Of a stretch of 47,032 nt of DNA, positions 1 through 47,032 are shown piece by piece. The notes under the pieces were generated by a model. The model did not search any database. It was not told where the DNA came from and was given only the letters and a program-made list of their open reading frames with translations. The stretch spans positions 1 through 47,032 of the forward strand of contig NZ_LUTP01000027.1 of NCBI RefSeq assembly GCF_002111585.1, given 5' to 3'. Within the stretch, counting starts at the first letter, position 1. Each line of letters starts with the position of its first letter. The stretch is from Lonsdalea iberica. Lineage in GTDB: Bacteria > Pseudomonadota > Gammaproteobacteria > Enterobacterales > Enterobacteriaceae. Both the position numbers and the translations under genes were made by a program.

Positions 1-53
1 GACTGCGCGGTAAGCGCAGAACCCGAAATTTCGAAGATATTAATTAGCGACAT
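1..53 (-). CDS. flgC: FlgC, proximal rod protein (N-terminal fragment)
   Basis: Only the first 17 codons lie in the window. They read MSLINIFEISGSALTAQ, matching the start of enterobacterial FlgC (MALLNIFDIAGSALAAQ in E. coli). FlgC is a rod subunit of the flagellar basal body, exported by the flagellar type III system. The ATG lies 5 nt after the flgB stop codon, as expected within the flgBCDEF... operon. The gene runs off the left edge. Confidence 0.85.
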   Translation of the reverse strand, partial: MSLINIFEISGSALTAQ

Positions 54-58
54 ACGCG

Positions 59-472
59 TTATTTATCCTGTAACACTGACATCATGCTTTTGATTTGGCC
101 GTTTAACAGCGTAAGATCCGTTTGATACCGCAGACTGTTGTCTGCGAAATTTGTCCGTTCTCTGTCCATATCTACGGTGTTCCCATCCAGGGCCGGCTGA
201 TCGGGGACGCGATAGAGCAGATCTAAATCAGGCGTTGACGTAGTAGATGCGGGGATATGACGGGTCGACGTGGTGGCCAACGACATCGATGTGCCGGACG
301 CGCGACCTTGCTTCAGGGCTTTATTCAGCTCGCTGGAAAAGTCTATATCCCGGGCTTGATAACCAGGCGTGTCCGCATTTGCGATATTCGCAGAGAGGAC
401 CTCCTGGCGTTGAGCCCTTAAATTCAACGCTTCCTGCTGGAAGCGGAATGAAGCATCTAATTTGTCGAGCAT
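59..472 (-). CDS. flgB: FlgB, flagellar basal-body proximal rod protein
   Basis: 137 aa, the usual FlgB length. FlgB forms the cell-proximal rod joining the MS ring to the rest of the axial structure. The N-terminal half carries the rod/hook signature found in FlgB, FlgC and FlgG, reading [20 protein letters not shown] at about residues 26-45. The C-terminus is the amphipathic helical stretch typical of axial proteins ([20 protein letters not shown]). The ATG at 472 has a GAGGGAA ribosome site just upstream. It is the first gene of the flgBC... operon, which continues past the left edge, and is divergent from flgA. A FlhDC-like box lies in the shared promoter region. Confidence 0.95.
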
Positions 473-542
473 GCTTTCCCTCAGGAAAAGTAATTAAAGA
501 AGAGTGACGATAGACAGGATAAACTTCGCGCGGCAACTTTAT

Positions 543-581
543 CGACGGAATAGACGGGAAATGAGGGGCTATTTTCTCGTT
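543..581. promoter_or_regulatory. FlhD4C2-like box in the flgB/flgA divergent promoter region
   Basis: On the minus strand, 581-567 reads AACGAGAAAATAGCC, close to the known FlhDC half-site AA(C/T)G(G/C)N2-3AAATA(A/G)CG. Ten bases further on, CGTCTATTCCGTCG is a weaker inverted half-site. Divergent flgA/flgB promoters are known class-2 FlhDC targets in enterics. Binding here is inferred from sequence alone. Confidence 0.5.
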
Positions 582-677
582 TGGCGCTGACCGCATCTCT
601 GTAAACTGCACAGGCGATGTTGTGTACTTCGGCAGTCGGCTCGACTTCATTTGAGAAAACGGACAGGGGAATTTTTG

Positions 678-1352
678 ATGGGATTTTGGCGCAAATCAAT
701 CTTATGTAAGATTTTTTTCCTTGTCTCATTGACCCCGGCAGTGGCCGCTGACCGCGACCAAATTACGGCTCAAATCAAGACGTTCATCCAGGGACAGCTT
801 GGCGCTCCCTCCGCTGAAGTTAATGTCGTTGTTAAAACACCGGTCGAAAGACTTGAATTATGCTCCGAGCCTCAGTTGTCGTTGCCTTCAAGAAAGAAAA
901 TATGGGGCACCCTCAGCATTCGAGCCATGTGCGGGACCACTCGCCATTTTCTGCAGGCGAGTGTTCAGGTGACTGCGCCATATCTTGTCGCCACGCGCCC
1001 AATACCGCCTAAACAGAAAATTCAGGCTGAAGACGTCACGCTGCAACGCGGCCGACTTGACGCATTGAGCGTATCGCCATTGACGGATCCCTCGCTCGCC
1101 ATCGGCGCTATCAGCATTCGCATGATTGGCGCTGGACAACCTATTGCTGGCAGCATGCTGCGAAACCCTTGGGCCATCAAAATGGGCGAAACCGTGAAAG
1201 TCACAGTTGCGGGAGAAGGATTTAGCATTGTCAGCGAGGGGAAATCCATGGATAACGCCGCGATCAACGACACCGTCAGAATCCGCATGGAGTCTGGACA
1301 AATTATTACTGGAATAGCGGCTGAAAAAGGGCTGGTAAAAATTGTACAATAA
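678..1352 (+). CDS. flgA: FlgA, flagellar P-ring assembly chaperone
   Basis: 224 aa from the ATG at 678. An in-frame TTG at 651 would add nine residues, but AGGGGA eight bases before 678 and the start of the signal peptide favour 678. The N-terminus is a Sec signal peptide (hydrophobic KIFFLVSLTPAVAA, cleavage after VAA). FlgA is the periplasmic chaperone needed for FlgI polymerisation into the P ring. The C-terminal SAF-like region shows the family pattern (IPPKQKIQAEDVTLQRGRLD, and NPWAIKMGETVKVTVAGEGF near residue 170). It is divergent from flgB and followed by flgMN, the usual enterobacterial order. Confidence 0.93.
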   Translation: MGFWRKSILCKIFFLVSLTPAVAADRDQITAQIKTFIQGQLGAPSAEVNVVVKTPVERLELCSEPQLSLPSRKKIWGTLSIRAMCGTTRHFLQASVQVTAPYLVATRPIPPKQKIQAEDVTLQRGRLDALSVSPLTDPSLAIGAISIRMIGAGQPIAGSMLRNPWAIKMGETVKVTVAGEGFSIVSEGKSMDNAAINDTVRIRMESGQIITGIAAEKGLVKIVQ

Positions 1353-1356
1353 GCGT

Positions 1357-1383
1357 TAAAGCTTCGGGTGAATCGTCCGATAT
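1357..1383 (+). promoter_or_regulatory. Candidate sigma-28 (FliA) promoter of flgM
   Basis: TAAAGCTT, an 11-nt spacer, then TCCGATAT. This compares with the sigma-28 consensus TAAAGTTT-N11-GCCGATAA (7/8 and 6/8 matches). It begins 5 nt after the flgA stop and lies about 50 nt before flgM. In E. coli and Salmonella flgM is transcribed both from flgA and from its own class-3 sigma-28 promoter, so position and sequence agree. Confidence 0.65.
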
Positions 1384-1432
1384 AAGTATTCAGTCACTAT
1401 ACCGATATCATATTTGTAATTAGGGAGGCCTC

Positions 1433-1729
1433 ATGAGCATTGATAGTACTCGTCCGGTATCTGGAGTAAAATCAATACAAAATACGGAAGCGGATTTACT
1501 TCACTCCACGAAAAGTAAATCCACTTCTTCCAGCAGTGCAGCGAGCGCCACCGGTCAGACGCAGGTCAGCCTGAGCGAGACTCAGTCCAGCCTGATGCAG
1601 CCGAGCAGCCAGGACATCGATATGGAAAAAGTCGATACCCTGAAGCAGGCTATCAAGGACGGAAAACTGGAAGTCGACGTGGGCAAAATCGCCGATGCAC
1701 TGCTGAGTGAAGTACAGACGACTATCTGA
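1433..1729 (+). CDS. flgM: FlgM, anti-sigma-28 factor
   Basis: 98 aa, ATG preceded by a strong GGGAGG site. FlgM binds FliA (sigma-28) and blocks late flagellar transcription until it is exported through the finished hook-basal body. The N-terminal half is Ser/Thr/Gln-rich and disordered-looking (residues about 15-60). The C-terminal half carries the sigma-binding helices (MEKVDTLKQAIKDGKLEVDV and KIADALL). The start (MSIDSTRPVSGVKSIQ) resembles the conserved N-terminus of Salmonella FlgM. It is followed by flgN 28 nt downstream. Confidence 0.93.
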   Translation: MSIDSTRPVSGVKSIQNTEADLLHSTKSKSTSSSSAASATGQTQVSLSETQSSLMQPSSQDIDMEKVDTLKQAIKDGKLEVDVGKIADALLSEVQTTI

Positions 1730-1757
1730 TCAAATTATTAAAAGGCAACGTTGGCCC

Positions 1758-2195
1758 ATGCAAATGAATGAAGTGTTGGAACAGATGCTGAACAGCCTGG
1801 TGTCACTCAAAGAGATCTTGTCCCAAGAGCAGGATGAACTGAGTGCACGCCAGGTTAATCCTGCGTTTTTGCACCGGGTAACTGAGAATAAAAATGAGCA
1901 GTTGTCTATTCTCAAGCATTTTGACAATCAGCGTTTGGCATTGGATGAGCAGTTGTCAGTTAAACCTCCCTACCCCCACTCGCCCGAGCTGAATGCTCAG
2001 TGGTCTCAAATTCATGAGCTGACGCGCGTGCTGAGTCAATACAATCACCGCAATGGCCTATTGCTGAACGCGCACCTTGAAAACAACCAGCAGTCGCTGG
2101 CTTTCCTCGAGCAGAAACAGCGTCAAGGCATCTACGGCCCGAACGGTCAGACCGAGAACAGCGGTTCCCACTTAGGCCGTAAGTTCAGCGTTTAA
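1758..2195 (+). CDS. flgN: FlgN, export chaperone for FlgK/FlgL
   Basis: 145 aa if the ATG at 1758 is used; an ATG two codons on (1764) is also possible. The longer reading frame from 1707 overlaps flgM and lacks family support. FlgN is the cytosolic type III chaperone of the hook-filament junction proteins FlgK and FlgL. The sequence is mostly helical (MNEVLEQMLNSLVSLKEIL onward) and ends with the conserved GIYGPNGQT...GRKFSV tail, similar to the YGANGQT tail of E. coli FlgN. It converges on flhE with only 22 nt between them. Confidence 0.9.
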   Translation: MQMNEVLEQMLNSLVSLKEILSQEQDELSARQVNPAFLHRVTENKNEQLSILKHFDNQRLALDEQLSVKPPYPHSPELNAQWSQIHELTRVLSQYNHRNGLLLNAHLENNQQSLAFLEQKQRQGIYGPNGQTENSGSHLGRKFSV

Positions 2196-2217
2196 GACGA
2201 CATTCAAATCAATAACG

Positions 2218-2628
2218 TTACTTTTTGGTGTAATTGACGATCAGCTGGTATTTCGTGACTCGCATAGGCTGCCGTAACGCGCCTTTCCCGGGAACGTGGA
2301 ATACCAGATAGAACGGTGTTTCCGCCGACAATCCCGCAAACATTTCCGTACTCCCATTTTGCCCATTCAGACGAACACACTGCCCCGGAATACAGAGAGA
2401 GGCGTGAAGACCCGTCGAATTTCGTGACAACAGCTCATAACGCCAAAGGACCGAGGTCAGAATAGCCCCCTTGGGGAAAGAGCCGTTTGCATGAAGTAAA
2501 GCTGAGCGTTTGGCGATACCTTTCTGACTGATAAGCAGATTAGCGCCTTCCCATACGGGGTGCTTATTGGCGGAAGCCGCATTAGGGAGGCCGACCGCCA
2601 ACAACAGCATCAGGGCAAAACGTTTCAC
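2218..2628 (-). CDS. flhE: FlhE, periplasmic flagellar protein
   Basis: 136 aa, starting at a GTG that overlaps the flhA stop (GTGA), so translation is probably coupled to flhA. Residues 1-20 (MKRFALMLLLAVGLPNAASA) form a Sec signal peptide. FlhE is a small periplasmic protein found only in enterics, reported to seal the flagellar export apparatus against proton leakage. Two cysteines (SLCIPGQC, about residues 79-84) could form a disulfide. It is the last gene of the flhBAE operon. Confidence 0.9.
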   Translation of the reverse strand: MKRFALMLLLAVGLPNAASANKHPVWEGANLLISQKGIAKRSALLHANGSFPKGAILTSVLWRYELLSRNSTGLHASLCIPGQCVRLNGQNGSTEMFAGLSAETPFYLVFHVPGKGALRQPMRVTKYQLIVNYTKK

Positions 2629-4718
2629 TGCCCTGACCCGCCAATGACTGACGTCATGCGAATTTGGCGCGTGTCGGTAATTTCCTGGTTAGAAAGAACA
2701 ACCAGCTGCGGCAGGCTGCGGCGCAGGAATCTCGACAACAGCGGACGAAGCGCATGCGTGACCAGCAGAACCGGCGGCGCGCCGAGCGCTTCCTGATGTT
2801 GGACCGCGTCCTGAGCCTGAGAAAGCAGTCTGTCGGCCAGTCCTGGCTCCAAACCGCCGCCGTTCTGCATCGCCTGCAGTAGTACGCGCTCCAGCGACGA
2901 CTCCAGACCGATCACCTGAATATCATCATTACCCGGGAACCATTGCTGAGTAATGGCGCGGCCTAATGCCACGCGAACGACCACGGTAAGTTCGTTCGGG
3001 TCTTTCTGAATCGCTGCATGTTCAGACAGTGTTTCCAGAATCGTGCACATGTCACGGATGGACACACGCTCGGCCAGCAGATTTTGCAACACCTTATGCA
3101 ACACCGTCAGGGTGACGATATTCGGGATAAAGTCATCAGCCAGCTTCGGCATCTCTTTCGTGACGCGATCCATCAATTGCTGCGCTTCCTGACGACCAAA
3201 CAGCTCACTGGCGTAGACGTTGATCAAATGGTTCAGGTGAGTCGCTACCACGGTACTTGACTCAACCACCGTAAAGCCCTGCGCCTGCGCCTGATCTTTC
3301 AGCGCACTCTCAATCCACACGGCAGGCAAACCAAAGGCAGGATCTTTGGTGATTTCGCCGGCCAGTTTGCCTATGGCGCTGCCGGGGTTAATCGCCATCC
3401 AACGACCCGGGTGCGCTTCGCCACTGCCGATTTCAACCCCTTTCATCAGGATGCGATAACCCGCAGGCTGCAGTTCGAGGTTGTCTCGAATATGGACAAC
3501 CGGAGGTAAGAAGCCGATTTCCTGTGCGAATTTTTTACGAATACTTCTGATACGTCCCAACAATTCGCCGTTTTGTTGGAAGTCCACCATCGGGATAAGA
3601 CGATAACCCACTTCGAGTCCGAGCTGATCTTCCAGCTGTACGTCATCCCAACTCGCTTCAATAATTTGCTGTTGCTGACTTTCCGCCAGAGCAGGTTCTG
3701 CCGCCGATGCCGTCGATTTTCGTTCGGCTTTCCCACGCGTCCACCAGGCGACGCCCAGCAATATCGCGGTAAACAGCAGGAAGACAAAGTTAGGCATGCC
3801 CGGAACCAAGCCGATCAAACCCAGCACGCCGGCGCTCAGCACCATCACCTTCGGATTACTGAACAGCTGGGTAACCATCTGCTCGCCGACATCCTGCTCG
3901 GTGCTGACGCGAGTTACGATGACACCCGCCGCGGTGGAAATCACCAACGCAGGGATCTGTGCGACCAGACCATCACCGATAGTCAACAGCGTATAGCTCT
4001 GTGCTGCATGCCCCAGATCCATGTTGTGCTGAATGACTCCAACCAACAGACCACCAATAATGTTGATGGCCATAATCATCAGCCCGGCGATAGCGTCGCC
4101 GCGTACAAACTTACTGGCACCATCCATCGAGCCGTAGAAGTCGGCTTCCTGAGTCACTTCCGAACGACGCTTTTTCGCTTCAGCTTCACCAATAAGGCCG
4201 GCATTGAGATCGGCGTCGATCGCCATCTGTTTACCCGGCATCCCGTCCAGCACGAAACGCGCGCCGACTTCAGCGATACGGCCGGCACCTTTGGTAATGA
4301 CCATGAAGTTGATCAAGACCAGGATGATAAACACCACGATACCGATGGCGAAGTTTCCGCCCACCAGGAAATGGCCGAAAGCTTCTACCACCTTCCCTGC
4401 GGCACCGGCTCCTGTATGTCCTTCCATCAAAATGATTCGTGTTGAGGCAACGTTGAGCGACAGTCGCAACAGCGTTGAAAACAGCAGAATCGTCGGGAAG
4501 GCGGCAAACTCGAGCGTCCGCTGGGTGAACATGGCGACCAGGAGCACCATGACGGAAAGCGCGATGTTGAAGGTAAACAGCAGATCCAGAATAAACGGCG
4601 GCAGCGGGAGCACCATCATCGACAGGATCATCAAAATCAAGATCGGTCCTGCTAAAACCTGCCACTGCGTATCTTTTAAGTTGCCTGGCAAGCGTAGCAA
4701 TGAAGCCAGATTAGCCAT
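2625..4718 (-). CDS. flhA: FlhA, flagellar type III export gate protein
   Basis: 697 aa from the ATG at 4718. A seven-residue longer start exists, but MANLASLLRLPGNLK matches the E. coli start. FlhA is the nonameric inner-membrane gate: about eight N-terminal TM helices (residues about 20-310), then a cytosolic domain that docks chaperone-substrate complexes. The FHIPEP signature region is clear (RIAEVGARFVLDGMPGKQMA and IDADLNAGLIGEAEAKKRR), and identity to E. coli FlhA is very high throughout. The flhB stop overlaps its first codons by 8 nt, and its own stop overlaps flhE. flhB-flhA-flhE form one operon. Confidence 0.97.
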   Translation of the reverse strand: MANLASLLRLPGNLKDTQWQVLAGPILILMILSMMVLPLPPFILDLLFTFNIALSVMVLLVAMFTQRTLEFAAFPTILLFSTLLRLSLNVASTRIILMEGHTGAGAAGKVVEAFGHFLVGGNFAIGIVVFIILVLINFMVITKGAGRIAEVGARFVLDGMPGKQMAIDADLNAGLIGEAEAKKRRSEVTQEADFYGSMDGASKFVRGDAIAGLMIMAINIIGGLLVGVIQHNMDLGHAAQSYTLLTIGDGLVAQIPALVISTAAGVIVTRVSTEQDVGEQMVTQLFSNPKVMVLSAGVLGLIGLVPGMPNFVFLLFTAILLGVAWWTRGKAERKSTASAAEPALAESQQQQIIEASWDDVQLEDQLGLEVGYRLIPMVDFQQNGELLGRIRSIRKKFAQEIGFLPPVVHIRDNLELQPAGYRILMKGVEIGSGEAHPGRWMAINPGSAIGKLAGEITKDPAFGLPAVWIESALKDQAQAQGFTVVESSTVVATHLNHLINVYASELFGRQEAQQLMDRVTKEMPKLADDFIPNIVTLTVLHKVLQNLLAERVSIRDMCTILETLSEHAAIQKDPNELTVVVRVALGRAITQQWFPGNDDIQVIGLESSLERVLLQAMQNGGGLEPGLADRLLSQAQDAVQHQEALGAPPVLLVTHALRPLLSRFLRRSLPQLVVLSNQEITDTRQIRMTSVIGGSGQ

Positions 4719-5862
4719 CAGTCGTGTTCTCTTTTGCAAAGTCCAGTGAATCTGGCACAGATAAATGAGTTGGTTTCTGCGGCGTCAGGCCGCCTTCACG
4801 TTTCCAACGTTTAATTTGGTAAACCCATACCAACACTTCGGCCACGGCCGCATACAGTGTGGCTGGGATGCTTTTTCCAATCTCAGCGTGCTTATAGAGC
4901 GCCCTCGCCAAGGGGGGCGCTTCCAACGTCGGCACGCGATGTTCAGCGCCGACTTCTCGAATCTTCAGTGCGATATCTCCGGCGCCTTTAGCGAGGACTT
5001 TCGGCGCGCTCATCTTTTTGTCGTTGTACTGCAGCGCGACCGCATAATGCGTCGGGTTAGTCACAATCACATCGGCTTTAGGGACATCAGCCATCATGCG
5101 TCGCTGGGCTATCGCTCGCTGCATCTGACGAATGCGCCCTTTGATATGCGGGTCCCCTTCGTTCTGTTTGGACTCATCCCGGATATCCTGCTTACTCATA
5201 CGCAGTTTTTTCAAGTGGCTCCAGATTTGCCAGAAGACGTCAAAGGCCACCATAGGGATCATACTGAGCAGGACCAAAAAACCGCAGTAAATCGCCAGTT
5301 CCAACGCATCGCCGAGCGCCGTCACTAGCGGTTCGGAAATCAGCCGCAAAATCTCCGGCCATTTATGCCAAAGGAACAGCCCCGTCACAAAGCCCACCAC
5401 GACCGCTTTAATGATGGCTTTAAACAACTCAGCTACCATCTGTGATGAAAACAGTCGTTTGAGCCCCGCTATCGGATCAAGCTTTTCAAGATTGAACTCG
5501 ATGGACTTGGTACTGAACACCAGACCACCCAGCATAACCGGCGCACCAATGGCGACAAAGACCATCCCCATCATGATTGGGACCAGTGCCATCGCAGCCA
5601 GTTTCAGCAACGCGAAAACGTGGCGCCCCATCTGCTTGTTGTCATTGATGATGTCGTGATTAAAATACAGTCCCTGACTCAGCATCGTGCCAAGTCGCTG
5701 ATACATCATGTCACCGGTCATCCACAATATTCCCAGCCCAATAATGAGCATGAGAATAGATGTCAATTCTCGGGATCGAGGAACTTGACCTTCCTCGCGG
5801 GCTTTTTCCGTTCGGTGGGCTGTGGGGGCCTCTGTTTTTTCCAGATCGCTATCGTCTGCCAC
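4711..5862 (-). CDS. flhB: FlhB, export gate / substrate-specificity switch
   Basis: 383 aa, GTG start. There are four TM helices in the first 210 residues and a cytosolic autocleavage domain with the NPTH motif intact at residues 269-272 (VIVTNPTHYAV). Cleavage between N and P switches export from rod/hook to filament substrates. It is the first gene of flhBAE. The 220 nt upstream contains AAAGCGAAAAATACACGCG near 5890, a loose FlhDC-box resemblance that I would not rely on. A strong hairpin (5996-6024) separates it from cheZ. Confidence 0.97.
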   Translation of the reverse strand: MADDSDLEKTEAPTAHRTEKAREEGQVPRSRELTSILMLIIGLGILWMTGDMMYQRLGTMLSQGLYFNHDIINDNKQMGRHVFALLKLAAMALVPIMMGMVFVAIGAPVMLGGLVFSTKSIEFNLEKLDPIAGLKRLFSSQMVAELFKAIIKAVVVGFVTGLFLWHKWPEILRLISEPLVTALGDALELAIYCGFLVLLSMIPMVAFDVFWQIWSHLKKLRMSKQDIRDESKQNEGDPHIKGRIRQMQRAIAQRRMMADVPKADVIVTNPTHYAVALQYNDKKMSAPKVLAKGAGDIALKIREVGAEHRVPTLEAPPLARALYKHAEIGKSIPATLYAAVAEVLVWVYQIKRWKREGGLTPQKPTHLSVPDSLDFAKENTTDG

Positions 5863-5995
5863 GTTAGCTATTCCTGTTTGTTACTGACCAAAGCGAAAAA
5901 TACACGCGATTAGCATGACAAATAAGAAAAAACTTGATGGGTGGAAAAAAGAAGAAAAGAGGTGGCTATTTGATGCATCAGTCAAAGAGAGGGGA

Positions 5996-6024
5996 TTTAC
6001 GGTCGGGAGAAACCCGACCGTAAA
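5996..6024 (-). terminator. 12-bp perfect hairpin after cheZ
   Basis: TTTACGGTCGGG, loop AGAAA, then CCCGACCGTAAA. It sits about 60 nt past the cheZ stop and upstream of flhB. There is no classical U-tract beyond the A/T-rich stem base, so it may act as a weak terminator or an RNA stabiliser. It marks the boundary between the che and flhBAE units. Confidence 0.6.
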
Positions 6025-6082
6025 AATCCACATACCTTTGCCTGATATTCCCCACTCGATACTCGTTGGGGGAGCGGGCGAA

Positions 6083-6730
6083 TCAGAATCCGAGGCTGTC
6101 GAGCAAATCGTCGACCTGGTCCTGATTCGAAACAATACCAGCAGCAGTTTTATCAACTTGAGGACCGTTGAGCAGTCCATCGTCAGCACGCTTCGGTTCG
6201 GCCTTTTTCTCTGGCATATTTTCCAGCAAGACCATCAGCAGCTGTTTCTCAATCTCCTGGACAACATCCATCATACGTTTGATGACCTGCCCCGTCAGAT
6301 CCTGGAAGTCCTGAGCCATCATGATTTCCAGTAACTGAGCATTGGTGAAAGAGGTATGTTCAGGAACTTCCTGTAGATAACTCCGGGTATCCGTTACCAG
6401 CTCACGTGCATCGGCCAACTCAATCGGGTTTTCAAACCACTCATCCCAGCGCGTGGTCAGGGATTTGGCGTCTTCTTCCAGCTTATTCTGACGTGGTTGA
6501 GAAGCCTCAACACAGCTCAGAGCGCGCTCTGCCGCCTGTGCAGTCATCTGAACAACATAATCAAGGCGATCCCGAGCGTCAGGAATCGCTTCCGCCGCTT
6601 CGGCAATGGCATGATCTAAGCCCAGCTCTTTCAGGCTATCACGCAGCATGCGTGTCAGTTGACCAATGCGGGAAATGATCTCGGTCGCTGACGCGTTATC
6701 GTTAACAGGGGGCACCGGATGTGGATTCAT
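6083..6730 (-). CDS. cheZ: CheZ, CheY-P phosphatase
   Basis: 215 aa, typical CheZ length. CheZ dephosphorylates CheY-P and so terminates the tumble signal. The catalytic helix carries the family signature ([18 protein letters not shown], near residue 142; the Q of DLTGQ is the catalytic glutamine position). The C-terminal LLDSLGF is the CheY-binding tail. The ATG at 6730 is followed in operon order downstream of cheY (9 nt gap). It is last in the cheRBYZ set, with a hairpin after its stop. Confidence 0.96.
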
Positions 6731-6739
6731 GACATCTCC

Positions 6740-7153
<414 letters not shown>

Positions 7154-7166
7154 TCACTCGGAGCTG

Positions 7167-8219
7167 CTATATACGTAATGCCTGTCCGGCAGAAATTTGA
7201 GCCAGCATTCGCTGACTTACCTGGTGCAAATCCACCACTTCGTCGACACCACCGAGCGCAATAGCCTCTCGAGGCATACCGAAAACTACACAACTGGCTT
7301 CATTTTGCGCCATCGTGTACGCGCCGGCCTGATGCATCTCCAGCATTCCCATCGCGCCATCGTTGCCCATCCCCGTCAGAATGACACCGACTGCGTTACG
7401 GCCTGCGTATTTCGCCACCGAGCGAAACAATACGTCAACCGAAGGGCGATGCCGGTTCACCGGTGCCTCGTCATGTAGCTTGACCTGATAGTTTGCTCCA
7501 CTACGCGAAAGCTCCATGTGACGAGCCCCCGGCGCAATATAGGCATGCCCAGGCAGCACTCGCTCTCCGTCTACCGCTTCCTTCACCGTGATCTGGCAAA
7601 GCTTGTTCAAACGCTCAGCGAAAGATTTGGTGAAGCCTGGGGGCATGTGCTGCGTGATGATGACCGCAGGGCAAGTCGGCGGCAGCGGCTGAAGCACATG
7701 GCGAATCGCCTCTGTACCACCGGTTGACGCGCCGATCGCAATCAGTTTTTCGCTACTCAGCAGCGGTGAGCTAAGCACTTTGACCGGTGCCGCAGCGCTC
7801 TGGGTATGCTGGGGAAGACGCGCTTTGGCGGCGGTACGGATTTTGTCCGCAATGAGTTCGCTGTACGACAGCATCCCTTCACGAATCCCCAACTGAGGTT
7901 TGGTCACAAAATCAATCGCGCCCAGCTCAAGCGCCCGCAGCGTGATTTCCGATCCCTTGCCCGTCAGTGATGACACCATGACGACCGGCATCGGTCTCAG
8001 TCGCATCAACTTCTCAAGAAAATCCAGTCCGTCCATGCGCGGCATTTCGACATCCAACGTCAGAACCTGTGGATTGAATTTTTTGATCAGGTCGCGCGCC
8101 ACCAACGGATCCGGCGCGGTCGCGACCACTTCCATATCGGGATGGCTGTTGATGATCTCAGTCATGATTTGGCGCATGAGCGCGGAGTCATCAACGCACA
8201 ATACTTTTATCTTGCTCAT
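7167..8219 (-). CDS. cheB: CheB, receptor methylesterase/deamidase
   Basis: 350 aa. The N-terminal receiver domain has D10/D11 and phospho-acceptor D56 ([13 protein letters not shown]). A linker (about 130-150) leads to the C-terminal methylesterase with the serine motif [13 protein letters not shown], the H of ITQHMPPGF and the D of [10 protein letters not shown]. CheB removes methyl groups from, and deamidates, receptor glutamyl sites when phosphorylated by CheA. Its ATG overlaps the cheR stop by one base, indicating translational coupling. Confidence 0.97.
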
Positions 8220-9094
8220 TATCTTTCCTTAGCCAGCCCATAAACAGTCTGCCCGCGCAGATAGAATTCCCGACTGATCTGACTGAAATTCTCTGAATGA
8301 CCAGCAAATAGTAATCCGCCGGGTTTAAGCAGCGGGACAAAGCGACGCAGGATGCGTTCCTGCGTTTCTTTGTCGAAATAGATCATGATGTTACGGCAAA
8401 AAATGGCATCAAATGGCGCGGGGACGGACCACTCCGGCGCCAAGAGATTCACCTGCTGAAAATGAACCATTGAGGCCAGCTCGGGACGCACACGAACCAA
8501 GCCGCTATGCGGGCCGGTGCCGCGTAAGAAGAAACGCTGCATCTGCTGTGGCGAGAGCGAGCGTAATTCATCCTGTCGATAGATGCCGGCAGAGGCCTTT
8601 TCCAACACCTGGGTATCGATATCGCTGGCAACCACTTGGCAGCGATTATGTGATTTGTCGCCAAAAACCTCAGCCAACGTCATTGCTAACGAATAAGGCT
8701 CTTCGCCCGTAGAAGCGGCTGTACTCCAGACGGAGTAGTTCCCTTGCCGCTTGCGAGCGTGCTCAGCCAAAATCGGGAAATGATGCGCCTCACGGAAAAA
8801 AGCCGTCAGGTTGGTGGTCAATGCGTTAGTGAACGCTTGCCATTCTGCACTGTTGGGATCCGCCTCCAACAAGGCCAGGTATTGACCGAAATCGTTGATG
8901 CCCAGCAGCCGCAGACGCCGAACCAAGCGGTTATAAACCATTTCACGCTTGTGATCGGCCAGCACGATGCCGGCGCGTTGATAAATCAGCTGGCTGATAC
9001 GTTTAAAGTGCGTATCAGAAAGCGGTAACCGTTCAACCATCTGCGACAAAATTGACGCAGATCCGGAATGATTTGGCGATGTCGTATTTTTCAT
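8219..9094 (-). CDS. cheR: CheR, receptor methyltransferase
   Basis: 291 aa, close to the 286 of E. coli CheR. It has an N-terminal helical domain (residues about 30-90) and a SAM-binding domain ([19 protein letters not shown], near residue 120; [20 protein letters not shown], near 230). CheR methylates receptor glutamates with S-adenosylmethionine for adaptation. It docks through its beta-subdomain on the receptor's C-terminal pentapeptide, which is NWEKF in the receptor encoded here. A 650-nt gap separates it from the receptor gene. Confidence 0.96.
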
Positions 9095-9431
9095 TGTCTA
9101 ACTGCCCGAAAATGGATAGGTTATCTTCTTGTTTTTCAATATGGGCTCATCCCTAACAGCAATTACAGGCATACCATTTATCAGATATCCATCTTCTGCA
9201 GATGTATGGCACAGCCACTGCGCCTTACTGGTAAACATTCAACCATCTGCCTCTAAAACTTAGAGAGCTGCTCATGTTTTTTGTACCAACGCCGAATTAG
9301 CTCAGGTGACTTGTCCATCTTAGTCACTGCGTTTACCCACTTCGATACCTCTGTACTTGCTGCCAGAGGCTACAGCAGCCATGTCCACATATTGTCAACT
9401 ACGGCCATCAATCAAAAACTGCTTTTATAAT

Positions 9432-9455
9432 GCGCTGCCGGTTTTCCGGCAGCGC
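9432..9455 (-). terminator. Hairpin upstream of cheR
   Basis: GCGCTGCCGG, TTTT, CCGGCAGCGC: a perfect 10-bp GC-rich stem. It is followed on the plus strand by TGCCTTTTAGG and on the minus strand by ATTATAAAAGC. It is probably a terminator or transcript-end stabiliser between the receptor and cheR. Confidence 0.5.
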
Positions 9456-9609
9456 TGCCTTTTAGGCTATATGTTTGCTGTGTGAACTACGTCTTTGCCC
9501 AACTCTCAAAGAGCTGTCAGCCAATCTTCCGGCACGACAAGTCCCCTACACTAACTCCATCGGCTGATGCCGGCCTTTCTTTAACTCAATCCGCCTTTTC
9601 AGGGGGTAA

Positions 9610-9671
9610 TAGCCGAAAATATAACCTTTCGGCTAGCAAAAACGATTTTGCCGGCCTCAAACAGAGGCCGG
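9610..9671 (-). terminator. Two hairpins after the receptor gene
   Basis: Two perfect stems in tandem. 9651-9671 is CCGGCCTC/GAGGCCGG with loop AAACA. 9610-9635 is TAGCCGAAA/TTTCGGCTA with an 8-nt loop. They lie 75-140 nt past the receptor stop codon and probably terminate the mcp transcript, although U-tracts are weak. Confidence 0.55.
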
Positions 9672-9745
9672 ACAAACGGTCTTCAGTACAGATTTAAGCG
9701 TAGCGGCAATTCATACTGACCACCCCACTACGCGCTTGAAAGGGA

Positions 9746-11443
9746 TCAGAACTTTTCCCAATTATTACTAGATGCTGCTTCCGCCCCAGCATTTCTTTTG
9801 CCAGTAGATTTTCCCACTGTCGGACTCAGCAGCGCCGTTTTACCGGCCGCAGGAGCAATGGCAGGACGGAAAGAATTCCTTTCCTCCGGCAAATGGAACA
9901 GCGACACCGAATGGTTCAACCCACGAACCTGTTCTTCCAGCGCGACCGCGGCAGAGGCTGACTCTTCCACCAACGCGGCGTTCTGCTGAGTCACCCGGTC
10001 CATTTCCGTCACCGCCTGACCAACCTGATCGATCCCTTTGCTCTGCTCATCGGATGCGGAAGCGATTTCGCCCATGATATCGGTCACTCGCGTAACCGCG
10101 CCGACAATCTCGCCCATGGTTTCACCCGCCGTCTCGACCAATTTTGAACCTTCGTCTACACGTCCGACAGAGTCGTCAATCAGGGTTTTGATCTCTTTTG
10201 CCGCTTGGGCGCTGCGCTGCGCCAGGTTACGAACTTCACCCGCGACTACGGCAAAACCACGACCCTGTTCGCCGGCACGCGCCGCTTCAACGGCGGCATT
10301 CAGCGCAAGGATGTTGGTCTGGAATGCAATACCGTCTATCACACTGGTGATATCAGAGATTTTCTGTGAGCTGCCGGCGATATCGTGCATCGTTTTCACC
10401 ACGTTATCGACAACCTGACCGCCCTTCTGCGCCGTTTCGGAAGCGCTCAGCGCCAGTTGGCTAGCCTGCCGCGCATTTTCGGCGTTCTGTTTCACCGTCG
10501 CGGTCAGCTGTTCCATGCTCGCCGCCGTTTCCTCAAGGGAAGCGGCTTGCTGCTCGGTGCGGGAAGACAGATCGTTGTTGCCGGCGCTGATTTCCGTTGA
10601 GCCGGTATAAATGGCTTCCGCCCCCCGTCGTACGGCACTCACCGTGGTGATGAATTCACTCTGCATATGACGAAGGCTGTCAGCCAGAATACCCATTTCA
10701 TTGGTACCCTGGAACTCAAGGCGATGAGTCAGATCGCCTTTCGCCATATAACGGATATTTTCGACAATCCTGTTCAGCGGTTGGATAAGCGCGCGGTTGA
10801 CACCCAGCCAAACTAGGCCGGACATCAGCAGTACGAAGACCACGATCGAGCCAAGAACCCACAGTGCAGACTTATAAGCCGACTCGTTCTCTTCTATGGC
10901 GTCTTTGTAAATGACGTCATAAGAGTCACGGTAAGTCATGTAGGTTTTTTCAAACGTGTTCTGATAACTCTGCGTTGGCTGATCGAGGAACGCCTGCAGC
11001 TTGCCTGTTGTAATAAACACAACCAGTTCGCCTAAGGCGCCATTTAACGTATTAAAATCGGTTTTGACCGCCGCTTGAATAGCTTTGTTTTGTTTTGGCG
11101 AATACGGGATGTTTTCATATTTGCCGAAACGGTCGTTAGCCATCTGCAGCTGTTTTTTTGCTAATTCAATGAGCTCGTTCGCAACAGAGTTGTCCGTAGA
11201 TTGGGTGCTCTGATTCAGCGCCAAATACGATCCGGCCCTATTCAGGGTATTACGAGCCTGCAGCAGGTAGGTCCAGGTTGCGTCCAACTCCGATCTTTGT
11301 TCATTGAGAATGCGCGTATCGCGAAAAATATCACGGTCCGTTTTCAACGCATTGAAAAACAGGCCACCAGAGACGAATTGAAGAGCACTGAATAATGCCA
11401 AGATAAGAACTAAACTGGTTACCACTTTGATACGATTGAGCAT
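9746..11443 (-). CDS. Methyl-accepting chemotaxis receptor, Tsr/Tar type
   Basis: 565 aa from the ATG at 11443 ([11 protein letters not shown] aligns with E. coli Tsr MLKRIKIVTSL; GGAAAAG lies 8 nt upstream). A start five codons earlier is possible. Layout: TM1 (about 8-28), a periplasmic four-helix sensor (about 30-190) with the conserved amino-acid-binding segment [12 protein letters not shown] (R and N ligands of Tsr/Tar), TM2 (about 192-213), HAMP, then the signalling hairpin with [20 protein letters not shown]. The C-terminus is NNWEKF, a variant of the NWETF CheR/CheB tether. It probably senses an amino acid such as serine or aspartate; the ligand cannot be fixed from sequence. It lies between cheW and cheR, the tar/tap position. 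Confidence 0.93.
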
Positions 11444-11537
11444 GTGAATCTTTTCCATAGTTCCATGACCCTATCCTTGGTAAGAGAACATTACCTGGAC
11501 AGGTTTCCGTATAAAGAGAAATTCATTACATATGACT

Positions 11538-11559
11538 CGGGCCATACTTTGATGGCCCG
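11538..11559 (-). terminator. Hairpin between cheW and the receptor gene
   Basis: CGGGCCAT, loop ACTTTG, ATGGCCCG: a perfect 8-bp stem 20 nt after the cheW stop. There is no U-tract, so it may attenuate rather than end the mot-che transcript before the receptor gene. Confidence 0.45.
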
Positions 11560-11578
11560 CCGTTATGTGTTGTGTGAA

Positions 11579-12085
11579 TCAACCTTTCAGAACGCTATCA
11601 ACCAGCGCCATTTCTTCGCTGCTTAACAGTTTTTCGATATCCACCAAAATCAGCATCCGTTCGCCCAAGGAACCCAGGCCGGTGAGATATTCCGTTGAAA
11701 GCGTCACCGCAAACTCCGGAGCAGGACGGATTTGATCCGCCTTCAAAGAAAGCACATCAGATACACCGTCAACGACGATACCCACGACGCGCTGTCCAAG
11801 ATTCAGCACGATGACGACCGTATTGTCATCGTAGTCAACTTCTTGCTGTGCAAATTTGATGCGTAAGTCAACGATCGGAACAATAACGCCGCGCAGGTTG
11901 GTTACACCTTTAATAAAGGAAGGGGTATTGGCAATGCGAGTCACCTGATCGTAACCCCGAATTTCCTGCACCTTCAGAATATCGACGCCGTATTCTTCGT
12001 CGCCAAGCGTAAAGATCAGGAATTCCTGCCCTACGGTTTCACCTGCCAGTTTTGTGACGTTTGCAAGTCCAGTCATGTTACTCAC
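11579..12085 (-). CDS. cheW: CheW, coupling protein
   Basis: 168 aa, one SH3-like CheW domain. It shows the conserved [20 protein letters not shown] near residue 20, followed by the [13 protein letters not shown] strand. CheW links receptor tips to CheA in the signalling array. The gene follows cheA after 27 nt, within the motAB-cheAW unit. Confidence 0.97.
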
Positions 12086-12112
12086 CTTATTATCATTAGC
12101 CGTTATTTTTTG

Positions 12113-14137
12113 TTAAGCGGTCTCTACCACACGCTTTTCACGATAAAGCGCCTGCAATGCCGACACATCAACAATCAGCGCAACACTACCATCGCCTAGA
12201 ATCGTTGCGCCTGAAACGCCCGGCACCTTGCGGTAGTTGCTTTCCAGGTTCTTCACTACCACCTGATGCTGACCAATCAGTTGATCAACCAGCAATGCGT
12301 AACGACGTCCCGCACTTTGCAGAATGACGACAATGCCCTGGGTTGCATCCGTCTTCGCATTTTCTACATCAAATACCTGATAAAGCTCGATCAGAGGCAG
12401 ATATTCGCCACGAACTTGCAATACTCTCTCGCCGCCAGCCAGCGGGTAGAGATCTTCAGATTGAGGCTGAAGAGATTCCATGACCGCATTCAGTGGCAGA
12501 ATGAAGACTTCGCCGTTAACCTTGACGGACATGCCATCCAGAATCGCCAGAGTTAATGGCAGCAGGATACGGATCGTGGTCCCCTTCTCTTTTTGGAAGT
12601 AGATTTCCACGTGACCGCCCATCTCCTGGATATTACGTTTAACCACATCCATACCCACGCCGCGGCCAGAAACATCAGTGACTTTTTCCGCCGTGGAGAA
12701 ACCGGGTGCGAAGATCAGCATCCCGACTTCCTCATCCGTCATGCTGTCGCTAACGGAGAGTCCCTGTGAGAGGGCTTTGGCGAGAATACGTTCACGGTTC
12801 AGCCCGGCGCCATCATCGATAACTTCGATGCAAATGTTCCCGCCCTGATGTTCAGCAGACAGAGTCAGGTTACCCACCGCTGTTTTACCCGCGGCGACAC
12901 GATCCTCTGGGTGCTCAATACCGTGGTCTAGGCTGTTACGCACCAGGTGAGTCAGCGGGTCAATAATGCGTTCGATTAGACTTTTATCGAGTTCCGTAGA
13001 GCTGCCTTGCAACGTCAATTCAACTTCTTTGCCGAGCTTGGCGGCTAAATCGCGCACCAGACGCGGGAAGCGGCTGAAGACGTATTCCATCGGCATCATA
13101 CGAATGGACATGACGGATTCTTGCAGATCACGCGCGTTGCGCTCGAGTTGCCCCATGCTGTTCAGCAAGTCGCCGTGAACCACAGGGTCCAGCGCGCTGG
13201 AACGTTGAGCCAGCATAGATTGCGTGATCACCAGTTCACCAACCAGGTTGATAAGCTGATCGACTTTTTCGACCGCGACGCGAATGCTGGTATCGCCGGT
13301 TTTCGGTCGTGCCTTGGCCGCTTCCGCCGGTTTGGTCACTGGCGCGGCAGGTTTAGCCGGCGCGGCCTCAGCCGGAGCTGGCGCAGGTTCCGGAGCTTCA
13401 GGCTTGGCTGCCTCTTGCGGCGGCGCCGCAGGAGCAGCAGGCTCCGCGCCAGAGGTTTTGAAGTTGATCTGTTCGGGTTCCAGTACGAAACACAGCACCG
13501 CAGTGATGTCGTCCTGGCTTTCAGTCGTCACCAGCGTGGCTTCCACGCTGTTTGCCGTCTGGTGCAAATCTTTTACCGTTCCCAAATTGGCCAGTTCTTC
13601 CAGCAGCTGCGGGATTTCCTGCTCTTTTAGGTTGGTTAACGCAATATGAAGTTCATTATGGCCCGCGGGCGTCGATGGCGCTGCCGACGCAGTGGAAGCA
13701 CTTTCGTTGGTCGCAGCAGCAGACGCGGCTCCGCCCTCAGCCTCTTTAGACTCGAGCGCAAGCTGACGAAGGGCCTTGCAGATGTACTCGAAGCTTTCGG
13801 CGTTCGGTTCCTGCGCGGTTTTATAAGCGTCCAACTGATCCTGCATAATGTCTTTTGTTTCCAGAAACAGGTTGATAATGTCAGTGCTCAGCCGCATTTC
13901 GCCGCGTCTGGCACCATCTAACAGGTTCTCCAGTAAATGCGTGGTTTCCTGTAATACCTTGAAACCAAACGTCCCGGCGCCCCCTTTAATCGAGTGAGCC
14001 GCTCGGAAGATCGCATTCATCTGTTCGGTATCTGGGCTTGACGGGTCGAGCAGCAATAAATGCTGTTCCATATCCGCCAACAATTCGTCTGCTTCATCAA
14101 AGAACGTTTGATAGAAAGCACTCATGTCCATGCTCAC
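12113..14137 (-). CDS. cheA: CheA, chemotaxis histidine kinase
   Basis: 674 aa from the GTG at 14137. An upstream GTG at 14146 is in frame, but AGAGGTG six bases before 14137 and the E. coli start (GTG, MSMDISDFYQ) decide it, and this numbering puts the phospho-histidine at H48 (RAAHSIKGGAGTFG). Domains: Hpt (1-130), CheY/CheB-binding P2 (about 160-235), a long Ala/Pro linker (about 240-285), dimerisation helices, an HATPase domain with N box (LVRNSLDHGIE) and G boxes (DDGAGLN, GRGVGMDV), and the CheW-like P5. It is about 20 residues longer than E. coli CheA because of the APAPAEAAPAKPAAP linker. Start and motB stop overlap nearby. Confidence 0.97.
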   Translation of the reverse strand: MSMDMSAFYQTFFDEADELLADMEQHLLLLDPSSPDTEQMNAIFRAAHSIKGGAGTFGFKVLQETTHLLENLLDGARRGEMRLSTDIINLFLETKDIMQDQLDAYKTAQEPNAESFEYICKALRQLALESKEAEGGAASAAATNESASTASAAPSTPAGHNELHIALTNLKEQEIPQLLEELANLGTVKDLHQTANSVEATLVTTESQDDITAVLCFVLEPEQINFKTSGAEPAAPAAPPQEAAKPEAPEPAPAPAEAAPAKPAAPVTKPAEAAKARPKTGDTSIRVAVEKVDQLINLVGELVITQSMLAQRSSALDPVVHGDLLNSMGQLERNARDLQESVMSIRMMPMEYVFSRFPRLVRDLAAKLGKEVELTLQGSSTELDKSLIERIIDPLTHLVRNSLDHGIEHPEDRVAAGKTAVGNLTLSAEHQGGNICIEVIDDGAGLNRERILAKALSQGLSVSDSMTDEEVGMLIFAPGFSTAEKVTDVSGRGVGMDVVKRNIQEMGGHVEIYFQKEKGTTIRILLPLTLAILDGMSVKVNGEVFILPLNAVMESLQPQSEDLYPLAGGERVLQVRGEYLPLIELYQVFDVENAKTDATQGIVVILQSAGRRYALLVDQLIGQHQVVVKNLESNYRKVPGVSGATILGDGSVALIVDVSALQALYREKRVVETA

Positions 14138-14142
14138 GTGGG

Positions 14143-15288
14143 TCACCTCTGCTGTGAATCGTGGCTTGTTGAAGAAGGCGTCGCCTGGCTATCAGGAGAA
14201 GCGGGCAAAGCGGTAGTCGGCTGTGTGCGACCAGCAGCAGATGCGCTATTCGTCTCAATGACGGAAACGGACCCCGGCGTTCCAGCCGAGCCTTGTGCCG
14301 GTGCCGGTGCCGGTGCCGGTGCCGGTATTTTATTTACGACCCCAGGCGAAGCGCCGCTGCTACTGTTATTGTCGGCAGGTGTCGGGGTAGGTTTAGCGTT
14401 ATCAGAGTTGATATTTTGTAAATTCTCAGCCTTATCAATATCAACCGCATTGCTTTCCGCGTTTTCACGCTCAATGCTCTCTTGAGTCTGCTTGTTCAGC
14501 ACGACCAGGCTGATTCGCCGGTTTATCGCATCATCGCCGCCCTGGGCCTGCTTAAGCCCCATAGTGGCGGCCATACCGACGACGCGCAGTACCTTGCCCT
14601 CTGACAAGCCGCCGGCGATGAGTTCCCGTCGGGATGCATTAGCGCGGTCCGCAGACAATTCCCAGTTGCTGTAACGCCGTTCGCCGGTCACATAAGGCGC
14701 ATCGTCTGTGTGACCAGATAGGCTGATTTTGTTGGGGATATCATTCAGGATCGGCGCAATGGCGCGTAGAATATCGCTCATATACGGCTCCACCTGAGCG
14801 CTGCCGCGCTTGAACATTGGCCTTTTCTGGCTATCAATGATCTGAATTCTCAGACCTTCTTCGACCATCTCAATCAGCAAATGCGGACGCAATGCACGAA
14901 GTCGCGGGTCGGCCTCAATCAGTTGATCGAGCTTGTCCCGCAGTTTGTTTAATTTGGCTTCTTCACGTTGACGTTGGTCTTTGGAAACATCTATCTGCTT
15001 CCTGACTTCACCGTCTTGCTGAGTTGGATCTTGTCCACCGCCGGGGATAGGGCTGGACGCGTCGCTGATGCGCGCCCCATCGGTCATCGCGACCTTTAGC
15101 GGGGTGCGAAAATATTCCGCAATCTGCGCCAGCTGGGAAGGAGATGAAATGGCGATAAGCCACATCACCAGGAACAGCGCCATCATGGCGGTCATGAAGT
15201 CGGCATAAGCAATCTTCCAAGCCCCGCCGTGGTGGCCTCCATGACCCGATTTACGCTTTTTACGAATAATGGGGTGCTGATGTTTCAT
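14143..15288 (-). CDS. motB: MotB, stator protein with long C-terminal tail
   Basis: 381 aa, about 70 longer than E. coli MotB (308). One TM helix carries the essential proton-binding aspartate at residue 30 ([20 protein letters not shown]). The OmpA-like peptidoglycan-binding domain is at about 155-275 ([20 protein letters not shown] and the [15 protein letters not shown] helix). After it comes a low-complexity tail rich in Asn, Pro, Ala and Ser, including an (AP)n stretch made by a hexanucleotide repeat. MotB anchors the MotA4B2-type proton channel to the wall and drives rotation. Its ATG overlaps the motA stop (ATGA). Confidence 0.96.
14295..14324. repeat. Hexanucleotide tandem repeat (GTGCCG)x5 inside motB
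   Basis: Five perfect copies of GTGCCG (CGGCAC on the coding strand), coding an Ala-Pro stretch in the MotB C-terminal tail. Copy-number change would keep the reading frame and only change the tail length. Confidence 0.9.
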
Positions 15289-16178
15289 GCGTCATTTTCC
15301 GCTGACTGTGCCGCCGGCGCCTTCACATTGCGAATATGCTCCTCCATTTCGGTGAACGAAGGACGAATCGTGGAGTACAACGTCTTGCGCCCGAATTCGA
15401 CGGCAATCTGCGGCGCATAGCCGTTGAGGCTGGACAGCAAAGTCACTTTGATGCATTGAAGCACTTTGATTTTTTCGGCGTTTTTCTGCCGAAGCAGTGA
15501 TGCGAGGGGAGAGACAAATCCATAGGCCATAAGAATACCCAGGAAGGTCCCGACCATCGCATGCGCGATCATCATCCCCAGCTCAGCGGCGGGCCGGTCG
15601 ACATAAGCCAGTGAATGCACTACGCCCATTACCGCGGCGACGATACCGAATGCGGGAAGACCATCGCCAATCTGAGTCAGACTGGACGCAGGAACTTCAC
15701 ACTCATGTTCGACAGTCTCGATTTCCTCATCCATCAACGTTTCAATCTCGAAGGCATTCATGTTGCCACTGACCATGAGACGCAGATAATCCGTAACAAA
15801 TTCAACAACATAATTGTCTGACAGTATGCGAGGATAGCTGGAGAAGATTTCGCTTTCTTTAGGATTGTCGATGTCGAACTCGAGAGAAAGCATTCCTTGT
15901 TGGCGTGATTTAGCCATGAGTCTGAAGAGTACAGCCATGAGGTCCATATACACAGCTTTAGTATATTTCGAACCTTTGAAGAGCAGCGGTAAAGCCTTGA
16001 TTGTGCCTTTGATTGCCTTACCGTTGTTTCCCACGATAAACGCACCGATGGCAGCACCACCGATAATCAGCAACTCGGAAGGCTGATAAAGTGCACCTAG
16101 CTCTCCACCGACGATAAGATAACCGCCCAGGATGGAGCCTATAATGACGATATAACCCAATATAACCAGCACAAGCAT
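15285..16178 (-). CDS. motA: MotA, stator proton-channel protein
   Basis: 297 aa with four TM helices: about 1-22, 30-50, 170-190 and 200-222. It has the family signature [15 protein letters not shown] with the channel prolines, and the charged cytoplasmic loop carries the rotor-facing residues ([21 protein letters not shown]). With MotB it forms the proton-driven stator. It is first in motA-motB-cheA-cheW, with ATGA coupling to motB. Upstream at 16224-16231 the minus strand reads CGCGATAA, resembling a sigma-28 -10, but no matching -35 is visible. Confidence 0.97.
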
Positions 16179-16254
16179 TCCTTATAGTAACAAGGGGTAG
16201 TGGAGTGAGGTTAAAACGCAGTCTTATCGCGTACGACTTAAGAAGGAAAGAGCC

Positions 16255-16284
16255 CTGCCATTATGCCTAAATGCTCAATGGCAG
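16255..16284 (-). terminator. Hairpin between flhC and motA
   Basis: CTGCCATT, 14-nt loop, AATGGCAG: 8-bp perfect stem 20 nt after the flhC stop. No long U-tract follows. It is probably the end of the flhDC transcript before the class-3 motA unit. Confidence 0.5.
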
Positions 16285-16304
16285 GTTCACTAGCGCTACC
16301 AAGC

Positions 16305-16883
16305 TCAGACTGCGTGCTTAACCTGCTCGTCCAGCAGTTGAGGTAGGATATCGGCAACGTTTGGAGAAAGTTTACGTCTTTTTACTGCCCGGGAAGGCGG
16401 TTGGCATAAACTACAGACGAAAACGTTTTTAGGCTGGTGCGCATGGGTAATAAACATCCCATTGCAGCAATTGCAGGCCGATAACTGCAACATGCCGCTG
16501 TCGACAAAACGCACCAGCGTCCAAGCCCGCGTTAGCGCCAGCAAGGGAGTTTCATTGTGTGGGGAGCATTGTTCGATATAAAGACGATACGCTTTGATGA
16601 CGGCTTCCACCCCGCTGCATTTACTGATTTTGAGTAAATACAGGTAAGCGTTGTAAAACATGGAAGAGTGAATGTTTTGTTCCCACGTCATGAACCAATC
16701 AGTTGAAAACGGCAGCATGCCTTTGGGCGGAGGACTGCCTCTCAATTCTTTGTATAACTTGATGAGACGCCCACGGCTCAGCTGCGTTTCACTTTCCAGC
16801 ATTTGCAAACGTGCGCCAAGCGTAATCAGTTCCATAGCTAACTGAATATCTTTAGCTTCCTGAACAATACTTTTCTCAGCCAT
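16305..16883 (-). CDS. flhC: FlhC, flagellar master regulator subunit
   Basis: 192 aa, the standard length. FlhC binds DNA with FlhD as FlhD4C2 and activates class-2 flagellar promoters with sigma-70. The zinc cluster is complete: [11 protein letters not shown] at about 138-148 and CSLC at about 157-160 provide the four cysteines. N-terminal helices (residues 1-60) contact FlhD. Its ATG is only 2 nt past the flhD stop, so the two are co-translated. Confidence 0.97.
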
Positions 16884-16885
16884 TA

Positions 16886-17236
16886 TTATGCCCTTTTCTT
16901 AGGCACGTTCTCTTCTTTTGAAGACAACTGTTGAAGTAAATGACTCGACAGAAGAATACCGGTATGGATCTGCTGCAAATCATCCACGCGGGATTCTTGA
17001 GTCAGTTGCTTAATAGTCGTGTGATCGCTGAATCGGAAGTGACAAATCAACTGATTTGTTTCAGCTAGTTTTACCATTTGAGGCAATGTTAGCTGCATCA
17101 ACGCATCAGCCATTTCATCATCAATGCCCAGACGAAACATCGCAGAAGCTTTTTCGTCATTAATCAGACGTTGTGCCAGTAACAAATAAGACAGGTTTAT
17201 ATCATAAATGTGCTTGAGTAGTTCAGAGGTACCCAT
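16886..17236 (-). CDS. flhD: FlhD, flagellar master regulator subunit
   Basis: 116 aa from the ATG at 17236 ([20 protein letters not shown], matching E. coli [17 protein letters not shown]). A GGGATGG site precedes it, and a nine-codon longer frame has no support. It is a helical dimer with the conserved [20 protein letters not shown] and the C-terminal [10 protein letters not shown] segment that meets FlhC. It is the top of the flagellar cascade. The very long 5' region and the CRP-like site at 17552 suggest the usual heavy environmental control. Confidence 0.97.
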
Positions 17237-17551
17237 AATCCATCCCAACAGGCTATGTTTCAAACATAAATCAGGTGATAGTCGCTATCGCCCAGTTCAA
17301 TAATCACTCTCCATAGGTGGCATGAAAACTATCGGTGCCAGATGTGCCTACTACTTCACGCAATTTTGTTTCGACGTGTTTTACCATGCCGATTTCAACA
17401 TCTTTTAGGCTCCCATTATCCATCACCTCACCAGCTCCCTTACGTCAGTTATCGTCCTTAAACGAGGCATAGGATTAATCCTAAACGGTTGTCACTCTAC
17501 CGCCTATGCCCCAGCACATACAACGCAGCCGCATGTGAATTTTGACAATTA

Positions 17552-17567
17552 TGTGATCTAAATCACG
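17552..17567. promoter_or_regulatory. CRP-like site upstream of flhDC
   Basis: TGTGATCTAAATCACG matches TGTGA-N6-TCACA in 9 of 10 core positions. It lies 315 nt upstream of the flhD start. CRP-cAMP activation of flhDC is established in E. coli and in soft-rot enterics, so the site fits its context. The promoter position itself is not determined. Confidence 0.65.
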
Positions 17568-19262
17568 AAAATGAAAGTTTTCGCTTCCATCTGTGCGGCT
17601 TTTTTTTCCGCACCCTGAAAGTTTTTTATACAAAAAACAGACAGAAATCCAAAAAATCCGCATTCTGTAAATATTTTACAGGTTGCCACGATAACCACAA
17701 CCAACTGTTTTTAAAAGAAAAACAAATTGATCTTATAATCCAGATCATCTTGAGAACAAAATAACATCAAATTTCCATTAAAAAAAACAAACTAATAACC
17801 AAAGTTATTATTGTTCCGATAATTATTTTTTAGGACAAGCTATAAGATGCGTACATGTATTACTAGCTAGAACCCTCAAGAATAAGAAACAAATTTTCCC
17901 AAAAAACCATACGCATTTTGTGGCAATTATTCACCGTCAAGCATGATGAAACTAAAAGACAAATTAGGTGCACACTCCTTCATTGGACTGCTTTCACGCC
18001 TGATAACGACTTGAAAGAGCGATAAACCTTGATGCCTAAAAAAGCGACTGCTTTTCGTAAAAGATAAATTTTTATATAGAGCTACTGCTAATACAGAACT
18101 TAGAAAATGAACTTTAGGTAATCCGACGAGATAAATGTTGTTTACCACAAAATATTTATAATCCTCTCGGTAAAGTTAACCCTTTTTCATCACAGCGTGA
18201 CGCAATTCGTTAGTGTGCTTATAAACATAAGCGGAGATTATTCGGCTAATTTTATACTTGCTATTTATATTTTGCTTAATGCAAAGATATTGAACCGCCG
18301 TTTATTACACGTTCTTTTGGCATCTAACTAAAGCAGATAAGATTGAAATCGATTATTAGCGTCTTCATTATATTGATGTCATTAACTTGACATAATCAGT
18401 CAGGCCCCAAACACAGATGCTGTTCGGGCATCAGCTAACTTTCAGTTTGCGATGCTTTCGTCTGCCATACCTTTCGCCCAGGATAAAAAATTTTTCAACT
18501 TAATATAGGTAGACTATCTGGCGATCATCGTGACTACTTTTTGTGGATTTTTTATATAAAGGATCAATTCTGTCTTAAATATTGGTCATCGCTTCACACA
18601 TCGGTATCGGTCCTCTACCCACTCCATGAGAATAGCAGACATGCCGAAATCGTTATGTTTTATGCTCCCCCTTTTTACCTATCATTAGGATAGCCACGTT
18701 CGGTTTGCGCATGTGGTATCTACACCCCGGCTCATCCCCTCTCTATGCGATGTTGAATATGCCCTGCTTCTTGTTTTCACTTCCCCCCTCTATCGTTACA
18801 CGCCTTTACTTATTGACTAAACAATTCACTTCCCAATAGTAAGGATACTTTTGATAAAAAATAGAATACCTGCGCGGAAAACGCCATAAAGGAAGCAGCC
18901 TTGGTCAGCCAGGCCTTAAACGTCGAAGATAAACCGTGCGGCAAAATCGAAATCACAACGCCGACTACACTTCTGCGGTTTTAGAAATCACGCTCAGACG
19001 GAGCTTCCCGCTGATCAAGTCGAAGGAGAACAGACAACGTGATCGCTTATAGACATACGTGCAATGAGGGAGGATGAAACAGTCGATTTCAGACACAGTA
19101 ATGCACATCCCCCCAGCCGGTTCCAATTTATGGTCAAGTCACATGCGTATGCCTGCAGGGGCGAACAGCCCCGTAGCACCTCCTCCGGTACATAACATCG
19201 TATTTAAATGATGTCATTATGCGTCTGCATACTAAAAATACATGCCGACACCAGGGAAAATT

Positions 19263-19283
19263 AAACCGCCGATTTGGCGGTTT
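19263..19283. terminator. Bidirectional hairpin between the flhDC leader and the toxin-like locus
   Basis: AAACCGCC, loop GATTT, GGCGGTTT, giving A- and U-tracts on both strands. It is about 90 nt upstream of the DUF3289-like gene. What it terminates is unclear; it may end an unseen small RNA or a lost gene. Confidence 0.55.
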
Positions 19284-19374
19284 TATCGTGGCATATCGTT
19301 CATTTACATAACTATAAGTTGCGCATAGACTATCCGCGCTTCACAGGGATAGATCTGTTTACAGGGAATGAAAC

Positions 19375-20508
19375 ATGCTAATCACCAAGCGTCTGGATGA
19401 ACTTACCCCAGATGAATTTACGCGTATCTTATCGCCCGAAAAAGGCAGTGCGCTGGACGCCCAAACCGTCGTATTAGGCTCGCAAGAGCACGCCTGTTGT
19501 TCATTGACAGCGGGCACCTTAGACATCAACGCCAACCGCGATTTCGCCAATACCATCCGGAATGCCTATGACCGCGCTAGGGTGAATGCGCCGGCACAGA
19601 AAGCCGGCTGGGGGTTTGCGCCTCGCCCGGCCACGCCGAGAATAGAACCCGAGCCGACGCTCAAGGTCACCGAAGTGACCGATACCACCAGTGCGACGCG
19701 GATCCATTTACCCGTTCTGGTATATCAGTCGCCGCGTAAACCCGGTTTTAACGCTGACGGCAGTCCTGCTGCGGATATGACCTATGGCGATATGACCGAG
19801 GAAGAGATCAAATCCATACCAAATTTTGGCCATTTACCTCTTTTTGCAAAGGATGGTTATTTATTTGGCTTCGATTCACCGACCATCAACTTCATAAAAT
19901 TCAGGGTGATGGCGGCGACGTTGTTCTCTTCCGGGGATCTGAGAAACGTTATTCTCGCGATGATTGCCAAATTTGAAAAAAAAGAAGGTGGGGAATTTAG
20001 GCATCCAGCGCTAACACGCGCCGTTCGTGCGCATCCAAACACACAAGCGTTCATAAAAACCTTACTGCAGGGTGTTGATGATACAATCAAACTGCAACAT
20101 GGCGAAATTAACTCTGTTGCTTTAAATAATTGGATGATGAGCTATCAGAATATAATTAAAAAATCACTTCGCCCCCCAGCTTTCAATACATTCGAAGATA
20201 AATACTTAGCCTGGTTAAATGGTGGACTGACGTTTGCCATCAATGACGTTTGGGCGGCAAAGGCAGAAATTGTTGACTTTGACCGTTGTGGTCGGTTTTA
20301 CAAAGGTAAGGTTCGGGTAACTTTTTATGATCATTTTGGACTGGATATCCCTGATATTGGCCCAGATCCAGATACTGCGGAGATAAAGGTTTACAGCGTG
20401 CTTGGAGGCTTTAGATCTTGGTTCATACTCCAACATTTAAATAAATTCGGTTATAAGCCGTTCATCACCGTAGTCGAAATGGATTACCCCATTAAAGGGA
20501 ACATATGA
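19375..20508 (+). CDS. DUF3289-like protein, candidate antibacterial toxin
   Basis: 377 aa, ATG with AGGGA nine bases upstream. I read the C-terminal ~200 residues as DUF3289 (TIGR03034-like) from memory of the family. The cues are HPNTQAFIKTLLQGVDD, an FNTFEDK...NGGLTFAINDVWAA block, YDHFGLDIPDIG at residues 318-329, and the terminal FRSWFILQH...GYKPFITVVEMD. The N-terminal ~110 residues are variable and Pro-rich, with no signal peptide, PAAR, Rhs or TM element. The stop overlaps the next ORF start (ATGA), and a second copy of the 3' end survives downstream before another such ORF. This toxin-immunity-like arrangement is the basis of the functional guess; enzymatic activity is unknown. Confidence 0.65.
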   Translation: MLITKRLDELTPDEFTRILSPEKGSALDAQTVVLGSQEHACCSLTAGTLDINANRDFANTIRNAYDRARVNAPAQKAGWGFAPRPATPRIEPEPTLKVTEVTDTTSATRIHLPVLVYQSPRKPGFNADGSPAADMTYGDMTEEEIKSIPNFGHLPLFAKDGYLFGFDSPTINFIKFRVMAATLFSSGDLRNVILAMIAKFEKKEGGEFRHPALTRAVRAHPNTQAFIKTLLQGVDDTIKLQHGEINSVALNNWMMSYQNIIKKSLRPPAFNTFEDKYLAWLNGGLTFAINDVWAAKAEIVDFDRCGRFYKGKVRVTFYDHFGLDIPDIGPDPDTAEIKVYSVLGGFRSWFILQHLNKFGYKPFITVVEMDYPIKGNI

Positions 20509-21188
20509 AAAAGACATTTATATTTTTGGTTATAAATTATCTATTGGTTATGCTGGATCGTTTATATTCCTTCAATAACGAGACGCTTTTTTGGGATCAC
20601 TATTCAATAATAGTCCCACTGTCATGGTTCATCACTCCCATATGTACACTTGTTTTCTTATTCAGTAAGCAGTGGCGTTATGCTATATGTATCATTCTCC
20701 TTCATGCAGCCATGCTGCTATGGATCAACTACATCGGCCCGTTTTCAACGCATTTCTTTTTCGGGACACCTTCGATTGAAAAACGAGAAGGGTACGAATT
20801 TTATATAGATGTCTCTGGCGAACGAGGTTACGACTATATCGTCACGTCTCCGCCTAAAAGTCAGCGCGCTTTTACTGCTCTCATCGCAGATTATTTCAGT
20901 AAGCATCCTTTAGGAGACGTGGATTATAGTGGAGTGTTGTACATAAAGAGTATCGACACGATGAGTAACGGCAAAATTGCTAAAGCTCATTGGTGGGATC
21001 AACCTATGCGTGGCAGAGCACTAATTGATGCTGATATTTCAGAGTACGAAATTGCCAACGTTGCTAATCTTGAAGATGGATCGCTGAAAATCTGGTTTAT
21101 CGGCGATCACGGAGTGACGTGCGAGAATAATCAGTCAGGCAACGTGATCATCAAACCCGATGGTACTCAAACCCCCACCTGTGACTAA
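20505..21188 (+). CDS. Predicted immunity-like membrane protein, copy 1
   Basis: 227 aa, ATG overlapping the stop of the DUF3289-like gene by 4 nt. There are three predicted TM helices (about 3-19, 33-53, 57-78), then a ~145-residue soluble domain. If the N-terminus is inside, the domain faces the periplasm. Two cysteines near the end (VTCENNQSG and PTCD) are conserved in all three copies and could form a disulfide there. Other shared motifs are PPKSQRAFTALI and AHWWDQ. The low-GC composition suggests acquisition. I do not recognise a named family. An immunity role is inferred from tight coupling and serial duplication. Confidence 0.7.
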   Translation: MKKTFIFLVINYLLVMLDRLYSFNNETLFWDHYSIIVPLSWFITPICTLVFLFSKQWRYAICIILLHAAMLLWINYIGPFSTHFFFGTPSIEKREGYEFYIDVSGERGYDYIVTSPPKSQRAFTALIADYFSKHPLGDVDYSGVLYIKSIDTMSNGKIAKAHWWDQPMRGRALIDADISEYEIANVANLEDGSLKIWFIGDHGVTCENNQSGNVIIKPDGTQTPTCD

Positions 21189-21190
21189 CA

Positions 21191-21466
21191 CCCACTAGGC
21201 AAAAAACAGCGCGACGCTGAGCACATCTTTCAGCGCCGCTTTGATATTCGGCAGCGGCTCGGTATGCAGGGGGATCGCCTGCTCCGCCTGCCGATGTACC
21301 GCCATCCAGCCGTCATCGTTAAATACCGCATAGATCTCAACCGGACAGTGATTCAGATTGCCGATGCAACCAGCATGCAAATATCACTTAAACTATTGTC
21401 GCTCTGGAGACGTGCGCCTAGAGCTACGAACGCTGCTCGCCTTCAAGTTCATACCCAAAACACATT
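21191..21466. repeat. 275-bp direct repeat, copy A
   Basis: Starts 3 nt after the copy-1 stop (CCCACTAGGC...) and recurs at 23023-23295 after copy 3, with roughly 85-90 percent identity by eye. The minus strand of copy A has a 61-codon open frame (ending KDVLSVALFFA) that looks like the 3' end of a gene; copy B has lost a base in the A-run and is out of frame. It is probably a duplicated fragment of a neighbouring gene carried along with the immunity module. Confidence 0.8.
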
Positions 21467-21635
21467 AAGGTTAGATACTCCAGACTTGGATCCGATCAGG
21501 CCAACTGCCCTATAAGAAATATGGCATAATTCCAGGGTTCCTAGGCTGGTTTATCCTGCAACATATGAAGCAGTTCGGGTATAAACCATTCATCACCGTT
21601 ATGGAAATGAACTACCCCATCAAGGGAACACTATG
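21464..21635 (+). pseudogene. Fossil 3' end of a second DUF3289-like toxin gene
   Basis: Conceptual translation gives LRLDTPDLDP (compare FGLDIPDIGPDP in the intact gene). After a frameshift it gives FLGWFILQHMKQFGYKPFIT and then VMEMNYPIKGTL (compare FRSWFILQHLNKFGYKPFIT and VVEMDYPIKGNI). Its stop overlaps the copy-2 ATG exactly as in the intact pair. Only the last ~55 codons remain, so this is an orphaned toxin tail left beside its partner gene. Confidence 0.85.
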
Positions 21636-22325
21636 AATCTCACCTTTGCTTTTCTTGTTGTTAACTACCTACTCCTAGTCGTGGGACGACTTTATCAATT
21701 CGATGAAGACTCCTTTTTGTACATGCATTATTCCACGATGCTGCCATTGATATTGATCCTGAGTCCTGTATGCACGCTTATCTTTATACGCCGTCGATTT
21801 GCTCATAAATGGCGTTATGCGGGATGGAATATATTTCTATATGCTTTTACGTTGCTGTGGATTAATTATATTGGCCCGGCATCAGCCTATTTATCTTTTT
21901 CTGCGCCGACGATTAGACTTACTGGAAATAATATTCATTACGTGACAAATAACCCACCAAAAAGCCAGCAAGCACTTATTGATTTAATTATGAGTCACTT
22001 CAAACAACACCCTTTTAATAAAAACAGTGATGAATACTCTGTTATTTTTTATGTGAAAAGTGTCGATTCTCCACTGAGTGGCAAGAGGCCGTTAGCTCAC
22101 TGGTGGGATCAATCCATGTTAACCGAATATCAGAGATATCAAGATACCGTAAACTATGAATTAGCCTCTATGGCATTCCTCAATAAAAAAAATGATGACT
22201 ATTTCAATGGTCTCACACGGTTTTGGCTCTATAACGACTATGCACATGCCTGTAATGGTCATCAGTCAGAAGTTAATATTATTGATATAAAATCAAATGG
22301 CATCCAAGACCCTACCTGTGATTAA
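21633..22325 (+). CDS. Predicted immunity-like membrane protein, copy 2
   Basis: 230 aa paralogue of the 20505 protein: three N-terminal TM helices (FAFLVVNYLLLVVGRLYQF, then about 33-53 and 60-82), the motif NPPKSQQALIDLIMSHFKQH, then LAHWWDQS and a terminal DPTCD with an upstream partner cysteine (HACNGHQ). The ATG overlaps the stop of the fossil toxin tail (ATGA) with GGGAA ahead. It is followed after 12 nt by copy 3. It appears intact even though its partner toxin is degraded, as seen for orphan immunity genes. Confidence 0.7.
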   Translation: MNLTFAFLVVNYLLLVVGRLYQFDEDSFLYMHYSTMLPLILILSPVCTLIFIRRRFAHKWRYAGWNIFLYAFTLLWINYIGPASAYLSFSAPTIRLTGNNIHYVTNNPPKSQQALIDLIMSHFKQHPFNKNSDEYSVIFYVKSVDSPLSGKRPLAHWWDQSMLTEYQRYQDTVNYELASMAFLNKKNDDYFNGLTRFWLYNDYAHACNGHQSEVNIIDIKSNGIQDPTCD

Positions 22326-22337
22326 CCCTAACACGCT

Positions 22338-23021
22338 ATGAAACTCACTTTTATTTTTCTAGTAATTAATTATCTATTGCTAATTATCGGCCGTTTATAT
22401 CAGTTCGACAACAGCACATTCCTGTGGACGTATTACTCCACCATGTTGCCGCTGATCTGGCTTATTGCCCCAATATGCATCATTGTATTTCTGTGCCGTC
22501 GCTTCCGGCAGAAATGGATTTACATTGGCAGCACGCTGGCGCTTCATGTCGTTATGACGGTATGGGTTAATTATATTGGGGACATTTCCACGAAGTTTAC
22601 CTTTGGGACAGAGGCCATCTATCTAGGTCAGGATGAACGCTTTGTCGTCGCCAATCCACCTCAAGGGCAGCAGGCTTTGATTGACTTGATAATGAAGTAT
22701 TTTGAACAACATCCCTTTGATAAAAAAGAAGATCGATACTATGCCAGTTTTTATCGACGTAGCGTGGATACACCGATAAGCGGTGAAATTCCGTTAACGC
22801 ATTGGTGGGATCAGTCGCCCACAGGCCCCGACGAGCATTACCTAGACATTACCGATTATCGGATCAGTAGCTTCGCTTCTTTTCATAATGTTAATATCGA
22901 GCGGCTGCGCGGTATTATGCGTTTTTGGTTTAGCAACTCTTATAATCTCACATGTGAGAAAAATCAGAACTCTATTGTAGATATCACCCCCAATGGTAAC
23001 CAAGACCCCACCTGCGATTAA
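22338..23021 (+). CDS. Predicted immunity-like membrane protein, copy 3
   Basis: 227 aa, closest to copy 2 (FIFLVINYLLLIIGRLYQFD, NPPQGQQALIDLIMKYFEQH, LTHWWDQS, terminal DPTCD with partner cysteine in LTCEKNQN). It shares the same three-TM plus periplasmic-domain plan. It is separated from copy 2 by 12 nt without a toxin fragment, so it may have arisen by tandem duplication or lost its toxin completely. It is followed 2 nt later by repeat copy B. No clear ribosome site precedes its ATG, so it may depend on reinitiation from copy 2. Confidence 0.7.
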   Translation: MKLTFIFLVINYLLLIIGRLYQFDNSTFLWTYYSTMLPLIWLIAPICIIVFLCRRFRQKWIYIGSTLALHVVMTVWVNYIGDISTKFTFGTEAIYLGQDERFVVANPPQGQQALIDLIMKYFEQHPFDKKEDRYYASFYRRSVDTPISGEIPLTHWWDQSPTGPDEHYLDITDYRISSFASFHNVNIERLRGIMRFWFSNSYNLTCEKNQNSIVDITPNGNQDPTCD

Positions 23022-23022
23022 C

Positions 23023-23295
23023 CCCACTAGGCAAAAACAGTGCGACGCTGAGCACCTCGTTCAGCGCCGCATTGAGACTCGGCAGCAGCTCGGTATGCAG
23101 GGGAATCGCCTGCTCCGTCTACCGATGTACCGCCATCCAGCCGTCATCGTTAAATACCGCATAGCTATCCACCGGGCAGTCAATCAGATTGCCCATGCAT
23201 CCAGCGTGCAAATGTCACTCAAACTTTTGTCGCTCTGGGGACGTGCGCCTACAGCAACAAATGCTGTTCGCCTTCAAGTTCATACCCAAAACACG
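23023..23295. repeat. 275-bp direct repeat, copy B
   Basis: Second copy of the segment at 21191-21466, again directly after an immunity-like gene. The A-run is one base shorter than in copy A, destroying the minus-strand frame. The sequence after it (23296-23560) is not shared with copy A, and I see no gene in it. Confidence 0.8.
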
Positions 23296-23563
23296 TTTGG
23301 TATAGGGATGTTTTTCTGGGGAAGCCGCTTAGAAGTCATCGTTGTGGATTTTACTCACGGACAACGCCATATTGAATTATCAAATGGCAGGTCCCGCGCA
23401 TGCTCATTAGACAGACTTATCCGCACCCTACCCTGAGGTGGTTCACTCCGGCCAAATCCGCCGAAAAGTTACCGGTGGCGGCATTTTACGCGACCCACCT
23501 GATTCGATTTTTTTGATGAGGGCAGAAACAGATGTGGGATGCAGATCTGTTCATTTTTTGATT

Positions 23564-23608
23564 CGACGACAAACTATTACGACTACAAAAATCTCTGTCG
23601 TCGCTTTT
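23564..23608 (+). terminator. Terminator after the toxin/immunity locus
   Basis: CGACGACA, 24-nt loop, TGTCGTCG, then CTTTTTG. It is a perfect 8-bp stem with a short U-tract in the plus direction, the orientation of the DUF3289/immunity genes. Confidence 0.55.
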
Positions 23609-23633
23609 TGTTATTAAGATTTGTTTCAGACAC

Positions 23634-23655
23634 AAAAAAACCGCCATAGGGCGGC
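23634..23655 (-). terminator. Terminator of the tRNA-Cys/tRNA-Leu transcript
   Basis: On the minus strand GCCGCC, loop CTAT, GGCGGT is followed by a run of T (23634-23640 on the plus strand is seven A). It lies 46 nt after tRNA-Leu and is a standard intrinsic terminator. Confidence 0.85.
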
Positions 23656-23700
23656 CGATGACTTTTTGCTAGGAGATTGATTATTATGGGTTTTATTCAA

Positions 23701-23787
23701 TGGTGCCCAGGGCGGGACTTGAACCCGCACAGCGCGAACGCCGAGGGATTTTAAATCCCTTGTGTCTACCGATTCCACCACCTGGGC
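23701..23787 (-). tRNA. leuZ: tRNA-Leu, anticodon TAA
   Basis: 87 nt including an encoded CCA. The acceptor stem GCCCAGG/CCTGGGC, a long variable arm (CGGCGTTCGCGCTG) and the anticodon loop around TAA match E. coli leuZ almost base for base. It is the downstream member of a pair with tRNA-Cys. Confidence 0.97.
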
Positions 23788-23794
23788 CAAAAGC

Positions 23795-23868
23795 TGGAGG
23801 CGCGTCCCGGAGTCGAACCGAGGTAGGCGGATTTGCAATCCGCTGCATGGCCACTCTGCCAACGCGCC
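23795..23868 (-). tRNA. cysT: tRNA-Cys, anticodon GCA
   Basis: 74 nt with encoded CCA. Acceptor GGCGCGT, anticodon stem-loop CGGATTGCAAATCCG, and T-arm GGTTCGACTCC, as in E. coli cysT. It lies 7 nt from tRNA-Leu. In E. coli tRNA-Gly (glyW) directly precedes it; here tRNA-Gly is 15.8 kb away. Confidence 0.97.
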
Positions 23869-25479
23869 TTAATTACTTACCTACATTGATAATCATCATG
23901 CAGTTTTGAATGGGGACCAGATTGTAATTTCTCTTCTAACCAATTGATTAGAATCAACTTTCTTATTCCCTAACCAGGAATGGACGCTATTATGGACTGG
24001 TTAGGAATGGATGGCAAGCCCTTTGTACACCACAAAATATCAAGTGCCTAAAAGTTGATCTGCTCGCATTATACAGCCCGTCATCGCAACAAGGGAGCAC
24101 CATTCCTCCCTGTGAAGCCTGTATGCCCGAAGACCGCTTAACGCCTTTGCAACGCCCTCATCCTATCTCTTGGCAGCATACAACGATAGGCGCGAGGTGA
24201 CCGGCGCGTTCCCCGAGACACGGTTTTAAGAATAGACGATATGTCGATTTAAAATCAGCTGCCCGAATTTATCGAGTATGCCCTCCGTCTTCACCTCGTG
24301 AGGTCATCACAAAAAGCTAAACTAAGCGGTCAGGTTGACTCGTGGTCGCTTTACATAAGTCGGTGCATTGCCCGCTGTCGCTTATCCTCTTCTCTATGAT
24401 AGAGAGCATCAAAAGTCTCCAAACATGATGGCCAGCTCTTGCAAAGCAAAAAACTAAATGGACCTCAATGGCGGGTTGCATAAATAGAATACGCTGAGAC
24501 ATAAACTGATGCGTATTACTGCTTAATTGATAAGCCAATTATTTTAGCTGACTATTTCTCATTCAATGTGCTCAAACCCCGTTAAATAACACGTCGATTG
24601 AGACTGTATAGTTACCTCCTTTTAGCGGTGGGATAGAAAATATAAATGACGTGATATTAATTGTCTATCAAACGCTGATGCTGCCCTCACATAGTGAGCC
24701 TTAATTAGCAAGTGGAATAAAATATGATTTTATTCAAAACGCTCTCTATCTTTGACCAAGAACAGGATGTTTATACAAAGACCCGTTAAAATGCACATGA
24801 ATGGAGAATCGAGTTTTAAGGAAGATAGTTTTATAGGCTGTCAACAGTGCATATAAACACACAGTCCTAATAAATTGCTTGCTGTGTACTGTGTTATTCA
24901 ACGTAGTTGCAACGCCTTCATTGCACTTAAACAAATTAATAATAATTAGAAGGGTATAGATTGCATGGTGAGTTAACTAATAATATGCCCTTCGAGAGGT
25001 CTACGACACTGTTTATCAATCGAAAAAGTGGGTCACTGTTAAGTGATGCCGTCGTTAGTCAAAACATGGGAAATGTATTTCACCTATTGGGCGGATGCGT
25101 GCAGGCCTAACTGCGAACAGGCGCCGTTTACGCCAGCGATAGATTGTTTTTTCGTAACAACACGCGCGACAACGACGGTAATATCGACCGAAATTTATCC
25201 AACAATAACGACAAATAATAGCCCGAGTGCGACAGTCATTTTTAGAAAGTACAGATTTTAAAATAATGGCGAAGAGTTATTTACATCGATTTATCGATTG
25301 TGTTCTCCCTGTCTATCGAGATCGCAACCGATAAATTGATGACAACATAAATCAAATATCACCGCCGACATACTCTGTTTTCGATGTCAAACCAGACATT
25401 CTGAAATGAGGTATTTGGGTGGCCGTCATTTTAATGACAGATAACAGAATTGTTAATTCATAAATACTTAGAGGTCATA
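23869..25479. other. 1.6-kb non-coding region before the cupin gene
   Basis: No gene I can support. It must contain a promoter for cysT-leuZ on the minus strand, now that they are cut off from the pgsA-glyW transcript; GATTATCAAT about 20-30 nt upstream of cysT could be a -10 element. The left boundary of the accessory block should lie here. I searched by eye for a copy of the tRNA-Gly 3' end as an attachment site and found none. The right part is AT-rich and presumably holds the promoter of the cupin-lyase pair. Confidence 0.5.
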
Positions 25480-26709
25480 ATGAAAACTCAATTGAAGAAT
25501 AAATCGGCAGAGGCTTGCCCTTTATCTCAACAAGAGGAGAATCAGCGCACGCTTTCCCGGAGAAAATTCCTTCTGTATGGAAGCTGCGTCGCCGGAACGG
25601 TCGCGCTGGCTGGCACCGCTCATAAGACGATGGCAAAAGAAGCCGCATCCACCACCGCCGCTACGGCGAAATGTCCTCCTGGGGTGATAGCCTCCTCCTG
25701 TGTCGCCGCTGACCCGACATTGGCTCCCGGCGCGAACCCCGCAGCGCCCAAAACCGTCACCATCACTCCCCGCGCTGCTGAAAATGTCGTGACCGAGTAC
25801 CCTTTCAACGGCGGACTGTTGTTCGGCGTCATGGTCAGTCGTCTGCACGAATTCGATACCACAGGCCTTTTCGCTCATCAGGACAACACCGACGTCATTC
25901 TTACCAATCTGGGCACTCAGCCAGTCTTGGTAGCCGCGACGTCGCACGTCAGCAGCGATCTGCACAATGATACTCCGCTGCGTCACGCCGTCCCCTCGCT
26001 GCAGAGCATCATTATCCGAGCCGGCGCAGTGATTACGACCGCTGACGCCTCCGCAAACGGCGTAATCTCGCTGATTCAGGTCCGCAATACGCGCAATGTC
26101 GAATCGGACGTCTTTTCACGTGATACCCAGTGGGCCAAATACGCTTTCCCGGCGGGAACCCCTGCGCTTCCGCTGTGGATCTCCAATCAGCTTCATCTGA
26201 ACCACAAGATTCAAGTGAATCCGTGGCAGTTGACCGGTTTGCCAGCGCCTGCCGGCAGCAAAGTCCTGCCTTACGAGCTGTACGTCAATCTGTGGTGGTT
26301 GCCGGCCGGCTCTGATGCCGGAATCCACGCCGCTCATGGCAGCAACTTGTTCGAGGTCCATACTCAGTTAATTGGCTGTGGCCGTATGCAAAAGTTCACC
26401 GACATCGACAAAGCCCGCGCCGCCATAGCAGGCAAACGCCCCGTACTCCCGGAAGGCGGCGTTGCATCGCCGTTTGACACAGGCAAAGCCTTCCCTGAAC
26501 TCTATGAAGAATTTAGACTCGCGCCGGGAAACACGCATCTGCCGATGCCGATCGTCACTGAATATGACGCCTGGAAAGGCGTGTCGGACATTGCCAAGAA
26601 TGCCAGCATGGACGATCCCTGCTTCTTCTACCCACCTCATCAATATTACGCCGATACCGATAGCGTTTGGATTGCCTTTGAATTTCACCGTTCAGCAGAC
26701 CAGCACTAA
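25480..26709 (+). CDS. Tat-exported cupin protein linked to the glucan lyase
   Basis: 409 aa from the ATG at 25480 (AGAGGT just upstream; a frame ten codons longer lacks support). Residues 26-33 (SRRKFLLY) followed by a hydrophobic stretch (32-47) form a twin-arginine signal, so the folded protein is exported. Residues 283-300 fit cupin motif 1 (H283, H286, E292, G299), and LAPGNTH (347-353) fits motif 2, giving a likely metal site. The family is otherwise unknown to me. It lies 24 nt before a GH31 alpha-1,4-glucan lyase homologue, certainly co-transcribed. Fungal enzymes acting on 1,5-anhydrofructose (aldos-2-ulose dehydratase) also contain cupin domains, so a dehydratase or tautomerase for lyase products is my hypothesis, not a homology claim. 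Confidence 0.6.
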   Translation: MKTQLKNKSAEACPLSQQEENQRTLSRRKFLLYGSCVAGTVALAGTAHKTMAKEAASTTAATAKCPPGVIASSCVAADPTLAPGANPAAPKTVTITPRAAENVVTEYPFNGGLLFGVMVSRLHEFDTTGLFAHQDNTDVILTNLGTQPVLVAATSHVSSDLHNDTPLRHAVPSLQSIIIRAGAVITTADASANGVISLIQVRNTRNVESDVFSRDTQWAKYAFPAGTPALPLWISNQLHLNHKIQVNPWQLTGLPAPAGSKVLPYELYVNLWWLPAGSDAGIHAAHGSNLFEVHTQLIGCGRMQKFTDIDKARAAIAGKRPVLPEGGVASPFDTGKAFPELYEEFRLAPGNTHLPMPIVTEYDAWKGVSDIAKNASMDDPCFFYPPHQYYADTDSVWIAFEFHRSADQH

Positions 26710-26733
26710 TCGAATATCAAGGACAGCGTAATA

Positions 26734-29700
26734 ATGAAAAACAGAGAACTTCCCGCGTCGTGGCGTGCTTATAACACCTATGACTATGTCCCTGTGGACG
26801 ATTGGTCCGTCGGCGACGATATTGAACTTTATTCGGTTTACTGGGACGGAAAACCCCACTCTCCCAACGGTTTTGACACGGACTGGACGATATATATCAA
26901 TGCCAAAGCCAAACCGAAATCTCGCTCGGCAACCGCTGAGCGGGACGTTTATCTCGTGCTGCAGGTCACATCCTGTGAGAAAGATGCCTTCCGGGTTCGG
27001 TTTGCGCCTGCCGCCGCCAGCATCAACGACTACCCGGAAAAAGTGTATGGGCCCATCGTAGTAGAACGCCTTGAACAAATACGCCGATATGAACAGGCCG
27101 CCGGCTTCCATCCTCTCCTGCGCTGGAATCGGGATGGCGTCAGCATTCAGTTACGGTCTATTCAGATCCAGTTTTTACGGGACAAAGACGATTTACTGTC
27201 GATCCAAATCAAGCGGCTGTCAGACGGTGCGGTCACGGATATCTCATCCGGCCCGCTATGCCACGCCAAACCTGGCGTCGGCACCGTCGCGAATATGAAG
27301 CGCAAAGCCGAGTCGGCAACGCACTACTTTGGTCTTGGCGAAATCGTGAATTACAACCTGACCGGGAAAAGCAATGCGACCGTCGGGCACGCTATCGAAC
27401 AGTGCTATAGCTACAGCGGCTATTCCCTGTTGGATCATACCGGCTCGCAGGTGACCTGCTACAACTATGACAACCTGTGGTACAACCAGCCGGAAGTCTT
27501 CCCGGTCAAAGCGAAGTATAAGGATTCGTTCAAGGCCAATGCCAACATTCCGCTATACCTGAACGCCCCCTTCTATATTGAACGCGCCGTCGTGGAAGGT
27601 CAGCAACAGTTTCTCGGCGTGTTTCTCGATAATACCGGACAGAGCTATTTCTCCCTGAAACATCCCTCTCGCGACGCCAATGCCGTTGAGGCCGGAGTTC
27701 AACACGGCGAGTTCGACTGCCACTACATGTTCGCGGAGCAAGGTTCAGGCGTCATGGATGCCTTCACATTCCTGATGGGCAAAGGCAATCTGGATGCGCC
27801 GAGTCAGAAAGAGATCACGTTGAACGATCGCGCGGTGATGCCGCCCAAGTACATCTTTGGTTATTTCCAGGCCAAATACGGCAGCCCCGGCCTGCTACGC
27901 CCCGATGATGTCAACGATCCAATCAAGGTTTACGTTGAAGATATCGTCAAGGGACACCAAAAAGCGGGTATTCCGATCGAAGGTTTGGGGATCGACATCG
28001 ACATACAGGAAGACAAAAAAGTCTTCACCATCAAAGACAGCTTCTGGACGAAAGGTAAGGTAGACGAAGGGATCTCGGTATTCGATTGGGCAGCCCAGTT
28101 CAATCTGCAGTGCCAAACCAACATCACGCCGTTTATCCGCGCGGACAAGGTCGCCTATAACCCTGCGGACACCTCGAAGAAGCAGTATGCCACCGCTCAG
28201 GGGCTGATCGAAAAGGGCTATTGCGTCGCCAATGAAGGTGAGTCCAACATACCCAAATTCCGCGGTCCTAAGCATGAGAGCGACTATCCGGGCCTGACGT
28301 TCACTCGCATTGGGGAGACTAACTACCCCGATCAAAACCTGCTGGTGCTGGATTACGGCATCAACGCGCAAACCGCCGAGCGCGACATGATTGGCGCGGT
28401 GGTCACCGACTATGGCAATCCGGATGCGGCGCGCTTTTGGGGCGAGCAGTATACCTATCTGCTGAAAAACGGGCTGGGATTCGTCTGGCAGGACATGCCC
28501 GCACCGGACTCCATGCCTCACGTCGAAGACGGTAAAAATTTCGCGGATACGGAAGCGCCGCGTAACCAATTCGGTTGGTCGCTCACCGGCGAGTCGCCCA
28601 GCGACGACAGAAGGAGAACCAACACCTTTAACTGGCGCAGCTATCACGGTCAGCTCCATTTGACCGATCCCCGCTTCGGCGACGGTCGTAAAACGCCTTA
28701 TGTCGAACTTCGCAATTTCCATGCGTATATGCTGGCAAAATCCAGCTACGAGCATGGACTCAGCGCGCATGAAGATCTGCTTAAGGGTTACAAACGCAGC
28801 TATATCATCTGCCGCAGCGGCTATCCCGGTTTGCAACACTACGCCGGTCACTGGGTGGGCGATAACGCCTCGACCTGGCATCATCTGCAGGCGACGCTGC
28901 CCATGGTTCTCAATCTGGGGATGTCCGGCCTGCCGATTTCCGGTTCGGACGTTGGGGGGTTCGCGCCGGGCGAGGCGCCGGAAGATCCCGCCAGCGTCTT
29001 CTACGGCGACCAACACTGTCGCAACCATAACCCCATGGTTTATGACCGGCTGGTGCTGGGACCCGACGACATCGACATCGGCGACGTCTGCGAACACGAG
29101 CTGATGACTCGCTGGACTCAGGCTGCGTGCCTGTTGCCTTGGATGCGCAACCATTACGATGCGATGAAACCCTATCAGGAAATTTATCGTTTTAGCGAAA
29201 AGGCACCGGTCAGCGGTACCCGCACATTCGCCGATATCATGTCGGCCTTTGTCTGTTTCCGCGTGCGCTGGCATCACCTGCTGTATGACGCCATGTTTCA
29301 AAACACTCAGACCGGTATTCCGATCTTACAGGCAATGTGTTTATGGCAAGGCGACGACGGGATCTTCGATAAACGCAACAAAGACGTACTGGCGACGCAG
29401 TGCTTTATCGACGGCTCCGTGCTTTATGCGCCAATCATGACGCGCAGCACTGCCGGTAGCGGAGCGGCCTACTTGGCTGAAAAAGAAGTCTACTTCCCTA
29501 ATGCGGTCAAAGGACAGGCCCTGAACTGGTATCGTTACCATGTCATCGAAGACACGGTGGATATCGCGAACCCCATCAAAGGGGGACAGCGCCTTACCGT
29601 CAGTGCCGATATCACCAGCATGCCGCTGTTTATTCGAGAAGGGGCTATCATTCCTGAGCGACATACGCAGTCCGATCTGCAGGCGCCGTTCAAAAATATT

Positions 29701-30132
29701 CAGGTAATGGATAAGTTCGAGCAGCCGCTGGTGTTGGCGCTATATCCGCTTGGGGAGTCCGACGAAGGCCATCATCAGCTCTACTGGGATGATGGCGGTG
29801 TGACCCGTTCGGCAGAACGCCAAGGGCAGTTCTCGGTGATCGACGTTCGCCAACGTCGAATCGAAGGATCGCTGGAGGTTAGCCTGACACCGCGCAAGTA
29901 CGATTACCCGCTGTACGCGTTTGTCTACCTGCGCCTTCGCACTGACAAACCTGCGTTGCAACGGCTGACGGTCGGCTCGTCTACCCTCAGCACGCGGGTA
30001 GATTCGACGGATGCCCTCTTCAATCATGAAGGAGAGGCAGCTTATGTCGATCCTCGCGGCAGTGTCTGGATTAAAGTCAGCACCCGCACGCTATCCGCAG
30101 CCCACGCGTTGACGATGAATATCGTGTCATAA
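26734..30132 (+). CDS. GH31 alpha-1,4-glucan lyase homologue
   Basis: 1132 aa, far longer than bacterial alpha-glucosidases and near the ~1,040-1,090 aa of algal/fungal alpha-1,4-glucan lyases. From memory of the Gracilariopsis enzyme the match runs end to end: NTYDYV at the start, NYDNLWYNQ, VMPPKYIFGYFQ, IEGLGIDIDIQ (418-425), CQTNITPF, LGFVWQDM with the nucleophile D587, FHAYMLAKS, HYAGHWVGDNAST, GSDVGGF with the acid/base D739, and ACLLPWMRNHYD. Ordinary GH31 hydrolases have WxDMNE at the nucleophile; here it is WQDMPAP. Lyases cleave terminal glucose from glycogen, starch or maltodextrin as 1,5-anhydro-D-fructose. There is no signal peptide, so it is predicted cytosolic. Confidence 0.85.
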   Translation: MKNRELPASWRAYNTYDYVPVDDWSVGDDIELYSVYWDGKPHSPNGFDTDWTIYINAKAKPKSRSATAERDVYLVLQVTSCEKDAFRVRFAPAAASINDYPEKVYGPIVVERLEQIRRYEQAAGFHPLLRWNRDGVSIQLRSIQIQFLRDKDDLLSIQIKRLSDGAVTDISSGPLCHAKPGVGTVANMKRKAESATHYFGLGEIVNYNLTGKSNATVGHAIEQCYSYSGYSLLDHTGSQVTCYNYDNLWYNQPEVFPVKAKYKDSFKANANIPLYLNAPFYIERAVVEGQQQFLGVFLDNTGQSYFSLKHPSRDANAVEAGVQHGEFDCHYMFAEQGSGVMDAFTFLMGKGNLDAPSQKEITLNDRAVMPPKYIFGYFQAKYGSPGLLRPDDVNDPIKVYVEDIVKGHQKAGIPIEGLGIDIDIQEDKKVFTIKDSFWTKGKVDEGISVFDWAAQFNLQCQTNITPFIRADKVAYNPADTSKKQYATAQGLIEKGYCVANEGESNIPKFRGPKHESDYPGLTFTRIGETNYPDQNLLVLDYGINAQTAERDMIGAVVTDYGNPDAARFWGEQYTYLLKNGLGFVWQDMPAPDSMPHVEDGKNFADTEAPRNQFGWSLTGESPSDDRRRTNTFNWRSYHGQLHLTDPRFGDGRKTPYVELRNFHAYMLAKSSYEHGLSAHEDLLKGYKRSYIICRSGYPGLQHYAGHWVGDNASTWHHLQATLPMVLNLGMSGLPISGSDVGGFAPGEAPEDPASVFYGDQHCRNHNPMVYDRLVLGPDDIDIGDVCEHELMTRWTQAACLLPWMRNHYDAMKPYQEIYRFSEKAPVSGTRTFADIMSAFVCFRVRWHHLLYDAMFQNTQTGIPILQAMCLWQGDDGIFDKRNKDVLATQCFIDGSVLYAPIMTRSTAGSGAAYLAEKEVYFPNAVKGQALNWYRYHVIEDTVDIANPIKGGQRLTVSADITSMPLFIREGAIIPERHTQSDLQAPFKNIQVMDKFEQPLVLALYPLGESDEGHHQLYWDDGGVTRSAERQGQFSVIDVRQRRIEGSLEVSLTPRKYDYPLYAFVYLRLRTDKPALQRLTVGSSTLSTRVDSTDALFNHEGEAAYVDPRGSVWIKVSTRTLSAAHALTMNIVS

Positions 30133-30147
30133 CGCATCGGGTCTTGT

Positions 30148-30174
30148 AACGGGCAGGCCTCTCGCCTGTCCGTT
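30148..30174 (+). terminator. Terminator of the cupin-lyase operon
   Basis: AACGGGCAGGC, loop CTCTC, GCCTGTCCGTT (one G-T wobble), followed by ATTTCTCTCTCC. It lies 16 nt after the lyase stop. Confidence 0.75.
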
Positions 30175-30337
30175 ATTTCTCTCTCCTTTCCTACCTCCGC
30201 TCAACCTCTTCTCACGCTTCTGCTCTGTATAGCACGGCCACGCCACGTGTCATCACATCGTGCCGTTATTACGAACGATCAGGAAAGAGAAAACAGGAGA
30301 GGTGTGGAACGAAGAGGGACTAGCGGCAATAGATAAA

Positions 30338-30374
30338 AACACGGGCCTTCCATTCAGCATGAAAAGCCCGTGTT
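30338..30374 (-). terminator. Terminator of the flavin oxidoreductase gene
   Basis: On the minus strand a 9-bp stem AACACGGGC/GCCCGTGTT with a 19-nt loop is followed by a T-run (TTTTTATC). It lies about 40 nt after the stop of the 30416-32347 gene. Confidence 0.8.
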
Positions 30375-30415
30375 ACGAGTGTTACACGCCGACGGTCATC
30401 GGCGCTGTGATTCGG

Positions 30416-32347
30416 TTAAGCCAGGCACATACCGGCGTCGAAACCTTCACGCGCAGCCACCAGCGCATTGCTGGTTTTGACGGCGCCGCCGATGACGATC
30501 GCATCGTCCACAACCCCTTGCAGCTCTTCAGCCAGTTCTTTTACCGGCGCATATCCCAGTGCGATAACGACCGTATCCGCTTCCAACTCCATGCGTCCTT
30601 GCGCATTTTCGAGAATCACCTGATGCTCGCCAATTTCGCATAGCTTGGTGTTGGGGTACTGCTTCACGTCGTACTCTTCCAGCACGGACATCAGATGCAG
30701 CTTGCTGACGCCATCCAGTTCTTGCAACAGGCGGTCGCGCATTTCAACCACGGTCACCTCTTTCTGCTGCATGGCCAGATGTGCCGCAGTTTCGCCACCC
30801 ACTTCACCACCGCCCGCGATAACAACACGCTGGCCGGTGACCACGTTGCCCAGCAGGACATCCTCCGCCAGCACCACGTGCGGCTGGTTGATACCCTTGA
30901 TCGGCGGAACCGCAGGTTTACCCCCCGTCGCGACGATGACGGAGTCCGGACGCGCTTCCGCAACGATCGCTTTGGTCAGCGGCGTATTCAGTTTGATCTC
31001 CACACCTAGCTTTTCCAGTTCCCGTCCCAGCCAGGCGGTGTAGGTCGCCAGCTCGCCTTTACCCGGAGGGTAAGCCGCAGAGCGGAACTGACCACCCAGA
31101 TAGCCGGTTTTTTCAAATAGCGTTACTTTGTGGCCGCGCGTCGCCGCCACGCGAGCCGCTTCCAGTCCCGCCGGTCCCGCCCCCGCGATGAACACGCGTT
31201 TAGGGCTGGCGACTTTGCTGTAATCCAAACTGTTTTCACGCGCCAGCGACGGGTTGACCAGACAGGTAAATGGCACGCCAAGCGGCAGACTGGCGAGGCA
31301 GCCCTGCATACAGCCGATGCAATAACGGATAGACGCTACATCGCCCGCTTTTGCTTTGTTAGGCAGATGCGGATCGGCCAGTGAACCACGCCCCATCGCG
31401 ATGAAGTCTGCTTTGCCCAGCGCCAGAACGTTGTCCGCCATACGCGGATCGTTGATGCGGTTCACGGTGATGATGGGCATATTCACCGTTTTCTTCAGCT
31501 CTTCGGAGAAGGAGACAGCCCAAGCATGGCCCACGTACATGGGCGGAACGGTACACGCTTTGTTGCGATCGCCATACACGCCCATGGTCATATGCAGCGC
31601 ATCCACGCCCCACTCCTCGAAGATCTGCGCCAGCACGCGCGTCTCGGAGATATCGCGACCGCCGAGGAAACCTTCGTCAGCGGAGAGTCGGATGGTGACC
31701 GGGTAGTCCATCCCGACTTCTTTACGCACCGCCTGATAGATCTCTTTTAAGAACAGAATTCGACCATCCAGGTTGCCGCCATATTTGTCAGTACGTTTAT
31801 TGGCGTAAGGCGATAAAAATTCGGCAATCAAATAACCGTGGCCGGCATGAATTTCAACTCCATCGAATCCCGCCTCTTTCACCCGACGCGCGCAGTCGGC
31901 GAATTCCGAGACCAACTGCTGTATTTCGTCAATACCCAGCTCACGGGGCATTTCTTTCAACGCTGGACACGGGATTGCGGAAGGCGCCACCGGCTGCACA
32001 CCGCCGTTGACATGTTCTGACGTCTGGCGGCCTGCGTGATAAATCTGGCAGAAGATTTTGCTATCGTATTTATGGATAGTGTCGGTGAGTTTACGGTGGC
32101 TGGCGATTTGATCGTCGCGCCATAACCCACCAATGTATTTACAGCCCATCGCATTTTCGTTGATGGCATAGTTCTCGGTGATGATCAGCCCCCAGCCGCC
32201 TTTTGCTTTTTCTTCGTGATAGGCGATATAACGGTCTGACGCTGTACCATCGCTATTACACAGGTTGGTGACCATCGCGGGGACAACCAACCGGTTAGGT
32301 ATAACGCACTGGTTAATCTTTTCGGGTTGAAATAATTTCTTGAACAT
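30416..32347 (-). CDS. NADH:flavin oxidoreductase (OYE/2,4-dienoyl-CoA reductase type) with 4Fe-4S cluster
   Basis: 643 aa. The N-terminal TIM barrel of the old yellow enzyme family (1-340) carries HAGHGYLIAEFLSPYANKRT with the active-site region. A CIGCMQGC...C cluster (about 342-362) binds 4Fe-4S. The C-terminal half has FAD (VFIAGAGPAGLEAARVAATR) and NAD(P) (VVIAGGGEVGGETAAHLA) Rossmann motifs. This is the architecture of FadH, enoate reductases and BaiCD-type enzymes, which reduce activated C=C bonds of enoyl-CoAs or enones. The genomic FadH is normally elsewhere, and the divergent sequence plus the location in the accessory block argue for another substrate. It is monocistronic, convergent with the lyase, with its own terminator. 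Confidence 0.85.
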   Translation of the reverse strand: MFKKLFQPEKINQCVIPNRLVVPAMVTNLCNSDGTASDRYIAYHEEKAKGGWGLIITENYAINENAMGCKYIGGLWRDDQIASHRKLTDTIHKYDSKIFCQIYHAGRQTSEHVNGGVQPVAPSAIPCPALKEMPRELGIDEIQQLVSEFADCARRVKEAGFDGVEIHAGHGYLIAEFLSPYANKRTDKYGGNLDGRILFLKEIYQAVRKEVGMDYPVTIRLSADEGFLGGRDISETRVLAQIFEEWGVDALHMTMGVYGDRNKACTVPPMYVGHAWAVSFSEELKKTVNMPIITVNRINDPRMADNVLALGKADFIAMGRGSLADPHLPNKAKAGDVASIRYCIGCMQGCLASLPLGVPFTCLVNPSLARENSLDYSKVASPKRVFIAGAGPAGLEAARVAATRGHKVTLFEKTGYLGGQFRSAAYPPGKGELATYTAWLGRELEKLGVEIKLNTPLTKAIVAEARPDSVIVATGGKPAVPPIKGINQPHVVLAEDVLLGNVVTGQRVVIAGGGEVGGETAAHLAMQQKEVTVVEMRDRLLQELDGVSKLHLMSVLEEYDVKQYPNTKLCEIGEHQVILENAQGRMELEADTVVIALGYAPVKELAEELQGVVDDAIVIGGAVKTSNALVAAREGFDAGMCLA

Positions 32348-33691
32348 ATTTTATATTTTTCCTGCTAATGAATATAAAAGATATTATTCTAATAGCATCA
32401 GAAATGCCTTTTAAAAAATATCGTCCTCAAATTTCATTATAATAATCCGCACCATTCTCAAACAATGGCTATTTATTGCTACCCATACCAACATTGAAGC
32501 ACATCAAAATAACCCCAGAAATAAGACCTGCAACCAAAATAAATAAAAACAAAAAAGATAATAAGATGTTTGATAAATGAAGATAATGTCGTTATCGAAT
32601 TGTGTTGAATGGATAGGTGGCAATTAGTCAGTGTCAATTATCATTCGATCGATCACTAATTCGGCTTTCAACATCACAACATAATTTGACTCAGCGCGTT
32701 TGTCCGTAATCGCCCGCAATGGCTGTAAATGATGCTTGAGCACCACGATGTTAGGCTCGATATGCACTGACAGCGCAGCATGCGTAATGCAGCCCATACG
32801 CCGAGACACTCGCCGCCTCGCCCGCGTGCATCTACTTTGGAACTCTGATCTCGATTGCTGCTAAATAGAAGGCCGCCATAGAGGCGGTCCTCTTCCCGAG
32901 GATATTATTATTCCTGATTATGACGATTACTTTTCGTCGGCGGGATGTGATCGCCATTATTGACGCGGCGATCGTTAACTTTATCAGCGTATACATTATC
33001 CGCATCCTAACACCGTCCATAATTCGCTATTTTTGGCGATGTTTATCCTGACCAGTTTTAGCCATTTTTTACTTCTCGTCTGAATTTACACTCAACTGCC
33101 GTGATGCAATCATTAATTACGCTGTTTTCTTGAAAATCTATATGTTGTTTTCAACTAAGCACAAGGAAAATATAACTAAGGCTTTGGGGGTTATTTACGG
33201 CAAGATTATTGATTGACGGAATCAGAACAAATTTCCGTCACCCTAACCAGTCTGTCGATATTGCCAGTGTCGTGACTTCTCGATTTCCGCCACAGCAAGT
33301 ACAGCTTTTGTTGCCTGTTTTTATCCGCCGGTCCAGGGTAAACAACCGCCATTCAACATGTTAACGCCAGCCGCCACCGTTTCGTATGGAGATCCCCCCA
33401 CGCGCTTTTGCCGTTGCGCTGTATATTTCATGTTATTTTTTGTTGGATTATCAGTTGTGTTAGGTCTGGTGATTCAGGCCGCTATTTAAATGAAACAATC
33501 TATTCGACCACGGCAATCTGACGGAATTTTGTCAGGCGCGAATATGGATAACACCGAAAGAAAATGAGCAGCAGAAATCAAATTATTCTATTAACGCTGT
33601 CCCCGACTTTCCTCCGCGACCCAAAGCATGCTATGACATGTTTTTATTTCCTGCGCGATAGCAGACTAAACGAAAAAACCAGGGGGAAAAG
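32348..33691. other. 1.3-kb intergenic region between the flavin oxidoreductase and MetE-like genes
   Basis: No supported gene. The two flanking genes diverge, so it holds both promoters. It is AT-rich (32.35-32.6 and 33.0-33.2 kb), with an imperfect GC hairpin at about 32870-32895 (CCGCC ATAGA GGCGG), possibly the trace of a terminator from a lost gene. Confidence 0.5.
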
Positions 33692-34834
33692 ATGTACAAA
33701 GTAGAACAAGTTGGCTCTTTGCTTCGACCAGAATGGTTAAAAGAGGCGCGTGCGCGTTTTCAGGCGGGAGATCTTTCAGCGGTGGAGTTCAAACGGATTG
33801 AGGATCGTGCCGTACGCGAGGCCGTTGCCGTACAGGAAGCCGCTGGCGTGGAGGTTGTGACCGATGGCGAGCAGCGTCGGTCGATGTTTTTCTCCTGGTT
33901 TTTTGATGCGCTGTCCGGTTTTGATCTTACGGCATCGTCCAATTTTCCCGGCCTACAATGGCGTGGCCTGAAAGGCACAGCGCAGGCGGAAAACGTAAAA
34001 ACGCCCGTCGTCCCCGTCGTGACACGGAAACTGGCGCGAAAAAAAGCGGTATCGGTTGAGGAGTTCACTTTTCTACGTTCCATCACCGATCGCCCCAAGA
34101 AGATCACACTCCCCTCCCCGCTTCTTGCCTGGTCCTTCTGGTCAGCGTCGCATTCGGCGGAGGCCTATCCCGATATCTTCGACCTTTTTCATGACGTCGC
34201 CAGACTGCTGCGGAAAGAAATCGAAGAGTTACGTGATCTCGGTTGTGAATATGTGCAGATTGATGCGCCGGAACTGGCGATCCTCATCGACCCTCAGTTA
34301 AAAGAAGCGGTGAAAGCCCAGACGGGCATCGACACAGAGCGCCTACTTGACGAAGGGATTGCCTGCATCGACGAAGTGGTCAACGGCCTGGAAGGGATAA
34401 CCACCTGCCTGCACATCTGCCGCGGAAATAATGCCGGGCAGTTCTATGCCGAGGGCGGCTATGAGAGCATCGCCGAGGCCTTGTTCAAGGGCGCTCGGAG
34501 CTTCGACCTTTATTCTCTGGAATACGATGACCCTCGTTCGGGCAGCTTTGCTCCCCTGGCGCGAGTTCCCGAGGGCAAAGGGGTTATTCTTGGGTTAATT
34601 TCTACCAAACACCCGGATCTGGAGGCTAAAGACCTGCTCAAGGCACGTATTAGCGAAGCGAGCCGTTTTATCCCGCTCGAACGCATCGGTCTTTCACCTC
34701 AATGCGGCTTCGCTTCAACCTGGGAAGGTAATCCGCTGACCATGGCAGACCAGAACCAAAAACTCCAGTTGGTCCGCGAGGTGGCGGAAGAAGTACTGCA
34801 GGCGCCCGCCGGTCAATCCACCTCAGCGGACTAA
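33692..34834 (+). CDS. Stand-alone MetE C-terminal-type (cobalamin-independent) methyltransferase
   Basis: 380 aa, ATG with GGGGGAAA ahead. It resembles the catalytic C-terminal barrel of cobalamin-independent methionine synthase: QVGSLLRP start, GVEVVTDGEQRR, CEYVQIDAPELAI. The zinc-thiolate ligands are in order: HIC (LHICRGNN, about 248-250), a Glu (SLEYDDP) and a late Cys (LSPQCGFAS). The N-terminal half of full MetE (about 750 aa) is absent, as in archaeal MetE and a family of bacterial paralogues that use unusual methyl donors or thiols (coenzyme M-type transferases are in the same superfamily). The substrate is unknown. It is monocistronic, with a strong terminator after it. Confidence 0.8.
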   Translation: MYKVEQVGSLLRPEWLKEARARFQAGDLSAVEFKRIEDRAVREAVAVQEAAGVEVVTDGEQRRSMFFSWFFDALSGFDLTASSNFPGLQWRGLKGTAQAENVKTPVVPVVTRKLARKKAVSVEEFTFLRSITDRPKKITLPSPLLAWSFWSASHSAEAYPDIFDLFHDVARLLRKEIEELRDLGCEYVQIDAPELAILIDPQLKEAVKAQTGIDTERLLDEGIACIDEVVNGLEGITTCLHICRGNNAGQFYAEGGYESIAEALFKGARSFDLYSLEYDDPRSGSFAPLARVPEGKGVILGLISTKHPDLEAKDLLKARISEASRFIPLERIGLSPQCGFASTWEGNPLTMADQNQKLQLVREVAEEVLQAPAGQSTSAD

Positions 34835-34898
34835 CTAAATTGATAAATTGATGGGGAGTGATCCGCTATAGGCGGACTGCCACCTCCCATCTACCTTC

Positions 34899-34941
34899 AC
34901 GGCCCCTAGGAGATGAAAATACCTATGGGCCGTTTGGTTTT
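34899..34941 (+). terminator. Terminator after the MetE-like gene
   Basis: ACGGCCC(C)TAGG, 11-nt loop, CCTA(T)GGGCCGT, then TTGGTTTTATG. It is a strong two-part stem about 65 nt past the stop codon. Confidence 0.75.
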
Positions 34942-35057
34942 ATGTCTGCGACAGTCGAACCAAAGGGAATGATGGGATTAGTATTAAAGGGTGACAAAAC
35001 ACCTGCACAAACAGAATAACCGAAGGTCCGACCGGCAAACTCTGGCTGAATCGTGGT

Positions 35058-36245
35058 TCATATCGCATTGCTACCCAGGGCACGTGTTGCATTTTTGCAA
35101 GCCAGACAAGGGGACAATGCCACTAAGGCCGCCAGATTAAACACGAAAGCTTGCCCATAAACGCTTGCAATAACACCGCTCGCCGTAGGTCCCGCCGCCG
35201 CGCCCGCGGTAAAGAGTAGAAACGTCACCCCAAATCCCACGGAGGGACGATTCGGGAAAATAGCCATACTCCATACCCCAAGAAGACCGGTGATGAATAT
35301 AAACGCGGCCCCAAAAACTATCCCGGAGGCCAGCACTAGCAGGATTATATTGGGAAACAGACCCAGGATAGCGAGCGCAATCGAAATCGCCACCATGGTC
35401 AAAGCAAGTACGTGTCCCAGCCCTTTATTGTTAACCGCATCCCCCGTTAGCGCGCCCAGAAATCCAGCGAAGCCGGTGACCATCCAAAACAGCAAAGCAG
35501 GATCTTTGATGCCCCAGGTTCCCGGCAAAGAACGGCTGAGCGTTTCAACAGAAAAGGTCCAGTAAATAGCAGTGACAAATCCCGCGACGATCGCAACGGA
35601 ATACAACGGCAAAGCCTGCGGCAAAATTAAATCTCGGAGACGGAAAGCATCAGCGGTAAGAGACGACGCTCTAGTCTGATGGAATACCCTTTTTGCTGGC
35701 GCAAGCCAAGCGGCCAATGCACCAAATACAATCGCGCAGGCCGAGAAAAGCCACCAGGCGTATTGCATGGAAACCGAGGTAAAGGCAACAAGCCCGGCCG
35801 AAACAATAATCCCTGCCCCCGTGCCGGAATTCATTATCGTGAACAGGCGATTTTTTTCCGTGCTATTAGCGACAGCCGTCACCCAGTCGGACAAAGCAGG
35901 AAAAATAATCCCTGGGCTAGCGCCCGAGACAATGACGCCGATGGCCAACATCACAGTCGAAGAGGCTTGCGCGACGATGGCTGTCCCCAACGCTGCACAA
36001 AAAGCGCTGGCGAGAAGCATCGCGCGAGGTCCAAAACGACTCGAGCCCCATGACGCAATGAGCGTTGCAATCAGATAGCCCGCGTAAGACCCACTACCTA
36101 TTAACCCCTGTGTTGTTTTATCCAGGGAGTACCGATGAATAAATTGAGGAAGATAAAGGCCGTAGCCATAGCGAGCCATACCAAACGTCACACCGACCAA
36201 AGCGAGGCCCGAAAGTGCAGTGAGTATCAACTTTGCTTGTTTCAT
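35058..36245 (-). CDS. MFS transporter (YbfB/YjiJ-like)
   Basis: 395 aa with 12 predicted TM helices. The N-terminus LVGVTFGMARYGYGLYLPQF and the SGASPGIIFPALSDWV segment resemble the YbfB/YjiJ branch of the major facilitator superfamily, mostly uncharacterised exporters. Its ATG (GAGGT upstream) faces a TetR gene across a 111-nt gap containing a perfect palindrome, the classic layout of a repressor controlling an efflux pump. With the Rieske oxygenase and methyltransferase on the other side it probably exports, or imports, the small molecule that these enzymes handle. Confidence 0.8.
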   Translation of the reverse strand: MKQAKLILTALSGLALVGVTFGMARYGYGLYLPQFIHRYSLDKTTQGLIGSGSYAGYLIATLIASWGSSRFGPRAMLLASAFCAALGTAIVAQASSTVMLAIGVIVSGASPGIIFPALSDWVTAVANSTEKNRLFTIMNSGTGAGIIVSAGLVAFTSVSMQYAWWLFSACAIVFGALAAWLAPAKRVFHQTRASSLTADAFRLRDLILPQALPLYSVAIVAGFVTAIYWTFSVETLSRSLPGTWGIKDPALLFWMVTGFAGFLGALTGDAVNNKGLGHVLALTMVAISIALAILGLFPNIILLVLASGIVFGAAFIFITGLLGVWSMAIFPNRPSVGFGVTFLLFTAGAAAGPTASGVIASVYGQAFVFNLAALVALSPCLACKNATRALGSNAI

Positions 36246-36277
36246 TTTACCTCGAGAGGATTAAAAATTGACCATGA

Positions 36278-36295
36278 ATATACATCAGTGTATAT
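36278..36295. promoter_or_regulatory. Candidate TetR operator in the MFS/TetR divergent region
   Basis: ATATACA TCAG TGTATAT is a perfect 7-bp inverted repeat with a 4-nt spacer, 33 nt from the MFS start and 62 nt from the TetR start. Its size and place suit an autoregulatory TetR-family operator controlling both directions. Confidence 0.6.
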
Positions 36296-36356
36296 ATTTG
36301 GACAAATGATTCAAGTGACATGTCGATAAGGCCTTGTCCAGATGGAGTAACCGGGC

Positions 36357-36920
36357 ATGATTCAATACAAGACAATAATTGCGCAAAAAGCGAGTGACCT
36401 GCTTTACCGGAGAGGATTTTCTGACGTTTCTGTGGGAGATATTCTTGAGTGCAGCGGCGCTTCACGAGGCACTTTTTATAAATATTTTTCGGATAAAGAA
36501 GACGTAGTATGCGCGGCGCTTGAATTCAGGGACCAAGAGTTCCGGGATTTTATCGCTAGAGTCACTGCGAACCAGAACTCCGTGACAGATTATATCGACG
36601 CGCTATTCGGAGCGCTCCTGTCCTGGCAGCACGTAAATGGCTTTCACGGTTGCTTATTCCAAAATGCTTTAACGGAATACCAGCATATGTCAAAACGCGT
36701 AAAAGCTATCGCCAAAGCGCACAAGCAGGCATTCATTCAGCAAATCACGGATTCGTTAATCATTTTGGGGGTCCACCGCCCCGATCACGCCGCAATGACC
36801 GTCACATTGTTGATCGAAGGGGCCGTCGCGCTTGGAAACTTCTTCGGTCCGGAAGCCAACATTCATCAGGCCCGTGACGCGGCAATTGAACTTTTAGTCA
36901 ACAAGAGGGAGGAAACCTAG
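36357..36920 (+). CDS. TetR-family transcriptional regulator
   Basis: 187 aa. The N-terminal HTH is clear: IIAQKASDLLYRRGFSDVSV, then ILECSGASRGTFYKYFSDKE (about residues 7-48). The C-terminal ligand domain is of the AcrR/QacR-like type with GFHGCLFQNALTEY (about 95-108). GGAG lies nine bases before the ATG. Its stop codon is directly followed by the Rieske gene ATG (TAGATG), so both are on one transcript. It probably represses the divergent MFS gene and its own operon via the palindrome at 36278. Confidence 0.88.
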   Translation: MIQYKTIIAQKASDLLYRRGFSDVSVGDILECSGASRGTFYKYFSDKEDVVCAALEFRDQEFRDFIARVTANQNSVTDYIDALFGALLSWQHVNGFHGCLFQNALTEYQHMSKRVKAIAKAHKQAFIQQITDSLIILGVHRPDHAAMTVTLLIEGAVALGNFFGPEANIHQARDAAIELLVNKREET

Positions 36921-38051
36921 ATGTCTACTCCACATGTAGATTCGTTAAGAAAAACCCGAACATCGCTCGAAAAGACTTGTGACAAAGCGATTGGACTACC
37001 ATCCGCAAGCTATAGAGAGGAAGATTATTTCAATCTAGAAAAGCAGGCCATCTTTAATAAACGATGGCTTTCTATTGGATTCGCTAGTGATGTCCCGAAT
37101 ACTGGAGATGTATGGCCTATAGAAATCCTCGGAAAAAATTTATTTATAATACGTGACGGCAATAAAGTCCGGGTATTCCACAATTTTTGCCCACACCGCG
37201 GAACATTGTTAGTTAGGGGAAAAGAAAAAGATATCAAACAATTCATTTGTCCCTATCATTCATGGTCGTTTGACTTAAACGGGCGCTTAATCAGCGCAAC
37301 CCATAATAAAGACTGTAATAAAACAGACTTTCACTTAAATGAGGTAAGGTCAGCGATTTGGAATGATGTGATATTTATTAATTTTTCAGCAGATGCTCCC
37401 AACCTGAATAAGGCTATCGAACCACTGAACCAGCGTTGGAAATATTTTGATTTCAGTCAGCTTCATCCCGGAGGTGAAATGACTTATGATTTCCCAGCGA
37501 ACTGGAAACTCATTACTGAAAATTTCCTGGAGAGCTATCACGTTCCTTCGGTTCATCCCAGGTTAGCCACCTACTCTAAGTTTAGTAACAGATATCCCAT
37601 TTTTTTTAATCAGGAATTTTTAGGTCAGGGAAGTCGGGTTTATAAACCTGAGGTCACTGAATACGAGTTACCTCGTTGGCCGGGAGTCTCCGGTGAACTT
37701 GAATTCCAAGCTGAATATATTGCGATATTTCCTAACACGCTCGTTGGCCGCATGCCAGACCACGTTTTCATCTGGACGGTTACACCGCTTTCCGCACAGC
37801 GAACCATTGAACGTCTGAAATTTTACTTCATCGGTAACGATGCAACGCATAGCCGGTTCGCAAAAGATCGAGAAGCCACGTTAAAAAGATGGAAAGAAGT
37901 CAATGATGAAGACTGTGAGATTGTTTCTCTAATCCACGCGGGAAACAGCTCTGAAGCTTTTTCAGGAGCGCGTTTCGTCCCCGAACATGAAAAAACCATT
38001 TATTTATTCCAGAATCTGGTTCTAAAAGAAATATTAGACTGCGTTGAATAA
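36921..38051 (+). CDS. Rieske non-heme iron oxygenase, alpha subunit
   Basis: 376 aa. The Rieske 2Fe-2S motif is C90-x-H92-x17-C110-x2-H113 (CPHRGT, CPYHSWSF). The catalytic domain has NWKLITENFLESYHVPSVHP with iron ligands H207 and H212, and a later acidic stretch (VNDEDCE) likely supplying the aspartate. The family includes aromatic ring dioxygenases and N- or O-demethylating monooxygenases such as carnitine and glycine-betaine oxygenases; the size and motifs fit the latter group best. No ferredoxin reductase gene is adjacent, so electrons must come from elsewhere. It is coupled to tetR and followed by a methyltransferase 44 nt on. The low-GC codons suggest transfer. Confidence 0.85.
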   Translation: MSTPHVDSLRKTRTSLEKTCDKAIGLPSASYREEDYFNLEKQAIFNKRWLSIGFASDVPNTGDVWPIEILGKNLFIIRDGNKVRVFHNFCPHRGTLLVRGKEKDIKQFICPYHSWSFDLNGRLISATHNKDCNKTDFHLNEVRSAIWNDVIFINFSADAPNLNKAIEPLNQRWKYFDFSQLHPGGEMTYDFPANWKLITENFLESYHVPSVHPRLATYSKFSNRYPIFFNQEFLGQGSRVYKPEVTEYELPRWPGVSGELEFQAEYIAIFPNTLVGRMPDHVFIWTVTPLSAQRTIERLKFYFIGNDATHSRFAKDREATLKRWKEVNDEDCEIVSLIHAGNSSEAFSGARFVPEHEKTIYLFQNLVLKEILDCVE

Positions 38052-38095
38052 CTGCATTTTTCCGAATTGGATTAAGTAACAATGAGGAGCTATAT

Positions 38096-38758
38096 ATGAG
38101 TAATCCCTTCGCGACCATTCACTCGGCTCATTTACTCAACGGTGATTCCGGTAAAATTAAAGATTATTATCGAAGATGGGCTTTACGCTACGAAGAAGAC
38201 GTCAAAAACGAGCACTATAATGGGCCAGGAGTGATAGCAAGCATTACCCATATGACCTGTTTATCTTATCTCGGTAAACGTCCAGAACAGACACGAATAC
38301 TGGATGCCGGTTGTGGAACGGGGCTGGTTGGTAGTGCGCTCGTTGAAAGGGGATTTAGAAATATTGATGGTTTTGACCTGTCTGAAGATATGGGAAAAAT
38401 CGCTGCTCAAACGGAAAGTTACAAGAATATCTGGACTGATATCGATCTCAGCAAAGAATTGTCCCACTTACCTCCCTCACCACTAGAACATAAATCCTAT
38501 GACATTATTGTATGCTGCGGGGTGTTTACACACGGCCATTTGGAGCCTAGCGCACTCTTGACGCTTCATCGTTTCGTCGCGAAAGGTGGCTTTATAATAG
38601 TTAGCACCCGCAACAGTTATCTTGAACGACATGACTTTGAAAAAACCAGCCGACGTTTACTCCAGCAGCGGTATTTCTCCTCTGCATTGTGTTTACCGAA
38701 TGCGCGATATATCGGCGAAGAGCGCGCGCATTATTGGATCTTTCAAGTGGATAGATAG
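38096..38758 (+). CDS. SAM-dependent class I methyltransferase
   Basis: 220 aa, GAGG before the ATG. Motif I is ILDAGCGTGLVGSAL (about 68-82), followed by the acidic residue of motif II (GFDLSEDM) and YDIIVCCGVFTHGHL (motif IV region). It belongs to the UbiE/Methyltransf_11-like small-molecule methyltransferases. It is last in tetR-Rieske-methyltransferase, so it probably methylates the substrate or product of the oxygenase, or a hydroxyl installed by it. The substrate is unknown. A hairpin 40 nt downstream ends the unit. Confidence 0.82.
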   Translation: MSNPFATIHSAHLLNGDSGKIKDYYRRWALRYEEDVKNEHYNGPGVIASITHMTCLSYLGKRPEQTRILDAGCGTGLVGSALVERGFRNIDGFDLSEDMGKIAAQTESYKNIWTDIDLSKELSHLPPSPLEHKSYDIIVCCGVFTHGHLEPSALLTLHRFVAKGGFIIVSTRNSYLERHDFEKTSRRLLQQRYFSSALCLPNARYIGEERAHYWIFQVDR

Positions 38759-38797
38759 CGTTAAGCTAGCTTGATCAACCCTGCTTATCGCTATAAG

Positions 38798-38820
38798 CGA
38801 TGTTGAAACCAGCAACATCG
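38798..38820 (+). terminator. Hairpin after the methyltransferase gene
   Basis: CGATGTTG, loop AAACCAG, CAACATCG, then TGTTTG. An overlapping ATCGCT ATA AGCGAT dyad lies just before it. It is a plausible terminator of the tetR-Rieske-methyltransferase operon. Confidence 0.55.
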
Positions 38821-39075
38821 TGTTTGCACGATTTTTCAACTGATCAGCACTAATGAGGTTCAGTGGAGACGGCAATCTCCTATCATCATGAACGGAGTGA
38901 TTTGTGCGTCATAGCGAGCGCATTCATCCCCCGCGTCATCATCGTTTCATTTACCCACTCCGCGCCAGTTCGCGAATACCTGCCGCCTCCTCCATCGACC
39001 AATCCCGCGTAAAACATGCATAACATCCCATGTCTTTACGTCGGAAACCGGCAGACTACTCAACGGTGACAGTAC

Positions 39076-39420
39076 CTATTTGAGCAAGATTAGGTTAAAT
39101 GCGACAGCGTAGTTCGCCGTCCGCACCGCCTTGAAGTCGCGCCAGTGACGGAATAACGCGTCACAGGGAATCTGTGCTGCGTCCTTGGATTGACGGCGTA
39201 AGCAGATCGTGACCCGCAGCCCTGGCGCACGCAATTCGTCACGCTGCTGGCGAGCCTGTTTTTATGGCGTGTGGGGAAGGTAATGAGCAATATGCGCTGC
39301 CATTCACCCGACAACGTGAAAAGTAAGTGCCATTTCCTCGCACTTTTACCGGTCACGAACAGTGGCAACCGTCGGTATTGTTAAACGGTAGTGCTTTGCT
39401 GGTGGTTCGTATCGGGCGAC
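39076..39420 (-). pseudogene. Possible degraded coding fragment near the right end of the accessory block
   Basis: On the minus strand three consecutive frames give protein-like stretches joined by frameshifts: a segment ending PTVATVRDR, one reading KWHLLFTLSGEWQRILLI, and a last one with RQQRDELRAPGLRVTICL and HWRDFKAVRTANYAVAF ending at a stop at 39076. I do not recognise the protein; a decayed transposase or mobile gene is one possibility given the position. The surrounding 38821-39582 stretch has no other gene. Confidence 0.35.
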
Positions 39421-39582
39421 GGCATGGGCTAGCATCAAGGAAATGCCATCAACAAGGGAGAAGAAAAATGCACCGCATACAGAGAAGCGCTCCAGCAGGC
39501 AGTACACTTACTTCTTGTTGTATTGACTGCGCAGCATTTAGGCGAAGTTGAGCGTGGTTTTCAATGATGTTTTACAGAAACA

Positions 39583-39608
39583 AAAAAAGAGCCTTTCGGC
39601 TCTTTTTT
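39583..39608. terminator. Terminator after tRNA-Gly
   Basis: AAAAAAGAGCC, loop TTTC, GGCTCTTTTTT: an 11-bp perfect bidirectional intrinsic terminator, 42 nt beyond the tRNA-Gly 3' end. It ends the uvrY-uvrC-pgsA-glyW transcript. Confidence 0.9.
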
Positions 39609-39650
39609 CATAGTCCCGCAGAAATCAGTATCTATCTGCGCAACAAAATT

Positions 39651-39726
<76 letters not shown>

Positions 39727-39866
39727 GTAACCGACTGACTTCATCAGGTTAAGCAACTGGCAAGCCATGCTTGCTGTCGATGCGGTGCATTCTACTGACC
39801 TGACGCGGCGAGTCAATCAAATTATCGGCCAGGATGAATCACCCGTTGTTTTTTACGCCAGCTCGA

Positions 39867-40415
39867 TTAATGTTCGAACAGATCGTGCCGTGACGCGTTC
39901 AAATATTGGAACATCGACCAGAACGTTAGCACCGCAGCCACGTACAACGCCGCAATGCCAATACCTTCAGCCAGGGGTTCGGGACGCCACAGCAATGCAA
40001 ACAGCGCCAGCATCTGGGCCGTGGTTTTCACTTTGCCGATCCAGGAGACTGCCACACTACTCCGTTTCCCAATTTCAGCCATCCACTCGCGCAAGGCGGA
40101 AATGATGATTTCACGCGCAATCATCGTCGCCGCAGGCAGTGTGATCCACCATGAGTGGTAATGCTCGGCGACTAAAACCAAGGCGACGGCAACCATAACT
40201 TTATCCGCTACCGGGTCAAGAAAAGCCCCAAAACGTGTCGTCTGTTTCCAACGACGGGCCAGGAAACCATCAAACCAGTCAGTGACGGCCGCGCCAACAA
40301 AAATCACGGCGCATGCCAGAGGTGCCCAGGCGAAAGGAAGATAAAACGCCAGCACAAAGAAAGGAATTAATGCAACGCGAAACAGGGTAAGCCACGTAGG
40401 TATATTAAATTGCAT
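39867..40415 (-). CDS. pgsA: PgsA, phosphatidylglycerophosphate synthase
   Basis: 182 aa, four to five TM helices. The CDP-alcohol phosphotransferase signature is complete at about residues 48-73: [20 protein letters not shown] followed by VADK (pattern DG..AR........G...D...D). It transfers phosphatidyl from CDP-diacylglycerol to glycerol-3-phosphate, the committed step to phosphatidylglycerol and cardiolipin in the inner membrane. It lies 59 nt after uvrC and 140 nt before tRNA-Gly. Confidence 0.97.
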
Positions 40416-40474
40416 AGTTCTTTTGATAACTGTCTGGCCGGAGTGGGTTTTGTGAGTATGTTGCTACATTGTCC

Positions 40475-42313
40475 CTAGTGTTTCAATGCATAGTAAATTT
40501 TTTCTGCCAAAGAGGAAGAAATGCCCGGCACATTAGCAATTTCTTCGATGCTGGCATTTTGAAGCGGTTGCAGCCCGCCCATGTACTTAAGCAACGTTTG
40601 ACGACGCTTCGGCCCGACGCCCTCGATCAATTCCAGACTACTGGTATTTTTAACCTTGGCTCTCTTCTTCCGATGGCCGGAGATAGCGTGATCGTGGGAA
40701 TCATCACGGATATGCTGAATGACATGCAGCGCTGGCGAGTCCGGCGGTAAAGCGATGCCTTCTCCCGTCGCCTCGAAAAACAGCGTTTCCAATCCGGCTT
40801 TGCGATCGCTTCCTTTCGCAACGCCGAGAAGCAGCGGCTTCGTTTTATCCCAAGGGACTTGCAGTTGATCGAAAACGGCTTTCGCCTGACCCAACTGCCC
40901 TTTCCCACCGTCGATGACGATGACGTCCGGGATTTTACTGTCATCCAGCGCCTTGCCATAACGCCGTTTCAACACCTGCGTCATCGCTGCGTAATCATCT
41001 CCTGGAGTGATCCCGGTAATATTATAGCGTCGATACTCAGAACGGAGAGGGCCATTGGCGTCGAAGACCACACAGGAAGCGACCGTCTGCTCCCCCATCG
41101 TGTGACTGATATCGAAACACTCCATTCTTTTGATTGCAGGCAGCTGCAAAACGCTGGCTAAGGCGGTCAAACGCTGATGGATGGTCGATTGCTGTGACAG
41201 TTTGCTGACCAGCGCCGTATTGGCATTCGTTCGCGCCAGCTTGAGATATCGAGCACGGTCACCACGTGGACGACTTTGTATTTGCACTTTGCGTCCGGCA
41301 ATTTCGGTCAACGAATCCGTTACGAGCTGTTGCTCGGGCAATGAGAAATCCAACAGGATTTCTGTAGGCAGCGTCCGGGTAATGCTTCCCTGAAGGTAAA
41401 ACTGCCCCACAAAAGTTTGGACGACCTCAGCCAACTCGGTGCCTCCCGGAATTTTGGGGAAGTAACTCCGGCTGCCAAGGACCTTGCCTTGACGAACGAA
41501 CAAAACATGTACGCACGCAAGCCCCGCATCAAAGGCTACGCCTATAACGTCAAGATCTTCACCATCGCCCGCACCAGAAACAAACTGTTTTTCCGTTACC
41601 CGACGCACAGACTGAATCTGGTCGCGTATCCGCGCCGCCTCTTCAAAATTCAGTGTCTTGCTCGCGGCTTCCATCTGGGCTATCAAGCGCGTCAACACCT
41701 GCTGGTCTTTGCCCAACAAGAACAGTCGGACGTATTCTACCTGCTGACGGTACTCTTCATCGCTGACCAGTCCAGAGACGCAGGGCCCGAGACAACGACC
41801 AATTTGATATTGCAGACACGGTCGGGAGCGGTTGCGGTAAACGCTATCTTCACACTGACGGATAGGAAACAGCTTTTGCAAAAGCATCAAGGTTTCGCGA
41901 ACTGCATTCCCATTGGGGAAAGGCCCGAAATACTCGCCTTTCGCATGTTTGGCGCCACGGTGAATGGATATCCGAGGATGTTTATCGGAGCTCAGGAAGA
42001 TGAGCGGATAAGACTTATCGTCGCGCAGCAACACGTTGTAGCGAGGTTGATAGCGCTTGATGTAGGTATGTTCGAGCAGTAAGGCTTCCGTCTCGGTGTG
42101 CGTGATAGTCACATCGATCTGGTGAATGCATTTGACGAGCGCTTCCGTCTTGCGGCTACCCACGTTGCGACGAAAGTAACTGGAAAGACGCTTTTTCAGG
42201 TCCTTCGCCTTACCCACGTAGATAACCGTATTGTCAGCATCATACATACGGTAAACGCCAGGTTGGCTGGTTACCGTTTTCAAAAACGCCGGGGCATCAA
42301 AGCTTTCACTCAC
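40475..42313 (-). CDS. uvrC: UvrC, excinuclease ABC subunit C
   Basis: 612 aa, full length. The N-terminal GIY-YIG nuclease domain ([20 protein letters not shown], about 19-38) makes the 3' incision. The UVR/UvrB-binding motif lies near 205-240 ([20 protein letters not shown]), the RNase H-like endonuclease domain ([33 protein letters not shown]) makes the 5' incision, and the C-terminal tandem HhH binds DNA ([17 protein letters not shown]). It overlaps the uvrY stop by 8 nt. Confidence 0.97.
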
Positions 42314-42962
42314 TACTGGTCAACGTCTCCGCATTAAAAAGACCGTGCCGGATGGCAAGGTGGGTCAACTCCACGTCCCCGCTGATATTCAGCTTGCTGA
42401 ACATCCGATAACGGTAACTGTTCACCGTCTTGGGACTGAGGTTCAGTTTATCTGAAATCTCGACCACTTTCTGCCCCTTAGTGATCATCAGCATAATCTG
42501 TAATTCGCGGTCGGAAAGGCATTCCAAGGGTGTTTTTGTTTGCGGAGCCAACTGACTCAGCGCCATCTGCTGAGCGATATCGGAGGCGATGTAACGTTTC
42601 CCGGCATGGACAGAACGAATGGCGCAGATCACTTCCTGAGGTGTCGCGCCCTTGCTTAGGTATCCTGCCGCGCCGGCCTGCATAACCTTGGTAGGGAGAG
42701 GACTTTCTGTATAAATCGTCAGCATGATGACTTTTATTTCAGGGGAAAATCGCACGATTTTGCGTGTTGCTTCCAGACCGCCGATACCCGGCATGTTCAT
42801 GTCCATCAGGACTACGTCCACGCTATTGTTGCGACACCACTTGGCCGCATCCTCACCACATGCGGCCTCGCCTACCACCTTGAGGCCTTTGATGTCGTCA
42901 AGAATGCGCCGTATCCCTGCTCGCACCAATTCATGGTCATCAACAAGAAAAACGCTAATCAA
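42306..42962 (-). CDS. uvrY: UvrY (GacA), BarA/UvrY response regulator
   Basis: 218 aa, exactly the E. coli length, from the TTG at 42962 (GGAG eight bases upstream). A TTG five codons earlier is also in frame but breaks the match with [16 protein letters not shown]. The receiver domain has phospho-acceptor D54 ([13 protein letters not shown]), followed by a LuxR-type HTH ([20 protein letters not shown]). Phosphorylated UvrY activates csrB/csrC small RNAs and so controls carbon metabolism, motility and, in soft-rot enterics, virulence (as GacA/ExpA). It is the first gene of uvrY-uvrC-pgsA-glyW. Confidence 0.96.
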
Positions 42963-43588
42963 AGAACAATTCTCCAAAAAGAGAGTAACACTTAAAATTG
43001 CTTATTCCCGTGGTGATACTCTATGGCTTAATTACGATGAATACACTTTTCCATCAAAAATGTATTTTTAGTGACTGTATGTAATAGATTTCATATTGGT
43101 TATATGTTCTCGTGACGTCAACAGCAATCTGTTTGACTACGATACATCATGATTATTACAAAAACCGAAATTTTAAGGGAAAGGGGCTACAGACACCTTA
43201 AAATAAAAAACAATGCCAAATCAACACATTAAGAATAATCTTTCTACATATATATGTTATGACCCAGCTTAAGGAACGATTATAGCCGCACTTGTGCCTC
43301 AGGGCGACTATTTTCTACAGCATAAAATGCATCCTAAAAATACCAAAATAGTGCCATAGATATACATCTTTTCGGTATTAAAGCTAAAAAGTACATTTAT
43401 AAAAATATAACCACTAGCGAAATAATATCCCTAATTCCATATATAAATACAGGCTATTCATTAACTGAAACCGTACTGCGATTACCTATGTTATAATGCG
43501 GCCCAATTTTTTGGTATGTCCGTCATTTTCAGGGTCTTGGCGACATAACAGTTCGATCTTACTGGACTTATCTTTATAAGGAGCAAAT
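42963..43588. other. 626-nt divergent region between uvrY and yecF
   Basis: Very AT-rich (especially 43.1-43.5 kb) and without a supported gene. It carries the promoters of uvrY (minus) and yecF (plus). GTTATAATG at about 43489-43497 looks like a sigma-70 -10 (TATAAT) for yecF, giving a 5' leader of about 90 nt. Confidence 0.5.
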
Positions 43589-43813
43589 ATGAATAAGGCC
43601 GATTTTTCGACAGAAACCTCTGTCGAAGCTCTCGCTCATGAGGTGACCTGTCTTAAAGCTGTACTCACACTGTTGCTGAAATCCATCGGTCAGGCCGATG
43701 CCGGTAAAGTGATGGTAAGAATGGAAAAATATATTGATCAGCTGGAAGATCGCAATCAGTCTGACGTTCTTAGTCATACGATGAATCAAATCAAAACGGT
43801 GTACCGCAGATAA
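43589..43813 (+). CDS. yecF: YecF, DUF2594 family small protein
   Basis: 74 aa, strong AAGGAG site. It is a small helical cytosolic protein of the enterobacterial DUF2594 family, found divergent from uvrY in E. coli as here. The central helix is EVTCLKAVLTLLLKSIGQAD. Function is unknown. Confidence 0.88.
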   Translation: MNKADFSTETSVEALAHEVTCLKAVLTLLLKSIGQADAGKVMVRMEKYIDQLEDRNQSDVLSHTMNQIKTVYRR

Positions 43814-44093
43814 CCCCCCTCCTGCCGGTCAGTATCCGCCGATCGGCAAGACCTCCTTTGCTTTGACTCGAGGTGTACGCAAAGAATCATAGTGCATCCT
43901 GACGAAAGCATGCATTCCCAAACTCGATACAGAGCCGATCGGTTTTCTTATTGTCCGTTTAACATTTCAAACACATATTAGAAATAAAATACATTTTGTA
44001 TAACAATGAAAATCTATTATCACAAGGGTTTTGGTTTTTCAGATAATTGAGGGGGAGAAAAATATAATAAAATAAGCGGCGTGAAAGAAGTGT

Positions 44094-44168
<75 letters not shown>

Positions 44169-44517
44169 AACGGGGACGGATTATTACCTCCCCGTTGCCT
44201 TCTGTCAAACAGTTATTATTATTTTTGAACTTGAAAACGAGAAAAAATTTGAATTGATGATGGATGACAGAGTAGCTGGTCTCTTCAGCGCCAACTGCTT
44301 CATTTTTATATTGTATGACCATGTCTAACTCTTGATTGCTATTATTTTCGTCTGCCTGAGCATTATTTCACCATGCTTAAATCACGTCATTTTCTCTCTA
44401 TATAAGCATCGCTGTCACAGTGTGATATTATTGCCCGCTTTCAACATGAAAAGCCAAGAGCCACGCAAGAGCTCAATAAAACACCACATCACGGACAAGA
44501 ACAGGAAACATACTTGA
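44169..44517 (+). other. 349-nt leader region of cycA
   Basis: No gene. It contains the cycA promoter and a TCACA G TGTGA dyad at 44415-44425, about 100 nt before the cycA start. The dyad spacing does not fit CRP. No strong ribosome site is seen directly before the cycA ATG (GGAAACATACTTGA is the nearest purine-rich stretch). Confidence 0.45.
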
Positions 44518-45924
44518 ATGTCTGAACAATCCAAAACGGTTACCCAGACCGCCGAAGCGAAACCGCATGGCGACCTGCGGAGAAACCTCAACAACCGACA
44601 CATTCAGCTCATTGCTATCGGGGGCGCGATCGGTACGGGTCTTTTCATGGGGTCGGGGAAAACAATCAGCCTGGCCGGGCCCTCTATCATTTTCGTCTAC
44701 ATGATCATCGGCTTCATGTTGTTCTTTGTCATGAGAGCGATGGGCGAACTCTTACTCTCAAACTTGAACTATAAATCCTTCAGCGATTTCGCGGCGGACT
44801 TATTGGGCCCCTGGGCCGGCTTTTTCACGGGTTGGACATATTGGTTCTGCTGGGTCGTCACAGGAATTGCCGACGTCGTGGCCATTAGCTCTTACGCCCA
44901 ATTCTGGTTTCCCGGCTTATCACAGTGGATATCCTCCTTACTGTGCGTCCTGCTCTTGTTGACGTTGAACCTGGCGACGGTAAAACTTTTCGGCGAAATG
45001 GAATTTTGGTTCGCCATGATTAAAATCATCGCCATCGCCGCCCTGATTATCATCGGCGCCGGGCTGGTCTTTATGCACTATCCGTCCCCCTCAGGAAATA
45101 CCGCCTCCTTCACCAACTTGTGGAGCCATGGCGGCATGTTCCCGCAGGGTCTTACCGGATTTTTTGCTGGTTTCCAGATCGCAGTGTTTGCCTTTGTCGG
45201 CATCGAACTGGTGGGCACCACCGCCGCCGAAACCAAAAACCCGACGGTCGTTCTGCCCCGCGCTATTAATGCGATTCCCGTCCGCATCATCATGTTCTAT
45301 GTTTTCTCGCTGGTGATGATCATGTCGGTCACCTCTTGGGATCACATCGCGCCTGACCGCAGTCCATTCGTAGAGATGTTCATTTTGGTCGGTCTGCCTG
45401 CGGCGGCAAGCGTCATTAACTTTGTCGTACTGACTTCCGCCGCATCCTCCGCCAACAGCGGCGTATTTTCCACCAGCCGTATGCTGTTCGGGCTTGCTAA
45501 ACAAGGTGATGCTCCGCGACGCTTCAGTGTGTTATCGAAGCGCGCCGTCCCCTCTGCCGGGCTGCTATTCTCCTGCACGTGCATGCTATCCGGCGTTGTG
45601 CTGATTTATCTAATCCCGAACGTCATGACCGTGTTCACGTTGGTCACCACCGTGTCGGCGATTTTGTTCATGTTTATCTGGAGCATCATCCTCTGCTCGT
45701 ATCTTGCCTACCGTAAACAGCGACCACAGCTGCATGAAACGTCGCAGTACAAGATGCCGCTGGGCAAATTGATGTGCTGGGTATGCCTTGCATTCTTCGC
45801 GTTTGTCCTAGTATTGCTGACGCTTCAGCCGGATACACTCCAGGCGCTCATCGTGACGCCAATATGGTTCCTGATATTGACCGTCGTTTATATCTTGATG
45901 CGTAGGAAAAAACAGCACGCATGA
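44518..45924 (+). CDS. cycA: CycA, D-serine/D-alanine/glycine:proton symporter
   Basis: 468 aa, twelve TM helices, APC superfamily. It is very close to E. coli CycA throughout: LRRNLNNRHIQLIAIGGAIG, then TGLFMGSGKTISLAGPSIIF, MGELLLSNLNYKSFSDFA, FAFVGIELVGTTAAETKNP, and YKMPLGKLMCWVC near the C-terminus. It imports glycine, D-alanine, D-serine and the antibiotic D-cycloserine. In E. coli cycA lies elsewhere on the map; here it abuts the remnant of nac and shares a terminator region with it. Confidence 0.95.
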   Translation: MSEQSKTVTQTAEAKPHGDLRRNLNNRHIQLIAIGGAIGTGLFMGSGKTISLAGPSIIFVYMIIGFMLFFVMRAMGELLLSNLNYKSFSDFAADLLGPWAGFFTGWTYWFCWVVTGIADVVAISSYAQFWFPGLSQWISSLLCVLLLLTLNLATVKLFGEMEFWFAMIKIIAIAALIIIGAGLVFMHYPSPSGNTASFTNLWSHGGMFPQGLTGFFAGFQIAVFAFVGIELVGTTAAETKNPTVVLPRAINAIPVRIIMFYVFSLVMIMSVTSWDHIAPDRSPFVEMFILVGLPAAASVINFVVLTSAASSANSGVFSTSRMLFGLAKQGDAPRRFSVLSKRAVPSAGLLFSCTCMLSGVVLIYLIPNVMTVFTLVTTVSAILFMFIWSIILCSYLAYRKQRPQLHETSQYKMPLGKLMCWVCLAFFAFVLVLLTLQPDTLQALIVTPIWFLILTVVYILMRRKKQHA

Positions 45925-46004
45925 TTAGCAACGACCATGGAAACTGAACGTTTCATGGCCGATTGGATATCTAAGGGATAGTCATATCGGGTGGCAAAAC
46001 GAAG

Positions 46005-46044
46005 AACGGCCGGCAATGTATTGATTGCTGGCCGTTTTCTTTTT
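46005..46044. terminator. Terminator shared by cycA and truncated nac
   Basis: A 13-bp stem (AACGGCCGGCAAT / ATTGCTGGCCGTT, one wobble), loop GTATTG, then TTTTCTTTTT in the plus direction. The nac stop codon touches the U-tract, so the hairpin also follows nac directly on the minus strand. Confidence 0.88.
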
Positions 46045-46319
46045 CAGGCGTTAACAGTCTGTCGAACTCCGTTAACGGCCGTCTTAGCTTGTTCGCACTG
46101 GTGTAAAATGGCTTGCGCATGGGAATATAAAACTTTACCTGCATCAGTCGGGGTAACGCCACGGCGACTGCGCACCAGCAATTGCTGTTCAAGTTCGCTC
46201 TCCAACGTGGCGACTTGTTGACTCAGCGCGGGTTGCGCAATGTGCAGCAACTCTGCTGCCTGCGTGAGGCTACCGATATCTACAATTTTCACAAAGTATT
46301 TGAGCCGTCTTAGATTCAT
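46044..46319 (-). pseudogene. nac: Nac, LysR-type nitrogen regulator cut to its DNA-binding part
   Basis: 91 aa from the ATG at 46319 (MNLRRLKYFVKIVDIGSLTQ, near-identical to Nac MNFRRLKYFVKIVDIGSLTQ). It includes the complete HTH (AAELLHIAQPALSQQVATLE) and linker helix up to about residue 91 (KTAVNGVRQTVNA), then a stop. The ~210-residue inducer-binding domain is absent and cycA's terminator begins immediately. Full Nac is ~305 aa and mediates NtrC-dependent control of sigma-70 nitrogen genes. In E. coli nac lies near asn tRNAs, as here. The frame is intact, so a functional short repressor cannot be excluded: Klebsiella Nac reportedly keeps its activities in its first ~100 residues. Confidence 0.8.
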
Positions 46320-46690
46320 GCGTACCTCCAGAATGGTTACCTCACAAGAGGTAGCAAGAACTACGCCAAATCCAAATCGCTCAGGAAAAAAATGCGTTTT
46401 AGGACTTAACTTACTTATAAATAAGTAAAAGCAATGGTCGCCGAGCACAAGGTTTCCACCTCAGCGCTCACTAATCTCAGCCCGACTCCCCCCGCAGCAC
46501 CATGATGGTGCAACCGCTGCCACGGTGAAGTGCATATTGGGAAATATCGTCATAGTCTTCATAGCCGAAAATGTCCACTAAATCCGAAATTTCAATGAGT
46601 TGATCATAAGTTCATCAAACGATCACGGAGATTCGTATCTTGCTTTGACAAGCCCCGCCGCTGCCGCTATCATCCACCGCACTTACCGAT

Positions 46691-46766
46691 TCCTCTGTAG
46701 TTCAGTCGGTAGAACGGCGGACTGTTAATCCGTATGTCACTGGTTCGAGTCCAGTCAGAGGAGCCA
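46691..46766 (+). tRNA. tRNA-Asn, anticodon GTT
   Basis: 76 nt with encoded CCA (ends GCCA). Acceptor TCCTCTG/CAGAGGA, anticodon stem-loop GGACTGTTAATCC, T-arm CTGGTTCGAGTCCAG. It is identical in all visible positions to E. coli tRNA-Asn. It is a common integration site in enterics. Confidence 0.98.
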
Positions 46767-46774
46767 TATTTAGA

Positions 46775-46806
46775 AAAGCCCGCTTCAGGAAACTGAAGCG
46801 GGCTTT
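46775..46806 (+). terminator. tRNA-Asn terminator
   Basis: AAAGCCCGCTTCAG, loop GAAA, CTGAAGCGGGCTTT, then TTGCTTTT: a 14-bp perfect stem 8 nt after the tRNA. Confidence 0.92.
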
Positions 46807-46859
46807 TTGCTTTTACATGTACCTGTGCAAGATCTTGTCGCGTTTTGGCAGGACTAAGC

Positions 46860-46889
46860 AACGAAAAGGCGTTCTGCTGCCTTTTCGTT
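46860..46889 (-). terminator. Terminator of the gene at the right edge
   Basis: AACGAAAAGGC, 8-nt loop, GCCTTTTCGTT: 11-bp perfect stem 28 nt beyond the stop of the partial minus-strand CDS. The symmetric A/T ends would work in both directions. Confidence 0.7.
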
Positions 46890-46917
46890 TACCCTCCGCA
46901 TCGTGAGAATTTGGTGG

Positions 46918-47032
46918 TTAGATTTGGGGCCAGATTGGTTCGATGACGGCGTGACCCCAAATGTCTCTTAACGACTCAAAAATCCGCAAGTTAAAATCAT
47001 CCGCTAATCCCTTCAAAGTTTCCGATTCACAC
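46918..47032 (-). CDS. Unknown protein, C-terminal fragment
   Basis: The minus strand is open from the right edge to a TAA at 46918-46920, giving 37 residues that end RIFESLRDIWGHAVIEPIWP then QI. The composition is protein-like (amphipathic helix LKGLADDFNLRIFESLRDIW) and a terminator follows, so a real gene probably ends here. I do not recognise the family. Its position beside tRNA-Asn would suit an accessory element, but this cannot be judged from the fragment. Confidence 0.5.
   Translation of the reverse strand, partial: CESETLKGLADDFNLRIFESLRDIWGHAVIEPIWPQI

What the first reader, a model, noticed from the sequence alone, without database searches (positions are those of the whole stretch)
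25480..30132. Bacterial alpha-1,4-glucan lyase operon with a Tat-exported cupin: possible bacterial anhydrofructose pathway
Seen: a two-gene operon (24-nt gap, shared terminator) of a 1132-aa GH31 protein and a 409-aa Tat-signal cupin. The GH31 protein matches algal/fungal alpha-1,4-glucan lyases along its whole length (NYDNL.YNQ, VMPPKY.FG.FQ, EGL..D.D.Q, CQTNIT, FVWQDM, WVGDN, GSD.GGF, ACLLPW.RNHYD) rather than ordinary alpha-glucosidases. Known: these lyases degrade glycogen/starch to 1,5-anhydro-D-fructose, and fungal cupin-containing aldos-2-ulose dehydratase turns this into microthecin via ascopyrone. Inference: the cupin could be a dehydratase or tautomerase for the product, giving a route to antimicrobial or antioxidant sugars in an enterobacterium. 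Difficulty: the lyase lacks a signal peptide while the cupin is exported.
Basis: partly seen in the sequence, partly recalled or inferred. Interest (0 to 1): 0.85.

Follow-up and report, generated by a model that had tools for sequence, protein, structure and literature searches.

The report
Bacterial anhydrofructose enzyme pair
A Lonsdalea bacterium carries two neighbouring genes: one encodes a protein of the glucan-lyase family, predicted to split starch-like sugar chains into the rare sugar 1,5-anhydrofructose, and the other encodes a protein predicted to be exported and to reshape that sugar, a route known from fungi and red algae.

Summary
In detail: in Lonsdalea, a 409-aa cupin gene with a Tat motif (25480-26709) lies 24 nt before a 1132-aa GH31 gene (26734-30132). 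The GH31 protein matches algal alpha-1,4-glucan lyase 2x2h (E 2e-132; next PDB match 7e-20) and shares a 29-row clade with it (100/100). The lyase Asn and nucleophile Asp are kept; the Glu of hydrolases is missing. All 11 long-cupin loci read have the GH31 neighbour; of 346 rhizobial-family genomes, the two with lyase are the two with long cupin. Four of four such loci in rhizobia also carry a DUF993/SDR/isomerase module within 9 kb, which suggests catabolism. No activity was tested. Best read as a two-gene bacterial variant of the anhydrofructose pathway.

The parts
25480..26709 (+). Tat-motif bicupin, 409 aa; predicted relative of the cupin part of aldos-2-ulose dehydratase/isomerase
   Evidence: [ST]RR motif in 14 of 15 family proteins; family-invariant H283, H286, E292, H294, H387 are candidate metal ligands (invariant columns; the metal role is inference)
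26734..30132 (+). GH31 protein of the alpha-1,4-glucan lyase clade, 1132 aa, no signal peptide visible
   Evidence: N463 = lyase N459, D587 = nucleophile D553 (numbering counted from the alignment printed, offset 11), D710 in the acid/base position (that role is recalled), no Glu at D587+3
26710..26733 (+). 24-nt intergenic gap between the two genes
30146..30176 (+). hairpin, possible terminator of the pair
   Evidence: 13 pairs, 7 G-C; scan total not above shuffles

Best explanation
Two adjacent Lonsdalea genes encode a GH31 protein that falls inside the alpha-1,4-glucan lyase clade and a bicupin with a Tat-signal motif whose predicted fold best matches the cupin part of aldos-2-ulose dehydratase, and together they likely turn alpha-1,4-glucan or maltodextrin into 1,5-anhydrofructose and then into an isomerised or dehydrated enolone sugar. 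Shown by sequence: the operon-like pair, lyase-clade membership, the lyase residues, the Tat motif, and co-occurrence of the pair. Predicted: the AUDH-like bicupin fold. Inferred: D587 forms the glucosyl-enzyme intermediate and then, assisted by N463, takes the proton that makes the enol, which becomes 1,5-anhydrofructose; the cupin is folded with its metal in the cytoplasm, exported by Tat, and acts on the ketosugar in the periplasm, most likely as the isomerase-type half of an AUDH kept as a separate gene. The substrate is probably plant-derived or imported, since no glycogen synthase or phosphorylase match was found in Lonsdalea. Whether the product is an antimicrobial (microthecin/ascopyrone type) or a catabolic intermediate is open; in rhizobia a catabolic-looking module lies nearby.
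Confidence: 0.62

Rival explanations
1. The lyase makes 1,5-anhydrofructose, but the exported cupin acts on something else, for example a 2-keto sugar from outside, or only binds; the pair is linked by regulation only.
For: Different compartments predicted. Short relatives of the cupin without a Tat motif sit in sugar-oxidation neighbourhoods without a lyase: of 9 short-cupin plasmid loci read (of 26 records), 0 have the lyase, 5 show a GMC and 5 a Gfo/Idh/MocA oxidoreductase. AUDH itself also takes glucosone (recalled).
Against: 11 of 11 long cupins read have the lyase neighbour, in two lineages about 30% identical; genome co-occurrence is exact, 2 of 346; distances correlate, r 0.90.
Confidence: 0.25
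2. The pair is catabolic: anhydrofructose is isomerised or dehydrated and then fed to an aldolase/dehydrogenase route for carbon, and no antimicrobial is meant. (This rival concerns the purpose and can be true together with the best explanation.)
For: DUF993-type protein, xylose-isomerase-like TIM barrel and SDR within about 9 kb of the pair in 4 of 4 rhizobial loci read with flanks; acyl-CoA-dehydrogenase-type flavoprotein in 3 of 4 (the fourth stretch ends before it); ETF and ETF-QO in both Rhizobium plasmids. DUF993 is found in 34 of 101 genomes of that family. A Sinorhizobium isolated on 1,5-anhydrofructose as sole carbon source is reported in PMC12441222 (passages).
Against: Module not found in Lonsdalea (no control rang) nor seen in the flanks read of Brenneria 4F2 and G115; export of the cupin suits an outside role.
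Confidence: 0.4
3. The GH31 protein is an ordinary alpha-glucosidase or transglucosidase that drifted, and makes little or no 1,5-anhydrofructose.
For: GH31 fold; P-A after the nucleophile in Lonsdalea; N459 equivalent also seen in 5 of 10 hydrolase rows.
Against: PDB ranking, shared clade with the characterised lyase, loss of the hydrolase Glu in 31 of 31.
Confidence: 0.07

Closest known systems
Alpha-1,4-glucan lyase of Gracilariopsis lemaneiformis (GH31, EC 4.2.2.13, PDB 2x2h)
   Same: Matched along most of the length (window residues 13-745 and 785-1119), nucleophile D, lyase N, no hydrolase Glu, shared clade
   Different: Bacterial; paired with a Tat-motif cupin; P-A instead of T-V after the nucleophile; no GlgA or phosphorylase match in the host genus
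Aldos-2-ulose dehydratase/isomerase, AUDH (PDB 4a7k, 900-residue chain)
   Same: Predicted bicupin fold over protein residues 91-404 against chain 442-733; weak AUDH_Cupin signal
   Different: Stand-alone with a Tat motif; no propeller; 16-18% identity in the structural alignments; in Streptomyces a cupin relative and the propeller are separate neighbouring genes
Fungal anhydrofructose pathway (lyase, anhydrofructose dehydratase, ascopyrone tautomerase)
   Same: Same first enzyme family; second enzyme predicted to be related in fold to AUDH
   Different: Two-gene bacterial form; no separate dehydratase or tautomerase recognised; in rhizobia a DUF993/SDR/TIM/flavoprotein module lies nearby

Membership tests
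alpha-1,4-glucan lyase (GH31) | Similarity to a characterised lyase above all hydrolases | tested here: met
   2x2h E 2.1e-132, next 6.8e-20
alpha-1,4-glucan lyase (GH31) | Same clade as characterised lyase, apart from hydrolases | tested here: met
   29-row clade with 2x2h 100/100; hydrolases 100/99 (unrooted). 2x2h entered only as the residues printed
alpha-1,4-glucan lyase (GH31) | Nucleophile Asp (D553) and assisting Asn (N459) | tested here: met
   D587 and N463; N in 31 of 31 lyase-side rows, but also in 5 of 10 hydrolase rows; roles from PMC12441222 passages
alpha-1,4-glucan lyase (GH31) | Loss of the Glu three residues after the nucleophile (criterion derived here) | tested here: met
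   0 of 31 lyase-side rows have it, 10 of 10 hydrolase rows do
alpha-1,4-glucan lyase (GH31) | Makes 1,5-anhydrofructose from alpha-1,4-glucan | not testable with these tools
   needs enzyme assay
aldos-2-ulose dehydratase/isomerase (AUDH) | Bicupin fold of chain 442-734 | tested here: met
   Ranks 1-3 after aligning 999 chains, both models; models of low confidence, and a single-cupin chain is within one Z unit
aldos-2-ulose dehydratase/isomerase (AUDH) | Pfam AUDH_Cupin above its cut-off | tested here: inconclusive
   12.3 bits against 25; 14 of 15 members match at E <= 10, best E 2.1e-4; none at E <= 0.5 for the two G846 cupins
aldos-2-ulose dehydratase/isomerase (AUDH) | Seven-bladed propeller domain in the same chain | tested here: not met
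   No AUDH_beta_propeller match in the 409-aa protein; none in 5 Lonsdalea genomes (no control rang). So it is not filed as AUDH, only as a relative of its cupin part
aldos-2-ulose dehydratase/isomerase (AUDH) | Metal in the cupin | not testable with these tools
   Invariant H283, H286, E292, H294, H387 are candidates
Tat-exported protein | Twin-arginine motif, and TatC in the genome | tested here: met
   Motif in 14 of 15 family proteins; TatC in 5 of 5 Lonsdalea genomes. Export itself untested

The most novel reading that the evidence does not exclude
The cupin is a carrier as well as an enzyme: it binds the signal-less lyase in the cytoplasm and takes it through the Tat pore as a folded hitchhiker complex, so that a two-enzyme anhydrofructose factory works on outside starch or maltodextrin. 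That would explain why the lyase lacks a signal, why the cupin uses Tat, why the two genes stay together, and why a genus without GlgA and phosphorylase matches keeps a glucan lyase.
Probability: 0.15. Interest if true: 0.87.

Novelty: new variant of a known kind. Interest (0 to 1): 0.72.

Why it matters
Alpha-1,4-glucan lyase is described from fungi and red algae in the review passages read (PMC12441222). None of the passages I opened reports a tested bacterial one; two papers on bacteria list it only among GH31 family activities, and one single-cell genome paper mentions genes for 1,5-anhydrofructose degradation. Searches: of open-licence papers only, mostly seen as listings; three key papers were not held. 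A co-inherited bacterial lyase with a relative of the AUDH cupin gives a compact, expressible system for making rare anhydro sugars. It offers a test of how AUDH arose by joining cupin and propeller proteins, and a possible origin of 1,5-anhydrofructose in plant-associated bacteria.

Tried and rejected
Foldseek alone did not list AUDH in its top 50; only the VIA-align second look put it first. Searches of PDB sequences with the cupin, a relative or the family profiles gave no credible relative. AUDH_Cupin and AUDH propeller searches of genomes rang nowhere, controls included, so they show no absence. Viral contigs: no relative of the cupin. E. coli genomes: no DNA match to the GH31 gene. A third protein search with the cupin alignment gave no new members. 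'DUF993' is in no paper of the library. Considered and set aside: that N459 alone marks a lyase (5 of 10 hydrolase rows have N there); that the pair degrades the cell's own glycogen. An earlier count said 32 lyase-side rows; the correct count is 31.

Full report
What is there. The window holds two co-directional genes 24 nt apart: 25480-26709 (409 aa) and 26734-30132 (1132 aa), with a hairpin at 30146-30176. The organism is Lonsdalea: the GH31 protein is 92-96% identical in named L. quercina and L. britannica records, and G003, called same genus, has the same match coordinates as L. quercina NZ_JIBQ01000015.1.

The GH31 protein. Its best PDB match is the algal alpha-1,4-glucan lyase 2x2h (E 2.1e-132); the next is maltase-glucoamylase at 6.8e-20. 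An alignment of 41 rows puts the window N463 at the lyase N459 and D587 at the nucleophile D553 (lyase numbering counted, offset 11). PMC12441222 (passages) says that D553 is the nucleophile and apparent base, assisted by N459, which is isoleucine in glycosidases. All 31 lyase-side rows (2x2h included) have N there, but so do 5 of the 10 hydrolase rows (4 have I, 1 has S), so this residue is not exclusive. A cleaner difference, noticed here, is the Glu three residues after the nucleophile: 10 of 10 hydrolase rows have it, 0 of 31 lyase-side rows do. Window and P0016 have P-A, and P0028 P-D, where 2x2h has T-V. In a maximum-likelihood tree (unrooted; several long or oddly composed rows, 2x2h among them) the characterised lyase lies in a 29-row clade (100/100) together with the 19-row window clade (100/100), apart from hydrolases (100/99); within it, 2x2h joins the divergent proteins of genomes G868 and G846 (100/99), while the branch tying the window clade to P0033-P0035 is weak (83/68).

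Conservation of the pair. I read flanks of 11 distinct loci with the long Tat-motif cupin: five Lonsdalea genomes, Brenneria 4F2, G115, two Rhizobium plasmids, G868 and G846. All 11 have the GH31 gene next to it. None of 9 plasmid loci with the short relatives has it (9 of the 26 other records were read, two of them near-identical Streptomyces). Among 346 genomes of the rhizobial family (so called because G868's contig has the length of the Pseudohoeflea contig behind P0014), cupin matches at E <= 1e-6 occur in 11 and near-full-length ones in two; lyase matches at E <= 1e-40 occur in exactly those two (same group and size, taken to be the same draw). Among 72,556 plasmid records, two cover >= 80% of the GH31 protein and the same two cover >= 80% of the cupin. 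Identities of 14 pairs correlate (Mantel r 0.90, 0 of 9999 permutations); five of those pairs were joined by equal contig length, and some rows are near-copies. In Lonsdalea's own family 5 of 295 genomes have the cupin, so the pair is rare and patchy, in line with lateral transfer; both Rhizobium plasmids are typed conjugative.

Neighbours. In rhizobia four of four loci read with flanks carry, within about 9 kb, a DUF993-type protein, an SDR and a xylose-isomerase-like protein; three show the acyl-CoA-dehydrogenase-type gene, the fourth stretch ending before it; the two Rhizobium plasmids add ETF and ETF-QO (Pfam was run on the G846 copies, the others are tblastn matches to them or annotations; the SDR of the fourth locus is seen only as a cut annotation at the edge). 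DUF993 occurs in 34 of 101 genomes of that family, so its presence near all four is unlikely to be background, though I made no formal test. This looks like a catabolic route. Lonsdalea has no DUF993 match (no control rang). G868 and G846 also have an extra putatively exported protein of unknown family beside the cupin.

Substrate and place. No glycogen synthase (PF08323) and no phosphorylase (PF00343) match in 5 of 5 Lonsdalea genomes, each control ringing in 12 of 14 genomes. The lyase therefore probably does not work on GlgA-made glycogen. TatC is present in 5 of 5. The lyase N-termini listed (P0016-P0038) show no signal by eye, while [ST]RR is in 14 of 15 cupins. The start of the G868 GH31 gene is unclear: its longest frame has a hydrophobic stretch before the conserved part. 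With that reserve, the split between compartments recurs in two lineages about 30% identical. Either 1,5-anhydrofructose crosses the membrane, or the lyase rides with the cupin through Tat; neither was tested.

Verdict. Lyase identity about 0.9; cupin acting on the lyase product or its dehydration product about 0.65; both together 0.62. This is a new variant of the anhydrofructose pathway; the cupin is not filed as AUDH, since the propeller is missing.

Noticed in passing
window 30416-32347 (-): BaiCD/OYE-like flavoenzyme (best NCBIfam match below cut-off) converges on the pair; also found beside it in the other four Lonsdalea genomes and Brenneria 4F2 and, by eye, in G115. An enone reductase could act on an enolone product; untested.
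   Followed up: partly
Lonsdalea genomes G000-G004: No match to GlgA or to glycogen/maltodextrin phosphorylase in 5 of 5 genomes, controls positive.
   Followed up: partly
L028:5983-8100 and L041:7138-9254: Streptomyces plasmids with an AUDH-cupin relative next to an AUDH propeller gene: looks like a split AUDH.
   Followed up: yes
L040:2426-11944: Persicobacter plasmid cluster: GMC oxidoreductase, ferritin-like protein, AUDH propeller, glycogen debranching enzyme, GH63-like enzyme; no cupin relative found.
   Followed up: partly
L061:10057-11037 and L062:8138-9100: Putatively exported proteins of about 320 aa, 52-57% identical over their shared part, no Pfam match, beside the cupin in G868 and G846; G846 also has a second cupin copy.
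   Followed up: partly
L025:10001-13406: Rhizobium anhuiense GH31 gene annotated as 1018 aa, with further similarity beyond it in another frame: looks frame-broken near the 3' end.
   Followed up: no
L024:6194-7936 (-): Alpha-amylase-family (GH13) gene upstream of the pair in Brenneria sp. 4F2.
   Followed up: no
window 21633-23021 (+): Two tandem paralogous putative membrane proteins (230 and 227 aa) without Pfam match at E <= 0.01.
   Followed up: no
window 2625-15288 (-): Flagellar and chemotaxis genes (FlhA, FlhB, CheB, MCP, CheA, MotB).
   Followed up: no
window 36921-38051 (+): Rieske-type oxygenase-like protein, best match (below cut-off) glycine betaine monooxygenase oxygenase subunit.
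   Followed up: no
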